Assembly: GCF_030678915.1 (NCBI RefSeq)
Contig: NZ_JAUUTZ010000009.1
Location: forward strand, 62,001 to 126,000
Direction of reading: 5' to 3'
Source of the DNA: Paracoccus wurundjeri
GTDB taxonomy: Bacteria > Pseudomonadota > Alphaproteobacteria > Rhodobacterales > Rhodobacteraceae
DNA: 64,000 nt
The notes below the pieces were generated by a model that did not search any database, was not told the DNA's origin, and worked only from the letters and a program-made list of their open reading frames with translations. The first letter of the stretch is position 1; each line of letters opens with the position of its first letter. Shown here piece by piece: positions 1 to 64,000 of this stretch. The translations under genes and the position numbers were made by a program.

Positions 1-108
1 GACTGGTGGCGCACGGAGCCGGGGCAGGCGGCATTTATCGCACGGGTCGGCGAGCGCAGGGTATTGTCAGATGGCTGCTTCGCGTATCATCAGAACCCGG
101 GGCAATAA
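1..108 (+). CDS. C-terminal fragment of an unidentified protein
   Basis: Frame 1 is open from the first base to a TAA at 106-108. It encodes 35 residues rich in W, R, F and Y that end in AYHQNPGQ. The composition is protein-like and the reading frame enters from outside the window, so this is probably the last part of a real gene. It cannot be assigned to a family from so short a piece. It converges with the ZIP transporter that ends at 146, leaving only about 37 bases between the two stops. Confidence 0.4.
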   Translation, partial: DWWRTEPGQAAFIARVGERRVLSDGCFAYHQNPGQ

Positions 109-145
109 ATCTTGTTTCCGGCGGCGATGCCGGTTGCCCGGGGGC

Positions 146-928
146 TTAACCCAACCAGACATCAAGGAACAACATGAGGGCAAGGCCGACCGCCAGTCCC
201 GCGGTCGCCTTGTTCTGATGGCCGTTGCGATGGGTTTCGGGGATGATCTCGTGGCTGATGACGTAAAGCATCGCGCCGGCGGCGAAGGCAAGCCCCCAGG
301 GCAGAAGCGGCTCCGACAGGCTGACCACCCCGGCGCCAAGCAGGCCGCCTATTGGTTCGACCAGCCCGGTGAGCGCGGCGATACGCCAGGCGCGCGCCTT
401 GCTGTATCCTTCGCCCAGAAGCGAAACGGCCACGGCCAACCCCTCGGGCGCATTCTGCAAGCCGATCCCGATCGCCAGCGGCAATCCTCCGGACATGCCG
501 CCCGAGCCGAAACCGACGCCGACCGCCAGCCCCTCGGGGAAATTATGGATGGTGATGGCGATGATGAACAGCCAGACCCGGCGCAGCGAATCCGCTGCCG
601 GCCCCTCTCGCCCCGTCCTGAAATGCTCATGCGGAAGACGCTCGTTCAGCAGGGCCACCACACCCATGCCCAGAAGGATCGCGACGCAGACGATCAGGGC
701 GGGGGTCGCGCTGGCCTCGTAACGCGGCTCGGCAGCGTCGAGCGCGGGAATGATGAGCGAAAAGAAGGACGCGGCCAGCATGACCCCGGCCGCGAAGCCA
801 AGCAGAAGATCGCGCGACGCACGGGACGGAACGCCACCGAAAAGCACGGGAAGCGCGCCGACCGCAGTCAGTAAACCGGCGGCGAGGCTGCCAAGAAAGC
901 CAAGTGTCAGAGGAGACAACGAGTCCAC
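146..928 (-). CDS. ZIP-family divalent metal transporter
   Basis: A 260-residue inner-membrane protein of the ZIP family, which moves zinc and related divalent cations into the cytoplasm. Hydrophobic segments run along the whole length. The two signature metal-site helices are clear: HNFPEGLAVG near residue 128 and NAPEGLAVA near residue 158. A third motif, SHEIIPE, lies near residue 225. The His/Asn/Pro/Glu pattern in the first two forms the transport site in this family. It is closest in layout to ZupT/GufA-type bacterial members, whose usual length is 250-270 residues. There is no co-directional neighbour in the window and the gene is divergent from phnC. Metal specificity cannot be read from sequence. 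Confidence 0.85.
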   Translation of the reverse strand: MDSLSPLTLGFLGSLAAGLLTAVGALPVLFGGVPSRASRDLLLGFAAGVMLAASFFSLIIPALDAAEPRYEASATPALIVCVAILLGMGVVALLNERLPHEHFRTGREGPAADSLRRVWLFIIAITIHNFPEGLAVGVGFGSGGMSGGLPLAIGIGLQNAPEGLAVAVSLLGEGYSKARAWRIAALTGLVEPIGGLLGAGVVSLSEPLLPWGLAFAAGAMLYVISHEIIPETHRNGHQNKATAGLAVGLALMLFLDVWLG

Positions 929-1252
929 GATGTTACCTTTTGCTGCCTGGATTCCCGATCATCCGGAAAGGATATCAGGACCACGGTCGCGACCGGCGAG
1001 TGCCGAAATATACCCGGTGATCGGTATCCGAGGCCCTGCGATGTTGCAAGTGTGCTTATCCGGATGGCGGAGACCGCGCGAGTCCCTTGCCATAAGCCAG
1101 AAGTCATATGTGCTTCGTCCACGGAGTTTCGGGCAGTCTGCTGCCGCATTACCGGAATGCAGGCGGCGAAACTTTATAAAATATTTACATGATCGTTGCA
1201 GAACTGTCGGATTCCATCGCTAGCGACGGCCCCAGATAATTGGGGTATTCGG
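929..1252. other. Intergenic region between ZIP transporter and phnC
   Basis: This 324-base divergent spacer holds no convincing gene. An AT-rich stretch around 1165-1192 contains TTATAAAATATTTA and is the likely promoter area for the phn operon. I saw no duplicated CTGTCAT-type Pho box. The remainder looks like ordinary non-coding sequence. Confidence 0.5.
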
Positions 1253-2071
1253 ATGCTGGAAATAAGCGCTCTGACGAAACGGTTCGGAGATCGCACGGCA
1301 GTGGACAAGGCAAGTTTCGTCGTGACCGAACCGGCGATGATCGGGATCATCGGCAGTTCCGGCGCGGGCAAATCCACCATGTTGCGCATGCTTAACCGGC
1401 TGACCGATGCCAGCGAAGGCGCGATCCGCTTTCAGGGGCAGGATATCACTGCACTGACGGGGCGGGCCAGGCGGAAATGGCAATCGCGCTGCGCGATGAT
1501 CTTCCAGCAATTCAATCTGGTTCCACGGATGGATGTGGTGTCGAATGTGCTGCATGGCACGCTGAACCGGCGCTCGACCCTGGCGACGATGTTCAACCTG
1601 TATCCGCGCGAGGATGTCGAGACGGCCATCGAGATCCTCGACCGGCTTGGCGTTGCCGAGCATGCCGCCAAACGCGCCGAGGCGCTTTCGGGCGGGCAGC
1701 AGCAGCGCGTCGCCATCGCGCGGGCATTGATGCAGGACCCGGCGATCATTCTGGCGGATGAGCCGATTGCTTCGCTGGATCCGATGAATGCCCAGATCGT
1801 CATGGATAGGCTGCGCCGCATTCATGACGAGGACGGGCGCATGGTCATCGCCAATCTGCATACGCTGGATACCGCAAGGCGCTATTGCGACCGGATCATC
1901 GGCATGCGTGCCGGGCGGATCGTTTTCGACGGTACGCCCGCGCAACTGACCACCGGAGTCGCGCGCGATATCTATGGCGCGGGGGCGGATTTCTCGGAAA
2001 GCGCAACCTCGACCGCCATCGAGTTGGATGAGGCGGAACGGCCAGCCGCCCGCATGGCCGAACCGGCCTGA
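1253..2071 (+). CDS. phnC: Phosphonate ABC transporter ATP-binding protein
   Basis: A 272-residue cytoplasmic ATPase that powers import of phosphonates or related organophosphorus anions. Walker A is GSSGAGKST at residues 34-42. The ABC signature is [15 protein letters not shown], followed by Walker [13 protein letters not shown]. The start at 1253 ([12 protein letters not shown]) was chosen because it matches the family's N-terminus and has GGGG seven bases upstream. A longer frame from 1196 adds 19 unlikely residues. It heads a four-gene operon with phnD and two phnE permeases. No C-P lyase (phnG-M) genes are in the window, so the cluster may serve uptake of another phosphonate or phosphite substrate used by enzymes elsewhere. 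Confidence 0.92.
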
Positions 2072-2118
2072 CAATTTTCCCGCAGTTCCCGACCGGAACG
2101 AATAATCTGGAGATGACG

Positions 2119-3027
2119 ATGACCAAGACCCTTTCGCTGGCTTTCATTCTTGGCGCGGCCTTGATGCCGGCGGCCCATGCGCAGGAGATTAACGAGTTCA
2201 ATATCGGTATTCTGGGCGGCGAGAACGCGCAGGATCGCATGAACAGCTATGCCTGCATGCAGGATTATACCGAGGAAGCCCTTGGCGTGCCCGTCAAGCT
2301 GTTCGCTCCCGCCGATTACAACGGTGTCATTCAGGGCTTATTGGGCGGTACGCTTGACATGGCCTGGCTGGGCGCTTCGGCCTATGCGGCCGTCTATCTG
2401 GACGATCCCGAGGCGGTCGAGCCGGTTCTGGTCAAGATCAACGCGGATGGCAGCCATGCCTATCACTCCATCGGTTTTGCCCTGAAAGACAGCGGGATCA
2501 CCTCGCTGGAAGACATGAAGGGCAAGAGTTTCGGTTTCGGCGATCCCAACTCGACCTCCGGCTATCTGATCCCTTCGGTCGAGATTCCGCAGGAAACCGG
2601 CGCATCGATGGAATCGGGTGACTATTTCGGCGAGGTAAAGTTCACCGGCGGGCATGAACAGACCATCGTGGCGGTTGCGAATGGCGATGTGGATGGCGGC
2701 GTCAGCTGGGCCGATGGTCAGGGCGAGTGGGAAGACGGCTACAACTCGGGCGCATTGCGCAAGGCGGTGGATGCCGGGCTTGTCGATATGACTCAGCTTG
2801 TCGAGATCTGGAAATCCAAGCCCATCCCGGAAGGCCCGGTCGTGCTGCGCAAGGCTTTGCCCGATGACGTGAAGGCGAAGATGACCGAACTGGTGGACAA
2901 TCTTTACGAAAACGACCCCGATTGCGCCTATGGGGTTTTCGCGGGGGAAACCCTGGGCGCACAGCCGATCACCCATGACGCCTATGAATCGGTGATCGAG
3001 GCCCGCAAGGCCGAAATCGGCGGCTGA
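2119..3027 (+). CDS. phnD: Phosphonate ABC transporter periplasmic binding protein
   Basis: A secreted substrate-binding protein of about 302 residues. It has a signal peptide of hydrophobic residues ending in PAAHAQ. The body matches the PhnD/PtxB family, with conserved stretches such as LDMAWLGASAY (the ligand-contact segment) and GFGDPNSTSGYL. The ATG at 2119 is preferred over the one at 2113 because CTGGAG at 2107-2112 is then six bases upstream. It lies between phnC and phnE1 in one operon. Exact ligand (2-aminoethylphosphonate, methylphosphonate or phosphite) is not decided by the sequence. Confidence 0.92.
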   Translation: MTKTLSLAFILGAALMPAAHAQEINEFNIGILGGENAQDRMNSYACMQDYTEEALGVPVKLFAPADYNGVIQGLLGGTLDMAWLGASAYAAVYLDDPEAVEPVLVKINADGSHAYHSIGFALKDSGITSLEDMKGKSFGFGDPNSTSGYLIPSVEIPQETGASMESGDYFGEVKFTGGHEQTIVAVANGDVDGGVSWADGQGEWEDGYNSGALRKAVDAGLVDMTQLVEIWKSKPIPEGPVVLRKALPDDVKAKMTELVDNLYENDPDCAYGVFAGETLGAQPITHDAYESVIEARKAEIGG

Positions 3028-3086
3028 TCCCTGATCCATCCGGAGGGCGACACTCTGTCGCCCTCATCCCTGTCCGGACCTGCTTC

Positions 3087-3953
3087 ATGACCGATATCTC
3101 CAACCCGTCCCATCTGCGTCAGATGCAATCAGCCTATCTGGATCAGGCGCGCCGCCGCCGGCTTTATGGGGCACTGACGCTGATCATCTTCCTGCTGCTT
3201 TTGCTGCCCGGCTTCCATCTGGCGGATTCCCGGAATGCGGGCGGTTTCTGGAACGGAATCGGGCATGTCTTCGATTATCCGGCGGCGGTCCTGTCCGAGG
3301 CCTGGGCGAAGCGTCAGGAACTGCCCGGACATCTGGTCAAATTCTTTCCGGCATTGGTGGAAACCATCAATATCGCTGCCATCTCGACGCTGATCGGATC
3401 GATCGGCGGGATGCTTTTCGCCTTTCTGTCGGTGCGCGGGCTGGCCTGCTGGCCGCGGCTTGTGCCGCTGTTCCGTCGCATGATGGATATCATGCGCGCC
3501 ATCCCCGAGATCGTCGTCGCGCTTGTCCTGATCTTCGTACTGGGCGGCGGGCCGGTTCCCGCCATGATCGCAATCACCCTGCATTCCATTGGCGCATTGG
3601 GCAAGCTTTTCTCAGAGGTGGCGGAAAACGCAGATCCGAAGCCTGTCGAGGGACTGGCCTCGACCGGGGCAAGCTGGTCGCAACGGATGTTGCTGGGGGT
3701 GCTGCCCCAGGTCGCGCCGAATTTCCTCAGCTATGCGCTGCTGCGCTTCGAGATCAATATCCGCGCCTCGGCAATCCTTGGCTTCGTGGGCGCGGGTGGA
3801 ATCGGGTACGAGCTGAAAAACGCCATGTCATGGGGGCAGGGAAAATTCGACGCCGCCGCCGCGATCTTCATCCTGCTCTTCGGCACCATCGTGCTGTTCG
3901 ATCAGCTTTCCAGCAGCTATCGCAACCGTCTGGTCAAGGGGGACTGGCAATGA
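3087..3953 (+). CDS. phnE: Phosphonate ABC transporter permease, first copy
   Basis: A 288-residue inner-membrane permease. An N-terminal transmembrane segment at about residues 25-45 is followed by a periplasmic stretch and a binding-protein-dependent transport permease domain. The coupling-loop region reads EVAENADPKPVEGLASTGA, matching the EAA motif of PhnE proteins. Its stop overlaps the start of the second permease by four bases, so the two are probably co-translated and form a heterodimeric membrane channel energised by PhnC. Confidence 0.9.
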   Translation: MTDISNPSHLRQMQSAYLDQARRRRLYGALTLIIFLLLLLPGFHLADSRNAGGFWNGIGHVFDYPAAVLSEAWAKRQELPGHLVKFFPALVETINIAAISTLIGSIGGMLFAFLSVRGLACWPRLVPLFRRMMDIMRAIPEIVVALVLIFVLGGGPVPAMIAITLHSIGALGKLFSEVAENADPKPVEGLASTGASWSQRMLLGVLPQVAPNFLSYALLRFEINIRASAILGFVGAGGIGYELKNAMSWGQGKFDAAAAIFILLFGTIVLFDQLSSSYRNRLVKGDWQ

Positions 3954-5269
3954 CCGCCGCCACGCTGGCCATGATGAAGGACGCGGCAGCGACCCGTCTT
4001 TCCCGCAAAAGAACGGCGGCCTACGCGGTCATGGCACTGATCGGGCTGTATCTGGCCTATGTCTTCTTCGCCTTTGACATTCCCGGTCTGGCGCAGCGGG
4101 CAAGGATGGATAATGCGGTCACGCTGTTGTCGGACAGCTGGTCCTACAAGACGCATGTGACCCGCGATCATCGCAGCGGCGCGATTTCTTATGCCATCGA
4201 GGGGCAGCGGAAGGGGGCCTATCCCGAAGGCGAGCGGCCCGAATGGGTCAGCGGCGATGGCGACGCCGTGACTGTCGAGCTGAAAAACGGCCATTCGCTG
4301 CGGCTGCTGCCGGGCAATGTCACGGAATATCGCTATCCGGGAACCGATCCCGTCACCATCCGGCTGATGGATGACGAGTTGGTCGTGGATGTGATCGGAC
4401 CCGCGCCTGACTGGATCACGCTGAACCCGCGCCGTGTGGGCATCACGACCGAGGGCGGGCGCGTGACCATAACCCGCTCGAAAACAGAGGTTTTCCGATA
4501 TTTTCCGGGATGGGAGCTGTTCTTCTTCACGCTGGACAGCCCCTATCACGGCCACGGTCCGCTTGATATCCTGTTCGGGGAACGTATCGACCCGGACCGC
4601 CCGAATATCGCCGGGGCATGGCATGATTTCTGGTATAATCCGATGTGGCTGCACGCCAAGGTCGCATGGGCGATCTTTGAAACCATGCTGATGGCGTTTC
4701 TGGGCACGTTCGGCGCGGCCATCATCGCACTGCCGCTGGCGTTTCTTGCGGCAAAGCGGTTCGCGCCGCTGATGGCGGTCCGTTTCGGGATGCGGCGGAT
4801 TTTCGATTTCATCCGGGGCGTCGACGGGCTGATCTGGACGGTGGTGCTGTCGCGCGCCTTTGGCCCGGGACCCATGACCGGGGCACTGGCGATCCTGCTG
4901 ACCGATACCGGCACATTCGGCAAGACCTTCTCGGAGGCGCTTGAAAATGTCGATGACAAACAGATCGAGGGCATTGCCTCGACCGGCGCGAACCCGGTGC
5001 AGCGCTATCGTTTCGGCGTTCTGCCGCAGGTGACGCCGGTCCTGCTCAGTCAGATTCTGTATCTGTTCGAATCGAATACCCGAAGCGCGACCATCATCGG
5101 CGCGATCACCGGTGGCGGCATCGGATTGCTGCTGACACAGGCGCTTCAGACCCAGCAAGACTGGGAAGAGGTCAGCTATTATATCGTGCTGGTGGTGCTG
5201 ATTGTGATGGCGATGGACTGGTTCTCGGGCTGGCTTCGCGCCCGGCTGATCGGCGGGCGGGCTGGGTAA
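3950..5269 (+). CDS. phnE: Phosphonate ABC transporter permease, second copy with large insert
   Basis: A 439-residue permease. ATG at 3950 overlaps the previous TGA (ATGA). The N-terminal transmembrane helix (about residues 24-43) is followed by roughly 190 hydrophilic residues (about 50-235), and then by the permease core with the coupling motif EALENVDDKQIEGIASTGA. Typical PhnE proteins are 260-290 residues, so the extra segment, which should lie in the periplasm, is notable. Enlarged second PhnE subunits are known from some alphaproteobacterial phosphonate transporters. The extra domain has no function I recognise. Confidence 0.9.
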   Translation: MTAATLAMMKDAAATRLSRKRTAAYAVMALIGLYLAYVFFAFDIPGLAQRARMDNAVTLLSDSWSYKTHVTRDHRSGAISYAIEGQRKGAYPEGERPEWVSGDGDAVTVELKNGHSLRLLPGNVTEYRYPGTDPVTIRLMDDELVVDVIGPAPDWITLNPRRVGITTEGGRVTITRSKTEVFRYFPGWELFFFTLDSPYHGHGPLDILFGERIDPDRPNIAGAWHDFWYNPMWLHAKVAWAIFETMLMAFLGTFGAAIIALPLAFLAAKRFAPLMAVRFGMRRIFDFIRGVDGLIWTVVLSRAFGPGPMTGALAILLTDTGTFGKTFSEALENVDDKQIEGIASTGANPVQRYRFGVLPQVTPVLLSQILYLFESNTRSATIIGAITGGGIGLLLTQALQTQQDWEEVSYYIVLVVLIVMAMDWFSGWLRARLIGGRAG

Positions 5270-5469
5270 CGCTTCCGCGCGCCCAAAGCAGAGCATGCAG
5301 GCAAACCGCCGCCGTCATATCTGTGCCGGCAATCAGGGGTTGCCGCAACTGCGTGTCTTTCTTTCCCTTCCAAATCCCGGGGGAGCCGCGTGAACCGCAG
5401 GACGGGGCAGCGCCCGCCGGCCATCGCGGGACGCATAACAATGGCCTTTCCAGTTCAGCAAGACGGGCT

Positions 5470-7113
5470 TTAGACCAGCCGCCCCTCATCCATCGCGGCG
5501 CGGACGAACCCTGCGAATAGCGGCGCGGGCTCGAAGGGCTTGGACTTCAGTTCCGGATGCGACTGCACGCCGATGAACCACGGGTGATCGGGATATTCGA
5601 TCACTTCCGGCAGTTTGCCATCGGGCGACATGCCCGAAAAGACCAGCCCGACCTTTTCCAGCGCATCCCGATAGGTCGCATCGACCTCGTAGCGGTGACG
5701 ATGACGGTCCTCGATTTCCAACGCGCCGTCATAAGCCTCGGACACCTTCGAACCGGGGGTCAGCACGGCGGTATAGGCGCCCAGGCGCATCGTGCCGCCC
5801 TTGTCGTCGGTCAGTTTGCGCTGCACCTTGTAATTGCCCTGCACCCATTCCTTCAGATGATAGACAACCGGGGTGAACCGCGTCTCGCCCGCCTCGTGAT
5901 CGAATTCCTCGGAACCCGCGCCGGGCATTCCGGCAAGGTTCCGGGCCGCCTCGATCACCGCCATCTGCATGCCCAGACAAATGCCCAGATAAGGCACTTT
6001 CTTTTCGCGGGCATAACGGGCCGCGGCGATCATGCCTTCGGTTCCGCGCTCGCCGAAACCGCCCGGCACGACGATGCCGTGATAACCGTCCAGCAGCGTG
6101 ACCCCATCGCCTTCCAGCTTCTCGCTGTCGACCCAGTCGGCCTGAACCCGGACCCGGTTCGCCATGCCGCCATGGGTCAAGGCCTCGGCAATGGATTTAT
6201 AGGCATCCTCAAGCTGCGTATATTTTCCGACCACGGCAATCCGGACCTGTCCTTCGGCATGCTCCAGCCGGTCCATCACATCTTCCCAGCGGGCCAGATC
6301 GGGCCGCGGGGCCGGGCTGATCCGGAATGCGTCCAGAACCGCACGGTCAAGACCGGCACGGTGATAGGCCAGCGGCGCGTCATAGATCGAACTGAGATCA
6401 TAGGCGGGTATGACCGCATCCGGCCGGACATTACAGAACAGTGCGATTTTGGCGCGTTCCTTTTCGGGAATGGGCTGTTCCGAGCGGCAGACCAGCACAT
6501 CCGGCGCGATGCCGATCGAGCGAAGTTCCTTGACGCTGTGCTGGGTGGGCTTGGTCTTCAGCTCACCCGAGGCCGCAAGCCATGGCAGCAGCGTCAGATG
6601 CATGAAAATGCATTGCCCACGCGGCCGGTCCTGACTGAACTGGCGGATGGCCTCGAAGAAGGGCAGGCCCTCGATATCGCCGACAGTGCCGCCGATCTCG
6701 CAGAGCATGAAATCGACCTCATCTTCGCCTATGGCAAGGAAATCTTTGATTTCATTGGTAACGTGGGGGATGACCTGAATGGTTTTTCCCAGATATTCGC
6801 CCCGGCGCTCTTTCTCCAGCACGTTGGAATAGATGCGTCCCGAACTGACGGAATCGGTGCGCCGCGCGGAAACGCCCGTGAAGCGTTCGTAATGGCCCAG
6901 ATCCAGATCCGTTTCCGCGCCGTCATCGGTGACGAAGACTTCGCCATGCTCGAACGGTGACATGGTGCCGGGATCGACATTCAGATAGGGATCCAGTTTG
7001 CGAAGCCTGACGGTAAAGCCGCGCGCCTGCAACAGAGCGCCAAGCGCCGCGGATGCCAATCCCTTTCCAAGGGACGAAACCACGCCGCCAGTGATAAAAA
7101 TATAACGCGCCAT
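5470..7113 (-). CDS. pyrG: CTP synthase (glutamine-hydrolysing)
   Basis: A 547-residue cytoplasmic enzyme that aminates UTP to CTP using glutamine and ATP, the last step of pyrimidine nucleotide synthesis. The N-terminal synthase domain begins [18 protein letters not shown]. The C-terminal class I glutamine amidotransferase domain carries the nucleophile Cys in GICLGMQ and the His/Glu pair in [12 protein letters not shown]. Length matches the family (about 540-550). Downstream of secG in the same direction, but separated by 150 bases. SecG-PyrG adjacency is common in alphaproteobacteria. Confidence 0.98.
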
Positions 7114-7265
7114 GGAGCCCCCGTGATGATAAAATTCGGCGATTTTGCGGGCCGTGGAACAGCCTGCATCACGGGACTTAAGTTATAACCGATTCGTCCC
7201 GTGGCCGCAATGGACCGCAAGTTGATGTAGGGAAAATTACTTATTCCCCTATGTCTTGTATGTCG

Positions 7266-7859
7266 TTAATTCGCCGGTTGCTGTTGTTCCGGCGCAGCGG
7301 GTTCTGCGTTTTCCGCTGCGGGCTCAGATGCAGCTTCCGGCGCGGCACTCTCTGCGGCGGGCGGCGTTTCCACTTCGCTTGCGGCAGGCGCTTCCACATC
7401 AGCGGCCGGAGCTTCGGGCGCTGCCGCCTCGGGTGCTGCGGCGTCTGGTGCTGCCTGGCCATCATCCGCTGCCGGTGCGGTGCTGCTGCCTGCTGGCGCA
7501 TCGGGTGCCGGAGGCGTCAACGGGTCACCGCCGGTCGAGGGCGGGGGCGTGTATTCCGGCAATGCGGGCATGGTCGAGCCCTGCCGTGATTCGGGCACGC
7601 CGATCTGATCCATGATCGAACTGTTCGAGACGCTCCGCGCCGCGATGATCGTCAGGCCGATCGAGGTCGCGAACAGGGCGATGCCCAGCGCCCAGGTGAA
7701 TCGCGTCATCCAGTTCGCGGCCTGGCGTCCCGACATCACGCCGCCACCGCCGCCGCCGCTGCCCATTCCAAGCCCGCCCCCTTCAGAGCGTTGCAGAAGC
7801 ACGACCCCGGTCAGCAGGACTGCCAGGATCAGGTGAACGGTCAGCACGACGTTTTCCAC
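7266..7859 (-). CDS. secG: Preprotein translocase subunit SecG with long acidic Ala/Pro tail
   Basis: SecG is a small subunit of the SecYEG protein export channel. Residues 1-75 hold the family core: two transmembrane segments around a glycine-rich cytoplasmic loop (RSEGGGLGMGSGGG). The remaining ~120 residues are a low-complexity tail of Ala, Pro and Glu (repeated EAAAPEA-like units), much longer than the 75-110 residues of standard SecG. Such tails occur in other Rhodobacteraceae. The tail is probably disordered. The gene is divergent from cobQ with only about 70 bases between the starts. Confidence 0.93.
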   Translation of the reverse strand: MENVVLTVHLILAVLLTGVVLLQRSEGGGLGMGSGGGGGGVMSGRQAANWMTRFTWALGIALFATSIGLTIIAARSVSNSSIMDQIGVPESRQGSTMPALPEYTPPPSTGGDPLTPPAPDAPAGSSTAPAADDGQAAPDAAAPEAAAPEAPAADVEAPAASEVETPPAAESAAPEAASEPAAENAEPAAPEQQQPAN

Positions 7860-7930
7860 AGAATTCGGCCTTTCATTTGCGGACGGGCCTATCTAGTCAT
7901 CCATGCAGATGAAGGCAAGCGGAGTGTCTC

Positions 7931-9376
7931 ATGCCCGCCACAAAACCCCGCGCGGTGATGATTCAGGGCACCGGCTCGAATATCGGCAAGTCGCTTCTGG
8001 TCGCGGGCCTGTGCCGTGCGGCGCTGCGGCGGGGGCTGAAGGTCGCGCCCTTCAAGCCGCAGAACATGTCGAATAACGCCGCCGTCACTGTCGATGGGGG
8101 CGAGATCGGCCGCGCGCAGGCCCTGCAGGCCCGTGCCTGCGGGCTGGAGCCGGTCACCGATATGAATCCGGTGCTGCTGAAACCCGAAACCGATACCGGC
8201 GCGCAGGTGATCCTGCACGGCCGCGCCATCGCAAGGGCCGAGGCACGGGATTACGCCGCGCTGAGGCCCCGGCTGATGCAGGGCGTGCTGGACAGTTTCG
8301 CGCGGTTGCGTACCGCATATGATCTTGTGATCGTCGAGGGGGCGGGCAGTCCGGCCGAGATCAACCTGCGCCCGCGCGATATCGCCAATATGGGCTTCGC
8401 GCGGGCGGCGGCTGTGCCGGTGGTGCTGGCCGGAGATATCGACCGGGGCGGGGTGATCGCGCAGATCGTGGGTACGCAGGCAGTGATTGATCCGGTGGAT
8501 GCCGCCCTGATCCGCGGCTTCCTTGTCAACAAGTTCCGCGGCGATCCGTGCCTGTTCGACGACGGCTATCGCGAGATCGAGCGCCGCACCGGCTGGCGCG
8601 GTTTCGGCGTGCTGCCCTGGTTCGCGGCGGCGCATCGCCTGCCTGCCGAAGATGCCGTCGATCTGCGGGTACCGGGGGGCGAGGGGCTGCATGTCGTTTG
8701 CCTTACCCTCTCGCGCATCGCGAATTTCGATGATCTCGATCCGCTGGCCGCCGAGCCGGGGGTCCGGCTGACCATGCTGGGGCCGGGACGTGCAATTCCC
8801 GGGGATGCCGATCTGGTGATCCTGCCGGGCACGAAATCCACGCTTGGCGATCTGGCATTCCTGCGCGCCCAGGGCTGGGATATCGATCTTGTCGCGCATG
8901 TCCGGCGCGGCGGGCATGTGCTTGGCATCTGCGGCGGCTATCAGATGCTGGGCCGGGTGATCCGCGATCCCGGCGGTTCCGACGGGATGGCGGGCGAGGT
9001 CGAGGGGCTGGGCCTTCTGGATGTCGAAACCACAATGTCCGCGGCCAAACGCACGATTCGCGCCACCGGCACTGCGCTTGGCAAGCCGGTGACGGGCTAC
9101 GAGATCCATATGGGCCGGACCTTCGGCCCCGACTGCGCGCGCCCCTTCGCACAGATCCCCGGCCCCGACGGAGCGATCAGCCGCGACGGAAGGATCCAGG
9201 GCAGCTATCTGCACGGGCTCTTTGCCGATGACCGGTTTCGCGCCGGTTTTCTTGCGCGTCTCGGCGTGGCCTCGCAACCCGGATATGAGGCTGGTGTGGA
9301 AGAGACATTGGACGGTCTTGCACGGCATCTCGAAGCGCATCTGGATATATCCGCGCTTCTGGCTCTTGCGGATTGA
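7931..9376 (+). CDS. cobQ: Adenosylcobyric acid synthase (glutamine-hydrolysing)
   Basis: A 481-residue enzyme of cobalamin biosynthesis that amidates adenosylcobyrinate a,c-diamide at four side chains. The N-terminal ATP-binding part starts with [16 protein letters not shown] (about residues 12-27), followed by the typical [11 protein letters not shown]. The C-terminal glutamine amidotransferase part has the Cys in [10 protein letters not shown] and the catalytic His in QGSYLHGLF. Full length for the family. It stands alone, with no other cob genes in the window and no cobalamin riboswitch visible in the 70-base leader. Confidence 0.96.
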
Positions 9377-9475
9377 AACCGCTCTGCGCCGGGTATCGAC
9401 GCTGCTGCCGCTCTCTGGCGCAGTTTTCGGGATTTTTTCCCGAGCCTGATGATCCCCGTGGTGATTTTGGGCGGT

Positions 9476-9527
9476 CCTTCTTCTTTGTCGAAATACCTTC
9501 GGGGGTCCGGGGGCAGACAGCCCCCGG
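9476..9527 (+). repeat. Dispersed intergenic repeat, copy 1
   Basis: The sequence begins CCTTCTTCTTTGTCGAAATA and continues with ACCTTCGGGGG, then a hairpin with arms CCGGGGGC (9507-9514) and GCCCCCGG (9520-9527). Two similar elements lie at 10593-10656 (reversed) and 19283-19336, always between genes. The pyrimidine-rich core followed by AAATACC and a GC hairpin is shared by all three. Confidence 0.7.
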
Positions 9528-9628
9528 CATTCGCGGGACGCCCCGGCATTCGCGTGACGCAATGACGATCTTGCCGGCGAATTTGCACAGGCTCTTGTCT
9601 GGACGACGGATCGCGCTCAGGTTAGGGC

Positions 9629-10591
9629 ATGACAATGGAACAGAAGAAACCGCCCCTGACGCTTTATCTGGCCGCCCCGCGAGGTTTCTGCGCGGGCGTG
9701 GACCGGGCTATCAAGATCGTGGAACTGGCGCTGCAGAAATGGGGCGCTCCGGTCTATGTGCGCCACGAGATCGTGCATAACAAATATGTCGTCGATTCCC
9801 TGCGTGAACAGGGCGCGGTCTTTGTCGAGGAACTGGACGAATGCCCCGATGACCGCCCGGTGATCTTCTCGGCCCATGGCGTGCCGAAATCCGTCCCGGC
9901 CACCGCGAAGCAGCGCGAGATGGTGTTCGTTGACGCGACCTGTCCTCTGGTCAGCAAGGTCCATATGGAGGCGGCGCGTCATCATGCCGAGGGGTTGCAA
10001 CTGGTCATGATCGGTCATGCCGGCCATCCCGAGGTGCTGGGCACGATGGGACAACTGCCCGAGGGCGAGGTGATTCTTGTCGAGACGGTCGAGGATGTGG
10101 CCTGCCTGACCCCGCGCGATCCCGAACGGCTGGCCTTCATCACCCAGACCACGCTGTCGGTCGATGACACCGCGCAGATCGTGACGGCGCTACAGGCGCG
10201 GTTCCCGGGGATCATCGGCCCCGCCCGCGAGGATATCTGCTATGCCACCACCAACCGTCAGGCGGCAGTCAAGGCGATCGCGCCGAAGATCGACGCGCTG
10301 CTGGTGATCGGTGCGCAGAATTCCAGTAATTCCAAGCGGCTGGTTGAGGTGGGGCGGGCCTCGGGCTGTGCTTATTCGCAGCTTGTGCTGCGGGCGGATC
10401 AGATCGACTGGCGGGCGATCGACGGTGTGCGCAATGTCGGCGTGACAGCGGGCGCAAGCGCACCCGAAGTGCTGATCGACGAGGTGATTGACGCTTTCCG
10501 CGCACGTTATGATGTAACCGTCGAAATTGTCGAGACCGCGCAGGAGAATATCGAATTCAAGGTGCCGCGGGTTCTGCGGGAGACAGCATAG
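9629..10591 (+). CDS. ispH: 4-hydroxy-3-methylbut-2-enyl diphosphate reductase
   Basis: The last enzyme of the MEP isoprenoid pathway. It reduces HMBPP to IPP and DMAPP with an iron-sulfur cluster. Three conserved cysteines are visible: Cys21 in RGFCAGV, one in DATCPLV and one in [11 protein letters not shown]. The histidine motifs VRHEIVHN and SAHGVP and the late SSNSKRL segment are also present. The 320-residue length is normal. It leads a tight + strand run with a glutathione transferase, a LysE exporter, rnhA and a TRIC/YicG protein. A repeat element separates it from the next gene. Confidence 0.97.
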
Positions 10592-10592
10592 C

Positions 10593-10656
10593 GAGGGGCG
10601 CCGCCCCTCTTGGCCTGCGGCCAATTCACCCCGAGGTATTTGGGCAAAGAAGAAGG
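10593..10656 (-). repeat. Dispersed intergenic repeat, copy 2 (reversed)
   Basis: Reading the minus strand, the element begins CCTTCTTCTTTGCCCAAATA, then ACCTCGG, and ends in two GC hairpins: GGCCGCAGGCC and GAGGGGCGGCGCCCCTC. It matches copies at 9476-9527 and 19283-19336 in the CTTCTTCTTTG-AAATACC core, in opposite orientation. It fills almost the entire gap between ispH and the transferase gene and may act as a terminator or mRNA-stability element. Confidence 0.7.
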
Positions 10657-10663
10657 TAGGGAA

Positions 10664-11266
10664 ATGCGTCTTTATTCGATGCCGTCTTCGGGAAACAGCT
10701 ACAAGATCAGGCTTTTGTTGTCTCTGACCGGGCGGCGGGCCGAGGTGGTCGATTGCGAGGACGGATCCGAGGCACTGGCGCAGGCCAGAGCCGGAGGTGT
10801 TCTGCCCTTCGGCAAGGTTCCGGTGCTGGAGCTGGACGACGGGCATAAGCTGGCCGAATCCGGGGCGATCCTGTGGTATCTGGGGGAGGGGACGGATTTC
10901 GTGCCCGGCGATCCGGTTCTGCGGGCGCAGATGCTGGGCTGGATGTTCTGGGAGCAATATAATCACGAGCCAGTCATCGCGGTGCGCCAAGCGCTTCTGA
11001 ATTATCCGCGCCGTGCCGCAGAGGCGACGCCCGCGAGACTGGATGATCTGCTGCACCGGGGTCATGCGCTGCTGCAGGTCATGGAAGAGCATCTGGCCGG
11101 AAATGACTGGCTGACAGGCGGGCCGAGTCTGGCGGATATCTGTCTTTACGCCTATACCCATTCTGCCGGAACACGCGGGGGGTTCGGGATGGAGCGGTTC
11201 CCCGCAATCGGCGCATGGCTGCGCAGGATCGAAGCGCTGCCCGGGTATAAGGAGCTGAGTGAATGA
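10664..11266 (+). CDS. Glutathione S-transferase family protein
   Basis: A 200-residue cytoplasmic protein. The N-terminal thioredoxin-like domain starts MRLYSMPSSGNSYKIRLLLSL with the SGNSYK active-site region, followed by the glutathione-contact motif KVPVLEL and the AESGAIL segment typical of GST domains. The C-terminal helical domain includes LTGGPSLADICLYAY, the family's N-capping motif. Start at 10664 was chosen because it matches the domain start. The longer frame from 10610 runs into the repeat. Overlaps the next gene by four bases (ATGA). Substrate unknown. Confidence 0.88.
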   Translation: MRLYSMPSSGNSYKIRLLLSLTGRRAEVVDCEDGSEALAQARAGGVLPFGKVPVLELDDGHKLAESGAILWYLGEGTDFVPGDPVLRAQMLGWMFWEQYNHEPVIAVRQALLNYPRRAAEATPARLDDLLHRGHALLQVMEEHLAGNDWLTGGPSLADICLYAYTHSAGTRGGFGMERFPAIGAWLRRIEALPGYKELSE

Positions 11267-11865
11267 GTTTCGAATATCTGCTGACGGCGTTCATCGTCTG
11301 CGCCGTGCCGGGGCTTGGGGTGATCTATACCCTGTCCTCGACGCTTGGCGGCGGGATGCGTGCCGGGCTTTGGGCCGCGCTTGGCTGCACCATTGCGACG
11401 GTGATTCACATGCTGGTGGCCATGGCCGGGTTGGCGGCACTGCTGCATGCCAGCGCCGTCCTGTTCCAGGCGGTGAAATTCGCGGGTGTCGCCTATCTGC
11501 TCTGGATGGCATGGGGCGTATTGAAGGGCGAGGGAGGCTTGCGGTTTCATGCGGCAGCGCAGGTTCCGCCGCGACGGCTGATCTGGCGCGGAATACTGCT
11601 TAACCTGTTGAATCCCAAACTGCCGATGTTCTTCATGGCGTTCTTGCCGCAATTCCTGCCCGCCAATGCTGGGATCGGCGCGCTATTCGAACTGGGCCTG
11701 GGATTTACCGGAATGACCTTTGGCGTCTTCGTGCTTTATGCCGCCCTTGCCGCCAGTGGCCGGGATGCGGTGCTGGCATCGGAATCCGCGATGCGATGGC
11801 TGCGGCGGGTCTTTGCGGCGTCATTCGCTATGCTGGGGCTGAAACTGGCGGTGAGCCGGGCGTGA
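11263..11865 (+). CDS. LysE/RhtB family amino-acid exporter
   Basis: A 200-residue inner-membrane protein with about five to six hydrophobic segments. The N-terminus ends in the family motif [21 protein letters not shown] (seen at about residues 19-39), followed by GLWAALGC and the [18 protein letters not shown] segment typical of LysE/RhtB proteins. These export amino acids such as homoserine, threonine or lysine. The start codon overlaps the previous stop and its own stop overlaps the GTG of rnhA, so it is translated within one operon. The substrate is not predictable. Confidence 0.88.
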
Positions 11866-12311
11866 CAACAATTTTCGCATGGACCGACGGGGCTTGCAGC
11901 GGCAATCCCGGTCCCGGAGGCTGGGGTGTATTGTTGCGGGCCAAGGAGGGCGACAGGATCGTCAAGGAGCGGGAATTGCAGGGCGGCGAGGCCGCGACCA
12001 CCAATAACCGCATGGAACTGATGGCGGCGATCTCGGCGCTCGAGGCGCTGACCCGGCCAAGCGAGATTACCGTGATCACCGACAGCGCCTATGTGAAGAA
12101 CGGCGTCACCCAATGGTTGCATGGCTGGAAACGGAATGGCTGGCGCACCGCGGGCAGGAAGCCGGTGAAGAACGAGGAATTGTGGCGGCGGCTGGACGAG
12201 GCGCAGGCGCGGCACCGGGTCGAGTGGCAATGGATCAAGGGCCATGCCGGCCATGCCGAGAACGAGCGCGCGGACGAGTTGGCCCGCGCCGGGATGGGGC
12301 CTTTCAGATGA
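11862..12311 (+). CDS. rnhA: Ribonuclease HI
   Basis: A 149-residue endonuclease that cuts the RNA strand of RNA-DNA hybrids and removes R-loops and primers. The catalytic carboxylates are in [15 protein letters not shown] (Asp), NRMELMAAI (Glu), ITDSAYV (Asp) and the C-terminal NERADELAR (Asp). The basic handle KRNGWRTAG is present. The start is GTG at 11862, overlapping the LysE stop (GTGA). The family length (about 150) supports this start over a longer frame. Downstream overlap of four bases with the YicG-like gene. Confidence 0.96.
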
Positions 12312-12946
12312 GCTTCGAGGCGCTGCTGGTGGCGCTGGATTACGGGGCGGTCCTGATATTCGCCCTGACCGGGGCGCTTGTCGCCAGCCGCGCGCAGCTT
12401 GATCCGGTGGGGTTCATTTTCATGGCGGCCCTGACAGCGGTGGGCGGCGGTACTTTGCGGGATTTGATATTGGGGCGCGAGACGGTGTTCTGGATCGAAC
12501 ATCCCTCATATGTGCTGATGGCTGCTGCGGCGGCCCTGCTGGTGTTCTGGACCGCGCATCTGATCGAAAGCCGCTACCGGCTGCTGGTCTGGCTGGACAG
12601 CGTCGCCTTGGCGGTCGCGGCCGCAGCCGGGGCGGGGGTGGCCATGGAAAGCGGCGCGGGCCCGGTGATCGTCGTGATCATGGGAATCGTGACCGGCACA
12701 TTCGGCGGGCTGATGCGCGATGTCGTCGGGAACGAGGTTCCCCTCGTGCTGAAGCAGGGGCAGCTTTATCTGACTGCGGCTTTTGGTGGGACATTTACGG
12801 CTGCCTTGCTGAACTGGCTCGGGTTTCGGCAGGGCGACGCTTTGATCGCCTGCGCGGCGGTGGTCTGGATTCTGCGCGCCGGCAGTCTGATATGGGGGTG
12901 GAAACTGCCCGTTTACCGGCCTCGCCCGCCAAGAGGGCCGGGTTGA
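12308..12946 (+). CDS. TRIC/YicG-family (UPF0126) membrane protein
   Basis: A 212-residue polytopic membrane protein with the duplicated three-helix TRIC layout. The first repeat has [17 protein letters not shown] and [13 protein letters not shown]. The second has [20 protein letters not shown], with the matching glycine and Arg-Asp positions. Prokaryotic TRIC proteins form trimeric cation channels. The physiological role of YicG in bacteria is poorly known. The ATG overlaps the rnhA stop. It is the last gene of the ispH operon, which ends with a T-rich stretch near 12963. Confidence 0.87.
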
Positions 12947-12966
12947 ACGATTGCCAGAACAATTTT

Positions 12967-12985
12967 TTTTCACTCAAAGTGAAAA
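12967..12985. promoter_or_regulatory. Inverted repeat upstream of RcnB-like gene
   Basis: TTTTCACT and AGTGAAAA form a perfect 8-bp inverted repeat around CAA. It lies about 70 bases before the start of the small secreted protein at 13052, directly after a run of eight T. It could be an operator for that gene or part of the terminator of the preceding operon. Confidence 0.35.
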
Positions 12986-13051
12986 TGTGATGCAACCAAA
13001 AGGCGTGTTCGGGTAATGAATCTCCGGGAATACCCTGCAGGAGTGTTTGAC

Positions 13052-13477
13052 ATGAAGACGATCTCGATGCTGCTTGCCGCCGCCATGGCGGTTGCGGTGG
13101 CCGGCGTGACGCCGGCTGTCGCGGATCCGGGGAAGGGCAAGGGCCATAAGCACGCGCAAAAACATAAGCACAAGCACGCGTATAAGCATCGCGGGCATGT
13201 CCGATACGGTTCGAACTGTCCTCCGGGGCTGGCGAAAAAATATCCGGCCTGCGTGCCTCCGGGGCAGGCGCGGAAACACGCGGTCCGCTATGGAACCGGT
13301 ATCGGTGACATCCTGCGAATCGCTGATTATGTCCGGATCAACGATTATGATCGCTATGGTCTCGAACGGCGCGATGGCTGGAATTACTACCGCAATGACA
13401 ACCAGATTTATCGCGTGGACAGCGGAACCCGGAAAGTTCTGGCGGTTCTGAACCTGATTGACGCTTTTTCGCGGTAA
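13052..13477 (+). CDS. Small secreted basic/histidine-rich protein, RcnB-like
   Basis: A 141-residue exported protein. A signal peptide (MKTISMLLAAAMAVAVAGVT, cleaved after VADP or just before it) is followed by a Lys/His-rich stretch with KHK-type repeats at about residues 30-50. Next come a PPGLAKKYPACVPPGQ motif with two cysteines and a C-terminal region with the YYRNDNQIYRVD pattern. The PPG-x-KK and C-terminal YRVD features resemble RcnB-type or DUF1236-like periplasmic proteins. The start at 13052 has AGGAG eight bases upstream. Metal binding by the His/Lys repeats is a guess. Confidence 0.65.
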   Translation: MKTISMLLAAAMAVAVAGVTPAVADPGKGKGHKHAQKHKHKHAYKHRGHVRYGSNCPPGLAKKYPACVPPGQARKHAVRYGTGIGDILRIADYVRINDYDRYGLERRDGWNYYRNDNQIYRVDSGTRKVLAVLNLIDAFSR

Positions 13478-13640
13478 TTTCCGCGTCACGGCGATTGTTC
13501 CGGCCGGCTGCATCTGATCCCTTCTGCGCTGGTCTTGCATTTTTGCGTCAAGACCGGGGTTTCCGGATGACTTGGCGCGGAACCATAACTGAACCGAAAC
13601 GTTTCAATTCGTGAAACTTTCCCGAGAAAAGGGTATAATC

Positions 13641-13817
13641 ATGCAGAAACTGACCGCTATCCTGTTTTGCGGCCTGACGCTGGCGGTCACCGCCTGTGGA
13701 CCCAATACCGCAACCCGCGCCACCACCGGCGCCGCGACGGGTGCGGTCGTCGCCGGGCCTGTTGGTGCAGTCGCCGGCGCTGCTATCGGTGGCAGCGGTG
13801 CGGTGCGTGTCAGATAA
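13641..13817 (+). CDS. Small glycine-zipper lipoprotein
   Basis: A 58-residue predicted lipoprotein. The signal sequence ends in the lipobox VTAC, with the lipidated Cys near residue 19. The mature part is almost entirely an alternating Gly/Ala glycine zipper (TTGAATGAVVAGPVGAVAG), which favours helix packing in or on membranes as in OsmB-like proteins. A GTTTCA/TGAAAC inverted repeat lies just upstream at 13601-13617. A longer in-frame start at 13611 would add ten polar residues before the signal sequence and is less likely. The function is unknown, probably envelope-associated. Confidence 0.65.
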   Translation: MQKLTAILFCGLTLAVTACGPNTATRATTGAATGAVVAGPVGAVAGAAIGGSGAVRVR

Positions 13818-14127
13818 CAGAGCGTTGTCAAAAGGACGAGCTACCCGTTGTAACCTTCCCTGTTACCGGCAGGCCGCGTCCTGTCGTGTTACAACCGCAT
13901 ATCTGACCACTGGAAGCATTGTCGCGACCGTTTTTCGAGGGTGCAATTTCTTTTCGACATTAAAATTTTAAACTTGAAGCAAAATCCGTTTTCCACCACT
14001 ATTCTCCCAAGCTATGATTCTAAAATGGTCTGCGGTATCACGACAGGCATATCTGGCTGCAAGGCGCTCTGGCCATGCGGATCCGCATGCCGGAAGGCAT
14101 TTCGGTCAGGCAACAGGGAGAAAAATT
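13818..14127. other. Leader region of the aromatic-acid ABC transporter operon
   Basis: A 310-base spacer without a convincing gene. Its middle is AT-rich (13945-14000) and contains the predicted operator listed separately. A ribosome-binding site CAGGGAG lies before the ATG at 14128. The operator sits about 150 bases upstream of the start, so the transcript probably has a long untranslated leader. Confidence 0.5.
13953..13978. promoter_or_regulatory. Predicted MarR-type operator, transporter side
   Basis: An imperfect 26-bp palindrome with arms TTCGACATTAAAA (13953-13965) and TTTTAAACTTGAA (13966-13978). Ten of thirteen positions pair. A second copy with nearly the same right half lies at 28499-28524, between the marR gene and the catabolic operon. 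The shared stretch AAAATTTTAA-R-CTTGAAG-Y-AA is found at both. That two distant promoters flanking one catabolic island share it suggests binding by the MarR protein encoded at 28627. Confidence 0.6.
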
Positions 14128-15285
14128 ATGAAAAAACTCGGAGCAGCGGTCGCGGCGGGCGTAATCGGCATTGGCGGTTCTGCCGCTGCCGAGATCAAGG
14201 TGGGGATGATCGTGACCCTGTCGGGGCCACCTGCGGCGCTTGGCCAGCAGGCAGTGGACGGGTTCAAGCTTGCTCTGGAGGATCTTGACGGCAAACTGGG
14301 CGGCGAGGAGGCCAAGCTGGTCGTCGAGGATGACGGGCTGAAGCCAGAGGTGGCGCTTTCCGCCGCAACCTCTCTGGTCGAGCAGGAGCAGGTCGATTTC
14401 GTCGTCGGCACGGTTTTCTCGAACATGTTGCAGGCGATTTTCCGGCCCGTGGTCGAATCCGAAACCTTTCTCATCAGCCCGAATGCCGGGCCTTCGACTT
14501 TCGCGGGGAATGCCTGCAATCCCTATTTCTTCGTGACCTCGTATCTGAACAACCAGAATGCCGAGGTGATGGGTAAATACGCGCAGGAGGCAGGCTATGA
14601 AAAAGTGTTCATGCTTGCGCCCAATTATCAGGCCGGGCGGGATAATCTGGAAGGCTTCCGGGTCCATTACGAGGGCGAGATCGTCGATGAAACCTATGTT
14701 CCGCTGAACAGTCAGGACTATTCCGCCGAGATCGCCCGGATCGCGACATCCGGGGCCGATGCGGTCTTTGCCTTTGCTCCGGGTGGCATGGGCGTGCGCC
14801 TTGTCGGGCAGTTCCGCGACAGCGGGCTTGCCGACAAGGTTCAGTTCATGTCGGTTTTCACCACGGATGAAACCACCCTTCCGGCGCAGAAAGACGCGGC
14901 AGAGGGCTTTATCGCCGCAGGAAACTGGGCGCCGGATTTCGAGGGCGAGGCAAGCCAGGCCTTTGTCGCCGCCTTCCAGGAGAAATTCGGTTATGTCCCG
15001 GGCGGCTATGCCATGCAGGCTTATGACGCAGCCATGCTGATCGACAGCGCCGTCAGTGCCGTCGACGGCGACCTGAGCGACAAGGCCGCGGTGCAGGCTG
15101 CGCTTGAAGCGGCGGATTTCACCTCGTTGCGCGGTGATTTCAGCTTCAACAGCAACCATTATCCGGTGCAGGATTTCTATCAGCTATCGGTTGCCAAGCG
15201 CGAAGACGGCCAATGGGCCACGGCGATGGGTGAACTGGTCATCAAGGATTATGCCGACAATTTGGCTGAAGAATGCAGCATGTAA
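14128..15285 (+). CDS. ABC transporter substrate-binding protein (branched-chain/aromatic acid type)
   Basis: A 385-residue secreted binding protein of the type I periplasmic fold (LivJ/HAAT family). The signal peptide is MKKLGAAVAAGVIGIGGSAAA, followed by the typical first strand IKVGMIVTLSGPPAALGQQ. Mid-protein cues include DDGLKPEVALSAATSLVEQ and FVVGTVFSN. The start at 14128 has GGGAG upstream. It leads an operon with two permeases, two ATPases and a cupin, next to a CoA-dependent 2-aminobenzoate pathway. HAAT-family transporters beside aromatic pathways often carry aromatic acids rather than amino acids, so uptake of anthranilate or a similar benzoate is the best guess. Confidence 0.88.
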   Translation: MKKLGAAVAAGVIGIGGSAAAEIKVGMIVTLSGPPAALGQQAVDGFKLALEDLDGKLGGEEAKLVVEDDGLKPEVALSAATSLVEQEQVDFVVGTVFSNMLQAIFRPVVESETFLISPNAGPSTFAGNACNPYFFVTSYLNNQNAEVMGKYAQEAGYEKVFMLAPNYQAGRDNLEGFRVHYEGEIVDETYVPLNSQDYSAEIARIATSGADAVFAFAPGGMGVRLVGQFRDSGLADKVQFMSVFTTDETTLPAQKDAAEGFIAAGNWAPDFEGEASQAFVAAFQEKFGYVPGGYAMQAYDAAMLIDSAVSAVDGDLSDKAAVQAALEAADFTSLRGDFSFNSNHYPVQDFYQLSVAKREDGQWATAMGELVIKDYADNLAEECSM

Positions 15286-15336
15286 GCTTTCTGGCGGGAC
15301 CGGCTGCGGTTCCGCCGATTTGCGGATAGAATCCTG

Positions 15337-16263
15337 ATGTCATTGACGCTGCTCATCCTCCAGATTCTGAACGGGCTACAGCTTGGCGTGATCCTGTTCC
15401 TGATTGCCGCCGGGCTGACGCTGGTTTTCGGGGTCATGGGATTCATCAATCTCGCCCATGGCGTGCAATATATGCTTGGCGCCTATCTGGCGGTGTTCCT
15501 TTACGGGCTGACCGGCAATTTCGTCGCCGCGCTGGTCCTGGCGCTGCCGCTTGCGCTGTTGCTGGGGCTGCTGCTGGAATTCCTTGTGTTCCGGCATCTT
15601 TACGACCGCGATCATCTTAGTCAGGTGCTGGCGACATTCGGGGTGATCCTGTTTCTCAACGAACTCATGAAAATGCTGTTCGGGCCGGCGACGCTGAGCG
15701 TTCCGCCTCCGGAATTCCTGAATTTCTCGTTCAAGCTGGTCGATGGGCTGCTTTATCCCGCCTATAAACTGGCGGTGATTGTGGCGGGGCTGCTTGTGGC
15801 GCTTGGCCTGTGGCTGGTGATCACGCGCACGCGCATCGGGATGCTGATCCGCGCAGGGGCGACTACGCCTGACATGGTATCCGCGCTGGGCGTGGATGTC
15901 CGGCGGCTGTTCCTATGTGTCTTCGGTTTCGGCGCGATGCTGGCGGGTTTCGCCGGAGTGATGGCCGCGCCCATCTTCGCGGTCGAGCCGGGCATGGGGG
16001 ACAATCTGCTGATCGTGGCTTTTGTCGTGATCATCATCGGCGGCGCGGGCTCGATCCGGGGCGCCTTCGTTGCGGCGCTGCTGGTCGGGCTGGTGGATAC
16101 GCTGGGACGGATGCTGGTGATCGACGGGTTGCGGCTGATCATGAACCCCTCGGCGGCCAATCAGGTCGGCCCGGCCATTGCCTCGATGCTGATCTATGTG
16201 CTGATGGCGCTGGTGCTGTTCTGGCGGCCACAGGGGCTTTTCGCCCCGAAAGCCGCGAGGTGA
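15337..16263 (+). CDS. livH: Branched-chain-type ABC transporter permease (LivH-like)
   Basis: A 308-residue inner-membrane permease with about eight hydrophobic segments. N-terminal NGLQLGVILFLIAAGLTLVFG and FINLAHGVQYMLGAY are typical of LivH. The late GGAGSIRGAFVAALLVG segment contains the conserved coupling region. It forms the membrane channel with the LivM-like protein four bases downstream. Substrate is set by the binding protein encoded just before it, which by context is probably an aromatic acid. Confidence 0.92.
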   Translation: MSLTLLILQILNGLQLGVILFLIAAGLTLVFGVMGFINLAHGVQYMLGAYLAVFLYGLTGNFVAALVLALPLALLLGLLLEFLVFRHLYDRDHLSQVLATFGVILFLNELMKMLFGPATLSVPPPEFLNFSFKLVDGLLYPAYKLAVIVAGLLVALGLWLVITRTRIGMLIRAGATTPDMVSALGVDVRRLFLCVFGFGAMLAGFAGVMAAPIFAVEPGMGDNLLIVAFVVIIIGGAGSIRGAFVAALLVGLVDTLGRMLVIDGLRLIMNPSAANQVGPAIASMLIYVLMALVLFWRPQGLFAPKAAR

Positions 16264-16267
16264 CGGG

Positions 16268-17248
16268 ATGAGCGAGCAGACAAACCCGGAAGCCAAGGCG
16301 GCAACCGCAGCCGCCATGCCGCTGATCGTGACACTCGTCCTTTTCGCGGCGCTTGCCCTGATCCCGCTTCTTGCCCAGTTCTATGGCGGTGGCTGGCTGA
16401 CCTCGCTCGCGGTGCGGGCGATGCTGCTGGCGATCGCGGCCATATCCCTTGATCTGCTGATCGGGCATGGCGGGCTGGTCAGCTTCGGGCACAGCGCCTT
16501 TATCGCGATCGGGGCCTATACCTGCGGGATCATGATCACCGAGGGGGTGGACGAGATCGCCCTGATCCTGCCGGTCGCCATGGCCGTGGCAGGCGGCTTT
16601 GCCCTTGTCAGCGGCGCAATCAGTCTGCGGACCTCGGGCGTTTCCTTTATCATGATCACGCTGGCTTTCGGCCAGATGGTCTATTTCGCGCTTGGTTCGC
16701 TGGCGCAATACGGTGCGGATGACGGGCTGACCCTGTGGGCGGCGCCGGGTTTTCTGGGCGGCAAATGGCTTGCCTCGGATATCGGCGTATATGTCACGGT
16801 CCTGCTGTTGCTGATCGGGACATGGGTGCTGGTCCACCGGATCACCGGTTCGCGCTTTGGCAGAGTACTGCGCGCGGCGCGGCAAAACCCTGTCCGTGTG
16901 GCCTCGATGGGCTATCCGGTGCGCCGCTATCAGTTGGCGGCCTATTGCATCGCCGGAATTATCGCCTCGGTGGCCGGGGTCATGTGGGCAGTGCAGTTCG
17001 CATTCGTCAGCCCGTCTTTGTCGGCATGGCAAAGTTCGGGCGATCTGATCGTGATGGTGATCCTTGGCGGGATGGCCAGTCGCAACGGCGCATTGATCGG
17101 GGCGTTGTGCTTCATCCTGATCGAGGAAAGCCTTTCCGCGATCACCAATGACTGGCGCCTGATCTTTGGCCCGTTCCTGGTGCTGATCGCGCTTTACGCG
17201 CGCGGCGGGCTTGCGGGGCTGCTTGACCGGATGAGGGGGCCGCAATGA
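16268..17248 (+). CDS. livM: Branched-chain-type ABC transporter permease (LivM-like)
   Basis: A 326-residue permease. The segment LDLLIGHGGLVSFGHSAFIAIGAY is the LivM hallmark. RFGRVLRAARQNPVRVASMGYPVRRYQ is the coupling loop, and GGMASRNGALIGALCFILIEE closes the domain. The N-terminal ~20 residues are hydrophilic. Its stop overlaps the LivG start (ATGA). It pairs with the preceding permease. Confidence 0.92.
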   Translation: MSEQTNPEAKAATAAAMPLIVTLVLFAALALIPLLAQFYGGGWLTSLAVRAMLLAIAAISLDLLIGHGGLVSFGHSAFIAIGAYTCGIMITEGVDEIALILPVAMAVAGGFALVSGAISLRTSGVSFIMITLAFGQMVYFALGSLAQYGADDGLTLWAAPGFLGGKWLASDIGVYVTVLLLLIGTWVLVHRITGSRFGRVLRAARQNPVRVASMGYPVRRYQLAAYCIAGIIASVAGVMWAVQFAFVSPSLSAWQSSGDLIVMVILGGMASRNGALIGALCFILIEESLSAITNDWRLIFGPFLVLIALYARGGLAGLLDRMRGPQ

Positions 17249-18005
17249 GCGAGGCGATCCTGCAATTATCCGGTTTGCGCAAAGCCTTCGGTGCGCTTGT
17301 CGTGACCGATGACGTTCATCTGGAACTGCGCCGGGGCGAGTGTCACGCCTTGATCGGCCCGAATGGCGCAGGAAAATCGACGCTGATCCATCAATTGTCG
17401 GGAATGCTGCAACCGGATGCGGGAAGCATCGTTTTCATGGGGCAGGACGTGACCCGCCTCAGCCAGTCTGAGCGCGCGCTGGCAGGGTTGGGCCGCTCGT
17501 TCCAGATTACCTCGATCCTGCCTGAATTTACGGTGCTGGAGAATGTCGCGCTTGCCGCGCAGGTTCGGGCCGGATCCAGCTTCCGCTTTCTTGGCCGCGT
17601 CGCGGATGAGCCGCTGTTGAACGAAGCCGCGATCTCGGCTCTGTCGCGGATCGGGCTGGCGGGAAAGTCGGAAATGGTGGCGGGTACGCTGTCCTACGGC
17701 GAAAAGCGCCTGCTGGAGCTTGCCATCGCAATCGCGGGCCGCCCCCATGCGCTTTTGCTGGACGAGCCGCTGGCCGGTATGGGGCGCGCCGAAAGCGCCA
17801 GCCTGACGCAGGTGCTGCTGGCATTGAAGGCCGAATATCCCATCCTGCTGATCGAGCATGACATGGAGGCGGTGTTCCAGCTTGCCGACCGGGTCTCGGT
17901 GCTGGTGGCAGGGGCAATCGTCGCGACAGGCACACCGGATGAGGTTCGGGCCGATCCCAAAGCGCGGGCCGCCTATCTGGGCGATGACCATCCGGAGGGC
18001 GCGGC

Positions 18006-18009
<4 letters not shown>
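17245..18009 (+). CDS. livG: ABC transporter ATP-binding protein (LivG-like)
   Basis: A 254-residue ATPase. Walker A is GPNGAGKST. The signature is TLSYGEKRLLELAIAIAG, the LivG-style variant with SYGEKR instead of SGGQQ. Walker B is LLLDEPLAGMG. Length and order (H-M-G-F) match LIV-type systems. Start and stop both overlap neighbours by four bases, implying translational coupling with livM and livF. Confidence 0.93.
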
Positions 18010-18704
<695 letters not shown>

Positions 18705-18733
18705 CATGTATTCGATAACAGGAGGAAGACAGC

Positions 18734-19168
18734 ATGGATCATGGAGTAACACCGGCCGCCGATGCGTTGGGCGGCAAGGCATGGACCGTCGTCGGGCAGA
18801 CCTATACGCCGAAACTGCGTTCTGAAAACGCCTTCATCTGGCATGCGGTTATTCCGGCGGATACTTTCGTGCCGCCGCATATCCATCCGTTGCAGGACGA
18901 ATGGATATATGTGCTGGAAGGTCACCTTGAAATCGAGTTCGGCGCGGAAAAACATTCCGCCGGACCTGGGGATACCGTGTTCATGCCCAAAGGCATCGCG
19001 CATGGAATCTTCAACCGCTCGGGCAAGACGGCAAGCTGCACCTTCGGGGTCGCGCCGACCGGCAGGCTGTTCGAGCTGTTCGGCAGACTGGACGGCGTCA
19101 CCGATCCGCAGGAACTGGTCCGTATCTCGGCCGAGCATGACGTGGATTTCCTTCCGCCTCCGGGCTGA
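18734..19168 (+). CDS. Metal-binding cupin-domain protein
   Basis: A 144-residue single-domain cupin. Motif 1 is PPHIHPLQDEWIYVLEG, with the usual His-x-His-Glu ligands. Motif 2 is PGDTVFMPKGIAHGIFNRSG, with the third His. These ligands normally hold iron, manganese or zinc. It follows the transporter operon by 29 bases with GGAGGAAG at the right spacing and faces the catabolic operon across a repeat element. A role in the same pathway, such as dioxygenation, isomerisation or ligand sensing, is plausible but not shown. No DNA-binding domain is present. Confidence 0.75.
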   Translation: MDHGVTPAADALGGKAWTVVGQTYTPKLRSENAFIWHAVIPADTFVPPHIHPLQDEWIYVLEGHLEIEFGAEKHSAGPGDTVFMPKGIAHGIFNRSGKTASCTFGVAPTGRLFELFGRLDGVTDPQELVRISAEHDVDFLPPPG

Positions 19169-19282
19169 GCGCAATACCGCCCGATGACGGAAACCGTGGC
19201 CGTGGTGTTTTCCCGCGGCCCCTTATCCACAATACAGGACGCTGTCGCCCGCCGCCCGCTACCCCGGCCGGCACACCGATAT

Positions 19283-19336
19283 TTCTTCTTTGTTCAAATA
19301 CCTTGCCGGGGGTCTGGGGGATGCAAAATCCCCCAG
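19283..19336 (+). repeat. Dispersed intergenic repeat, copy 3
   Basis: The element begins TTCTTCTTTGTTCAAATACC and ends in a hairpin with arms CTGGGGGAT (19314-19322) and ATCCCCCAG (19328-19336). The core matches copies at 9476-9527 and 10593-10656. It lies in the 249-base gap between the convergent cupin and flavin monooxygenase genes, where it could terminate one or both transcripts. Confidence 0.7.
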
Positions 19337-19417
19337 CGATCGCCGGAGGCAAAAAAACCTCAATCCCGGTCGCCCCGCAGCCGTCATCCATATGGGGCTT
19401 CGCGGTTTCCCGTTTCT

Positions 19418-20659
19418 TCAGCCGTCCGCTTCCGGCGCGGCAAATCCCGCCAGCGTTTCGTAATCCCCGACGATGGCCCGAAGCTCTTCGGGGGTGGCGA
19501 TGTCGTGAATATCGGCAAACCCATCCGGCGCGCGGTTCTCGACGAAATCGATCACGCCTTCCGGCCCGCCCGAGCGGTTGGCCGCGACGATCGCCGCCGT
19601 CGCCGGTCGGCGTTTCGCGTCATAGGCCTCCAGCGCCTGAATGACATCGCCGCCCTGCGCCAGCCGGTCGGCCAGATCGCGGGCGTCAAGGATCGCCTGG
19701 CTCGCGCCGTTCGAGCCAACCGGATACATGGGATGCGCGGCGTCGCCCAGAAGCGTAACCCGCCCATGCGACCAGCGGGGCAGGGCGTCGCGGTCGCACA
19801 TCGGGTAGACGAAGATATCTTCGGTCGCGCGGATCAGATCCGTGATATCCAGTTCGGGAACAGACAGATGCCCTTTGGCCATCCGCAGCGCCTCTTCCGC
19901 AGGGGCCTTGCGCGACCAGTCCTCGCGCGTGGGGATCGGGGCCGAACCGTCGCCCAGCCGGGAACACACAACCCAGTTGGTCAATGCCTCACCGGGCCGG
20001 TCAGGATCATGGGCGATCGGGTACAGCACCAGCTTGTGCCTCATCCCGCCCGCCACGATCATCGACGCGCCGTCAAGGAAACGCGGCCACCAGACGGCGC
20101 CGCGCCACATCAGGACACCGTTCCATTGCGGCGCCCCCTGATCGGGATAGAAACTGCCGCGCACCACCGAATGAATGCCATCGGCCCCGATCAGCACATC
20201 GCCGGTTTCCTGGAAGCGCGATCCGTCGCGAGATTCGAACCATGCGGTGACCTGTTCGGCGGATTGCTCGAACGAGACAAGCCGCCGGTCGCCGCTGACC
20301 GCATCCGGGCCAAGCCGGTCCAGAACCGCGTCATGGATGGTTTTCTGCAACCTGCCGCGATGGATCGAGAATTGCGGCGAATTCAGCCCCGCCCATGTTC
20401 CGCGCGGCTGCGCCACGATATCCTGCCCGCGCCCGGTCTTGTAGATCAGCCGCCGCGTGCGCACCGCCACCGCGTCAAGCGCGGGAAGAAGGCCCAGCCG
20501 CTCCAGTTCCGCAATCGCATGGGGCAGGGTGTTGATGCCGACCCCCAATTCACGGATTTCGCGCGATTGTTCGAAGATCCGCGCATCGATCCCGCGCTCA
20601 TGCAGCATCAGGGCCAGTGTCAGGCCACCGATGCCGCCCCCTGCGATCAGTATTTTCAT
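19418..20659 (-). CDS. FAD-dependent aromatic monooxygenase
   Basis: A 413-residue flavoprotein of the class A hydroxylase type. The dinucleotide-binding motif is GGGIGGLTLALMLHERG at residues 7-23. The second FAD motif, VTLLGDAAHPMYPVGSNGASQAI, and the intermediate DVLIGADGIHSVVR (the DG motif) are intact. The start at 20659 begins MKILIAGGG. An upstream in-frame extension is unlikely because it overlaps the RidA-like gene. It is last in the eight-gene operon with the 2-aminobenzoyl-CoA enzymes. Similar to 3-hydroxybenzoate-6-hydroxylase/PhzS-like enzymes. Its substrate may be an uncommon ring intermediate or a second aromatic that feeds the pathway. Confidence 0.82.
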   Translation of the reverse strand: MKILIAGGGIGGLTLALMLHERGIDARIFEQSREIRELGVGINTLPHAIAELERLGLLPALDAVAVRTRRLIYKTGRGQDIVAQPRGTWAGLNSPQFSIHRGRLQKTIHDAVLDRLGPDAVSGDRRLVSFEQSAEQVTAWFESRDGSRFQETGDVLIGADGIHSVVRGSFYPDQGAPQWNGVLMWRGAVWWPRFLDGASMIVAGGMRHKLVLYPIAHDPDRPGEALTNWVVCSRLGDGSAPIPTREDWSRKAPAEEALRMAKGHLSVPELDITDLIRATEDIFVYPMCDRDALPRWSHGRVTLLGDAAHPMYPVGSNGASQAILDARDLADRLAQGGDVIQALEAYDAKRRPATAAIVAANRSGGPEGVIDFVENRAPDGFADIHDIATPEELRAIVGDYETLAGFAAPEADG

Positions 20660-20688
20660 CCGCTTCCCCCCTTGCCCGGCCCTGTCCG

Positions 20689-21087
20689 TCAATCGGCCAG
20701 AACCGCTGTCGCCTCGATCTCGATCAGGGCCTGATCCTCGATCAGGGCCGCCACCACGACCATCGTCATCGCCGGGAAATGCCGGCCCAGAACCTTGCGA
20801 TAAACTTCGCCCACTTCTTTCTGGCGGGCAAGATATTCGGCCTTGTCGGTGACATACCATGTCAGGCGGGTGATATCCTGCGCGGATCCGCCGGCCGCTT
20901 CGACGATTGCCATGACATTGCGCAGGGCCTGTTCCATCTGGCCGATGAAATCGCTGCTTTCGAATTCCTGCCGTTCGTTCCAGCCGATCTGGCCGCCAAC
21001 GAAAAGCTGCCGGTCCCGGGTCAATACGCCATTGGCATAGCCTTTGGGCGCGGCCCAGTTTTCGGGGGTGATAAAGCTATGTCCCAT
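20689..21087 (-). CDS. RidA-family protein lacking the usual imine-binding arginine
   Basis: A 132-residue protein of the YjgF/YER057c/UK114 (Rid) superfamily, which typically hydrolyses reactive enamines and imines. The recognisable segments are LFVGGQIGW, AIVEAAGGSAQDITRLTWYVTD and the C-terminal ALIEDQALIEIEATAV. Classical RidA proteins have an Arg in the PARSxVxV position. Here it reads PAMTMVVVAAL, so the arginine is Met. The terminal Glu is kept. It therefore belongs to a different Rid subgroup. It lies in the 2-aminobenzoate operon, where ring intermediates carry an enamine nitrogen, so a deamination or protective role is a reasonable inference. Confidence 0.8.
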   Translation of the reverse strand: MGHSFITPENWAAPKGYANGVLTRDRQLFVGGQIGWNERQEFESSDFIGQMEQALRNVMAIVEAAGGSAQDITRLTWYVTDKAEYLARQKEVGEVYRKVLGRHFPAMTMVVVAALIEDQALIEIEATAVLAD

Positions 21088-21531
21088 CTATTCTTCCTCA
21101 TTCTGTAGATATGGCATGAGATCGCGGCGGATATCCTTGGGCCAGGGGCAGGGGTGGCCCTCTGCGTCCACCAGAACCAGCGCCGAGCGGAATATCATCC
21201 GGGGTTCCCCGCCCGCATGCGCGGTGACCCGCATATGCGCGCTTGTCTTGCCCAGCCGCGCCAGCCACAGCGCAAAGCGCAGCCTGTCGCCATGCCGCGA
21301 CGGGTGCGTGAAACGCGCTTCAAGCTGCGCCGTCGGGACCGCGCCGTCGTGATGGAGTTTTTCGAACGGGTGGCCGATATGATCGAAGAATGCTTCGACC
21401 GTGTCATTCATCATCTCGAAATAGCGGGGATAGAAAACGATCCCCGCCGGGTCGCAATGGCGGAACAATATCTTCTCGTCCCGCAGGAATGCGTGGCCGG
21501 GAATGGTGATATCGGTGCGGAGAGTCATCAA
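21088..21531 (-). CDS. Acyl-CoA thioesterase of the 4-hydroxybenzoyl-CoA type
   Basis: A 147-residue hotdog-fold thioesterase. The segment FRHCDPAGIVFYPRYFEMMND carries the Asp-Pro-Ala-Gly-Ile-Val-Phe-Tyr-Pro pattern whose Asp is catalytic in 4-hydroxybenzoyl-CoA thioesterase. The rest, HDGAVPTAQLEARFTHPSRHGD, fits the family. It is sandwiched between the RidA-like gene and the CoA ligase, overlapping the latter by four bases. It may release CoA from dead-end aromatic thioesters. Confidence 0.87.
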   Translation of the reverse strand: MMTLRTDITIPGHAFLRDEKILFRHCDPAGIVFYPRYFEMMNDTVEAFFDHIGHPFEKLHHDGAVPTAQLEARFTHPSRHGDRLRFALWLARLGKTSAHMRVTAHAGGEPRMIFRSALVLVDAEGHPCPWPKDIRRDLMPYLQNEEE

Positions 21532-23150
21532 CCCTGCCCGTCGCGCAATCGGAAACGCTGAATTTTGCCTGATTCCGTTTTCGGAAGCGCGGTGATGAAT
21601 TTGATCGAGCGGGGATATTTATAGGGCGCGATTTCCGCTTTCACATGCGCCTGCAGCAGCTTGACCATATTTTCGTCGCCTGCCTGTCCCTCGGACAGGA
21701 CGACATGTGCCTGAACGATCTGACCACGTTCGTCATCGGGCGCGGCCACCACCGCGCATTCGACAACGGCGGGATGCGAGAGAAGCGCCGCTTCCACCTC
21801 GGGTCCGGCGATATTGTAGCCTGCGGAAACGATCATATCGTCGCTGCGGGCGGCGAAATGCAGGTAGCCGTCCTCGTCCATCACGAAGGTATCGCCGGTG
21901 ATGTTCCAGCCGTCCTGCACGTAATCCGCCTGCCGGTCATCGGCCAGATAGCGGCATCCGGTCGGGCCGCGTACCGCCAGCCGCCCGGGTTCTCCGGCAG
22001 GAACGGGTTTGCCCGCGTCATCGACGATTTTCGCCTCATATCCGCTGACGGGTCGCCCGGTACATGCGGGGCGGTGATCGTCGAAACGGTTCGAGATGAA
22101 GATATGCAGCATCTCGGTAGAGCCGATCCCGTCCAGCATGGGCTTGCCGGTCTTGGCCATCCATTCTTCGTAAACCGGGCGCGGAAGGGTCTCGCCCGCC
22201 GAGACTGCGGCGCGCAGGCTGGACAGATCCGCGCCCTCATCCATGGCCCGCAGCATGGCGCGGTAGGCCGTGGGGGCGGTAAAGCAGACCGTGGCGCGGA
22301 ACTTCTCGATGATCTCGATCATATTGGGCGGCGACGCGGTTTCCAGAAGCGTTGCCGTTGCCCCGAAGCGCAGGGGAAACACCGCCAGCCCGCCCAGACC
22401 AAAGGTAAATGCCAAAGGCGGAGAGCCGACAAAGATATCATCCGGTGTTACGCCAAGGACTTCCTTCGCATAGCCATCCGCGATAATCAGCAGATCGCGA
22501 TGATAATGCGCCGTTGCCTTGGGTTTGCCCGTGGTGCCCGAGGTAAAGCCAAGCAGAGCCACATCGTCGCGCGAGGTCTGGACGGCATCGAAGCTGACGG
22601 GCTTTTCAAGCGCCAGCCGGTCGAGTTCCGCATCGTGGTTCAGGGTGCCGTCAAAGCCAACCACCGATTTCAGATGATCCGAAGTTTTCGCGCAGCTGAC
22701 CATTTCATCCATCAGCCTGGTGTCGCAAAGCGCATGGGTGACCTGAGCCTTGTCCACGATCTTGGCCAATTCTCCCGCCCGCAGCATGGGCATGGTATTG
22801 ACGACCACTGCGCCGGCTTTCGTGGCTGCCAGCCAGACTGCGACCATGGCCGGATTGTTGGCCGAACGGACCAGCACGCGATTGCCCGGCCTGACACCCA
22901 GATCCTCGACCAGTACATGGGCCAGCCGGTTGGTCCAGTCCGCCAGTTCCTTATAGGTGCGGCGGCGGCCGTTTCCGATCAGGGCGGTGTGGTCGCCAAA
23001 GCCGCGCTCGACCATGCGATCGGTCAGTTCCACGCCGATATTCAGTTTCTCGGGATAGTCGAATCCGGCCAGCAGGAAATCCGGCTGCGCCTTGGGCGGC
23101 GGCAGATTGTCCCGCGTGAATGTATCGATATGGGCTGTATAGCCAGACAT
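21528..23150 (-). CDS. 2-aminobenzoate/benzoate-type CoA ligase
   Basis: A 540-residue AMP-forming acyl-CoA synthetase that would activate the aromatic acid with ATP and CoA. The phosphate-binding loop is GFTSGTTGKPKATAHYHRD. Downstream come the motifs DGIGSTEMLHIF and the hinge region DDMIVSAGYNIAGPEVEAAL. A late Lys lies in LPKTESGKIQR. The DGIGSTEMLHIFISN signature matches benzoate and 2-aminobenzoate ligases. The ATG at 23150 (MSGYTAH) with GGAG upstream was chosen over a TTG six bases earlier. Given the 2-aminobenzoyl-CoA enzyme in the same operon, 2-aminobenzoate is the most likely substrate. Confidence 0.88.
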   Translation of the reverse strand: MSGYTAHIDTFTRDNLPPPKAQPDFLLAGFDYPEKLNIGVELTDRMVERGFGDHTALIGNGRRRTYKELADWTNRLAHVLVEDLGVRPGNRVLVRSANNPAMVAVWLAATKAGAVVVNTMPMLRAGELAKIVDKAQVTHALCDTRLMDEMVSCAKTSDHLKSVVGFDGTLNHDAELDRLALEKPVSFDAVQTSRDDVALLGFTSGTTGKPKATAHYHRDLLIIADGYAKEVLGVTPDDIFVGSPPLAFTFGLGGLAVFPLRFGATATLLETASPPNMIEIIEKFRATVCFTAPTAYRAMLRAMDEGADLSSLRAAVSAGETLPRPVYEEWMAKTGKPMLDGIGSTEMLHIFISNRFDDHRPACTGRPVSGYEAKIVDDAGKPVPAGEPGRLAVRGPTGCRYLADDRQADYVQDGWNITGDTFVMDEDGYLHFAARSDDMIVSAGYNIAGPEVEAALLSHPAVVECAVVAAPDDERGQIVQAHVVLSEGQAGDENMVKLLQAHVKAEIAPYKYPRSIKFITALPKTESGKIQRFRLRDGQG

Positions 23151-23152
23151 CG

Positions 23153-24310
23153 TCAACTCCCCCTCAGTTGATCCAAAACCTGCCGCGCGATGATGATCCG
23201 TTGCACGTCAGAGGCGCCCTCATAGATGCGCAGGGCGCGGATATCGCGGTAAAGCGCCTCGACCTTCTGGCCGCTGCGCACGCCATCGCCGCCATGCAAC
23301 TGCACGGCGCGGTCAATCACCTGCTGGGCCTGATCGGTCGAGAACAGCTTGGCCATCGCCGCCTCTCGGCTGACCCGCGCCGCACCCTGATCCTTGAGCC
23401 ATGCGGCGCGATAGATCAGCAGCGCGCTTGCATCCACATCCACGGCCATATCGGCGATATGCGCCTGTACCATCTGCATATCAGCAAGCGGTTTGCCCGC
23501 GATATGGCGCTCGGTCACACGGGCTACGGATTCATCCAGCGCGCGGCGGGCAAAGCCAAGCGCGGCGGCGGCAACCGTGGTGCGGAAGACGTCCAGAACC
23601 GACATCGCAAGTTTGAACCCCTGCCCCGGCGCGCCGATCATGGCCGAAGCGGGCAGGCGCAGATCGGAAAAGCGCAGCCGGGCCAGCGGATGCGGGGCCA
23701 TGACTTGTAACCGTTCGACCACCTCGAAACCGGGCATGTCGGGGGTGACGATAAAGGCGGACAACCCCTTTGCCCCCGGCGCTTCGCCGGTGCGGGCGAA
23801 CACCGTGTAGAGATCGGCGATTCCGCCATTCGAAATCCATGTTTTCTCGCCGTTCAGGATATAATCGTTGCCGTCCTTCGTGGCGGTCATGGTCGAATTC
23901 GCGACATCGGAGCCCGATTGCGGCTCGGTCAGGGCGAATGCGGATATCGCGCGGCCTGTCGTGGTCAGGGGCAACCATCGCTGCTTTTGCTCGGCCGTGC
24001 CGAAAAGCGAGATCGCCCCGGTTCCCAACCCCTGCATCGCGAAGGAGAAATCCGCCAGCCCGTCATGCCGGGCCAGTATCTCGCGCGAAAGGGCCAGTTT
24101 TCGCACATCCAGAGGCGTGGCGTCAAAGCTTGCGGTATGGTCCAGCCAACCGGCCCCACCCAGTTCTGCGACCAGTTTGCGGCAGGTGCTGTCGGTGTCG
24201 CTATGGTCGATGCCCGTAAGGTTGCGGCTTGCCCATTCGTCCAGTTCTTCCGCGAAATCGCGGTGATGCGGTTCGAAAAACGGCCAGTCAAGAAAGCTGC
24301 GATCCGCCAT
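23153..24310 (-). CDS. Acyl-CoA dehydrogenase
   Basis: A 385-residue flavoenzyme of the acyl-CoA dehydrogenase family. It contains [19 protein letters not shown] (FAD contact), [13 protein letters not shown], and the C-terminal [16 protein letters not shown], whose Glu is the catalytic base position in short/medium-chain enzymes. Start at 24310 ([16 protein letters not shown]) overlaps the previous gene's stop by one base. It is one of several beta-oxidation-like steps in the operon that would process the ring product after its dearomatisation. Confidence 0.92.
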
Positions 24311-25110
24311 CAGTTGCCCTCGAATACCGGTTTGCCCTTGGCGACAAAGGCGTTGTAGGCGCGGGTGAAATCCTCGGTTTGCATGCAAATCGCCTGCGCC
24401 TGCGCCTCGGCCTCGATGGCCTGCTCGATGGACATTGCCCATTCCTGTGCCAGCATCGTCTTGGTCATCATATGCGCGAAATTGGGGCCTGCCGCGATGC
24501 GCCGGGCCATTTCCGTCGCTTCGGCCTCCAATGCATCGGCGGCGACCACGCGGTTGTAGAATCCCCATGCCGCGCCTTCCTCGGCGCTCATCGCGCGTCC
24601 GGTGTAAAGCAGTTCCGCCGCGCGTCCCTGTCCGATGATCCGGGGCAGGATGGCGCAGGCCCCCATATCGCAACCAGCAAGCCCGACGCGGGTGAACAAA
24701 AATGCGGTCTTCGCCTCGGGCGTGGCGATGCGCAGATCCGAGGCCATGGCGATGATCGCGCCCGCACCGGCGCAAATACCGTCGACGGCGGCGATGATCG
24801 GCTTGCCGCAATTCACCATGGCCTTGACCAGATCCCCCGTCATTCGGGTGAAGCTCAGCAGATCTTTCATGCTCATGCCCGTCAGCGGGCCGATGATGTC
24901 ATGCACATCCCCGCCGGAACTGAAATTGCCGCCATTGGGGGCAAAGACCACGGCGCGGATATCGTCGGAATAATGCAGATCGCGGAACCAGTCGCGCAGC
25001 TCGGCATAGCTGTCGAAGGTCAGCGGGTTCTTGCGTTCGGGCCGGTCAAGCGCAAGATGGGCGATGCCGTCCTCGATACGGCATTTGAAATGCTGAACGT
25101 CACTTCGCAT
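24310..25110 (-). CDS. Enoyl-CoA hydratase/isomerase family protein
   Basis: A 266-residue crotonase-fold protein. The oxyanion-hole segments [11 protein letters not shown] and [23 protein letters not shown] are clear. In classical hydratases two Glu residues follow. Here the region reads [22 protein letters not shown], with the DMGA-x-x-x-LPR pattern found in a distinct crotonase branch. The Asp may take over from Glu, so hydration, ring hydrolysis or isomerisation are all possible. The gene has AAGGA six bases before ATG and follows a 285-base gap that separates it from the short-chain dehydrogenase. Confidence 0.88.
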
Positions 25111-25395
25111 GGCTGTTTCCTTTTTGGATCGTTTCGGACTTGGCAGGCATCCTTGGGCGCACCGCTATATCCCGGCGCGGAATCGAGGGCCGGAGGCCCG
25201 CCGCGCGGCGCCCCGCCGCTCCCACGGACGGGCGCTTGGGTGACGTTAATTCGGCGGGTCGGGCGTCGTTCGGGGTTTCACCATAAAGTGCCGACCACAA
25301 CCGCGCCTGCGCCCATCCGCGGCCGGGCACTGCGCGGCTTCTCTCGGTTGTCGAGACCAAGGGCGGCCTATTGACCCCGAGTCCTACCACCTCCC

Positions 25396-26151
25396 TCACA
25401 CCTCACCCCCCGACAGGCTAAGCGCGTGACCGTTCACCGATGTCGCCGCGTCCGAGCACAGCCACAGCGCGGTGCCCGCGACCTCTGCTACATCGATCAG
25501 GCGCTTCTGCGGGTTCCCGGCGATCAGGGTTTTCGTCGCAGCATCCTTGTCCACGCCGGTTCCGGCCATGATCGTCCGGATCGAGTCCTGCAATAGCGGC
25601 GTGTCCATAAAGCCGGGGCAGATCGCATTCACCGTCAGCCCGCTGCGCCCCAGTTCCTGCGCAAGCGCCCGGGTCAACCCGATGACTCCATGCTTGGCGG
25701 CGCAATAGGGCGCGACATAGGGATAACCCTTCAGCCCGGCGGTCGAGGCGATGGCGATCAGCCGCCCCCAGCCGGCGGTTTTCATCTCTTCATGCGTGGC
25801 CTGCCACAGATTGAAAACGCCTTCCAGATTGACGGCCAGCGACGCCCTGAAATCCGCACCCGTAATCTTGCGGAACGGGGTGCTTGGCGCGGCGCCCGCA
25901 TTGGCGATGGCGATGCTGATCGGGCCGTTCTCTGCACGGGCGGTTGACAGAGCGACATCGAGTTCGTCGCGGTCGGTGACGTCAGCGGTGACGGCGAAAG
26001 CCCCGGTTTCCTTCGCTATGGCACGCAAGGGAGCCTCGCGGCGACCCATGATTGTCACGCGTGCGCCGCCCGCCGCGAATTGCCGGGCGATCTCGGCACC
26101 GACACCCGATCCGCCACCGGTAACCACCACATGCTTGCCCGCCATACTCAT
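25396..26151 (-). CDS. Short-chain dehydrogenase/reductase
   Basis: A 251-residue NAD(P)-dependent oxidoreductase. The cofactor motif is [14 protein letters not shown] near residue 12. The catalytic Ser is in [11 protein letters not shown] and the Tyr-Lys pair is YCAAK, followed by [12 protein letters not shown]. The start at 26151 overlaps the stop of the upstream bifunctional gene (ATGA), so translation is coupled. It is in the position of a 3-hydroxyacyl-CoA dehydrogenase in a CoA-based ring degradation pathway, oxidising a hydroxy-ring or open-chain intermediate. Confidence 0.9.
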
Positions 26152-28442
26152 ACCGGAGTGACCTCTGTATCGCGGTCGGCCAGCCGCCATGCCTGATCGC
26201 GACCCGCCTGATAGGGCAGGGGCCATTCTTCATGCCGGTCGCCGATGGCGGTTGCCGCATGCAGGGTCCAATAGGGATCGGCCAGATGCGGTCGTGCCAG
26301 ACAGACCAGATCGGCCCGCCCAGCCATCAGGATGGAATTGGCGTGATCGGCTTCGTAAATATTGCCAACCGCCATGGTTGCGATACCGGTTTCGTTGCGA
26401 ATCCGATCCGAGAACGGCGTCTGGAACATCCGGCCATAGACGGGCCTTGCCTGCGTCGATGTCTGCCCGGCGGAAACGTCGATGATATCCGCCCCCGCGT
26501 CGTTGAAGGCGCGGGCGATGGCGACGGCTTCTTCCGGGGTCACGCCATCCTCGCCAACCCAGTCATTCGCCGATATCCTGACCGACATGGGCTTGTCCCC
26601 GGGCCAGACCTCACGCATCGCGCGGAACAGTTCCAGCGGATAGCGCATCCGGTTTTCCAGTGATCCGCCATATTCGTCCTGCCGGATATTGGACAGGGGC
26701 GAAATGAAGGACGACACGAGATATCCATGCGCGGCATGTAGTTCGATCATGTCGAAACCGGCGCGTTCCGCCATCCGGGTCGCGGCCACGAATTCGTCGC
26801 GGACCCGGTCCATATCTTCCCGGGTCATCTCGCGCGGGGTCTGGTTGTTGCCGGACCATGGGATCGCCGATGCCGACAGCAGTTCCCAGTTATCCGCCTC
26901 AAGCGGCGCATCCATTTTCTGCCAGCCCAGCTGAGTCGAGCCCTTGCGGCCCGAATGGCCGATCTGGCAACAGATCTTCGCTGCGGTTTCTTCGTGGATG
27001 AAATCCACGATCTGCCGCCATTTCGCTTCATGTTCAGCGGCATAGAGGCCCGGACATCCCGGTGTGATCCGGCCTTGCGCACTGACGCATGTCATCTCGG
27101 TAAAGATCAGCCCGGCGCCGCCCTTCGCCCGCTCGCCCAAATGCACAAGATGCCAGTCGGTCGGGCAGCCATCCTTTGCCTTGTATTGCGCCATGGGCGA
27201 CAGAACGATCCGGTTCTTCAATCTCAGGTCGCGCAGCTTGAAGGGTGCGAACATCGGCGCGCGAACTGGCGTTTCCGGCCCGCCCGCATGGGTCTGAAAC
27301 CAGCGTTCCGCATCTTTCAGCCATTCGGGATCGCGCAGACGCAGGTTTTCGTGACTGATCCGCTGCGACCGGGTCAGCAGCGAATAGTTGAACTGCACGG
27401 GATCAAGACGCAGATAGCGATGCACATCCTCGAACCATTCCAGAGAGTTGCGTGCCGCAGATTGCAGGCGCAGCACCTCCAGCCGCCGCTCGTCCTGATA
27501 CAGCCGGAAAGCCTGTTCCAGGTCAGGCTGCGAGGTCACGTAATCGGCAAGCGCAATGGCGCTTTCCAGTGCCAGCTTGGTGCCCGATCCGATGGAAAAA
27601 TGCGCGCTGGCCGAGGCATCGCCCATCAGCACGATATTCTCATGATGCCATTTCTCGCAAAGCACGCGCGGGAAGTTCAACCATGCCGAGCCACGGATAT
27701 GGCCGGCATTGGTCATCAGGCTGCGCCCGTTCAGATGTTTTTGGAAAATCTTTTCACAAATGGCGATGCTTTCCTGCTGGCTCATCTCGCCGAAGCCATA
27801 GGCGTCCCATGTGGCCTGATCGGTTTCGACGATGAAGGTCGCGGTATCCTCGTCGAACTGATAGGCATGGGCCCAAAGCCAGCCCTTGTCGGTTTCCTCG
27901 AAGATAAAGGTAAATGCGTCGTCGAATTTCTGATGGGTGCCAAGCCAGACGAATTTGCAGGCGCGCAGATCGATATCGGGCTTGAACTGTGCGGCATATT
28001 CCTGACGGATCCGGGAGTTCACGCCGTCGCAGGCCACGACCAGATCGTAGTCGCGCGCATAATCGGCGGCGCTTTCCACCTCGGTTTCGAAGCGCAGCTC
28101 GACGCCCAGCTCCCGTGCACGTTCCTGCAACAGCAATAACAGCTTCTTGCGCCCGATTCCGCAGAAACCATGTCCGGTGGAAACCAGTTTTTCGCCCCGG
28201 TAATGAACGGCGATATCGTCCCAATACGCGAAATGAGCGCGAATTTCCGCGGCACTTTTCGGATCGTTGCGATGCAGATTGTCCAGCGTTTCATCGGACA
28301 GCACGACGCCCCAGCCGAATGTATCATCGGGGCGGTTGCGCTCGATCACCACGACCTCTGATTCGGGTTGGCGCAGCTTCAGCGAGATCGCGAAATAAAG
28401 CCCGGACGGGCCGCCGCCTATACACGCCACGCGCATCGCCAT
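26148..28442 (-). CDS. Bifunctional 2-aminobenzoyl-CoA monooxygenase/reductase
   Basis: A 764-residue fusion. The first ~390 residues are a flavin monooxygenase ([11 protein letters not shown] near residue 9; [20 protein letters not shown] later). The remaining ~370 residues are an Old Yellow Enzyme-type FMN/NADH oxidoreductase ([38 protein letters not shown]). This order is the hallmark of the 2-aminobenzoyl-CoA monooxygenase/reductase of Azoarcus, which hydroxylates at C5 and then reduces the ring without oxygen-dependent ring cleavage. It is also called salicylyl-CoA 5-hydroxylase/oxidoreductase by homology. It is the first gene of the operon. ATG at 28442, or 28436 with GGAGG nine bases upstream. 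Confidence 0.92.
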
Positions 28443-28498
28443 GATCCTCCGCCTCCTGTTCATGCTGCCGGGGAAAAGTAGAAGAGAGGGCTGGTTAT

Positions 28499-28524
28499 TT
28501 CAACTAAAAAATTTTAAGCTTGAA
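28499..28524. promoter_or_regulatory. Predicted MarR-type operator, catabolic side
   Basis: An imperfect 26-bp palindrome with arms TTCAACTAAAAAA (28499-28511) and TTTTAAGCTTGAA (28512-28524). Nine of thirteen positions pair. The right half plus GAAG-Y-AA is almost identical to the copy at 13953-13978. It lies 57 bases upstream of the operon start and 103 bases upstream of the divergent marR, so one protein bound here could control both. Confidence 0.6.
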
Positions 28525-28626
28525 GTAATTATGGGCCGCAGGCGATGTTGGCATGCTGAAGACGTTTTCGCCTTGAAAGTTTTCGGCCCGACGTGAAACC
28601 TTGTTCTGCGAAGAAAAGAGGATCGC

Positions 28627-29130
28627 ATGCTCGAAGGTAAGCAACCGGACGAAAAGCAAGATTTCGCTTCGTCAGACGATGGCGCCCTGGCCGTGCGGCG
28701 GCTGAAGCTGTGGATTCGGATGCTTGGCGTCACCCGGCTGGTCGAGAACCAGCTTCGCGAGTTTCTGCGCGTCGACCATGACACGACCTTGCCGCGCTTT
28801 GACGTCATGGCGACGCTGCACAGACGCCGCGACGGGCTGAGCATGACGGAACTGTCGCGGACCCTGCTGATTTCGAATGGCAATGCGACGGCGGTGGTGG
28901 ATCGTCTGGTCCGCGACGGGCTGGTGCGGCGTATTCATTCCGACGCGGACCGTCGCCGCGTCACCGTGATCCTGACGCCCAAGGGGGTGGCGCAATTCGA
29001 GGCCTTGGCGGTCAGGCACCGCGCCACGATTGACCGCCTGTTCGCCCAGCTTGACGATGCGGATCTGGACATGATGCGCGACGTGCTGCGGCGCCTGCGC
29101 AGCGATCTGACCGGCGAAAGTGGCGGGTAG
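28627..29130 (+). CDS. MarR-family transcriptional regulator
   Basis: A 167-residue winged-helix regulator. The DNA-binding region is LSMTELSRTLLISNGNATAVVDRLVRDGLVRRIHSDADRRRVTVILT (about residues 75-120), with the Asp-x-Arg wing tip. The N-terminal ~20 residues are extra. The gene is divergent from the CoA-dependent aromatic operon. MarR proteins next to such operons (BadR, HcaR, CouR types) usually repress until a CoA thioester or aromatic acid binds. The palindrome at 28499-28524 is a candidate target. Confidence 0.9.
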   Translation: MLEGKQPDEKQDFASSDDGALAVRRLKLWIRMLGVTRLVENQLREFLRVDHDTTLPRFDVMATLHRRRDGLSMTELSRTLLISNGNATAVVDRLVRDGLVRRIHSDADRRRVTVILTPKGVAQFEALAVRHRATIDRLFAQLDDADLDMMRDVLRRLRSDLTGESGG

Positions 29131-29360
29131 CGCGGTTGTTGCTGGAGGAGCGCCAAGCGACTGGCTGGCGCTCATGTGGCCGTGTTGGAGCGTAGGATGG
29201 GTTATATGTGAGCGGAGCTTTGCGGAACGAAGCTGTCCTCGATCATCAACGATCCAATGCCGGCAATCGGTATATTCGGAGCGTTGAGAAACACAACTGC
29301 ATCAAGTGCTTTAGCGCCTCATTGGTTGTCTTCGAACATGCCGGACGGCATATTGTCAGC

Positions 29361-29711
29361 ATGATGAAGAACCATGACGCTTATATAGCCGCCGCACCGG
29401 AGCAGTTTCGCGCCATGTTGGGTCAACTGCGTGCGCAGCTATCACGGGCGCTGCCAGATGCCGAAGAAGTCGTTAAGTACGATATGCCCGGATTTCAGAT
29501 CGAAGGAACGATCATCGCGGGCTATGCTGCCTTTAGCAAACAATGTGGTCTATATGTTGACCCGGGTGCAATCGCTGCCCATGCCGACGAGATCGCTTCT
29601 TTGAAACTCAAGGCAACCAAGACCGGAGTTACGTTCTCGATAAGTAAGCCTATCACTGGTGAGTTAGTTGAGAAATTGGCAGTTAGTTCGCGCAGGAAAA
29701 AGGGATTCTAG
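29361..29711 (+). CDS. DUF1801-family small protein
   Basis: A 116-residue cytoplasmic protein. The core PEQFRAMLGQLRAQLSRALPDAEEVVKYDMPGF and the later FSKQCGLYVDPG resemble the DUF1801/YdhG family, whose fold is frataxin-like. The role is not established. Start at 29361 was selected because it matches the family's start. Upstream of it about 230 bases show no gene. The codon use and AT content differ slightly from the neighbouring operon, and the region around it has degraded-looking spacers, so it may be an acquired gene. No partners are nearby. Confidence 0.7.
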   Translation: MMKNHDAYIAAAPEQFRAMLGQLRAQLSRALPDAEEVVKYDMPGFQIEGTIIAGYAAFSKQCGLYVDPGAIAAHADEIASLKLKATKTGVTFSISKPITGELVEKLAVSSRRKKGF

Positions 29712-29935
29712 CGACCGTCTTCGACAACTCAAAGTGCGGTTTGCAAACCGGCGCGAAGTCGGAGCGTCGTCATTTGGAGTCAGAGCGTTCGGCCAAAGCG
29801 GACATTAGCTAATCACGTTTCGGATGTCGCTATGGCCCCAGAGAAAACTCTACCCGCGTCGATCTCTGCCACGCGCAAAATCCTTCCCCGGTGCCTATCC
29901 CTCACGGACATGCCTCGTTTCCGGGCCTGTATCCA

Positions 29936-30097
29936 TCATTTATCGTCCGGATCCGGTGGGCGAGGCTTGTCCTTTCCATCGGCGGGCTGCTTTCGCTCGC
30001 GCTCCATGCCTTCAGGATATGTTTTCCGTTCTTGCGCAGGTTGTCCGGGGATGCGCTGTTCATCGTCGTGATCACGGTTTCGGGCTTTGCGGGCCAT
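29936..30097 (-). CDS. Small, highly charged hypothetical protein
   Basis: A 53-residue open frame starting with ATG at 30097 and ending with TGA at 29936. AGGAG (30106-30110 on the minus strand) lies eight bases upstream. The protein begins MARKARNRDHDDEQRIPGQ and is dominated by Arg, Lys, Asp, Glu and Pro, ending in PDPDDK. No hydrophobic segment is present, so it is probably soluble and disordered. No family recognised. The strong ribosome-binding site is the main support. Longer frames on the opposite strand are its shadows. Confidence 0.5.
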   Translation of the reverse strand: MARKARNRDHDDEQRIPGQPAQERKTYPEGMERERKQPADGKDKPRPPDPDDK

Positions 30098-30347
30098 CTG
30101 CATTTCTCCTGATCAGGATGAAAGGGAAACCGGCTGGCAGTCCTCAAGGTTCCATCAGAGCATCAGATGTCGCGCCATCCATTCTGTAAATTGGCGCGAT
30201 GGAAGGGTATGCGTCTCGCCTATCTGCCGGTATTGCCGCCGCAACTGCTGAAGGCCCGGGGCGACTTTACAGGCACAATACATGGCATTGCATCGGAAGA
30301 GGGCGATATCAGACCCATCTTAACCCGACTTGCCCTGATATTCATCA

Positions 30348-30373
30348 TTCGTCAGCCGAATTCGGCTGACGAA
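30348..30373. terminator. Perfect palindrome/hairpin after small secreted protein gene
   Basis: A perfect 26-bp palindrome: TTCGTCAGCCG and CGGCTGACGAA around AATT. It lies six bases beyond the stop of the minus-strand gene at 30379-30618. As RNA it would form an 11-bp stem with a four-base loop. There is no U tract after it, so it is not a textbook terminator. It could stabilise the mRNA end or be a protein site. Confidence 0.4.
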
Positions 30374-30378
30374 CTGGT

Positions 30379-30618
30379 TCAAAGACCAAGGATTTCTTTC
30401 GCTTCGGCGAGTGCGTCAACCGCAGCCTGATGATTGCCGGCATCATGCTCTGTCTCTCCGAGGGCGCGCAATTCTTCCACCTTTGCCAGATCGGCTTCCG
30501 AGAGCGAAGCGGTTTCCAGCGCGGCGTCGATTTCGCTCATATCCTGGGGGCAGTGGAAGGCAAGGGCGGGGCTGGCAGCGAATGCGGCGAAGGCCACGGC
30601 GAAGCTCAGACGTTTCAT
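30379..30618 (-). CDS. Small secreted protein of unknown function
   Basis: A 79-residue protein with a signal peptide (MKRLSFAVAFAAFAASPALA) and a mature part of about 59 residues. One cysteine occurs near the mature start (FHCPQDMSEIDAAL). The rest is helix-forming, with Ala/Glu/Leu repeats such as SEADLAKVEELRAL and QAAVDALAEAKEIL. AGGAG precedes the ATG at six bases. Small periplasmic helical proteins of this kind are known from Paracoccus relatives without assigned function. It lies alone between the DyP gene and the palindrome. Confidence 0.6.
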   Translation of the reverse strand: MKRLSFAVAFAAFAASPALAFHCPQDMSEIDAALETASLSEADLAKVEELRALGETEHDAGNHQAAVDALAEAKEILGL

Positions 30619-30734
30619 GGCGTACTCCTTTCATTTTTCGTGGCAGTGGCAGCACTATATCACATATGGCCGCAATCGAGATAGCGCGGCATGTGAATGC
30701 CGGGCGTCTCATGGTACCCTGATTGGGACCGCCC

Positions 30735-31754
30735 TTACTTCTGCGTCTGCAATGATCCAACGCCGGGTGAATCCTGTGCCTGGCCGGCCGGTTCCTTCGC
30801 TTCCGGCTGTTCCAGAGTCCTGCCCGCGCCGATCGCGTCCAGCACGTTCTCACTGGGTACGAAGAACAGCGCGCCCGTCACCGCTTCCGAGACATCAAGG
30901 ATGCGGTCGTAATTCCCCGGTGGCAGGCCGATGAACATGTTGTTCAGCATCGTCTCGATCCGGCCCGGTTCGCGCGCATAGCCGATAAAATAGGTGCCGA
31001 ACTCGCCCCGCGCGGGGCTGCCGAAAGGCATGTTGTCGCGCAGGATCTGTAATTGGTTGCCCTCGGCATCGTTGATATTGGTCAGCACGTTATGGGCATA
31101 GCTGGCCTTTTCGGCATCGGGAAACTCGATATCGGACAGCTTGTGCCGTCCGATGACGCGCTCTTGCGCCTCGACCGTCATCGCGGTCCATTTTGCCATA
31201 TCGTGCAGGTATTTCTGGGTGATGACATAGCTGCCCCCGGCAAAGACCGGTTCCTCGGGCCCGATGATCACTGCGGCGGTCCGGTCCGCGCCGTTCGGGT
31301 TCTCGGTCCCGTCCACGAAGCCCAGAAGATCGCGATTGTCGAAGAACTTGAAACCCTGAGTCTCGTCCTCGACAGTCGAGACCGGGCCAAGACGCAGCAT
31401 GATCTGGCTGGCCAGTTCGAAACAGAAATCGGGCCGCTCGGCGCGGATGTGGAACAGGATATCGGCCGGTGTCGATGGGGCGTGATGGGTGCCCGCGATC
31501 TCTCGGAAAGGATGCAGGCCCTGTGGACGCGCGCCCATGCTCAGCCGGTCCCACAGGGCCGAGCCGATCCCGATCACGCAGCTTAGCCCCGCCGCGGGGC
31601 TGCGAAAGCCCACGGCGCGGATCAGCGAGGGCAGATCGGCGCAGAAATCGCGAAACCTGTCCAGCGCCGCATCTTCCCGGTTCAGCGTCAGCGTCAGAAA
31701 GATAGCGTTAGAGGTCAGTGAGCCTTCGGTGGGCTGGCTTGCGATGGGCGTCAT
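30735..31754 (-). CDS. DyP-type heme peroxidase with cargo-like C-terminal tail
   Basis: A 339-residue dye-decolourising peroxidase. The family signature GFVDGTENP is at residues 145-153, and its Asp is catalytic. The region ASYAHNVLTNI carries the His expected to ligate heme, and LRDNMPFG holds the distal Arg. No signal peptide, so it is cytoplasmic or encapsulated. The last ~30 residues are a Pro/Gln-rich linker ending SPGVGSLQTQK, which resembles the short GSL-containing peptides that target DyP enzymes into encapsulin shells. No encapsulin gene is visible nearby. ATG at 31754 is preferred over 31760 because AGGGGA then sits six bases upstream. Confidence 0.88.
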   Translation of the reverse strand: MTPIASQPTEGSLTSNAIFLTLTLNREDAALDRFRDFCADLPSLIRAVGFRSPAAGLSCVIGIGSALWDRLSMGARPQGLHPFREIAGTHHAPSTPADILFHIRAERPDFCFELASQIMLRLGPVSTVEDETQGFKFFDNRDLLGFVDGTENPNGADRTAAVIIGPEEPVFAGGSYVITQKYLHDMAKWTAMTVEAQERVIGRHKLSDIEFPDAEKASYAHNVLTNINDAEGNQLQILRDNMPFGSPARGEFGTYFIGYAREPGRIETMLNNMFIGLPPGNYDRILDVSEAVTGALFFVPSENVLDAIGAGRTLEQPEAKEPAGQAQDSPGVGSLQTQK

Positions 31755-32049
31755 TGTCATTCCCCTGCTGGCAAAGGTTCGGATAAGCCCTTTCTGATGG
31801 CTTGCGGAAATACCTACTTTCAGTGTCCCGATATCACGAGACAGAGTGGTTGTCCGCCTCTTCATTTCCGCTCAGACCATCGTTGCCTGTTGGAACGGTG
31901 GCATATATCGCGGCCAGCTTTGCCATTCCGTGGGTTTTTTTATGCCCGTTTTCTCTGCATCGGAACGATTCCGGTGATGACAAACAGGTCATTCGAAGGG
32001 ATTCCCGCGGAAATCGCCCATTCCCGCTTGGCGAATGGATATTGCGCAG

Positions 32050-32143
32050 ACAGAATTATCCATGTTGGGCATCTTGTACACGTCAGCGCGATGCCCAACA
32101 CGAGCCTAGCTCACGCTGCTCCTTACTGGCGCGGGCTTTTTTT
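32050..32143 (+). ncRNA. Candidate small RNA with terminator
   Basis: A perfect 11-bp stem, TGTTGGGCATC (32063-32073) with GATGCCCAACA (32090-32100), is followed by a second stem, GCTCACGC (32109-32116) with GCGCGGGC (32129-32136), with one mismatch and one wobble, and then seven T. This hairpin-plus-terminator layout without an open frame is typical of small RNAs. Start position is a guess. No known family was recognised. Confidence 0.4.
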
Positions 32144-32212
32144 AACCTCTGTCACACGCCTGTAACTACCAGCGGGCAGAATACAGATGTTTTCACGTAT
32201 TTATTGCAGATT

Positions 32213-32245
32213 GCCCGCGCCAGCCCTCCATCGGCGCGGGCTTTT
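32213..32245 (+). terminator. Rho-independent terminator
   Basis: Perfect 9-bp stem GCCCGCGCC (32213-32221) and GGCGCGGGC (32233-32241), an 11-base loop AGCCCTCCATC, then TTTT. It is the second of three similar terminators in the region with no protein gene just upstream, and may end a short non-coding RNA. Confidence 0.65.
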
Positions 32246-32255
32246 CCATGCACCG

Positions 32256-32411
32256 TCAGTCACATCGATCGCTATGGCCCGCGCTGTCCACGTCCACCCA
32301 TGTCTCGCTATGATGGACTCCTGATCTGCGCCGCTTTTCCGACACCCACCATACAAATGCATACGCGGCGGCCGCAGCAACTCCGATTCCGATATCTAAA
32401 TAGTCAGGCAT
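32256..32411 (-). CDS. Possible small membrane protein (51 aa)
   Basis: Frame from ATG at 32411 to 32256. The protein starts MPDYLDIGIGVAAAAAYAFVW, a good single transmembrane helix, followed by a basic stretch (WVSEKRRRSG) and a polar tail. The N-out/C-in topology with a positive C-flank is reasonable. A GGAG lies 10 bases upstream, which is poor spacing. Upstream in the same frame is a longer open stretch that looks phage-like (CGQLSQALRLLQSRQ). It may be a remnant of a phage lysis-type gene. Confidence 0.3.
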   Translation of the reverse strand: MPDYLDIGIGVAAAAAYAFVWWVSEKRRRSGVHHSETWVDVDSAGHSDRCD

Positions 32412-32544
32412 ATACATACGGCTCCGTGCATCACTCCGCTTTTGACGCGATTGTAGCAGCCTCAACGCTTGCGACAACTGGCCGCAGATATTGCCGTTGA
32501 TCACCGAAGGAGCGATCTCCACATCTGAATTACTCCCTGCTCTG

Positions 32545-32584
32545 GCCCGCGCCGTTCCCCTCTCTCCCATGGCGCGGGCTTTTT
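32545..32584 (+). terminator. Rho-independent terminator
   Basis: Stem GCCCGCGCC (32545-32553) and GGCGCGGGC (32571-32579) with a 17-base loop GTTCCCCTCTCTCCCAT and TTTTT. The same stem sequence is used at 32213-32241, which points to a duplicated unit. No protein gene ends just before it. Confidence 0.65.
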
Positions 32585-32813
32585 CATGCAGAAACGGCGG
32601 ATGTGTCACCGCCCATTGTTTTCCGGTCAGAGTGAATGTCTTGCCGTCCTGCGCTGCATTCATGCCACCGTACCGGCTTCCGAAGCGGGGAATATCAGTA
32701 TTCAGAGCCCAAGAGATCGTCGCGATTCATTCAACCAAATGTCCCGATAGCGGTTTTACTGTGGGGAGCATTTTCCGGCAAATGGCTGATGTTAAGATTT
32801 CTACGGGATTTTA

Positions 32814-32887
32814 TGGAGCGGGTGATGGGAATCGAACCCACGTATTCAGCTTGGAAGGCTGCTGCTCTACCATTGAGCTACACCCGC
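32814..32887 (-). tRNA. tRNA-Gly (anticodon UCC)
   Basis: On the minus strand the gene starts GCGGGTGTAGCTCAATGG and ends with CCCGC-TCCA. The acceptor stem pairs GCGGGTG with CACCCGC. The anticodon loop CTTCCAA gives anticodon UCC, reading GGA codons. The T-arm GTGGGTTCGATTCCCAT is intact and the CCA end is encoded. It stands alone between the non-coding stretch and a HAD phosphatase gene. Confidence 0.97.
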
Positions 32888-32929
32888 GTTCCAACCCATA
32901 TAAAAGCCTGCGTTGCCGGGTGCAACCTG

Positions 32930-33529
32930 TCAGATGCCAGATTCTCTCAGCGCAAGACGCAACGCTTCCGCTTCGGTGAAATGGATCGCCTCCATGCCGA
33001 CCGCCCTGGCGCCTTCGACATTTGCCGGGCTGTCGTCGATGAAGACGCAATCTCCGGCCTTGATCCCGTTGCGGTCAAGCAGGGTGCGATAAATCTCGGG
33101 CTGAGGTTTCAGCAGCCCTTCGACGCCCGATACGACGATATCCTCGAACAATGTCTCCAGCCGTGGATATTGGGCCAAAGCGGCAGGCCAGTTGTCACGC
33201 GACCAGTTGGTGATCGCGAAAAGCCGGTGGCCGGCCGATTGCAGGGTCTCGGCGATTTCCCAGCTTCCGGCGACGGGATCCTGAATGGTCAGGTGAAAAT
33301 TCGCCGTATAATCCTCTAGCGGCGTAGCATCCTCGCCATGGGCGCGGCGAGCCGCGGCCAGACCGTCGGAAAGCGGGCGTCCGCCGTCTTGCCGGTAGTT
33401 CCAGCCGTGAAAATCCACACGCGCCATCCAGTCGCGGATAGCGGTGGAATCGGTGAAATGCGTGGCGAATGCCCGTTCGGGGAACCAGTCGATCAGAACC
33501 CGGCCAAGGTCGAATACGATATGTTTCAT
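32930..33529 (-). CDS. HAD-superfamily hydrolase (YihX-like phosphatase)
   Basis: A 199-residue HAD hydrolase. Motif I is VFDLGRVLIDWFPE with the nucleophilic Asp at residue 7. The usual second Asp is Gly, as in the YihX/epoxide hydrolase N-terminal branch. Motif II is ITNWS, motif III includes the Lys in GVEGLLKPQPEIY, and motif IV is FIDDSPANVEGAR. It probably dephosphorylates a small phosphorylated metabolite such as a sugar phosphate. It lies directly downstream of tadA in the same direction, sharing the junction at 33529. Confidence 0.88.
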   Translation of the reverse strand: MKHIVFDLGRVLIDWFPERAFATHFTDSTAIRDWMARVDFHGWNYRQDGGRPLSDGLAAARRAHGEDATPLEDYTANFHLTIQDPVAGSWEIAETLQSAGHRLFAITNWSRDNWPAALAQYPRLETLFEDIVVSGVEGLLKPQPEIYRTLLDRNGIKAGDCVFIDDSPANVEGARAVGMEAIHFTEAEALRLALRESGI

Positions 33530-33981
33530 CAGCGGCGAGCCTCGAAAAAGGATTTCAGAAGATCACGGGACGCCTCGGCGCTTATCCCGTCGTAAATCTC
33601 GGGGCGGTGGTGGCATTGGGGATGATCGAAAACCCGCGCGCCATGCGCGACACCACCCATTCTGGGATCGCCGGCCCCATAGTAAAGCACTGCGATACGA
33701 GCCGCCGAGATTGCCGCCGCGCACATCGGGCAGGGTTCCAGCGTGACCCACAGGGTATGACCGGGAAGCCGTTCCGAGCCGGCAGCGGCGCAAGCCTGCC
33801 GGATTGCCAGGATCTCGGCATGGGCGGTTGGATCCGACAATTCCCGCATGCGGTTTCCCGTCGCCGCTACGATCCGCCCATCGGCAGAGATCAGCACCGC
33901 GCCCACCGGCACCTCGCCCCGCTTTGCGGCGGCCCGCGCTTCGGCCAGCGCCAGCGGCATATGGGATTTGAACTCTGTCAT
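33529..33981 (-). CDS. tadA: tRNA-specific adenosine deaminase
   Basis: A 150-residue zinc enzyme that converts adenosine to inosine at the wobble position of tRNA-Arg(ACG). The zinc site is His54/Glu56 in TAHAEILAI and the Cys pair in PCPMC (residues 84 and 87). The start at 33981 (MTEFKSHMPLALAEAR) agrees with the family. An upstream extension was discarded. Divergent from rluB with about 110 bases between them, a frequent arrangement in alphaproteobacteria. Confidence 0.95.
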   Translation of the reverse strand: MTEFKSHMPLALAEARAAAKRGEVPVGAVLISADGRIVAATGNRMRELSDPTAHAEILAIRQACAAAGSERLPGHTLWVTLEPCPMCAAAISAARIAVLYYGAGDPRMGGVAHGARVFDHPQCHHRPEIYDGISAEASRDLLKSFFEARR

Positions 33982-34094
33982 TGTCGGGGTTGTCGCAGGG
34001 CAGGGGGCATCGCGCAAGATACGGCTTTCCTGTATGATGGATTTCACGTAAGGAATGCAGCTTGCCACCGCAGAGATGCGCAGGAGACATCGCC

Positions 34095-35303
34095 ATGACC
34101 GACAAGACAGCCCCCGAATCCCCCTCTGCCGACCGTATCGCCAAGGTGATGGCGCGTGCGGGCATCGCCAGCCGCCGCGAATCCGAGCGGATGATTCTGG
34201 AAGGCCGTGTCACCGTGAACGGTGAAAAAATCACCAGCCCGGCTCTGGATGTCCTGCCCAGTGACAGGATTACCGTAGACGGCAGGAAACTGGACGAGCC
34301 GCAAGAAGCCCGGCTGTGGCTTTACTACAAGCCGATCGGACTTGTGACCTCGGCTTCGGACGAGAAGGGCCGTCAGACCGTATTCGACGCCTTGCCCCGC
34401 GATCTGCCGCGGGTGATGACGGTTGGCCGGCTTGACCTCAATTCCGAAGGGCTTTTGCTGCTGACGAATGACGGCGAACTGAAACGCAGTCTGGAACTGC
34501 CCTCTACGGGTTGGCTGCGCCGTTATCGTGTGCGTGTGAACGGCGTGCCGAATGATCTGACATTTGCGCCTTTGCGTCGCGGTGCAACCATCGACGGCGA
34601 GGAATTCGCGCCGATGGAGATCCGGCTGGACAGTCAGCAGGGCGCGAATGCCTGGCTGACCGTGGGGATCCGCGAAGGCCGGAACCGTGAAATCCGGCGT
34701 GCCATGGCGCATGTCGGTCTTCAGGTGAACCGGCTGATCCGCGTCGGCTATGGCCCCTTCCGCCTGACCGGCATGGAGAAGAATCAGGTGGTTGAGGTCA
34801 AGCGGCGGGTCTTGCGCGATCAGCTTGGCGGATTGATGACCGGCGAGGCCGAAACGAAGGACCGCGGTCCCCGTGGGAGCGACGCGCCGCGCAAGCCACG
34901 CGGCAAACCGGGTTTCGGCGATGCCCGCCGTCCGTCATTTCGCAGCGATGACGACAGGCCGGGCCGCAGCGCGGGGCCGGACGGCAAACCGCCCCGGAAA
35001 TTCGGTGCCGCGCGGATGAAAAATGAAGAGAGTCCGGCGCGAGGCGGCAAGCCTTGGAACAAGAGGGAACGGACAAGCGAGCCTCGCACCGGGGATGGCG
35101 CAGCGGGTGAGGAGCCGCGGCGCAACTTCGGCGCAAAAACTGCCAAGGGACAGCCTGCGCGCGAATTCTCGGGAAAACCAGGATTCAAAGGGCCACGCGG
35201 AGGATCGCGCGGGCCGGCAAAAAGCAATGCCGGATCCGGCAGGCCCTTTGGCGGCAAGCCAGGCGGACGCCCCGGTGGCAAGCCGCGCGGACCCAGAACC
35301 TGA
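34095..35303 (+). CDS. rluB: 23S rRNA pseudouridine synthase (RluB-type) with long basic tail
   Basis: A 402-residue enzyme that isomerises a uridine in 23S rRNA (U2605 type). An S4 RNA-binding domain covers residues 13-60 (RIAKVMARAGIASRRESERMI). The catalytic Asp114 is in VGRLDLNSEGLLLLTNDG. GREGRNREIRR-like GIREGRNREIRRAM is also typical. The last ~150 residues are a low-complexity Gly/Arg/Lys/Pro/Ser tail (GKPGGRPGGKPRGPRT at the end), resembling RNA-chaperone-like disordered tails. A rho-independent terminator follows at once. Confidence 0.92.
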   Translation: MTDKTAPESPSADRIAKVMARAGIASRRESERMILEGRVTVNGEKITSPALDVLPSDRITVDGRKLDEPQEARLWLYYKPIGLVTSASDEKGRQTVFDALPRDLPRVMTVGRLDLNSEGLLLLTNDGELKRSLELPSTGWLRRYRVRVNGVPNDLTFAPLRRGATIDGEEFAPMEIRLDSQQGANAWLTVGIREGRNREIRRAMAHVGLQVNRLIRVGYGPFRLTGMEKNQVVEVKRRVLRDQLGGLMTGEAETKDRGPRGSDAPRKPRGKPGFGDARRPSFRSDDDRPGRSAGPDGKPPRKFGAARMKNEESPARGGKPWNKRERTSEPRTGDGAAGEEPRRNFGAKTAKGQPAREFSGKPGFKGPRGGSRGPAKSNAGSGRPFGGKPGGRPGGKPRGPRT

Positions 35304-35306
35304 TCG

Positions 35307-35336
35307 AAGGGCGCAACAGCGCCCTTTTATTTTGTC
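35307..35336 (+). terminator. Rho-independent terminator after rluB
   Basis: Stem AAGGGCGC/GCGCCCTT around AACA, followed by TTATTTTG. It starts four bases after the rluB stop and overlaps the end of the convergent hemP gene. Confidence 0.85.
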
Positions 35337-35503
35337 AAGATCAGCTTGCCGGCGCGGGTGATGCGCAGTTGGTAAACCTGTTCGTCAAGGACGATAAGTG
35401 CCTGATTTCCACCACGTGTCAGCTCGTTGGCGTCGTGCTGAGGCAGCCGCGCGAGAACGCTGGTTCCGGGGCGGGTAAAATCGGCAGGGCGCGTAGCGGT
35501 CAT
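35327..35503 (-). CDS. hemP: Hemin uptake protein HemP
   Basis: A 58-residue HemP-family protein. The conserved C-terminal half LIVLDEQVYQLRITRAGKLILTK is present, ending in the ITRAGKLILTK motif common to HemP/HmuP. The start at 35503 (MTATRPADF) has GAGG six bases upstream. HemP proteins act with heme uptake genes, partly by modulating their expression. No heme receptor or transporter genes lie in the window. The upstream sequence is AT-rich with TTAC-TCG-GTAA (35548-35558), which may belong to an iron-responsive promoter. Confidence 0.85.
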   Translation of the reverse strand: MTATRPADFTRPGTSVLARLPQHDANELTRGGNQALIVLDEQVYQLRITRAGKLILTK

Positions 35504-35582
35504 GGTCAGCCTCATTCCTGAAAAATGCGTCTGAAACAAATCTGACTAATTTACTCGGTAATGTCAAAGGAAAAGAGTCGGA

Positions 35583-35620
35583 AATAAAAAAGCGGCGATA
35601 TCCAAGCAGGATACCGCCGC
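35583..35620 (-). terminator. Rho-independent terminator after znuA
   Basis: On the minus strand: stem GCGGCGGTATCC and GGATATCGCCGC with one G-U pair and a five-base loop, followed by TTTTTTATTT. It lies 25 bases beyond the znuA stop. Confidence 0.88.
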
Positions 35621-35644
35621 AATGGGACGCATGAGGGGAGGATG

Positions 35645-36643
35645 TCAGCCCTTGCCGGAAAGGCATTCGGCAAGCGCATCGCCCATGTTCTGCAACATCT
35701 CCGCATACAGGCCGGCCCCGGCCTCGATCCCGCGCCCTTCCGGATCCAGTTCCGCGCCGATTCGCGTATCGCTGCCCTCGATCGCGCTTTGGATCAGTGC
35801 CTGTTTATGCCCGTATTCGGGAAAAGCGCATTCAGCCCCCGAATCGGCGATCTGGGCTGAGATCTCGCTGAGCCGTGCGGCCGAAGGCGCCGAGGCATCC
35901 CCAAGCGACACCGCGATTCCCGGCAAAAGCCCGAAATGCGCGGTGAAATAGCCATAGGCATCATGGAATACTGCAAAAGGCCGGTCTTTCACCGGTTCGA
36001 GCTGCGCGTTGAGCTGTGCTTCCAACTCTCCGATCTGCTTCACCGAAGCTTCGGCATTGGCGGCATAGGTTTCGGCATTCTCGGGATCGTGCGTGGCCAG
36101 TTCCCTGGCGATTGCCGTCAGCCATGTCTGCGCATTGTGGGGATCCAGCCAGGCATGCGGATCGGCACCATCATGGCTGTGGCCATGGTCGTCATCGTGG
36201 TCATGCCCGTCATGCGCGTGCTCTTCGTCATGCCCGTGCTCTTCGTCATGATCGTGATCATGGCCGTGATCGTCATGCGCGTGCTCGGCATGATCATCCC
36301 CTTCTGCGCCGAATTCCCGCAGATGCGTACCGGGAACGGTCAGCAGCGGTAACGAACTGCCATCCCCCAGATTATCCGCCGCACGTTCCAGCCACGGCGT
36401 CATTTCCGGCCCGATCCAGACCAGAAGCTCTGCCGATTGCAGGGCAGCGGCATCCGAGGGCTTTAGCTGGAAGTGATGCGGATCCGCGCCATCGCCGATC
36501 AGCACCCGCACATCGCCAAGATCGCCCAGAACCTGCTGTACAAGTGACCCGGTCACGGGAATATCGGTGACGATCTGCGGGGGCGCGGCCATGGCCTTTG
36601 CTGCCAGCAAGCCCAGAATCGCTGTGGTCGTCAAAAGTCGCAT
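35645..36643 (-). CDS. znuA: Zinc ABC transporter periplasmic binding protein
   Basis: A 332-residue secreted protein that binds Zn2+ and delivers it to ZnuBC. The signal peptide is MRLLTTTAILGLLAAKAMAA. The metal site uses His56 in ADPHHFQL, His163 in DPHAWLDPHN, and later His in FHDAYGYF. A flexible loop rich in His/Asp/Glu spans about residues 117-158 (dozens of HD/HDH repeats), typical of zinc-specific ZnuA and thought to gather zinc. It is divergent from zur-znuC-znuB. Confidence 0.95.
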   Translation of the reverse strand: MRLLTTTAILGLLAAKAMAAPPQIVTDIPVTGSLVQQVLGDLGDVRVLIGDGADPHHFQLKPSDAAALQSAELLVWIGPEMTPWLERAADNLGDGSSLPLLTVPGTHLREFGAEGDDHAEHAHDDHGHDHDHDEEHGHDEEHAHDGHDHDDDHGHSHDGADPHAWLDPHNAQTWLTAIARELATHDPENAETYAANAEASVKQIGELEAQLNAQLEPVKDRPFAVFHDAYGYFTAHFGLLPGIAVSLGDASAPSAARLSEISAQIADSGAECAFPEYGHKQALIQSAIEGSDTRIGAELDPEGRGIEAGAGLYAEMLQNMGDALAECLSGKG

Positions 36644-36693
36644 GATGCCTGTCCTGAATAATAAGTCTCGTGTTGCGGGTGAAAGCTTTCTCA

Positions 36694-36708
36694 TGTTATG
36701 TGATAACA
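36694..36708. promoter_or_regulatory. Zur-box-like inverted repeat
   Basis: TGTTAT-GTG-ATAACA, a perfect inverted repeat in the 94-base divergent spacer between znuA and zur. The Zur box of other bacteria is also a TGTTAT/ATAACA type palindrome. A weaker second copy lies at 36721-36735. Confidence 0.75.
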
Positions 36709-36720
36709 AGTCAATCGAAT

Positions 36721-36735
36721 TGTAATAAGGTAACA
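36721..36735. promoter_or_regulatory. Second, weaker Zur-box-like site
   Basis: TGTAATAAGGTAACA, which matches TGTTAC/GTAACA at most positions, lies 27 bases from the first box and overlaps the start region of zur. Tandem sites in the divergent spacer would allow zur to repress itself together with the zinc importer. Confidence 0.5.
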
Positions 36736-36737
36736 AA

Positions 36738-37235
36738 TTGTGGCATGAACCGGATCAAGGCGACGCTTTCGCCCCGCATGATCATGCGCTTTGCCAATCG
36801 CGGGCATTGGCTGAAGCCGAGGAACGTCTGAGGCAGCAAGGTGCAAGGCTGACGCCGGTCCGCCGGCGCACATTGGAGATCCTGCTTGAAGCGCATCGGG
36901 CGATGGGCGCTTACGAAGTGCTTGACCGGCTGGCCGAGGCAGGTTTCGGCCGCCAGCCGCCGGTCGCCTATCGTGCGCTTGAGTTTCTGGTCGAGCATGG
37001 GCTGGCGCATCGCCTGCAGCGGCTGAACGCCTTTGCCGCCTGTCTGCATCCCGGCGAGGATCACGCCCCGGTTTTTCTGATCTGCCGGGTATGTGACAAG
37101 GTGGCCGAAGCCCATGCGGGCAATGTCCGCAGCGAATTAAGTTCGGCGGCAGGTGAACTTGGCTTCACGGTCGAGCGTGCGACTGTCGAGGCTTTGGGGC
37201 TCTGCCCCGCCTGCGCCGGACGGGACGCGGAATGA
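36738..37235 (+). CDS. zur: Zinc uptake regulator (Fur family)
   Basis: A 165-residue Fur-family repressor that senses zinc. The winged helix contains RLTPVRRRTLEILLEAHRAMGAYEVLDRL and PPVAYRALEFLVEHGLAHRL. The structural zinc site is formed by two CxxC pairs, ICRVC and LCPAC. The start is TTG at 36738 with AAGG upstream. No in-frame ATG occurs before residue ~56. The stop overlaps znuC by four bases. The protein should repress znuA and its own operon when zinc is plentiful. Confidence 0.92.
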   Translation: MWHEPDQGDAFAPHDHALCQSRALAEAEERLRQQGARLTPVRRRTLEILLEAHRAMGAYEVLDRLAEAGFGRQPPVAYRALEFLVEHGLAHRLQRLNAFAACLHPGEDHAPVFLICRVCDKVAEAHAGNVRSELSSAAGELGFTVERATVEALGLCPACAGRDAE

Positions 37236-37981
37236 CCGCTCTGATCGCTTCTGAAAAGCTGAGCATCAATCGCCCCGGTACGGCCGATCCGGTTTTGCGC
37301 GATGTCGATTTCCACATTGCGCCGGGCGAGATCGTGACGGTCGTTGGCCCCAATGGCTCGGGGAAATCCTCGCTTATCCGCGCACTTCTGGGGCACATGC
37401 CGCTGATCGCGGGGCGAATCGACCGCCGCGCGGGGCTGAGAATCGGCTATGTGCCACAGCGGGTTCAGCTTGACCGGTCGATCCCGATGACCGTGCGGCG
37501 CTTTTTGTCCCTTCCCCGCTGGGTCGGGGGGCAGGTGGCTGCGCTTGCCCTTGCGCGCACCGGAGTCGCCGGGTTGGAGGCGCGTCAATTGACCGAGCTT
37601 TCGGGGGGGCAGTTTCAGCGTGTCCTGCTTGCCCGGGCGCTTCTGCACGATCCGCATCTTCTGGTGTTGGATGAGCCGACGCAGGGGCTGGATCAGCCGG
37701 GAATCGTCGCCTTTTATCAGCTTATCGAAGAGGTTCGGCGCCAGACCGGCGCCGCGGTGCTGATGGTCAGTCACGATTTGCTTGTCGTGATGGGCGCATC
37801 GGACCGGGTGATCTGCCTGAATGGGCATGTCTGCTGCGAGGGAACGCCCCAATATGTCGGCAACGCGCCAGAATACCGCGCCCTGTTCGGGGCGGATAGC
37901 AAGGGTACCCTGGCTCTTTACCGACACCATCATGACCATGACCATGATTCGCATCATGATTGTGCCCATCACGGCGAATGA
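37232..37981 (+). CDS. znuC: Zinc ABC transporter ATP-binding protein
   Basis: A 249-residue ATPase. Walker A is GPNGSGKSSLIRAL, the signature is LSGGQFQRVLLARALL and Walker B is LLVLDEPTQGLDQPG. The C-terminal tail is His/Asp rich (RHHHDHDHDSHHDCAHHGE), consistent with handling of zinc and also seen in other ZnuC proteins. Overlaps zur by four bases. Confidence 0.95.
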   Translation: MTALIASEKLSINRPGTADPVLRDVDFHIAPGEIVTVVGPNGSGKSSLIRALLGHMPLIAGRIDRRAGLRIGYVPQRVQLDRSIPMTVRRFLSLPRWVGGQVAALALARTGVAGLEARQLTELSGGQFQRVLLARALLHDPHLLVLDEPTQGLDQPGIVAFYQLIEEVRRQTGAAVLMVSHDLLVVMGASDRVICLNGHVCCEGTPQYVGNAPEYRALFGADSKGTLALYRHHHDHDHDSHHDCAHHGE

Positions 37982-38029
37982 ATTCTGAAATGAAGCGATG
38001 GCAACGCATATCGGCCAACAAGGGTTCCC

Positions 38030-38812
38030 ATGCTTGATGATTTTCTGATCCGGGCCGTTCTGGCAGGTCTTGGGCTGGCGGTTGCCGCCGGCGTGCTTGG
38101 CTGCTTCGTTGTCTGGCGGCGCATGGCTTATTTTGGCGATTCTACCGCGCATGCCGCGATTCTGGGGGTGGCGCTTAGCCTGGCGTTCGATCTGTCCATC
38201 TATGCCGGCACCATTGCGACCGCGCTTGCCGTGGCGCTGCTGGTATCGATGCTGACCTCGCGCGGGCATGCGATGGATACGGTACTGGGCGTCATCGCGC
38301 ATTCCGCGCTTGCCTTCGGGCTTGTCGCGATCAGTTTCGTTCCTTCGGCGCGGGTCGATCTGGCAAGCTATCTTTTCGGGGATATCCTTGCCGTCGGCCG
38401 CAGCGATCTGCTGTGGATCTGGGGCGGATCGTTCCTGATACTTGGGCTTTTATGCTGGCGCTGGCAGAACTTAGTGACTGCTTCGGTCAATGAGGAACTG
38501 GCGATGGCCGCGGGTATCGATCCCCGTCTGGAGCGGCTTGTGATGTCGGTCGCGCTTGCCCTTCTGGTTGCAATCGCGATTCGGATCGTCGGGTCGCTTC
38601 TGATCTCGGCAATGCTGATTATTCCTGCGGCAACCGCCCGCCGATTTGCCGCCACCCCCGAGCGGATGGCCGCCATTGCCTGCATTATCGCGGCGCTGTC
38701 GGTTTTGGCGGGGCTATGGGCAAGCCTGCGGCTCGATACGCCTGCCGGTCCGTCGATTGTCGCCTCCGCAGCAGCTTTTTTCATGTTTGCGCAGGTATTT
38801 CGTTCACATTAA
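38030..38812 (+). CDS. znuB: Zinc ABC transporter permease
   Basis: A 260-residue inner-membrane permease of the ABC-3 family with about eight hydrophobic segments. Family cues are VVWRRMAYFGDSTAHAAILGVAL, TVLGVIAHSALAFGLVA and LLISAMLIIPAATARRFA. It completes the ZnuABC importer. The 48-base gap from znuC has no obvious promoter, so it is probably co-transcribed. It is followed by AT-rich sequence. Confidence 0.95.
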   Translation: MLDDFLIRAVLAGLGLAVAAGVLGCFVVWRRMAYFGDSTAHAAILGVALSLAFDLSIYAGTIATALAVALLVSMLTSRGHAMDTVLGVIAHSALAFGLVAISFVPSARVDLASYLFGDILAVGRSDLLWIWGGSFLILGLLCWRWQNLVTASVNEELAMAAGIDPRLERLVMSVALALLVAIAIRIVGSLLISAMLIIPAATARRFAATPERMAAIACIIAALSVLAGLWASLRLDTPAGPSIVASAAAFFMFAQVFRSH

Positions 38813-39011
38813 TTACAAAACACCCCATTATCGCGGCGTCTCGTGGCCTATGGGTAGCACCCCGTGGTTGAAGTGTTGGCCAATATGCAACAGTGGGCGC
38901 AGCCCCGCGCTGACAAGAAGGTATTGTTCCTTTTCAACTGCGTGGGATTGTGTAAGTGTCACATCGATGTTGCCGGAAACGGCAGCTTTCAAAACGAAAC
39001 GGAGCATGATC

Positions 39012-39215
39012 ATGACCAAATTCGCTACTTTCGCTGCCGCTCTCGGCCTGACCGCTTCTTCGGCTTTCGCCGGTGGCTATGTTGCCCCCGTCGTCGACGT
39101 TGAGCCTGTTGTTGTCGAAGAGCAGTCGGCATCCTCGAACGCCGGCCTGGTTGTTCCCGCCCTGCTGCTGCTGGGTGTGATCGCCGCGGTTGCTGCTGAC
39201 GATGACGACAGCTGA
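39012..39215 (+). CDS. Small exported single-span protein, Rhodobacteraceae type
   Basis: A 67-residue protein with an N-terminal signal peptide (MTKFATFAAALGLTASSAFA) and a second hydrophobic segment (GLVVPALLLLGVIAAVAA) before the acidic end DDDDS. Between them is a Val/Glu-rich stretch (VAPVVDVEPVVVEE). GGAG lies seven bases upstream of ATG. Proteins of this kind are widespread in the group and are sometimes misnamed ferrochelatase in databases. The function is unknown. A strong terminator follows. Confidence 0.7.
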   Translation: MTKFATFAAALGLTASSAFAGGYVAPVVDVEPVVVEEQSASSNAGLVVPALLLLGVIAAVAADDDDS

Positions 39216-39254
39216 TTTCAGAACAGATCGAATTTCGATCTGACTGTTTTCAAT

Positions 39255-39289
39255 GGGCTGACCGATTGGTCAGCCCTTTTCCTTTTACA
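39255..39289 (+). terminator. Rho-independent terminator
   Basis: Perfect 9-bp stem GGGCTGACC and GGTCAGCCC around GATT, followed by TTTTCCTTTT. It ends the transcript of the small exported protein 40 bases upstream. Confidence 0.9.
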
Positions 39290-39379
39290 ATGTTCCATAA
39301 CCATGCCGGCCTTTCATTCAGGCAGATCGGATGTGCTTTCAACTGGAACCTGTCCCCGGCATGAAATAGCTTTCGTGGC

Positions 39380-40642
39380 ATGAAACCCAAGATTCTGACG
39401 ACTCTTCAGACCTATAGCAGACAGCTTTTCATGGCTGATCTTGCCGCCGGCATCAGTGTTGCGATGGTGGCCCTGCCGCTTAGCCTTGCGATCGCGATCG
39501 CCTCGGGCGCCGATCCCGCGACCGGACTGGTCACCGCGATCGTTGCAGGCTTTCTGATTTCGCTTCTGGGGGGCAGCCGGGTTCAGATCGGTGGCCCGAC
39601 GGGGGCGTTTATCGTCGTCGTCTTTGCGGTCATTGCCGATCATGGCTATGACGGGCTTGTCATCGCGACCTTCATGGCCGGGCTGATCCTGCTCGTGGCG
39701 GGGTTTTTGCGGGCAGGGCGATTGATCCAGCTTGTGCCTGAACCTGTCATCAACGGTTTCACCATCGGTATCGCGATCATCATCGCGACGAGTCAGCTTA
39801 TGGATCTGTTCGGCCTGACGGTCGCGCAGGTTCCGGCCGAATTTTTCGGCAAACTGAAGGCGCTTTGGGCCGCGAAAGCCGGTCTGAGCATCCCGGCGCT
39901 GCTGATCGGCGGGCTGACGATGGTGCTGATCGTCGGTCTGAAACGCGCCGCGCCGCGGTTGCCGGGACTGATCATCGCCGTTGCCGTCACCTCTGCCATC
40001 GTCGCCATATTCGGTCTGCCGGTCGATACGATCCAGTCGCGTTTCGGAGATTTGCCGCGCGGCCTGCCGGCTCCGGCGATTCCCTCGTTGAATATGGAAC
40101 GGATTGGGGAACTGCTGCCGTCGGCTTTCGTCATCGCGTTTCTCGCAGGTGTCGAATCGCTGCTGTCGGCCATGGTCGCTGACCGGATGATCGCAGGCAG
40201 GCATCGCTCCAATGCCGAACTGATCGCCCAGGGGGCGGCAAATCTGGGATCGGCGCTGTTCGGCGGATTGCCGGCGACCGGCGCAATCGCCCGCACGGCC
40301 ACCAATATCCGCGCCGGTGGCAAAACGCCGGTGGCCGGCCTGATTCACGCCATGACGATCCTGATCGTGATGCTGATCGCCGCGCCGCTGGCGGGCTATA
40401 TGGCGATGCCCGCGCTTGCCGGGCTGCTGATCCTGACGGCATGGAACATGAGCGAGCCCCATCGCTGGCCGGAATATCTGCACGAGAGGCGGTCGGATCA
40501 GTTTCTTCTGGTCGTGACGCTTGTCCTGACCGTTGTGGCCGATCTGACCGTTGCAATCGGCGTTGGTGTGGCGCTGGGGCTGGCAATCCGCCTGCGCCGC
40601 CGCCTGATTCCGCCATCGGACTGGAAGCCGCCGCAAAGATGA
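39380..40642 (+). CDS. SulP-family anion transporter without STAS domain
   Basis: A 420-residue inner-membrane transporter of the SLC26/SulP family. It has about ten to twelve hydrophobic segments, with the N-terminal DLAAGISVAMVALPLSLAIAIASG and LISLLGGSRVQIGGPTGAFIVVV segments and the later GLPATGAIARTATNIRAGGKTPVAG, all conserved in SulP. The usual cytoplasmic STAS domain at the C-terminus (about 100-120 residues) is absent: the protein ends 20 residues after the last helix. Possible substrates are sulfate, bicarbonate or dicarboxylates. Confidence 0.9.
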   Translation: MKPKILTTLQTYSRQLFMADLAAGISVAMVALPLSLAIAIASGADPATGLVTAIVAGFLISLLGGSRVQIGGPTGAFIVVVFAVIADHGYDGLVIATFMAGLILLVAGFLRAGRLIQLVPEPVINGFTIGIAIIIATSQLMDLFGLTVAQVPAEFFGKLKALWAAKAGLSIPALLIGGLTMVLIVGLKRAAPRLPGLIIAVAVTSAIVAIFGLPVDTIQSRFGDLPRGLPAPAIPSLNMERIGELLPSAFVIAFLAGVESLLSAMVADRMIAGRHRSNAELIAQGAANLGSALFGGLPATGAIARTATNIRAGGKTPVAGLIHAMTILIVMLIAAPLAGYMAMPALAGLLILTAWNMSEPHRWPEYLHERRSDQFLLVVTLVLTVVADLTVAIGVGVALGLAIRLRRRLIPPSDWKPPQR

Positions 40643-40683
40643 ACATTTGCGCAAGCCGATCAAGCCTGTGACGAAGCCCCGTT

Positions 40684-41502
40684 CTATCCGGGCCGTCTCA
40701 CGCCCAGAAACGGCCCTTCGCCCGCAGCATCGATCCGGGCGATGGCGTCCTGAATCCCTTCGCGGATGACGGCCATTTTCCATGCGGTCGCGTGAATCAT
40801 GACATCGGCCGAGATCGCCATGGCAACATGGCCGGGCCAGAACAGCAGATCGCCGCGCGCGATGCCGGAAACCATCGGGAAGGCATCGCGTTGCAGATCG
40901 GAATCGCCCGGGCAGGGGATGCCGCAATCCGTCAATGCGATCTGGATCAACCCCGAGCAATCCAGCCCCGCATAGCTGTTGCCTCCCCAGAGATAGGGCG
41001 CCCCCAATAGTGACTCCGCGGTCGTGACGGGATCCGCGGAAGGCTTGTCACCGATATGTTGCAGGGGAATGAAGCCGCCGGTTGCAAGCTGTGCGAAGCC
41101 CGGCATGGTTCCGGCTACGGACAATCTGGCACCGATGGACAATCCGCAGAACTCGGACTGCTTCATATCCGGCGCGGAATAAAGATGGCTTGCAGGGGCG
41201 GTAACGCGATGCGTGATAGGCGCGGTTCCGGTTCCCAGCACATTTTCGGGCAGCCAGCCGCAATAGCCGTCCTGTGCCGTCTGGACAAAGGCCCATCCGC
41301 CGCGAGCCTCGATCACGGTCAGGTCCGCGCCGAAAATCACCTGCCGGTCCCGGCGGCCTTCCGGTGCGTTCAGCAGATCGGCAAGAGGGGCGCTTAGACG
41401 CGCGGGCCGTCCGGCTGTGTATTCCGGGCGCTTCAGGACGCCGCGCAGGGATTCCAGGGCAACCCGCTCGGTCGCCGGGGTCAGGCGGCGATCATGGGTC
41501 AT
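40684..41502 (-). CDS. NlpC/P60 cysteine peptidase with bacterial SH3 domains
   Basis: A 272-residue cell-wall hydrolase. The N-terminal ~150 residues form two SH3-like domains that bind peptidoglycan. The C-terminal NlpC/P60 domain has the Cys in GLDCSGLIQIAL and the His in WPGHVAMAI, with a third polar residue later. It would cleave peptide stems, likely gamma-D-Glu-L-diamino acid bonds. No signal peptide is seen. ATGA overlap with the aminopeptidase gene upstream suggests joint recycling of peptidoglycan peptides. Confidence 0.88.
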   Translation of the reverse strand: MTHDRRLTPATERVALESLRGVLKRPEYTAGRPARLSAPLADLLNAPEGRRDRQVIFGADLTVIEARGGWAFVQTAQDGYCGWLPENVLGTGTAPITHRVTAPASHLYSAPDMKQSEFCGLSIGARLSVAGTMPGFAQLATGGFIPLQHIGDKPSADPVTTAESLLGAPYLWGGNSYAGLDCSGLIQIALTDCGIPCPGDSDLQRDAFPMVSGIARGDLLFWPGHVAMAISADVMIHATAWKMAVIREGIQDAIARIDAAGEGPFLGVRRPG

Positions 41503-42875
41503 GTCAGCAATCGCGGCAAGGCGTCCAGAACTGCCCGCGCCCCCTGACCCACACCGCCTTTTGGCCTGCCGGGCTTCGCGGCGGGTTGCCAGCCGTAGAT
41601 ATCAAGATGGACATAGCGCCCCGCGCCCTCGGCGAAGCGGCGCAGGAACAGCGCGGCGGTGATCGAACCGGCCATGCCGCCGGACGGCGCGTTGTCCAGA
41701 TCGGCGATATCTGGCTCGATCATCGCCTCGTAAGGCTCCCAGAACGGCATCCGCCACAGCGGATCGCCTGCCTGCATCGCCGAGGTCTGGATGATTTGCG
41801 CGGTTGCATCATCGTCGCAGTAGAAAGGCGGGATATCCGGGCCAAGCGCCACCCGCGCCGCGCCTGTCAGCGTCGCGTAAGAGATCATCAGATCCGGATT
41901 TTCCTCGGCACCCATCGTCAATGCGTCGGCCAGCACCAGCCGCCCCTCGGCGTCGGTATTGTTCACCTCGACCGTCAGGCCCTTGCGGCTGCCAAGCACG
42001 TCACCGGGACGAAAGGCATTGCCGGCGATGCTGTTTTCCACCGCCGGGATCAGCACACGCAGCCGCAGCCGCTGTGCCGCTCCCGTTCCGGCCAGCATCT
42101 TCAGCAGCCCCAGAACGGTCGCCGCACCGCCCATATCTTTCTTCATCAGCCCCATCGAGGATGGGGGTTTGATATCCAGCCCGCCAGTGTCGAAACACAC
42201 GCCTTTGCCGACCAGCGTCAGCATCGGGCCGCTGTCGCCCAGCCGGATGTCGATCAGCCGTGGCGCCTGTTCCGCAGCGCGGCCGACCGCGTGGATCAGT
42301 GGCAGGTTGGATTTCAGCAGGGCCTCGCCCGTCGTCACCTCGATCGAGGCGCCGATATCATTGGCCAGCTTGCGGGCCGAGGCTTCAAGCTGTTTGGGTC
42401 CCATATCGCTTGCCGGCGTATTGATCAGATCGCGGGTCAGAAATTCGCCCGCCGCGATGGCAAGAAGACGGTCGGCATCCACGCCGTCGGGGCAGACAAG
42501 CCGCGGCCGGGCGGGCGCGTCGCCTTTGTACCGTGTGAAGCGATATTGGCCCAGCAACCAGCCAAGCGCCAGTTCCTCGGGATCGCGGCCCTCGGGAACA
42601 TAGGCAAGCCGCCAGTCCCCCTGGGGCAGTGCCGAGACGGCGCGGGCAAGGGTGAACCGCTCCCGCCCGGCCCTGGAGGGATGGCCAAGCCCGAATAGCG
42701 CGCCCTGCACCGTGCCATCCGCAGCCGGCAGCAGGCACAGCTCGCCTGTCTTGCCGGTGAAGCCACAGGCCGCGGGCCAGTTGCCCGCCATGGCATCTTC
42801 GGGAATTTCCGCGTCTTGCGGGACGCACCAGATTGGCAGTGATTGATCGGAGGTTGGGGCAAATTCGACCGGCAT
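41499..42875 (-). CDS. Leucyl aminopeptidase family (M17) protein
   Basis: A 458-residue metallopeptidase. The metal site and catalytic motifs are intact: VGKGVCFDTGGLDIKPPSSM (Lys/Asp), NNTDAEGRLVLADAL (the M17 signature with Asp/Glu/Arg). Family members are hexameric and remove N-terminal residues from peptides. The start at 42875 (MPVEFAPTSDQ) was chosen to exclude an upstream extension without homology. It overlaps the NlpC/P60 gene, a pairing known from other alphaproteobacteria. Confidence 0.93.
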   Translation of the reverse strand: MPVEFAPTSDQSLPIWCVPQDAEIPEDAMAGNWPAACGFTGKTGELCLLPAADGTVQGALFGLGHPSRAGRERFTLARAVSALPQGDWRLAYVPEGRDPEELALGWLLGQYRFTRYKGDAPARPRLVCPDGVDADRLLAIAAGEFLTRDLINTPASDMGPKQLEASARKLANDIGASIEVTTGEALLKSNLPLIHAVGRAAEQAPRLIDIRLGDSGPMLTLVGKGVCFDTGGLDIKPPSSMGLMKKDMGGAATVLGLLKMLAGTGAAQRLRLRVLIPAVENSIAGNAFRPGDVLGSRKGLTVEVNNTDAEGRLVLADALTMGAEENPDLMISYATLTGAARVALGPDIPPFYCDDDATAQIIQTSAMQAGDPLWRMPFWEPYEAMIEPDIADLDNAPSGGMAGSITAALFLRRFAEGAGRYVHLDIYGWQPAAKPGRPKGGVGQGARAVLDALPRLLT

Positions 42876-42938
42876 CGCAGTTTCCTTGTTGTCCGGGGGA
42901 CAAACTACACGCTGGCGGGGCCTTCGCAAGTGCGGCAG

Positions 42939-43316
42939 TCAGGAAAGGCCGGTATCGCACCGGATCGTGGCCAGCGAGCGATTGCCGACCCGTCTCAGTC
43001 TGGCGCCGATTGCCGCGACAGCGATATGATTGCGCTGCTGGATGCAATCCCGAAGGTTCTGCGCCACGGTGGCCAGTGTCGGCAGCCCCAGCTGCCAGGC
43101 AAGACGCGCCAGCGATTCGGCATGAGCCAGGGCATCCGTATCGTCATGGCAATCCATGGCCTGGCCGGCCCGGAAAAGCGCAGTCTCGATCTCGCCCAAT
43201 GCCAGGCGGATCGTGTTCCGTGCCGCCGCTTCCCCCAGTTCTCCGACAATATCCGCGATCCGCCGCCTGTCGAAGCGAACCGGCTCGAATATCGGCAAGG
43301 ACATGACATTTGCCAA
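42939..43316 (-). CDS. Hypothetical helical protein, possibly Hpt-like
   Basis: A 125-residue all-helical soluble protein. The segment LAHAESLARLAWQLGLPTLATVAQNL (residues about 64-89) resembles the phosphotransfer helix of Hpt domains, with a His at the expected place. The normal Lys-Gly following it is missing, so activity is uncertain. An in-frame ATG at 43304 is an alternative start. No ribosome-binding site is strong. It sits between the aminopeptidase and the carbonic anhydrase, with no histidine kinase nearby. Confidence 0.45.
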   Translation of the reverse strand: MANVMSLPIFEPVRFDRRRIADIVGELGEAAARNTIRLALGEIETALFRAGQAMDCHDDTDALAHAESLARLAWQLGLPTLATVAQNLRDCIQQRNHIAVAAIGARLRRVGNRSLATIRCDTGLS

Positions 43317-43454
43317 GCAGGAATCTCCGGCCTCTCATTTGTGTTGGAGGCGGAGATTGCGGTAAGAGAATGAACAACTTGCTAGCGCGGGGAATTTCTT
43401 CTCGAATTTTAGTCATTATGCGCTTATCAACTGGCAAGTTTACAAGAGGTCATC

Positions 43455-44102
43455 ATGCATAATGTCCGCCCATTGCCGCAATATCTGATCAGCCGCTATC
43501 ATGGCTGGAAGGCCACAGCCTATGCCGAGAACAGCGCCTGGTACCGGAGATTGGCGGATGACGGCCAGCGTCCAAGGGCGATGGTCATCTCGTGTTGCGA
43601 TTCGCGCGTACATGTCACCAGCATATTCGGCGCGGATTCGGGCGAGTTCTTCATCCATCGGAATATTGCCAATCTGGTTCCGCCCCATGCGCCGGACGGG
43701 CAGCAGCACGGCACCTCGGCGGCGGTTGAATACGCGGTGGAGGCGCTGCGCGTGGCGCATCTGATCGTGGTCGGGCATACGAATTGCGGCGGTGTGGCCG
43801 GATGTCATGCGATGTGCTCGGGAAATGCGCCGGAACTCGAAGAGAAATCCAGCTTTGTCGGCCGCTGGATGGATATCCTTCGCCCCGGCTATGAACGGGT
43901 GAGCGCGCTGCCTGAAGGAGAGCAGATCCGGGCGCTGGAGCGCGAGGCGGTGATGATCTCGATCGAGAATCTGATGACTTTCCCCTTCGTGAAATCCGCC
44001 GTCGAAAGCGAGGAATTGTCGCTGCATGGGCTGGTCCACGATATCCGCGAAGGAACTCTTTGGCAGGCTGAAGACGGCGGCAAGCGCTGGATTGCGCTAT
44101 AA
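43455..44102 (+). CDS. Beta-class carbonic anhydrase
   Basis: A 215-residue zinc enzyme interconverting CO2 and bicarbonate. The metal ligands and partner residues are visible: Cys47 and Asp49 in ISCCDSR, then His108 and Cys111 in GHTNCGG. IHRNIANLVPP is also typical. Normal length. AGAGG lies five bases upstream of the ATG. It is divergent from the Hpt-like gene and converges with the DedA gene. Confidence 0.95.
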   Translation: MHNVRPLPQYLISRYHGWKATAYAENSAWYRRLADDGQRPRAMVISCCDSRVHVTSIFGADSGEFFIHRNIANLVPPHAPDGQQHGTSAAVEYAVEALRVAHLIVVGHTNCGGVAGCHAMCSGNAPELEEKSSFVGRWMDILRPGYERVSALPEGEQIRALEREAVMISIENLMTFPFVKSAVESEELSLHGLVHDIREGTLWQAEDGGKRWIAL

Positions 44103-44147
44103 GGTCCGCCGACCGGCCCCGACGCATTTCCGGACCTGTATCCGGCT

Positions 44148-44747
44148 CTAGCTGTCCGGCTGCCAGCGGATCACGCGCCACAGATATATTCCGATCAGCC
44201 CGAGGACGATCAGCATCGAGGCGGGGTTCAGCCATTCGCTGACCTGTTCATAACTGCCTTCCAGCCAATAGCCGGCAAGCGCCAGAAATGTGCACCACAG
44301 AAAGCTGCCCAGTGCCGAGAACAGCAGGAAGCGCCGGGTGGACATCCGCGCGATTCCGGCCGGAATTGAAATCAATGTGCGGATCGTCGGCACAAGCCGT
44401 CCGAAGAACACCGCCGCGGCGCCATGCCGTTCGAACCATGCTTGCGCCCGGTCCAGTTCGGATGGCGTCATGGTCAGCCAGCGTCCATGTCGAGCGATCA
44501 GCCGACGCAGCCGTTTGTCGCCAAAGGCGCGACCGACAAGATACCACAGCCACGCCCCGGCCAGCGATCCTGCCGTGCCTGAAAGAATGGTCAGCCACAG
44601 AGGCGTGCCGCCCCGTGCTGCGTTGAACCCGGCCAGCGGCATGACCAGTTCCGACGGAATAGGCGGAAAGACATTCTCCAGCAGCATGAGGGCGGCGATG
44701 GCCCAGGCCCCGCCACCTTCAAGAAAGCTGGAGATCCAGTCGAACAT
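44148..44747 (-). CDS. DedA-family membrane protein
   Basis: A 199-residue protein with several transmembrane segments. N-terminal WAIAALMLLENVFPPIPSELVMPLAG is the family signature with the acidic/Pro pattern. GRLVPTIRTLISIPAGIARM follows, with the conserved Arg and Gly/Pro residues. DedA proteins take part in lipid flipping and membrane homeostasis. It is downstream of asd in the same direction by only ten bases. Confidence 0.92.
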   Translation of the reverse strand: MFDWISSFLEGGGAWAIAALMLLENVFPPIPSELVMPLAGFNAARGGTPLWLTILSGTAGSLAGAWLWYLVGRAFGDKRLRRLIARHGRWLTMTPSELDRAQAWFERHGAAAVFFGRLVPTIRTLISIPAGIARMSTRRFLLFSALGSFLWCTFLALAGYWLEGSYEQVSEWLNPASMLIVLGLIGIYLWRVIRWQPDS

Positions 44748-44757
44748 GACGGGGCGG

Positions 44758-45780
44758 TCAGCCCTTCTTCAGAACGCGATTACCCAGAAGCTCGGCGATC
44801 TGAACCGCGTTCAGAGCCGCACCCTTGCGCAGGTTGTCGCTGACGCACCACAGGTTCAGCCCGTTCTCGATGGTTGAATCCTGACGGATGCGGCTGATGA
44901 AGGTGGCGAAATCGCCCACGCATTCGACCGGCGTTGTATAGCCGCCCGGTTCGCGTTTATCGACGACCAGGATGCCGGGGGCTTCGCGCAGGATGTCGCG
45001 GGCCTCATCCTCGTCAAGGAAATCCTCGAACTCGATATTGATCGCCTCGGAATGGCCGACAAAGACCGGCACGCGCACGCAGGTGGCGGTAACCTTGATC
45101 TTGGGATCGACGATTTTCTTGGTCTCGGCGACCATCTTCCATTCTTCCTTGGTCGAGCCATCCTCCATGAAGACGTCGATCTGCGGAATCACGTTGAAGG
45201 CGATCTGTTTCTGGAATTTGCTGGGCTCGACCTCTTGCCCGGGCACATACATGCCCTTGGTCTGATCCCACAGCTCATCCATGCCTTCCTTGCCCGCGCC
45301 GCTGACCGACTGATAGGTCGAGACGACCACGCGTTTGATCCGGGCGCGGTCATGCAGTGGCTTCAAAGCCACAACCATCTGCGCGGTCGAGCAATTCGGA
45401 TTGGCGATGATGTTCTTCTTCGCATAGCCCTCGATCGCGTCGGGATTCACCTCGGGCACGATCAGGGGGACATCGGGGTCATAGCGGTAAAGCGAAGAGT
45501 TATCGATCACCACACAACCGGATTTGGCGGCGATGGGGGCGTATTTCTTGGTCGCATCGGAACCGATGGCAAAAAGCGCGATATCCCAGCCGGTAAAATC
45601 GAACTGCTCGATATCCTTGATCTTCAGAGTCTTGTCGCCAAAGCTGACCTCGGTCCCCTGCGAGCGGCGCGAGGCAAGCACCGCGATCTCATCCACCGGA
45701 AACTGACGTTCATCCAGAATATTCAGCATTTCACGGCCCACATTTCCCGTGGCGCCGGCAACAACGACTTTGTAGCCCAT
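44758..45780 (-). CDS. asd: Aspartate-semialdehyde dehydrogenase
   Basis: A 340-residue NADPH-dependent enzyme that makes aspartate semialdehyde for lysine, threonine, methionine and diaminopimelate synthesis. The cofactor motif is VVVAGATGNVGREMLNIL. The catalytic Cys is in NPNCSTAQMV. The His of the GHSEAIN segment is also present. Full family length. DedA follows in the same direction. Confidence 0.97.
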   Translation of the reverse strand: MGYKVVVAGATGNVGREMLNILDERQFPVDEIAVLASRRSQGTEVSFGDKTLKIKDIEQFDFTGWDIALFAIGSDATKKYAPIAAKSGCVVIDNSSLYRYDPDVPLIVPEVNPDAIEGYAKKNIIANPNCSTAQMVVALKPLHDRARIKRVVVSTYQSVSGAGKEGMDELWDQTKGMYVPGQEVEPSKFQKQIAFNVIPQIDVFMEDGSTKEEWKMVAETKKIVDPKIKVTATCVRVPVFVGHSEAINIEFEDFLDEDEARDILREAPGILVVDKREPGGYTTPVECVGDFATFISRIRQDSTIENGLNLWCVSDNLRKGAALNAVQIAELLGNRVLKKG

Positions 45781-46066
45781 CGGGGCCTCCTTTCCTGCGA
45801 TCGCTGGCGTTTAACGCAACGTGGCGTGGGATGGAAGGGGGAGCGTGGCAAGAGGCGGACTCAGTAACGATACCCGTGTAACGCGTGGATGCGGTCGGGT
45901 AAGCGCAACTATCCCGGGGTTCCGAATTTTTGCCCGGTTGCCCGATCGCCGAGATCACCTGCCACGCGAGTAAAGATGTCAAGTGACAACTGGTGCAAAG
46001 TCGGTTATCCGCAGTGATGGTTGATAGAGTTTTAATCGAGTGTTGCAGTTTAAGGGGGAGGTACCG

Positions 46067-47221
46067 ATGGTAACACATACTGATCCATTCATGTTGAATA
46101 CGAATCTGAACTGGGATGGCATCGGTTCGATAATCGATCAGATGAGAGGCCGTTCCTTTGGCGTAGATGGGCATTCTACGGGGAACTATATCGCTGAAAG
46201 CACCAATGCTTATATCGTGGAAAGGTCTACCACCACGACGGACCCTTATGTCGATGATCTGGATGGCTCTCGTGTTCAGGATCGGATCACGGTTGGGCCG
46301 GGCGCGACTTTGGAAGCCAAATCAGGTCTGCTCGACTGGATCGTCGGCATTCAACAATATTCCGTCGAACTCACTGACGGGACCGTTCTGACCCAAGCGG
46401 ATCTGGGCGGCGAACTGCCGATACGGATTCTGGATGCCGCCAGCGGTCGCAAAGTGCTGATCGATTTCAGCGACAACTGGTTGAACGCCCTGAACGCGAG
46501 CGCGCCTGTCGCCAAGATTTCGATTCCCTCGAATGCCACCCAGAACTCTGCCTATGGCAGATATTATGGTCCGAGTTATGATGGGACCTATAATCCGCTC
46601 TGCTTTGGCGCTGGCACTCTGATCGATACGCCCGAGGGAGAAAAGAGAGTTGAAACGCTGCGTTCCGGCGATCTGGTGAATACCCGAGATCACGGCGCCC
46701 AGCTGTTGCTCTGGGTGGGATCGAGTGTAATGACCCAGGTCCGTTTGCAGACCAGCCCGAAGCTTCGGCCCATTCGTATCCGTGCCGGTGCGCTTGGCCA
46801 GGGATGCCCTGCGCGCGATCTTGTCGTGTCGCCCCAGCATCGCATTCTGCTGCAATCGAAGATCGCGCAGCGGATGTTCGGTTCCCCTGCGATACTCACT
46901 GCGGCAAAGAACCTGCTTGAACTCCCCGGCGTCGAGATCGCGGAAGACATCGCGGAGATCAGGTATTTTCATCTCATGCTCGATAGACACGAAATCGTGC
47001 GGGCTGATGGGGCGTGGACCGAAAGCCTTTATATCGGGGAACAGGCCCGGTTGAGCCTGACGGAATCGCAACTGCAGGAGATTGCCGCGATCTATCCCGG
47101 TCTTCCGGAAAAGGAAGCCCGGCAAGAGCCCGCACGAAGCTTTGTGAGGGGGTCGCCGACACGCAAACTGGTGCGGCGCAGCATAAGAAACCAGCGGCCG
47201 CTATATGATTCGGTCGCCTGA
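46067..47221 (+). CDS. Hint-domain protein of the rhodobacterial type
   Basis: A 384-residue protein. Residues 1-175 form a beta-rich N-terminal part with a Thr-rich segment (YIVERSTTTTD). From Cys179 the Hint domain begins: CFGAGTLIDTPEGEKRVETLRSGDLV, later LVVSPQHRILL with the conserved His. The final dipeptide HN of inteins is lacking, so the domain probably cleaves or is structural rather than splicing. Many Rhodobacteraceae have several such proteins, often exported. Here there is no classical signal peptide. Start at 46067 has GGGGGAGG upstream. The function is unknown. Confidence 0.82.
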   Translation: MVTHTDPFMLNTNLNWDGIGSIIDQMRGRSFGVDGHSTGNYIAESTNAYIVERSTTTTDPYVDDLDGSRVQDRITVGPGATLEAKSGLLDWIVGIQQYSVELTDGTVLTQADLGGELPIRILDAASGRKVLIDFSDNWLNALNASAPVAKISIPSNATQNSAYGRYYGPSYDGTYNPLCFGAGTLIDTPEGEKRVETLRSGDLVNTRDHGAQLLLWVGSSVMTQVRLQTSPKLRPIRIRAGALGQGCPARDLVVSPQHRILLQSKIAQRMFGSPAILTAAKNLLELPGVEIAEDIAEIRYFHLMLDRHEIVRADGAWTESLYIGEQARLSLTESQLQEIAAIYPGLPEKEARQEPARSFVRGSPTRKLVRRSIRNQRPLYDSVA

Positions 47222-47267
47222 ACGATGATCCGTCCGGTCCCGCCTTTCAGGGCGGGACATCATCGTT
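47221..47267. terminator. Long hairpin after Hint gene
   Basis: AACGATGAT (47221-47229) pairs with ATCATCGTT (47259-47267), and inside lies the stem GTCCCGCC/GGCGGGAC around TTTCAG. There is no T run, so it is a stable hairpin rather than a classical terminator. Confidence 0.5.
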
Positions 47268-47349
47268 GCGATACGATATCCGCGCCTTCCCCCCTTTTCA
47301 TCGACGCCCATTTGCCTATGCTTGCCGACATGTTGAGAGGGAATGTCTG

Positions 47350-47826
47350 ATGACGCAGTCGGGAATTGATTATGGCGGAATGATGCATCGCGCAATGCAG
47401 AGCCTGATTGCCGATGTACTGCGCGATGTGGCCCGGAACGGTTTGCCGGGTGAACATCACTTCTTCATTACCTTCGACACCCGCGACGAGGGTGTCGAGA
47501 TGGCCGACTGGCTGCGTGAGCGGTATCCCGAGGAAATGACCATCGTCATTCAGCACTGGTTCGACAATCTGACTGTGGATGACCAAGGCTTCACGATCAC
47601 GCTCAATTTCGGCAATTCACCCGAGCCGATGCGAATTCCGTTCGATGCCCTGCGGACTTTTGTCGATCCCTCGGTCGAGTTCGGCCTTCGTTTCGAGACT
47701 CAGGACGGCGATGACGACGAAGAAGACGCGGATGACACCTATGAAGAGGTTCCCGCCGATGACGATGATCCTGACGATTCGCCCGGAGGCGGCGAGATCG
47801 TGCAACTGGATCACTGGCGGAAATAG
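47350..47826 (+). CDS. sspB: ClpXP adaptor SspB-like protein
   Basis: A 158-residue protein of the alphaproteobacterial SspB family, which delivers ssrA-tagged proteins to the ClpXP protease. The substrate-binding core is HHFFITFDTRDEGVEMADWLRERYPEEMTIVIQHWFDNL. The C-terminal acidic linker (DDEEDADDTYEEVPADDDD) leads to a short end, VQLDHWRK, the likely ClpX-binding motif. The start at 47350 (MTQSGIDYGGMM) agrees with the family. The sspB - methyltransferase - fumC - DUF4169 - RHH arrangement is common in the order. Confidence 0.88.
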   Translation: MTQSGIDYGGMMHRAMQSLIADVLRDVARNGLPGEHHFFITFDTRDEGVEMADWLRERYPEEMTIVIQHWFDNLTVDDQGFTITLNFGNSPEPMRIPFDALRTFVDPSVEFGLRFETQDGDDDEEDADDTYEEVPADDDDPDDSPGGGEIVQLDHWRK

Positions 47827-47889
47827 GCCGTCACGCGGCTGTCACCTCTCTGCAATAGGCCATGTCCAGCAGCGCTGCAGGAGATTGCC

Positions 47890-48438
47890 ATGTCGGATCT
47901 GTCGTTATTCGTCAGTCAGTTCATTCGTCGCCCGTCCGAGATTCGCTCGGTCATTCCCACTGGTCGGGTCACCGCCCCCCCAATTGGGCGGGGGGGGCCC
48001 CCCGGCATGCGCGTGGCCGAGATCGGCGCGGGAACGGGTACGGTTACAAACGCGATTCTGGCCCGTGGATTGCCGCCCGAACGGTTGGACCTGTATGAAC
48101 TGAACGCTGCCTTCTGCGACCATTTGCGCGCGCATTTCCCGGGCGTTCGCGTTCATAACCGGCCCGCTCAGGACATGGCCAACGAGAATGGCGAGCCATA
48201 TGACATGGTGATCTCGGGCGTACCGATCCTGCCGATGCCGGATGAGTTGCAGGCTTCGATCGTTGGTGCGGCTTTGTCGGTGATGCTGCCCGGGGCGCCC
48301 TTCGTGCAGATCACTTATGGCCCGCTACCGCCTCTGTCCGAGAATGTGCGCCGTCATTTCGGCCTGCAGCATGAGCGCAGTCGCCGGATCTGGGCCAATC
48401 TGCCGCCTGCGCAGGTCTATATATTCCGGCGGCGTTAA
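47890..48438 (+). CDS. Class I SAM-dependent methyltransferase with GC homopolymer tracts
   Basis: A 182-residue methyltransferase, similar in layout to phospholipid N-methyltransferases (PmtA-like). SAM motif I is VAEIGAGTGTVTNAIL near residue 43. Before it the gene has C7 (47975-47981), G8 (47990-47997) and C6 (47998-48003) tracts within 29 bases, encoding the odd TAPPIGRGGPPG segment. Related proteins have a longer helix here, so part of it may be replaced. Slippage in these runs would shift the frame, which makes the gene a phase-variation or sequencing-error candidate. Confidence 0.75.
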   Translation: MSDLSLFVSQFIRRPSEIRSVIPTGRVTAPPIGRGGPPGMRVAEIGAGTGTVTNAILARGLPPERLDLYELNAAFCDHLRAHFPGVRVHNRPAQDMANENGEPYDMVISGVPILPMPDELQASIVGAALSVMLPGAPFVQITYGPLPPLSENVRRHFGLQHERSRRIWANLPPAQVYIFRRR

Positions 48439-48526
48439 TCTTCTATTTCGCATACAATAGCATACCGATTGCTTCTCCCCGCTGCGGGGGATAAAACTCC
48501 GGCAAAACCGCGACGGAGCCATTGCC

Positions 48527-49921
48527 ATGACCAAGACCCGCACCGAAACCGACAGCTTCGGCCCGCTTGAAGTCGACGCCTCGAAATACTGGGGCGCGCA
48601 GACGCAGCGTTCGATCATGAATTTTCCTATCGGCTGGGAACGTCAGCCGGTTGCGATCATTCGTGCGCTTGGCGCGATCAAGCTGGCGGCGGCACGGGTC
48701 AACATGGCCTCGGGCAAGCTGGACGAAAAGATCGGCCGGGCGATGGAACAAGCTGCTACCGAAGTGTTCGAGGGCAAGCTGAACGACAATTTCCCGCTGG
48801 TCGTGTGGCAGACCGGATCGGGCACGCAATCGAACATGAATGCGAATGAGGTTGTCTCGAACCGTGCGATTCAGATTCTGGGCGGTGAGATGGGATCGAA
48901 AGACCCGGTTCATCCCAACGATCATTGCAATATGGGGCAATCCTCGAACGACACTTTTCCGACCGCGATGCATGTCGCCATCGGCATGATGGCGCGCGAT
49001 GTGCTGCTGCCGGGACTGGAAAAGCTGCACAAGGCTCTGGTCGCGAAATCTGAAGAGTTCAAGGATATCATCAAGATCGGCCGCACCCATACGCAGGATG
49101 CAACGCCCCTGACCCTTGGGCAGGAATTCGGCGGATATGCCCATCAGGTAAAAATGGGGATCGAGCGGGTGAAACTCGCCCTGCCGCATATCTATGAACT
49201 CGCGCAGGGCGGCACCGCCGTCGGCACCGGGCTGAACACGGATAAGGGCTGGGACACGGCAATCGCTGCCGAGATCGCGAAAATCACCGATCTGCCCTTT
49301 GTCACCGCCCCCAATAAATTCGAGGCATTGGCCGCGCATGACGCGATGGTGTTCTTTTCGGGCGCGCTCAAGACCGTGGCGGCATCGCTGTTCAAGATCG
49401 CCAATGACATGCGGCTGCTGGGTTCCGGCCCCCGCTCGGGTCTGGGCGAGCTGATCCTGCCCGAGAATGAGCCGGGTTCCTCGATCATGCCGGGCAAGGT
49501 CAACCCGACGCAGGCAGAGGCACTGACGATGGTTTGCGCCCATGTCATGGGGAATGACGCTGCCGTTGGGTTTGCCGGGTCGCAGGGGCATTTCGAGCTG
49601 AATGTCTATAACCCGATGATGTCATATAACGTGCTGCAATCCATGCAGCTTTTGGGCGATGCCGCGTCATCCTTTACCGACAACATGGTTGTGGGGACCA
49701 AGGCCAATACCGCGCGGATCGAGAAACTGATGAAGGAATCGCTGATGCTGGTGACGGCATTGGCGCCGACCATCGGCTATGACAACGCCACCAAAGTGGC
49801 CAAGACCGCGCATAAAAACGGCACGACTTTGCGCGAAGAGGCGATTGCGCTAGGATTGGTGGACGGCGAGACATTCGACAGGATCGTCCGACCCGAAGAC
49901 ATGATCGGCCCCAAAGACTGA
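48527..49921 (+). CDS. fumC: Class II fumarate hydratase
   Basis: A 464-residue citric-acid-cycle enzyme, interconverting fumarate and malate. The fumarase/aspartase signature [15 protein letters not shown] is present, with [14 protein letters not shown] and the [11 protein letters not shown] regions that form the active site. Normal length. GGAG lies eight bases before the start. Four short genes follow in the same direction. Confidence 0.98.
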
Positions 49922-49937
49922 TCATCCCGGAGGAGAT

Positions 49938-50318
49938 ATGAAGGCGCTACCGCAACTCATGTTTCAGCGTGATCTGGGCGAGGTTGTCGCGCTGTGGACG
50001 CAGGCATTTCCGGATATGACCGTGACTGAACTGGCAGCCAAGGGTGAACCCCGCCGGGTCAGCGTGAATCCGGCCGGGCAGGAGCTGATCCTGTTTCACA
50101 GCCCGGTCAGCCATCAGTTCGACTTCACGCCTTCGATCTCTATTGTCGTGAGTTGCGAGCGGGCGGATGAGGTGGATCATCTGGCCGGGGTGCTTGGCGA
50201 CGGGGGCAAGACCTTCATGCCGCTGGACAGCTATCCGTTCTCGCCGCGCTTCACCTGGATCGCGGATCGTTTTGGCGTCAGCTGGCAGCTCATGCAGCAG
50301 CCCGAGGGGCAGGGATGA
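49938..50318 (+). CDS. VOC/PhnB-like small protein
   Basis: A 126-residue protein resembling the PhnB/3-demethylubiquinone methyltransferase-like branch of the vicinal oxygen chelate fold. The segment DFTPSISIVVSCERADEVDHLAGVLGDGGKTFMPLDSYPFSPRFTWIADRFGVSWQL is typical, especially the final RFTWIADRFGVSWQL. It follows fumC by 16 bases and overlaps the DUF4169 gene by four bases. Its role is unknown. Confidence 0.8.
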   Translation: MKALPQLMFQRDLGEVVALWTQAFPDMTVTELAAKGEPRRVSVNPAGQELILFHSPVSHQFDFTPSISIVVSCERADEVDHLAGVLGDGGKTFMPLDSYPFSPRFTWIADRFGVSWQLMQQPEGQG

Positions 50319-50491
50319 ACAAACCCGTCAATCTTCGGCAGCACCGCAAACAGCATGCGCGGCAGGAGAAACGGGCGCAGGGCGATGCGAATGCCGCGAA
50401 GTTCGGCGAAAGGAAGCATCAGCGGAAGGCGCGCGACAGCGAGGCGCAGCGAGTGACGCGGCTGCACGAAGCGCATAAACGCGATGATTGA
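50315..50491 (+). CDS. DUF4169-family small basic protein
   Basis: A 58-residue protein, too short for many gene finders. It begins MNKPVNLRQHRKQHARQ and continues with AKFGERKHQRKARDSEAQR, ending AHKRDD. The N-x-x-N-L-R and KFG-x-x-K patterns match DUF4169, found between fumC and an RHH gene in many alphaproteobacteria. ATG overlaps the VOC stop and its end overlaps the next start by eight bases. Strongly basic and helical. The function is not known. Confidence 0.8.
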   Translation: MNKPVNLRQHRKQHARQEKRAQGDANAAKFGERKHQRKARDSEAQRVTRLHEAHKRDD

Positions 50492-50726
50492 ACTGCCGCC
50501 GATGACCCCTCCGCTGAAGCGGTCGGTCACGATTGACGGGCATCGGACATCGGTGTCGCTTGAAGATGCGTTCTGGCAGGCATTGGGTCAGCTTGCGGAA
50601 CGGCGCGGCATAACCCGTGTCACGCTGATCGGCCAGATCGATCGGTGCCGCGCGCCCGAGATCGGGCTGGCCACGGCCCTGCGGCTATTCGTATTGGCCG
50701 CGGTTCAGGATTCGGAACCCCGGTGA
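50484..50726 (+). CDS. Ribbon-helix-helix domain protein
   Basis: An 80-residue protein with an RHH_4-type fold: KRSVTIDGHRTSVSLEDAFWQALGQLAERRG includes the strand that contacts DNA (TSVSLE) and two helices. The overlap with the DUF4169 gene suggests the two are made together, as in relatives. A DNA-binding regulator or an arginine-repressor-like role is possible, but no targets are known. Confidence 0.82.
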   Translation: MIELPPMTPPLKRSVTIDGHRTSVSLEDAFWQALGQLAERRGITRVTLIGQIDRCRAPEIGLATALRLFVLAAVQDSEPR

Positions 50727-51055
50727 CGTCAGTATTGCCGGCGATGATCGCGAAACTAGGTTGTCATGATATCGGGCGGCGGGCGGCGCGGCCAGCAGAT
50801 CGGCATCGGTCGTGAAAAATCCCTCCGCGATATCCGCATGGGATATGGCATTATGCCGGACTTCGGCACAAACGGTAAGGTCGGCGCTGCACATAGGACC
50901 GTAACTGCTATATGGTGGTTCAGCCGGCGCCGCTGCGTAAAATGCAAAATTAATTACGTAATACGACAATCAGACAGCAACATTTTCACCTATCTTTGCC
51001 GGGACGGCGCGGCGCGCCCTTGTCGCCAGCCGATCCAACAACGGAGGGGATGATA
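50727..51055. other. Intergenic region before choline/betaine-type binding protein
   Basis: A 329-base spacer. The first part has no convincing gene. The last ~70 bases are AT-rich and contain a 10-bp palindrome ATTACGTAAT (50953-50962), a possible operator or promoter site for the gene at 51056, whose ribosome-binding site GGAGGGG lies at 51043-51049. Confidence 0.5.
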
Positions 51056-51994
51056 ATGAAGCGCATTCTTGCAGCCGGTATTGTGGCATCGCTTGCGGCC
51101 GGTCAGGCCAGCGCGGCGGATGATCCGGCCACCTGCCAGGCACCCAGCTTTTCGGATGTGGGCTGGACGGATATCTCGGCGACGACGGCAACGGCGGCGC
51201 GAATTCTGGAAGGGCTGGGCTACGCGCCCGATGTCTCGGTCCTGTCGGTGGCGGTGACTTTCGAGTCGCTGAAACAGGGCGATACCGACATCTTTCTGGG
51301 TAACTGGATGCCGGTGCAGGAACAGATTCAGCCGCCGCTGGTCGAGGCGGGCGATATCGAAATCATCCAGACAAATCTTGAAGGTGCCCGGATCGGTTTT
51401 GCGGTTCCGAAACATACCTTTGACGCGGGGTTGAAGACCTATTCCGACATTGCTGCGTTTCATGATCAACTGGACGGCAAAATCTACAGCATCGAGGCTG
51501 GCAGCAGCGCCAATGCCACGATCCTGGAGGCGATCACGGATGACACATTTGGCCTGTCCGATTTCGAACTGGTCGAGTCCAGTGAACAGGGAATGCTTGC
51601 GCAAGTCGAACGCGCGATGGGCGCGGATGGGGATATCCTGTTTTTCGGCTGGCGCCCGCATCCGATGAATGTGCGCTATGAAATGGAATATCTGACCGAC
51701 GGAGACGACATGTTCGGGCCAGATGATGGCGCGGCCACGGTGCTGACCGTTTCCCGCGCAGGCTTTTCCGAGGATTGTCCGAATCTGGGCAAGTTCTTCA
51801 AAAACCTCGTCTTTAACGTCGAGGCCGAGGATCTGATGATGGCCTATATTCTTGACGAAGGGCTGGAGCCGCGCGACGCTGCCGAACGCTGGCTGTCCGA
51901 GAATCCGGAAGTGCTGGATGCCTGGCTGGCCGATGTCACCACGCTGGACGGCGAGCCGGGCCTGCCGGCGGTGCAGCAATCGCTAGGCCTGTAG
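51056..51994 (+). CDS. Choline/glycine-betaine-type ABC substrate-binding protein
   Basis: A 312-residue secreted protein. The signal peptide is MKRILAAGIVASLAAGQASAA. The body matches the OpuAC/ChoX family: FSDVGWTDISATTATAARILEGLGY, GDTDIFLGNWMPVQE, GWRPHPMNVRYEMEYL. Aromatic residues in these segments usually form the cage that holds a quaternary ammonium group. No permease or ATPase follows. The gene overlaps the convergent GlxA-type regulator by 12 bases. By position beside a carnitine pathway, carnitine, choline or betaine are the best candidates. Confidence 0.87.
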   Translation: MKRILAAGIVASLAAGQASAADDPATCQAPSFSDVGWTDISATTATAARILEGLGYAPDVSVLSVAVTFESLKQGDTDIFLGNWMPVQEQIQPPLVEAGDIEIIQTNLEGARIGFAVPKHTFDAGLKTYSDIAAFHDQLDGKIYSIEAGSSANATILEAITDDTFGLSDFELVESSEQGMLAQVERAMGADGDILFFGWRPHPMNVRYEMEYLTDGDDMFGPDDGAATVLTVSRAGFSEDCPNLGKFFKNLVFNVEAEDLMMAYILDEGLEPRDAAERWLSENPEVLDAWLADVTTLDGEPGLPAVQQSLGL

Positions 51995-52951
51995 CCGCCG
52001 CCGGGCGGTCGAGGGCGGGTACCCGTAATGCCGCTTGAACGCCCGCGACAGTGACGCGACCGAGGAAAAGCCGGTGCGCACGGCGATCTCGGCCATGGAC
52101 AACCTTGTATCCACGGTCAGCCGCCGTGCGGCCTGCAACCTGAGCGACAGGTAGTAGGCGCCGGGGGAAATCTGCACCACATCGCGGAACAGTCCTTCCA
52201 ACGTGCGCACCGAACATCCCGTCCGGCTGGCGATGGCCCGGACGGGCAGGGGCGCATCCAGATGCTCTTCCATGATCCGCACGGCGGCAGCCAGACGGGG
52301 CTCTTGCTGGCCGACCCGCCCCATCGAGACAAGCGGTTGCGCATCCGATGGTCGCCGCGTCTCGTCATAGACATAAAGGCTGGCGACATTCAGTGCGGCG
52401 GCGAAACCCTGCCGCGCCCGGATCAGTGCCAGCATGAAATCCAGCGCTGGCACGGCGGCGCCGGTGGTCAAAACCGGTCCGTCCACGATCCAGCGGTCCG
52501 GGATCACCTGCACCTGCGGAAAACGGGCGGCGAAATCCTCGAAATCCTCCCAATGGGTGGTGGCGCGGCGATCGTCCAGCAGACCGGTCATGGCCAGAAC
52601 CCAACTGCCTGCCTCGACTCCGCCGACCATCCGCGCATGTCTTGCGCCCTGCCGCACCGCCGCGACCAGCGCCGGGCTGGCATGGCGGGTGGCGTTGAAA
52701 GCGGCGACCACGATCAGCAGATCACATCCCTCGCGCGGGTCGAATGTGGCATCGACCTCGACTTTCAATCCGCAGCTTGTGGCGACAGCCTGTCCCTCGA
52801 AGGATACCACTTTCCAGCGATAGGAAGGCTCGCCCGTGATCCGATTCGCCGCCCGCATCGGGTCCAGCGTGGCGGCAAGGCTCATCAACGACGCCTCGGG
52901 CAGGACAAGGATCGTGACGGTCAGGGGCTGATCGGATTGCTGTAACACCAT
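51983..52951 (-). CDS. GlxA-type AraC regulator, probably of carnitine catabolism
   Basis: A 322-residue regulator with a DJ-1/PfpI-like N-terminal sensing domain (VTILVLPEASLMSLAATLDPMRAANRI) and a C-terminal AraC helix-turn-helix (VRAIASRTGCSVRTLEGLFRDV and MAEIAVRTGFSSVASLSRAFKRHYGYPPS). This layout is the same as in CdhR and GbdR of Pseudomonas. It is divergent from the carnitine genes at 53047. Start: ATG at 52951; a TTG at 52969 is possible but ribosome-binding support is weak. Confidence 0.85.
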   Translation of the reverse strand: MVLQQSDQPLTVTILVLPEASLMSLAATLDPMRAANRITGEPSYRWKVVSFEGQAVATSCGLKVEVDATFDPREGCDLLIVVAAFNATRHASPALVAAVRQGARHARMVGGVEAGSWVLAMTGLLDDRRATTHWEDFEDFAARFPQVQVIPDRWIVDGPVLTTGAAVPALDFMLALIRARQGFAAALNVASLYVYDETRRPSDAQPLVSMGRVGQQEPRLAAAVRIMEEHLDAPLPVRAIASRTGCSVRTLEGLFRDVVQISPGAYYLSLRLQAARRLTVDTRLSMAEIAVRTGFSSVASLSRAFKRHYGYPPSTARRRLQA

Positions 52952-53046
52952 CTTTGCGCTGTTTGTCAACTTACATGCGTTTTATGTTAAATGCGTAATT
53001 CCGCTTTGCGTCAAGTTCAAGCTGCATAACCAGTGAGGAACCGCAG
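52952..53046. promoter_or_regulatory. Divergent promoter region with ATGCGT direct repeats
   Basis: A 95-base spacer between the GlxA-type regulator and the BKACE gene. It contains ATGCGT at 52975-52980 and again at 52991-52996, 16 bases apart, in an AT-rich setting. AraC-type proteins commonly bind spaced direct repeats, so this is a candidate site for the adjacent regulator. A TTGACA-like sequence at about 52963-52969 on the minus strand could be a -35 element. Confidence 0.35.
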
Positions 53047-53952
53047 ATGCCGCTTACCCCCAACCGAGAGGTGTTCATCACCTGTGCCGTCACCGGCGCG
53101 GGCGACACGACCGGCCGGTCGGATAAGGTTCCGGTCACACCCGAACAGATCGCCGAAGCCTCGGTCGCGGCCGCCCGGGCTGGCGCCGCCATCGCGCATA
53201 TCCATGTCCGCGATCCCGAAACGGGCAAGGGGTCGCGCGACCCGGCCCTGTATCGCGAGGTGGTCGAGCGCATCCGCGATTCCGGCACCGACATGGTGCT
53301 GAACCTGACCGCTGGGATGGGGGGCGACCTTGTCCTTGGCTCGACCGAAGCTCCGTTTCCCGCCGATCCTGCCGGCACCGACATGGTGGGCGCAACCGAG
53401 CGTCTGGTTCATATCGCGGAACTGAAGCCCGAAATCTGCACGCTGGACTGCGGCACCATGAATTTCGGCGAGGGCGATTACGTGATGACCAACACCCCCG
53501 CCATGCTGAAAGAGATGGCACGGCAGATTCAGGCGCTTGGCGTGCGCCCCGAGATCGAGGTGTTCGATACCGGCCATCTGCTGCTGGCCAAATGGCTGAA
53601 AGCGCAGGGAGTGATCGATGATCCGGTGATGATCCAGCTTTGCATGGGCATTCCGTGGGGCGCGCCAGACGATCTGGGAACGTTCAAGGCCATCGTGGAC
53701 AATGTGCCGGATGACTGGACTTTCTCGGCCTTTTCGATCGGGCGCAATCAGATGCCCTATGCGGCGCTGGCGATGCTGGGGGGCGGGAATATCCGCGTCG
53801 GGCTAGAGGATAACATCTGGCTGGACAAGGGCGTTCTGGCCACGAATGAGGCATTGGTGGCCCGCGCGGTGAATGTGGTGCAATCGCTGGGAGGCAGTAT
53901 TCTGGGGCCTGCCGAAACACGCGCCAAACTAGGGTTGGAGAAACGCTGGTGA
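53047..53952 (+). CDS. BKACE-family 3-dehydrocarnitine cleavage enzyme
   Basis: A 301-residue enzyme of the beta-keto acid cleavage family (DUF849). The metal-binding pair is His51 and His53 in [15 protein letters not shown], and [11 protein letters not shown] follows. In this family a beta-keto acid and acetyl-CoA give acetoacetate and a new CoA thioester. Next to a carnitine dehydrogenase the natural reaction is cleavage of 3-dehydrocarnitine to betainyl-CoA. ATG is preceded by GAGGAAC, and the stop overlaps the GTG of the next gene. Confidence 0.88.
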
Positions 53953-55421
53953 ACGGGACCATTGCAAAGGCCGCCTGTATCGGCGGCGGCGTGATCGGCG
54001 CGGGCTGGGTGGCGCGGCTGATCCTGTCTGGCGTGGATGTCGATGTCTATGATCCCGCGCCCGACGCCGAAAGGGTGGTGGCGGAAGTTTTTGCCAATGC
54101 CCGGCGATCCATGCCGCGCCTGCTGGATATATCCTTGCCACCCCCGGGGCGGCTGCGCTTTGCCGAAGACCTTGCCGATGCGGTGGCAGGTGCCGAACTG
54201 GTGCAGGAAAGCGTGCCCGAAAGGCTGGATCTGAAACGCGCCGTTCTGGCCGCCATCGACGCCGCCGCGCCGGCGGATGCGATCATCGGCTCTTCGACCT
54301 CGGGGCTGCTGCCCAGCGATCTGCAACAGGGGATGGCGCATCCCGAACGGCTGGTCGTCGCGCATCCCTATAACCCGGTCTATCTGCTGCCGCTGGTGGA
54401 ACTGGTCGGCGGTCAGGCCACCACACCGGAAACCCTGACACGGGCGCAGGCGATCTATACCACGCTTGGCATGAAGCCCGTCGCCATCCGCCGCGAGATC
54501 GAGGCATTTGTCGGTGACCGTCTTCTGGAAGCCCTGTGGCGGGAGGCGCTATGGCTGGTTCATGACGATATCGCCAGCGTGACCGAGATCGACGATGTGA
54601 TCCGTTATTCCTTCGGGCTGCGCTGGGCGCAGATGGGGCTGTTCCAGACTTACCGCATTGCCGGGGGCGAGGCCGGGATGCGCCATTTTCTGAGCCAGTT
54701 CGGGCCGGCACTGAAATGGCCATGGACCAAACTGATGGACGTGCCAGAGATGGATGAGGCACTGATCACCCGCATCGCCGATCAGTCCGATGAACAGGCC
54801 GCCGGTCTGTCGATCCGCGAACTGGAACGCATCCGCGACGACAATCTGGTGGCGATCATGCGGGCGCTTGCGGCGCAGCAGGGCGGGCGCGGCTGGGGTG
54901 CGGGCGACTTGCTGCGCCAGCAGGAAGCGGCGTTGCGTGGCACAGATTCCGCGGAGCCCCTGCAACTGGTCAGCGGCACCGTTCCCGCCGAGTGGATCGA
55001 TTATAACGGCCATATGACCGAACACCGCTATCTCGAGGTTTTCGGCAATACCACCGATGCCCTGTTGGAGCAGATCGGGGTCGATGCCGATTATATCGCT
55101 TCCGGGCGCAGCTATTACACGGTCGAGACCCATATCATGCATCTGGGCGAGGCCCGGCAGGGTGCGCATTACGACACGACGACGCAGATCCTTCATGCCG
55201 ATGACAAGCGGCTGCATGTTTTCCACCATATCCGCAACAGGGATACGGGCGCGGTCCTTGCCTCTGCCGAACAGATGCTGCTGCATGTCGACGCAAAGGC
55301 GCAAAAGGCGGTGGCCGCCCCGCCCGATCTGATCGCTCGCGTGACGGCACTGGCGCAGGCCCATGCGCATATGCCCCGCCCGTCCGCGATGGGGCGGCAT
55401 GTCGGGCAAAGGTCGGGTTGA
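53949..55421 (+). CDS. Carnitine 3-dehydrogenase fused to a betainyl-CoA-type thioesterase
   Basis: A 490-residue fusion. Residues 1-330 form a 3-hydroxyacyl-CoA-dehydrogenase-like carnitine dehydrogenase: [19 protein letters not shown] binds NAD, and [15 protein letters not shown] with [18 protein letters not shown] form the active site. From about 342 a hotdog-type thioesterase follows ([21 protein letters not shown]). The fusion joins L-carnitine oxidation with hydrolysis of betainyl-CoA after BKACE, ending in glycine betaine. Fused and separate forms are both known in bacteria. The start is GTG at 53949, overlapping the previous TGA. Confidence 0.9.
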
Positions 55422-55495
55422 TCGCGACGGCCTGTCCGTGGAGGGGCGAGCAGGGTGATGGCAGCAAGGGGGCGCCATCACTCAATAGGCATCCG

Positions 55496-56722
55496 TTACT
55501 CCAGCGCTGCCGCAACCGCGTCGAAGAACACCATTGGATCGATCGGCTCTGCTCCCAATGGTTTCGGTTGCGCCATATGGGTTGCGATGACGATGTTCTT
55601 CGTCGGGTTGATATAGATGTTCTGGCCCTGAATGCCGATTGCCGCATAAGCGCCGTCGGCAATGGACGCGTCAGTCCATCCGGGCCACCACATCAGCCCG
55701 TATTCGATGGTCGATCCGTCAGCCAGTTGCTGTGGCTTGCCGGCGGTTTCTGTCCAGCCTTCCGGTAGCACCCGATCTCCGTCGATCACGCCGCCATCAA
55801 GGAAAAACTGCCCGAAGCGCGCAAAGTCCCGCAATGTGGCCGAGATACCGCTGCCGCCGATCTCGACGCCATCGGGCGAATCCAGCCACCAGTTCGCGTC
55901 AGCCTCCATTCCGTAAGGCTGCCAGATTTTCTCGGACAGGTATTCGGCCAGCGGTTTGCCGACCGCTCCATGGACGATCTCGCCCAGGACCTGCGTTTCG
56001 CCGGTGGAATAGACATGCACGGTACCGGGCTCGGCCGCACGCGGCAGGGCGGCCATAACCTGCATGGCGGCGCCCGGTTCCTGTGCGATCTGCGCGCGAA
56101 GCAGTTCGCGCCGGTCGGAGTCCGGGTTGGTATAGGTTTCGTCCCATTTCACGCCCGATGCCATGATCAGGATATCGTGGATGCTGACGCCTTCATAGGC
56201 ACTGCCCGCCAGGCTGGGCACATAGTCCACCACCATGTCATCCACGCTGCCGATAAGCCCATCCTCGATGGCTGCGCCGACAAGGGTCGAGGTGATCGAC
56301 TTGGCGACCGACATCGACATCCAGCGCGTCTCGGGCGTGTTCCCACGTTGATAGGTTTCATGGACCACCTGACCGTCCTTCAGGACGATCAGGCCGGTCA
56401 CGTTGTCCAGCGAAAGGAAGTCGAAGAAGTCATATTCCGTCCCGTCGATATCAAAGGCCACCTTGCCGGGCAGGTTCTGCGGTGCCTCTGGCAGATCGCG
56501 AACCGCATTCCCGGCCGGAATGCTGCGCACCGGAAAAAGCCTGTCGATATTGCGAAATGTGCTGACGGCCAGATCAGGGGTCAGGTGACCGTCATATATC
56601 TGTTCGACCGTGCCGATCTCTTCGTCGGCATGGGGGTAGTTCTCGGCCATGGAAAGACCGGGCCACGCCACGGACAGCGCCATGACCGTCAACAGCATCC
56701 TGTGCTTGCCCGAAAAGCGCAT
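55496..56722 (-). CDS. Serine hydrolase of the beta-lactamase/NylB type
   Basis: A 408-residue protein with a signal peptide (MLLTVMALSVAWPGLSMAE after a short basic start). The SxxK nucleophile motif is SMSVAKS, the YxN-like motif is YSTGETQ, and the third motif is IGIQGQN. The length and layout resemble 6-aminohexanoate-dimer hydrolase-type or penicillin-binding-protein-type esterases. It is on the minus strand between carnitine and betaine genes. A role in hydrolysing acylcarnitines or other esters in the periplasm is an inference from position. Confidence 0.82.
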   Translation of the reverse strand: MRFSGKHRMLLTVMALSVAWPGLSMAENYPHADEEIGTVEQIYDGHLTPDLAVSTFRNIDRLFPVRSIPAGNAVRDLPEAPQNLPGKVAFDIDGTEYDFFDFLSLDNVTGLIVLKDGQVVHETYQRGNTPETRWMSMSVAKSITSTLVGAAIEDGLIGSVDDMVVDYVPSLAGSAYEGVSIHDILIMASGVKWDETYTNPDSDRRELLRAQIAQEPGAAMQVMAALPRAAEPGTVHVYSTGETQVLGEIVHGAVGKPLAEYLSEKIWQPYGMEADANWWLDSPDGVEIGGSGISATLRDFARFGQFFLDGGVIDGDRVLPEGWTETAGKPQQLADGSTIEYGLMWWPGWTDASIADGAYAAIGIQGQNIYINPTKNIVIATHMAQPKPLGAEPIDPMVFFDAVAAALE

Positions 56723-57014
56723 TCCTTACCTCCCTGATTTTCTCGATTGGTCGCTTAATCTGTGCGGCTTTGCAAGCTGCGGACGGATTTCGCCGATGCG
56801 TCTGTGCCGGGCATGTCGCGCTCGGCGCGCGATATGCGCCTCCCGGCGTGGTTTCCTGGCGGTGGCGGATGTGGCCGCGACCCGCGCGGGCGGTCGGAAT
56901 TCTGGCGCTTGATGTCGGATCGTTGGCGCAATCTTCGCGGCAAGCTGGGCAGAATGGGCGGGACAAGGAACCCAGTGACGCACCCCAGACAACGTGAACC
57001 AGGAGAACGTGCTG

Positions 57015-58247
57015 ATGCAGAAAGAACGGATCGCGGACCTGCTTTCGCAGCGGAAACCCGGATATTCACTGCCGCGCGACTTTTACGTGGATGAGGATAT
57101 GTTCCGCGCCGATATGAAGGCGGTGTATGAAACCGACTGGCTGTTTGCATGTTCGGTAACCGAGATCCCGCGCCCCGGCGATTATCTGACCCTGCAGGTG
57201 GGCGATAATCCGGTCGTGGTGCTGCGCAACCGTGACGGCGGCATCTCGGCGTTTCATAACACCTGCCGCCATCGCGGATCGAAGCTGTGCCTGAAGGACA
57301 AGGGGCGCGCCAACCGGCTTGTCTGTCCTTATCATCAATGGGTGTACGAGCTTGACGGCAGTCTGATCCATGCCCGCCAGATGCCCGAGGGATTCGATAC
57401 CACGCAGCACAGCCTTACCCCGGTGCATGTCGAACTTGTCTGTGGCATGGTCTATATCTGCCTTGCCGACACGCCGCCGTCGCTGCATCGCTTTCGTGCC
57501 GGTGTCACGCCTTATATCGCGCCCCATATGCCCGACCGCACCAAGGTCGCGTTTACCTCGACCATCGTCGAGGAAGCCAATTGGAAGCTGGTGATCGAGA
57601 ATAACCGCGAATGCTATCATTGTGCGGCAAACCATCCGGAACTGCTGGTTTCGATGGTCGAGTTCGCTTTGCCGGATGACCCGCAGGTCGCCGGTCGCTT
57701 CCAGGCGTTGATGGATCGCTCGACCTCGCGCTGGGATGCGCTGGGCTTGCCGCATCAGCCGGCGGATGGCGGCAATGAATTCCGCTGCATCCGCCTGCCG
57801 TTCAACGAAAACTGCATCTCGTTCACGATGGACGGCACATCTGCCTGCAAGAAGCTGCTGGCAGATTTCACCGAGCCGGATCTGGGTTCGGTCAGGATGT
57901 TCAGGGTGCCGAATAACTGGAACCATTTCCTGTCCGATCACATCATCCATTTTCGCGTCTTGCCGATCTCGGCCAACCGCACCGAACTGCGGACCACCTG
58001 GCTGGTGCATGAGGATGCGGTCGAAGGTGTCGACTATGATGTCGAGCATCTTACCGCTGTGTGGCTGGCGACCAATAGCGAGGACGGCGAACTGGCCGAG
58101 AACAACCATCTCGGCATATTGTCTCGCGCCTACCGGCCGGGACCCTATGCGCCATCGGAATTCATGCTGAACCATTTTACCGACTGGTATGCGGGCAAGA
58201 TGGCCGAATATGCGGGCGTCCGGCAAACCCAGTTCGCGGCCGAGTGA
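57015..58247 (+). CDS. gbcA: Rieske-type oxygenase of the glycine betaine monooxygenase family
   Basis: A 410-residue oxygenase. The Rieske [2Fe-2S] site is Cys84/His86 in CRHRG and Cys104/His107 in CPYHQW. The mononuclear iron is bound by His202 and His207 in NNRECYHCAANHPEL plus a later Asp. RNRDGGISAFHNTC is typical of GbcA. The enzyme should N-demethylate glycine betaine to dimethylglycine, releasing formaldehyde, with the reductase encoded next. A proline-betaine or carnitine-type substrate cannot be excluded. ATG at 57015, AGGAG nine bases upstream. Confidence 0.85.
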   Translation: MQKERIADLLSQRKPGYSLPRDFYVDEDMFRADMKAVYETDWLFACSVTEIPRPGDYLTLQVGDNPVVVLRNRDGGISAFHNTCRHRGSKLCLKDKGRANRLVCPYHQWVYELDGSLIHARQMPEGFDTTQHSLTPVHVELVCGMVYICLADTPPSLHRFRAGVTPYIAPHMPDRTKVAFTSTIVEEANWKLVIENNRECYHCAANHPELLVSMVEFALPDDPQVAGRFQALMDRSTSRWDALGLPHQPADGGNEFRCIRLPFNENCISFTMDGTSACKKLLADFTEPDLGSVRMFRVPNNWNHFLSDHIIHFRVLPISANRTELRTTWLVHEDAVEGVDYDVEHLTAVWLATNSEDGELAENNHLGILSRAYRPGPYAPSEFMLNHFTDWYAGKMAEYAGVRQTQFAAE

Positions 58248-58250
58248 CAC

Positions 58251-59288
58251 ATGGATATGAGGGTTCCGCCCAAAGGGCTGCTGTCATTCGCCTGCGTTTT
58301 GGTGCGCGACGAAACAGCATCGATCAAGACCTTCCGCCTGCGGGCAGGGTCCGGCCAGGTTCCTGTCATTCCCGGTCAGGCATTGGTGCTTAAGGTGCCT
58401 TTGCCTTCCGGTCCTGTGTGGCGCAGTTTCACCGTGTCGGGTGTGCGGGATGGCGATCTGGAACTGACGATCAAGGCACAGTCCGAGGGCGGGGCGACCC
58501 GCTGGCTGCATGATAATGTCATCGCCGGATGCGATGTTGACGCGCGTGCGCCTCGTGGTGACTTCACGCTTGCATTGCGCCAGCAGCCTGCGCTCGCCTT
58601 TGTTTCCGGCGGATCGGGGGCCACGCCGATGATGGCCATGCTGCGCGAACTGGCGGAAACGGAACCGCTGGCCGATGTGGCATGGTTTCATGCCGCTCGT
58701 GACCCGGACGAGGTGTTGTTCGCCGCCGAACTGATCAGGTTGCAGCGCATCATGCCCCGGTTGACAGTCGCCGTTACGGTAAGCCGGACCGCGCCGGGCT
58801 GGTTCGGATATCGCGGACGCCTGAATCGCCGGCTGATGGCCACGGCAGTGCCGGATTTCGGCCGGCGCGAGGTATTCTGCTGCGGCCCGCAAGGCTTCAT
58901 GCAGGAGACGCAACTGATCCACGCAGCCGAAGGCGGCGCAAGTTCACGGTTTCATACCGAAAGCTTCGGCGGTGATACCGGTCCCGTCGTGACCCCGGTC
59001 CTGGCAAGTCCGGCGGGTGTCACGGGACCTTCGTTTCAACTGAAGGTGAACGGCCGGGCTTTGGCCACCACCCCGGATGAGACGCTGCTGCAAGCCAGCT
59101 TGCGTCAGGGCGTCGTCATTCCATGCGGCTGCGGCGAAGGGCGTTGCGGCACCTGCATGGTCCGGCTGGTATCCGGCGATATTACCGCCAGTCCGAATGG
59201 CGGCATTACCCCCGAAGAGGCGGAAGACGGTTATATTCTTGCCTGTTCAAGCCGCGCGACCTCGGATGTCGAAATTTCCCTGAACTAA
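58251..59288 (+). CDS. gbcB: Ferredoxin-NAD(P)H reductase partner of the Rieske oxygenase
   Basis: A 345-residue electron-transfer protein. The FAD domain comes first (KTFRLRAG; VWRSFTVSG), then the NAD domain (FVSGGSGATPMMAML), and a plant-type [2Fe-2S] domain at the end (CGCGEGRCGTC and ACSSR). The order FAD-NAD-[2Fe-2S] is that of GbcB and CntB. It begins three bases after the oxygenase stop, so both are made together. It passes electrons from NAD(P)H to the Rieske centre. Confidence 0.88.
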   Translation: MDMRVPPKGLLSFACVLVRDETASIKTFRLRAGSGQVPVIPGQALVLKVPLPSGPVWRSFTVSGVRDGDLELTIKAQSEGGATRWLHDNVIAGCDVDARAPRGDFTLALRQQPALAFVSGGSGATPMMAMLRELAETEPLADVAWFHAARDPDEVLFAAELIRLQRIMPRLTVAVTVSRTAPGWFGYRGRLNRRLMATAVPDFGRREVFCCGPQGFMQETQLIHAAEGGASSRFHTESFGGDTGPVVTPVLASPAGVTGPSFQLKVNGRALATTPDETLLQASLRQGVVIPCGCGEGRCGTCMVRLVSGDITASPNGGITPEEAEDGYILACSSRATSDVEISLN

Positions 59289-59297
59289 GAGAGTATC

Positions 59298-59369
59298 ATG
59301 CAAAAATCTGCTTTCCATTGCCAAAGACCTGGGCTGTCGCGCCGCAGACCAGCCGGGACAGGGCAATGA
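59298..59369 (+). CDS. Possible 23-residue leader peptide
   Basis: ATG at 59298 opens MQKSAFHCQRPGLSRR and ends in a TGA at 59367-59369, one base after the A of the ATG of the next gene (ATGA). It could couple or control translation of the flavoprotein gene. The Shine-Dalgarno-like sequence (AGAGAG) is weak and no family is known. Confidence 0.3.
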   Translation: MQKSAFHCQRPGLSRRRPAGTGQ

Positions 59370-60967
59370 TTGCCGATCCCAGATCCGTCGCGGGCAAGCA
59401 GCTTGTGATCGATGAGGCCATCCAGATCCTGGTTGTCGGTGCCGGACCCGCAGGGGTTGCCGCCGCACGCGAGGCGCGGGCCGGTGGCGCGGAGGTGGTG
59501 CTGATCGACGAAAACCCGGTTCCCTATGAGACGATGGCCGAGCATGTGCCGCAGATCTGGGGCGGAAGGATGGGCGGTGCGGTTCGCAACCGCAATGCCA
59601 TACAAGAGCAGATGCTCGACGCCAGACCCGATCTGATGCAATTGTTCGAGGCAGGTGTCGATATACGTCTGGGGACAGCCTGTTGGGGGGTGTTCACCAA
59701 TCAGACCAATCTGGGCTGGATGCCGGGCCGCGTGGCCGGTCTGATGGATATCGAGAAAAACAGCCATCTGATCGGTTTTCAGCAGGCCATTATCGCTACC
59801 GGGCGGCGTGACATGGGCCTTGCTTTTCCCGGCTGGGATCAACCGGGGGTTATGGGGGCCAATGCGGCGCTTACGCTGTCGCGGCTATATGGTGCGCTGG
59901 ACAGTAAACGCGCGGTGATGCTTGGCGCGACATCCGAGGCGCTTATCGCGGCGCTGGACCTGATCGCTGACGGTATCGAGATCGTCGCGGTCGTCGAACA
60001 GGCGGGCGCATCCGTGGCTGATGAAGAACTGGCAAGACGAATTCACGATGCCGGTATCGAGATCATGCTGAATGAAGCGCCAAAAGGCGTGACCTCTGAT
60101 GCAAACGGCGTCACCGGGCTGGTTTTGCAGGACCGGACGATCAGTTGCGATACTGTCATTCTGGGTGTCGGTGCGGTGCCGATGATCGATCTGTTGCAGG
60201 CCGCCGGTGCGGATTGCCGCTTTGATGGTATGCGCAGCGGCTATGTCCCGGCACTTGGAGCCGGGTTCGAAACCAGCCTGAAAGCCATTCGTGCAGTCGG
60301 TGATTGTGCCGGGATCTGGGCGAAGAAATCCGCCGATGCGTCACTGGCGGAAGCCGAGGGGCGGCTGGCCGCCGCAGCGGCACTTGACGCGATGGGATTG
60401 GCCGCCACTGTGCCTGATATCGCCGTGCCCCGGCCGGAACGTTCCGGCGATCCTGCCGGTGACGGTCTTGGCGATTATCGCAAAGCATGGGTTCATGCGT
60501 CTGTCGTCGGGGCGCCCTCCGAAACCCATGTCTGCCAATGCGAGGAGATCACCGCGGCAGAGATCCTTGATGTCAGCCCGCCCCGTTACCTTGATGCGCC
60601 GCGACTGCCGAATACGCAGCGCAGTCTGGCCGAGATCCTTGGCGATGGCCCCCCGGATCCCGATCACATCAAACGGTTGACCCGCGCGGGTATGGGCCCC
60701 TGTCAGGGTCGCCGCTGCCGCGAACAGATACAGGCATTGGTGGCGCTGCACGAGGACCTGCCGCTTGAAGCGGTGCCGTTGGCCGGATATCGCAGCCCGG
60801 TCCGGCCGATGACGCTGGCCGCAGCCTCATTGCCCGAGGATCCCGCAATCGCCGGAGTCTGGGATTCCTGGTTCGGAATGCCGCGCCAATGGGTGCCTTA
60901 TTGGGAGGTCGAGGAAAAATATACCGTCGCCTCGCTTGTAACGGAAAAAGATCATGTCAGCGAATAA
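59366..60967 (+). CDS. FAD/NAD(P)-dependent oxidoreductase, HcnB/OoxA-like
   Basis: A 533-residue flavoprotein. The first FAD motif is VVGAGPAGVAAAREARAGG near residue 23. A pyridine-nucleotide-disulfide-type fold follows, and the C-terminal region has four cysteines in the order CQC...GPCQGRRC, a [2Fe-2S]-binding (Bfd-like) arrangement. The same architecture is in HcnB (HCN synthase), octopine/nopaline oxidase subunit A and D-hydroxyproline dehydrogenase subunits. Overlaps the next gene by 14 bases. Together they form a heteromeric amine or imino acid oxidase, here near a betaine-demethylating system. Confidence 0.85.
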   Translation: MIADPRSVAGKQLVIDEAIQILVVGAGPAGVAAAREARAGGAEVVLIDENPVPYETMAEHVPQIWGGRMGGAVRNRNAIQEQMLDARPDLMQLFEAGVDIRLGTACWGVFTNQTNLGWMPGRVAGLMDIEKNSHLIGFQQAIIATGRRDMGLAFPGWDQPGVMGANAALTLSRLYGALDSKRAVMLGATSEALIAALDLIADGIEIVAVVEQAGASVADEELARRIHDAGIEIMLNEAPKGVTSDANGVTGLVLQDRTISCDTVILGVGAVPMIDLLQAAGADCRFDGMRSGYVPALGAGFETSLKAIRAVGDCAGIWAKKSADASLAEAEGRLAAAAALDAMGLAATVPDIAVPRPERSGDPAGDGLGDYRKAWVHASVVGAPSETHVCQCEEITAAEILDVSPPRYLDAPRLPNTQRSLAEILGDGPPDPDHIKRLTRAGMGPCQGRRCREQIQALVALHEDLPLEAVPLAGYRSPVRPMTLAAASLPEDPAIAGVWDSWFGMPRQWVPYWEVEEKYTVASLVTEKDHVSE

Positions 60968-62144
60968 TCCCGTTTCCGGTCTGGAAGGCGATACGTCCCG
61001 GGGCGCAGCCGTTGTTATCGTCGGCGGCGGCGTTACCGGTCTTAGCGCGGCATTCTGGCTGGCCGAAGCCGGCGTCGATGTGCTGGTGCTTGAACGGGGC
61101 ATCGTGGGTTGGGAAGCCTCGGGCCGCAATGGTGGGGGCTGCTCGCATCATCACAGTCCGCTTTTCGCGGAAGAGCAGCGGCTTTGGCCGATGATGGACG
61201 AATTGCTGGGCTATCCGACCGAATTTCGCCCCGACCGTATCCGCATCGCCCTGAGTCCTGAACAATCCCGGCTTTATGGTCGTGCGGTAACCAATGCCCG
61301 CAAACAGGGCTTTCGCGCTGACGATCTGGATGCGCAGACGGTACGCGAACTGGTGCCTTTGGCGGGCGATAACGTCCATGCCGGGCATTATTATCATTTC
61401 GGCGGCCATGCGAACCCGCACCGGACCGTGCAGGCATTCGCGTGGGCGCTGCGGGATCGCGGCGGCCGGGTGCGGCAGCATATCCGTGTGACCGGCTTCC
61501 GGCAGGCGGGGGGGCGGGTGACCGCGGTCGAAACCGATCAGGGGGTGTTCGGTTGTGATCATCTGCTGATTGCGGCAGGTCCTCAGACCGGTCAATTGGC
61601 GGCGCGACTGGATGTGACCATCCCGATGCGCTCTGCCCGCGCCGAGATGATCGTGACAGAGCCTTTGCCGCTGATGCCGCTTGGCGGGATCGATGGCAAT
61701 GGGCTTTACGGCCGTCAGACGCTGCGCGGCAATCTTGCCTATGGCGGCGGTCCGCATGAATGGGTCGAGACCGAGGAGGACGCGGGTGGCATACGGCCCT
61801 CGACGCCTCTGGCGGGCAGTATCGCGCGCCGGGTGGCCGAGCTTCTGCCAAAGGCCGCCCATGCCCGCGTTATCCGTAGCTGGTCGGGTATTATCGAGAA
61901 TACTCCGGACGGCCGCCCGGTTCTGGATAACCCGGCCGGTCCCGGCAATCTGACCGTGGCGACCATGTCCGGCGTGGGCTTTGGCCTGTCACCTGCCAGC
62001 GGACGGGCATTGATGCAGCTGGTCCTGCAGGGGCATTGCGATTTCGCCGATATCTCCAGTCTTGGGCTTGATCGTTTCAGTGCATTGGAGCCGGACTGGG
62101 CGGAATTGCAGGGCTGGTTGCCCGCCGGGCTGGCAGCCGTCTGA
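60954..62144 (+). CDS. D-amino-acid-oxidase-type FAD oxidoreductase, HcnC/OoxB-like
   Basis: A 396-residue flavoprotein of the DAO family. The FAD motif is VIVGGGVTGLSAAFWLAEAG near residue 18, and the late GVGFGLSPASGRALMQLVL is the flavin-binding C-terminus. A segment ASGRNGGGCSHHHSP carries the substrate-side residues. It is partner to the preceding subunit. HcnC/OoxB/LhpB-like enzymes oxidise glycine, opines or hydroxyproline. The third small [2Fe-2S] subunit (HcnA/OoxC-like) is not seen. Dimethylglycine, sarcosine or N-methylproline are plausible substrates by context. Confidence 0.87.
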   Translation: MSANNPVSGLEGDTSRGAAVVIVGGGVTGLSAAFWLAEAGVDVLVLERGIVGWEASGRNGGGCSHHHSPLFAEEQRLWPMMDELLGYPTEFRPDRIRIALSPEQSRLYGRAVTNARKQGFRADDLDAQTVRELVPLAGDNVHAGHYYHFGGHANPHRTVQAFAWALRDRGGRVRQHIRVTGFRQAGGRVTAVETDQGVFGCDHLLIAAGPQTGQLAARLDVTIPMRSARAEMIVTEPLPLMPLGGIDGNGLYGRQTLRGNLAYGGGPHEWVETEEDAGGIRPSTPLAGSIARRVAELLPKAAHARVIRSWSGIIENTPDGRPVLDNPAGPGNLTVATMSGVGFGLSPASGRALMQLVLQGHCDFADISSLGLDRFSALEPDWAELQGWLPAGLAAV

Positions 62145-62182
62145 ATCCGGCTGCTTGCGGTTGCATCAGGGGTCGGTCAAGA

Positions 62183-63226
62183 ATGGCGGATCGCCGCCAG
62201 GAACGAATGATGTTTTACAGCACCATCCCCGAGCCGCTCTGTTTCGCCTTTCTGATGACCGAAGGGCAATCCATGATGAGCCTGGCGTCCGCGACCGAGC
62301 CGTTGCGCGCCGCCAATCGCCTGTTGCAGCGCGAAGCTTTCCGGTGGGAGCTGTGTAGCCTTGACGGCCATCCGGTGCAGGCTTCGAACGGGTTGCCGTT
62401 TCATGCGGCGCCGGTCGAGATCGGTTTGTCGCGCAATCACGCGATATTCCTTTGCGGCGGATTCCGGGTGAATCCGGTGGATGAACGCCCTTACCTGGCG
62501 GCGATGCGCAAGGCGGCGCGCGGCGGGCTTGCGATCGGTGCCTTGTCGACGGCCAGCCATCTTCTGGCGCGGGCGGGGCTGCTTGATGGCTATCGCTGCA
62601 CCATTCACTGGGAAAACCGCGCCGCTTTCGAAGAGGATTTCCCGCATCTGTCGCCCACCGGCACGCTTTACGAGATCGACCGCAACCGGCTGACCTGTTC
62701 CGGCGGGACGGCTGCGATGGATCTGATGCTGCGGATCATCGCGGATCGGCATGGTGCGGATCTGGCGCAGTCGGTGGCCAACCAATTCCATCACGAAAGA
62801 ATCCGCGCCGCGAATGAGGATCAGCAAGGCGGAAAACTGCAACGCATGAATGCACTTCCCCAACCCCTGCAAAGCGTTATCCGGCAGATGCAGAGCAATC
62901 TCGAGACACCCTTGCAAATTGATGTCCTTGCCGAGGCATCGGGCCTGAGCGCCCGGCAGCTTGAAAGGCTGTTCCGGATCTATCTGGGAATGACGCCGGT
63001 ACGATATTACCTGTCTCTGCGGGTCGAGCGGGCGCGGGAAATGTTGCTTTATACCGAACAATCCATTATGGATATAGCTATCGCAACCGGTTTTGCCTCG
63101 ACCTCTCATTTCTCGAAATGGTTTAAAGAATTCAATAGTATAACCCCAACAAATCTGCGAACGAGAAGCCGTCTGAAGCGCGATCGGGAACTGCAGGACA
63201 GGTTCGTGTCCGGTGATCCGGGCTGA
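62183..63226 (+). CDS. GlxA-type AraC regulator, GbdR-like
   Basis: A 347-residue regulator with a DJ-1-like N-terminal half (CFAFLMTEGQSMMSLASATEPLRAANRLL) and an AraC DNA-binding half (DVLAEASGLSARQLERLFRIYLGMTPVRYYLSLRVERAREML and FASTSHFSKWFKEF). It resembles GbdR/CdhR and is second of the type in the island. A start at 62207 or 62210 (MMFYSTI) is also possible. Its position after the betaine/oxidase genes suggests control of those genes. Confidence 0.85.
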   Translation: MADRRQERMMFYSTIPEPLCFAFLMTEGQSMMSLASATEPLRAANRLLQREAFRWELCSLDGHPVQASNGLPFHAAPVEIGLSRNHAIFLCGGFRVNPVDERPYLAAMRKAARGGLAIGALSTASHLLARAGLLDGYRCTIHWENRAAFEEDFPHLSPTGTLYEIDRNRLTCSGGTAAMDLMLRIIADRHGADLAQSVANQFHHERIRAANEDQQGGKLQRMNALPQPLQSVIRQMQSNLETPLQIDVLAEASGLSARQLERLFRIYLGMTPVRYYLSLRVERAREMLLYTEQSIMDIAIATGFASTSHFSKWFKEFNSITPTNLRTRSRLKRDRELQDRFVSGDPG

Positions 63227-63458
63227 TCCGCGCGGGCGTATGACTGACGTGGCAAAGCTGGCCGGGCCTGTATCGGCATTCCATGCATGAGCAATGTTCT
63301 GCGGAATGTCCGTTCAGCCCGCCGGAAGGCCGCTATTGGTTCAGATGGCGGATTCATGCAAGCTGATGGCGGAAATGCGTAACGTTGCAAAGGATGATCC
63401 GCGTTATCCCTTGTAAACCACTGACCAGATCGTGATCCGAGCTCAGAGGGGGGTATAT

Positions 63459-64000
63459 ATGGAAGTTCTAAGTTTTATCACGGGCAATTGGCTGGTGATC
63501 CTTGGGCTGGCGGGTGAGCATCTGTCGATCGTTATCGTCGCTGTCGGTCTTGCGATCCTGACCGGCGTGCCCATCGGCATTGCCATCACCCAGAACAAGC
63601 GGGTCGCCAATGTGATTCTTTATATCACCTCGATCATCGTCACTATCCCGTCGATCGCATTGTTCGGTCTGATGATTCCGGTGCTGTCCAAGATCGGGCA
63701 GGGCATCGGCTGGCTGCCTGCGGTGATCGCGATCCTGCTTTATTCGCAATTGCCGATCATCCGAAACACCTACACGGCAATCACCAATGTCGATCCGGCC
63801 CTGCGCGAGGCGGCAATCGGTATGGGGATGACGCCGATGCAGCGCCTGATGCGGCTTGAAATTCCCGTTGCCCTGCCGGTCATCATGGCCGGGGTCCGGA
63901 CGGCGGTCGTGATGAATATCGGCGTTGCGGCAATCGCGGCCTATATCGGCGCTGGCGGGCTTGGGGTGTTGATCGCCCGCGGCATTTCGCAAACCGACCC
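63459..64000 (+). CDS. Quaternary-amine ABC transporter permease (OpuAB/ProW-like), partial
   Basis: Open from ATG at 63459 to the window edge (at least 180 residues). GAGGGGGG lies six bases upstream. It has about four or five hydrophobic segments. The coupling region reads LREAAIGMGMTPMQRLMRLEIPVALPVIMAGVRT and the last segment is AAYIGAGGLGVLIARGIS, both typical of OpuAB/ProW/YehW permeases for glycine betaine, choline or carnitine. The orphan binding protein at 51056 might work with it. The rest of the operon lies beyond the window. Confidence 0.87.
   Translation, partial: MEVLSFITGNWLVILGLAGEHLSIVIVAVGLAILTGVPIGIAITQNKRVANVILYITSIIVTIPSIALFGLMIPVLSKIGQGIGWLPAVIAILLYSQLPIIRNTYTAITNVDPALREAAIGMGMTPMQRLMRLEIPVALPVIMAGVRTAVVMNIGVAAIAAYIGAGGLGVLIARGISQTD

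Follow-up and report, generated by a model that had tools for sequence, protein, structure and literature searches.

The known abm pathway, which proceeds through 2-aminobenzoyl-CoA (anthraniloyl-CoA), involves a CoA ligase, a fused FAD monooxygenase/old-yellow-enzyme reductase and beta-oxidation-like enzymes, and work on this pathway has reportedly been carried out in Azoarcus evansii. The abm genes are named from Cupriavidus in one report (PMC2842291), and an annotation study states that too little was known of the tryptophan route via anthraniloyl-CoA monooxygenase/reductase for it to be included (PMC9007349). Among the closest described regulators, CouR of Rhodococcus jostii RHA1 is a MarR repressor that responds to p-coumaroyl-CoA (PMC4737184), BadR of Aromatoleum sp. 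CIB and Rhodopseudomonas palustris is a MarR repressor whose effector is cyclohexane carboxyl-CoA (PMC9795900), and IacR and related MarR proteins are regulators of auxin catabolism (PMC9613470). A literature search, mainly of open-access papers, returned no regulator or operator of the 2-aminobenzoyl-CoA route.

The window, by which is meant the whole 64-kb stretch of DNA that was analysed, has a minus-strand catabolic operon that resembles the abm pathway in having a ligase, a fusion enzyme and beta-oxidation-like enzymes. Its first gene (26148-28442) encodes the putative 2-aminobenzoyl-CoA monooxygenase/reductase, in which an FAD monooxygenase is fused to an old-yellow-enzyme domain (Pfam FAD_binding_3 and Oxidored_FMN; NCBIfam PRK08255 above cut-off) and which lies in the same cluster as an aryl-CoA ligase; we take this architecture to be that of 2-aminobenzoyl-CoA monooxygenase/reductase. 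Of 140 PDB sequence matches, 60 were listed, and none of these covered both halves of the enzyme. On the same strand are genes for a short-chain dehydrogenase (25396-26145; the 25 of 230 NCBIfam matches listed were all below cut-off), an enoyl-CoA hydratase (24310-25110; NCBIfam PRK08258 above cut-off), an acyl-CoA dehydrogenase (23153-24310; NCBIfam matches below cut-offs), an aryl-CoA (2-aminobenzoate) ligase (21528-23156; TIGR02262, the benzoate-CoA ligase family, just above cut-off) and a 4HBT thioesterase (21088-21528; Pfam 4HBT_2).

Divergent from this operon, the marR gene (28627-29130, plus strand) encodes a predicted MarR-family repressor of 167 aa (Pfam MarR, PF01047, 46.9 bits against a cut-off of 24.6; MarR_2, PF12802, 47.6 bits against 27). 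The uptake operon, also on the plus strand, begins with an ABC substrate-binding protein (14128-15285; Pfam Peripla_BP_6) and continues with two permeases (15337-16263 and 16268-17248; both Pfam BPD_transp_2), a LivG-like ATPase (17245-18009; Pfam ABC_tran and BCA_ABC_TP_C) and a further ATPase that was judged LivF-like by eye (18006-18704; open frame only). Between the main parts of the uptake and catabolic operons (18734-21087), the former runs on into a gene for a cupin protein (18734-19168, plus strand; Pfam Cupin_2) and the latter into genes for a RidA-like protein (20689-21087, minus strand; Pfam Ribonuc_L-PSP) and an FAD monooxygenase of unassigned pathway step (19418-20659, minus strand; NCBIfam PRK07538 above cut-off); all three recur in relatives.

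A sequence-only reading of the window had proposed that two of its intergenic regions carry a near-identical sequence centred in imperfect 26-bp palindromes, and this was confirmed. The 21-mer AAAATTTTAARCTTGAAGYAA was found without mismatches at 13962-13982 and at 28508-28528; no further match at up to 3 mismatches was detected in the 64-kb window, and none in 100 shuffles. The proposed 26-mers were exact: TTCGACATTAAAATTTTAAACTTGAA at 13953-13978 (site A) agrees with its reverse complement at 20 of 26 positions, and TTCAACTAAAAAATTTTAAGCTTGAA at 28499-28524 (site B) at 18 of 26. Their placement was also as had been proposed, with site A ending 149 nt before the binding-protein gene of the ABC transporter operon, site B lying between the divergent marR (plus strand) and catabolic operon (minus strand), and 14,546 bp separating the starts of the two 26-mers. 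Since 26-base windows with such symmetry are common in the 64 kb (17 reach at least 20 symmetric positions and 127 at least 18), it is the shared sequence, not the symmetry, that needs explaining. No Rfam match at gathering score was obtained in the region 13500-29500, and an RNA structure or riboswitch was rejected on that ground.

Loci from relatives were collected by alignment of the fusion enzyme, and the best 80 of 586 were retained; these include Rhodobacterales, Rhizobiales, Thalassospira, Halomonadaceae (Billgrantia, Litchfieldella and Vreelandella) and SAR116. A box consensus, the 12-bp palindrome TTYAARYTTRAA, was fixed from the window and whole-genome relatives and then counted in these 80 loci; the discovery and counting sets partly overlap, since the locus of Paracoccus alkanivorans (L173) shares 94.8% identity across 9,750 bp with that of one whole-genome relative (G018). 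As G018 belongs to the genus of the window's strain, this match makes Paracoccus the probable genus. With at most 1 mismatch, the box was present within 150 nt before the fusion-enzyme start in 76 of the best 80 loci, compared to 35 of 1600 Markov shuffles, and its commonest form had CAAN2TTG at the centre of TTYAARYTTRAA. Many related bacteria from sea and soil carry it.

The box is normally paired. Box pairs with summed mismatches of 3 or fewer preceded the catabolic operon in 66 of the best 80 loci and occurred in 1 of 1600 shuffled controls; when spacings of 10-20 bp were tested, the best pair was spaced at 14 bp in 38 loci and at 15 bp in 28, and at no other value. Under a stricter rule (sum of 2 or fewer, 14 or 15 bp), 51 pairs were found within 200 nt upstream of the fusion enzyme and none elsewhere in 1,584,864 bases, and the one strict pair at any other spacing from 8 to 24 was likewise upstream of the fusion enzyme. 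In the window, pairs with a sum of 3 or fewer at spacings of 8-24 were limited to 13953-13964/13967-13978 and 28499-28510/28513-28524, which are the two halves of sites A and B. The 26-bp palindrome of the sequence-only reading is therefore a double box, spaced 14-15 bp centre to centre and spanning 26-27 bp together. When the left box was present, the right boxes were not significantly weaker (p = 0.12 and 0.27).

A compatible form of the regulon would have one MarR dimer read the whole 26-bp palindrome, centred on AAAATTTT, as a single operator. The outer half-sites TTCAAG/CTTGAA and the central AAA/TTT are indeed better conserved than the inner halves, and a form that is perfect over the 26 bp, TTCAAGCTTAAAATTTTAAGCTTGAA, was found in Curvivirga (L131), Litchfieldella (L156) and a Rhodobacterales bacterium (L143). 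However, the second box was absent by the pair rule in 10 of the 76 loci, including L173, and at a further site described below, spacings of both 14 and 15 bp were tolerated, and some two turns separate the outer half-sites, a wide span for a single MarR dimer. The single operator is consequently regarded as improbable, and the 26-bp palindrome was replaced as the basic unit by the double box because of the single-box loci and the two spacings.

In 14 other whole-genome relatives with a full-length fusion enzyme, TTYAARCTTRAA (at most 1 mismatch) was present just upstream of that gene in nine. The box in G008 was within 1 mismatch only when the symmetric pattern was used (counted by eye), and in G022 the pattern occurred with 1 mismatch inside a neighbouring frame, 175 nt before the fusion enzyme. 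No such box was found just upstream of the fusion enzyme in G009, G038 or G039. In G038 and G039 a different palindrome, TTTAGRYCTAAA, was seen by eye before the fusion-enzyme gene, with GTTTAGATCTAAAC / TTTTAGGCCTAAAC in the place of the box (loci L055 in G038 and L056 in G039); a 50%-identical MarR is encoded directly upstream in G038, which is a possible case of joint change of operator and MarR.

Two models were built from relatives alone. The first was a weight matrix derived from the right boxes of the 76 relatives, with the window excluded. Its five best scores in the window all fell in sites A and B. The best (41.1) was the right box of site B on the marR side, TTTAAGCTTGAA (28513-28524, plus strand), and the second (35.6) was the right box of site A, TTTAAACTTGAA (13967-13978, plus strand), upstream of the transporter operon. 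These were followed by the left box of site B, proximal to the catabolic operon (28499-28510, minus strand; 24.4), by the minus strand at 28513 (23.8), and by the left, upstream box of site A, TTCGACATTAAA (13953-13964, minus strand; 15.2), which is weak, with 3 mismatches to TTYAARYTTRAA. The left box of site B carries 3 mismatches when the pair is taken at spacing 14; starting it at 28498 gives spacing 15 and lowers the number to 2. The next score was 9.3, at 28566, also in the intergenic region between marR and the catabolic operon.

The second model, a sequence model of 71 relatives' boxes, was used to search the whole genome of the window's strain; 150 of 1187 first-look candidates were scored, so weak sites in this genome could be missed. 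Three sites were obtained at E≤10: site B (28507-28530, E = 6.6e-4, the best in the genome), site A (13961-13983, E = 0.018 genome-wide) and a third site with E = 0.24. The same number emerged when the 21-mer was scanned against the 5.08-Mb genome at up to 3 mismatches, and the pattern read backwards gave no site. The third site (C56:4164-4184; box at G000:C56:4169-4180) lies directly upstream of a gene for tryptophan 2,3-dioxygenase (TDO), identified by TIGR03036 at 391.6 bits against a cut-off of 390.7. The E value of this hit falls within a mixed, weak range, so the site rests on its position and on the 21-mer scan. It is a single box, with at least 7 mismatches at 14 or 15 bp beside it. 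A fourth match to the core, TTCAAGCTTGAA at C4:116130, was rejected, as it lies within a coding frame.

The motif is thus rare: frequent occurrence elsewhere in the genome, which the sequence-only reading had named as the outcome that would count against it, was looked for, and only the three sites in 5.08 Mb were found. These counts also bear on whether sites A and B are functionless and alike by chance or recent duplication. AT-rich stretches in a genome of 61% GC invite chance palindromes, but the absence of the 21-mer from shuffles, the three genome sites and the box in 76 of the best 80 relatives already refute this explanation, to which we attach next to no probability. The shared sequence and its conservation, unlike plain palindromy, are beyond chance.

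TDO is the first enzyme of the route from tryptophan via kynurenine to 2-aminobenzoate. Its site, which had not been part of the sequence-only reading, is an independent success of the regulon prediction. The presence of TDO under the box in this genome argues for aminobenzoate over salicylate as the substrate, and TDO is also found in the same cluster in many relatives. The NCBIfam name of PRK08255, 'bifunctional salicylyl-CoA 5-hydroxylase/oxidoreductase', is probably misleading for the fusion enzyme, since its clusters often hold TDO. A kynureninase gene (G000:C74:25426-26589; TIGR01814 above cut-off) is located on the contig of the window, 36.6 kb to the left of where the window begins; a search of its 4.2-kb locus, allowing up to 2 mismatches, found no box before it. 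The TIGR03035 profile for kynurenine formamidase gave no match in this genome.

The box was also found in other arrangements. Several relatives have TDO within the boxed operon or near it; in two loci (L110 and L150) a single box pair is present, which TDO shares from the divergent side. In two same-genus genomes (G046 and G061), a double box heads an operon of CoA ligase, binding protein, permeases, ATPases and TDO, and the stretch between the fusion enzyme (73-74% identical) and an acyl-CoA dehydrogenase contains a further box. In G018 and G006 the model places a box directly before a binding protein of the Peripla_BP_6 family, at a great distance from the catabolic operon, and in G009 a CoA ligase is preceded by a box. 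The transporter operon of Palleronia (L175) has its own box pair at -232/-217, and single boxes were present at cupin genes in L117 and L140. In the loci of named relatives (best 80 of 586), 29 of 31 transporter binding-protein genes had no box with at most 1 mismatch within 250 nt; many of these genes stand behind the CoA ligase or TDO of a boxed operon. Uptake and degradation under one box therefore recur in relatives but are not a rule.

Of the 23 further TDO loci in same-genus genomes, each 3.3-3.8 kb long, 22 had no box with at most 1 mismatch; the single hit (L081, in G008) was about 880 nt upstream. Some of these genomes have TDO inside the boxed operon or next to it; in the others, for example G059 and G005, no box was found. 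Two loci gave irregular readings: overlapping frames at 10976-12166 and 11758-12594 together make up the CoA ligase of L042 (G018), and the fusion-enzyme match in L011 contained one in-frame TAG. Both are possible frameshift or assembly errors.

The distribution of the box was then compared with that of MarR. At E≤1e-25 a MarR match was present in 24 of 61 same-genus genomes (including that of the window, in which the window's own MarR was the only one), and a box-model hit at E≤0.1 was present in 17 of the 61, all of them within the 24 genomes with MarR and none among the 37 without. Fisher's test gave p = 6e-10, a value that overstates the case because the genomes are related, and the cut of E≤0.1 was chosen after the table had been seen; nor is the test wholly independent, since two training boxes (L137 and L173) came from Paracoccus. 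At E≤1 the hits extended to 22 genomes, 20 with MarR and two without (G012 and G070), where they fell inside unrelated frames. Seven genomes (G005, G052, G057, G059, G062, G065 and G066) had a good TDO and no such MarR, and in these neither a box with at most 1 mismatch near TDO nor a model hit was found.

In total, 39 box-model hits were obtained in the 61 genomes. Each of the 24 hits at E≤0.11 preceded either the fusion-enzyme operon or the gene of a transporter binding protein, and the 15 hits with E from 0.11 to 1 were divided between pathway genes or positions beside marR (7) and other locations (8). By the reference set, no pathway gene was found downstream of six hits with E within 0.16-0.81 (G006:C3:205994, G046:C4:366640, G061:C10:759559, G061:C14:67753, G046:C4:1954751 and G008:C1:1113552). 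Four of these (L241-L244: G046:C4:366640, G061:C10:759559, G061:C14:67753 and G046:C4:1954751) represent two weak hits common to G046 and G061; they adjoin alike genes outside the pathway and are perhaps chance matches in close relatives.

A MarR relative was encoded in 78 of the best 80 loci, and the recognition helix contained SNGN[VIA]T in 79 of 80 MarR sequences, including that of the window, the exception being L122; alignment rows from G023, G018, G046, G003 and others were left out as wrong-frame ORFs. The boxes might be operators of one regulon that are bound by another transcription factor travelling with the pathway. MarR and the pathway genes co-occur, and co-occurrence alone cannot separate regulators; furthermore, one of the two loci that lack a MarR relative (L179) has the box and no MarR within 10 kb downstream. 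The other (L153) is cut off shortly behind the fusion enzyme. The near-constant presence of MarR, the position of the site B box next to marR, and the retention of both box and MarR in G046 and G061, even though marR is about 20 kb from the fusion-enzyme box there, point to MarR itself. A different binder is accordingly considered unlikely, slightly more so than the single operator.

In G061 (L197, 8400-13304), G050 (L198, 3441-7548) and G046 (L195, 10327-15246), the MarR proteins closest to that of the window (72-75% identical) adjoin a Rieske ring-hydroxylating dioxygenase operon with boxes upstream. This operon is benzoate/anthranilate 1,2-dioxygenase-like, with matches below cut-offs (L198 tested), and the same MarR perhaps controls a second way of opening the ring through it.

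By sequence, the right box runs into TTGAA(A)-N17-TAnnnT in the profile of the 76 loci, and the -35 element of the catabolic promoter would therefore be hidden beneath any protein bound to the box. In the window, the candidate promoter of the catabolic operon is TTGAAA-N17-TACTTT on the minus strand, with its TTGAAA in the left box of site B. Candidates were also recognised for TDO (TTGAAG-N17-CAGCCT) and for marR (TTGAAG-N17-CGATGT, which is poorer); a promoter consensus scan at site B returned none. For the transporter at site A there were two candidates, TTGAAG-N17-CACTAT and, from the consensus scan, TTTCCA-N17-TATGAT, the second of which would place the box just upstream of the -35 element. 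Similarly, the transporter sites of G018 and G006 (L233 and L238, at about 1500-1620) are just upstream of TTGACT, which is -35-like. Simple occlusion is less sure at transporter sites, because the box is possibly upstream of the -35 element there.

The motif could in principle be a conserved promoter and nothing else, that is, a -35 element TTGAA with an AT-rich upstream element and without a repressor, since the right half, CTTGAA, is its most conserved part and stands 17 nt before TAnnnT. Such a promoter would not need the left box, the symmetry of the box or the fixed spacing of 14 or 15 bp, and promoters are everywhere, yet the model gives three sites in 5.08 Mb; a promoter alone is therefore very unlikely. 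Repression is the best reading at the catabolic operon as judged from its promoter sequence, and transporter promoters may be controlled in another way.

We conclude, with a probability of roughly 0.84, that one MarR repressor governs uptake, the opening of tryptophan and the degradation of 2-aminobenzoyl-CoA, and that the boxes are its putative operators. Sites A and B would be operators of one regulon, the unit being the 12-bp box TTYAARYTTRAA, normally present twice. MarR (28627-29130) would bind as one dimer per box; this is the simplest assumption, given that 10 of 76 loci have a single box. At site B it would occupy the -35 elements of both marR and the divergent, CoA-dependent catabolic operon and so repress the two; from site A it would control the ABC uptake operon, and from the third site (G000:C56:4169-4180) TDO. 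MarR would be released by a metabolite of the pathway, an aryl-CoA (for example 2-aminobenzoyl-CoA) being the likeliest, after which tryptophan opening, uptake and ring degradation would rise together. We infer MarR binding, repression, the one-dimer-per-box arrangement, the ligand and the transporter substrate from these patterns, and 2-aminobenzoyl-CoA as the ligand is a guess made by analogy with CouR and BadR.

The prediction of the sequence-only reading that a single MarR regulon serves uptake and degradation was supported by the box before the catabolic operon in 76 of the best 80 loci, by independent copies before transporter genes in G018, G006, L175, G046 and G061, and by strong box hits that follow the MarR gene across the 61 same-genus genomes. 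The reading of the palindrome as a double box and the inclusion of TDO are additions to it. In a wider formulation, to which we give about even odds, this would be an unnamed MarR regulon of Rhodobacterales, Rhizobiales, Thalassospira, Halomonadaceae and SAR116 that joins tryptophan opening and uptake to 2-aminobenzoyl-CoA degradation, in which two cooperative dimers 14-15 bp apart lie over the -35 element and respond to 2-aminobenzoyl-CoA, and in which a relocated TDO or transporter can carry its own box.

The boxes offer a testable operator code for the tryptophan/anthranilate route that one annotation study omitted (PMC9007349). This code can help to decide from DNA sequence alone which transporters, ligases and cupins belong to the route, and it argues that the 'salicylyl-CoA 5-hydroxylase' of NCBIfam probably acts on 2-aminobenzoyl-CoA in these clusters. 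With its fixed spacing of 14 or 15 bp, the double box also lends itself unusually well to asking how a stretch of DNA is shared between two MarR dimers.

Systems of this kind are known, CouR and BadR being examples; the regulon itself was not found in the searched literature. Three protein chains, 7kua, 7kfo and 7krh, which we take to be IacR-related MarR regulators of auxin catabolism, match the window MarR weakly (E 1.5e-4 to 1.9e-4), and the enzymes of that pathway are different. The likeness to IacR is that of MarR repressors in a pathway for an indole-derived aromatic compound (PMC9613470). An inverted-repeat candidate operator near its own gene, a trait of the MarR family, is present at site B and conserved in relatives. 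CouR, in the available account, is alike in being a MarR repressor of a CoA-dependent aromatic pathway with several operons in its regulon, an inverted-repeat box over the -35 element and one operator region for divergent promoters (PMC4737184). A box over the -35 element is found by sequence at the catabolic operon, and site A is ambiguous in this respect. In contrast, the CouR box is given in the same account as cATTGA-N5-TCAATg, with a single repeat per promoter (PMC4737184), and the solved CouR chains (6c28 and others) match the window MarR weakly (E = 2.1e-5 over about 100 residues). BadR, in the accessible part of its description, is likewise an acyl-CoA-responsive MarR with two predicted operators over the -35 elements of divergent promoters; it differs in its pathway and is set apart by its operator, described there as CAATnnATTG with an own copy for each promoter (PMC9795900). 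That form is not the conserved box of the present loci, which is TTYAARYTTRAA, present as a double box at a fixed 14 or 15 bp. Because of the weak similarity to CouR and the different operators of CouR and BadR, the window MarR is not filed as either of them.
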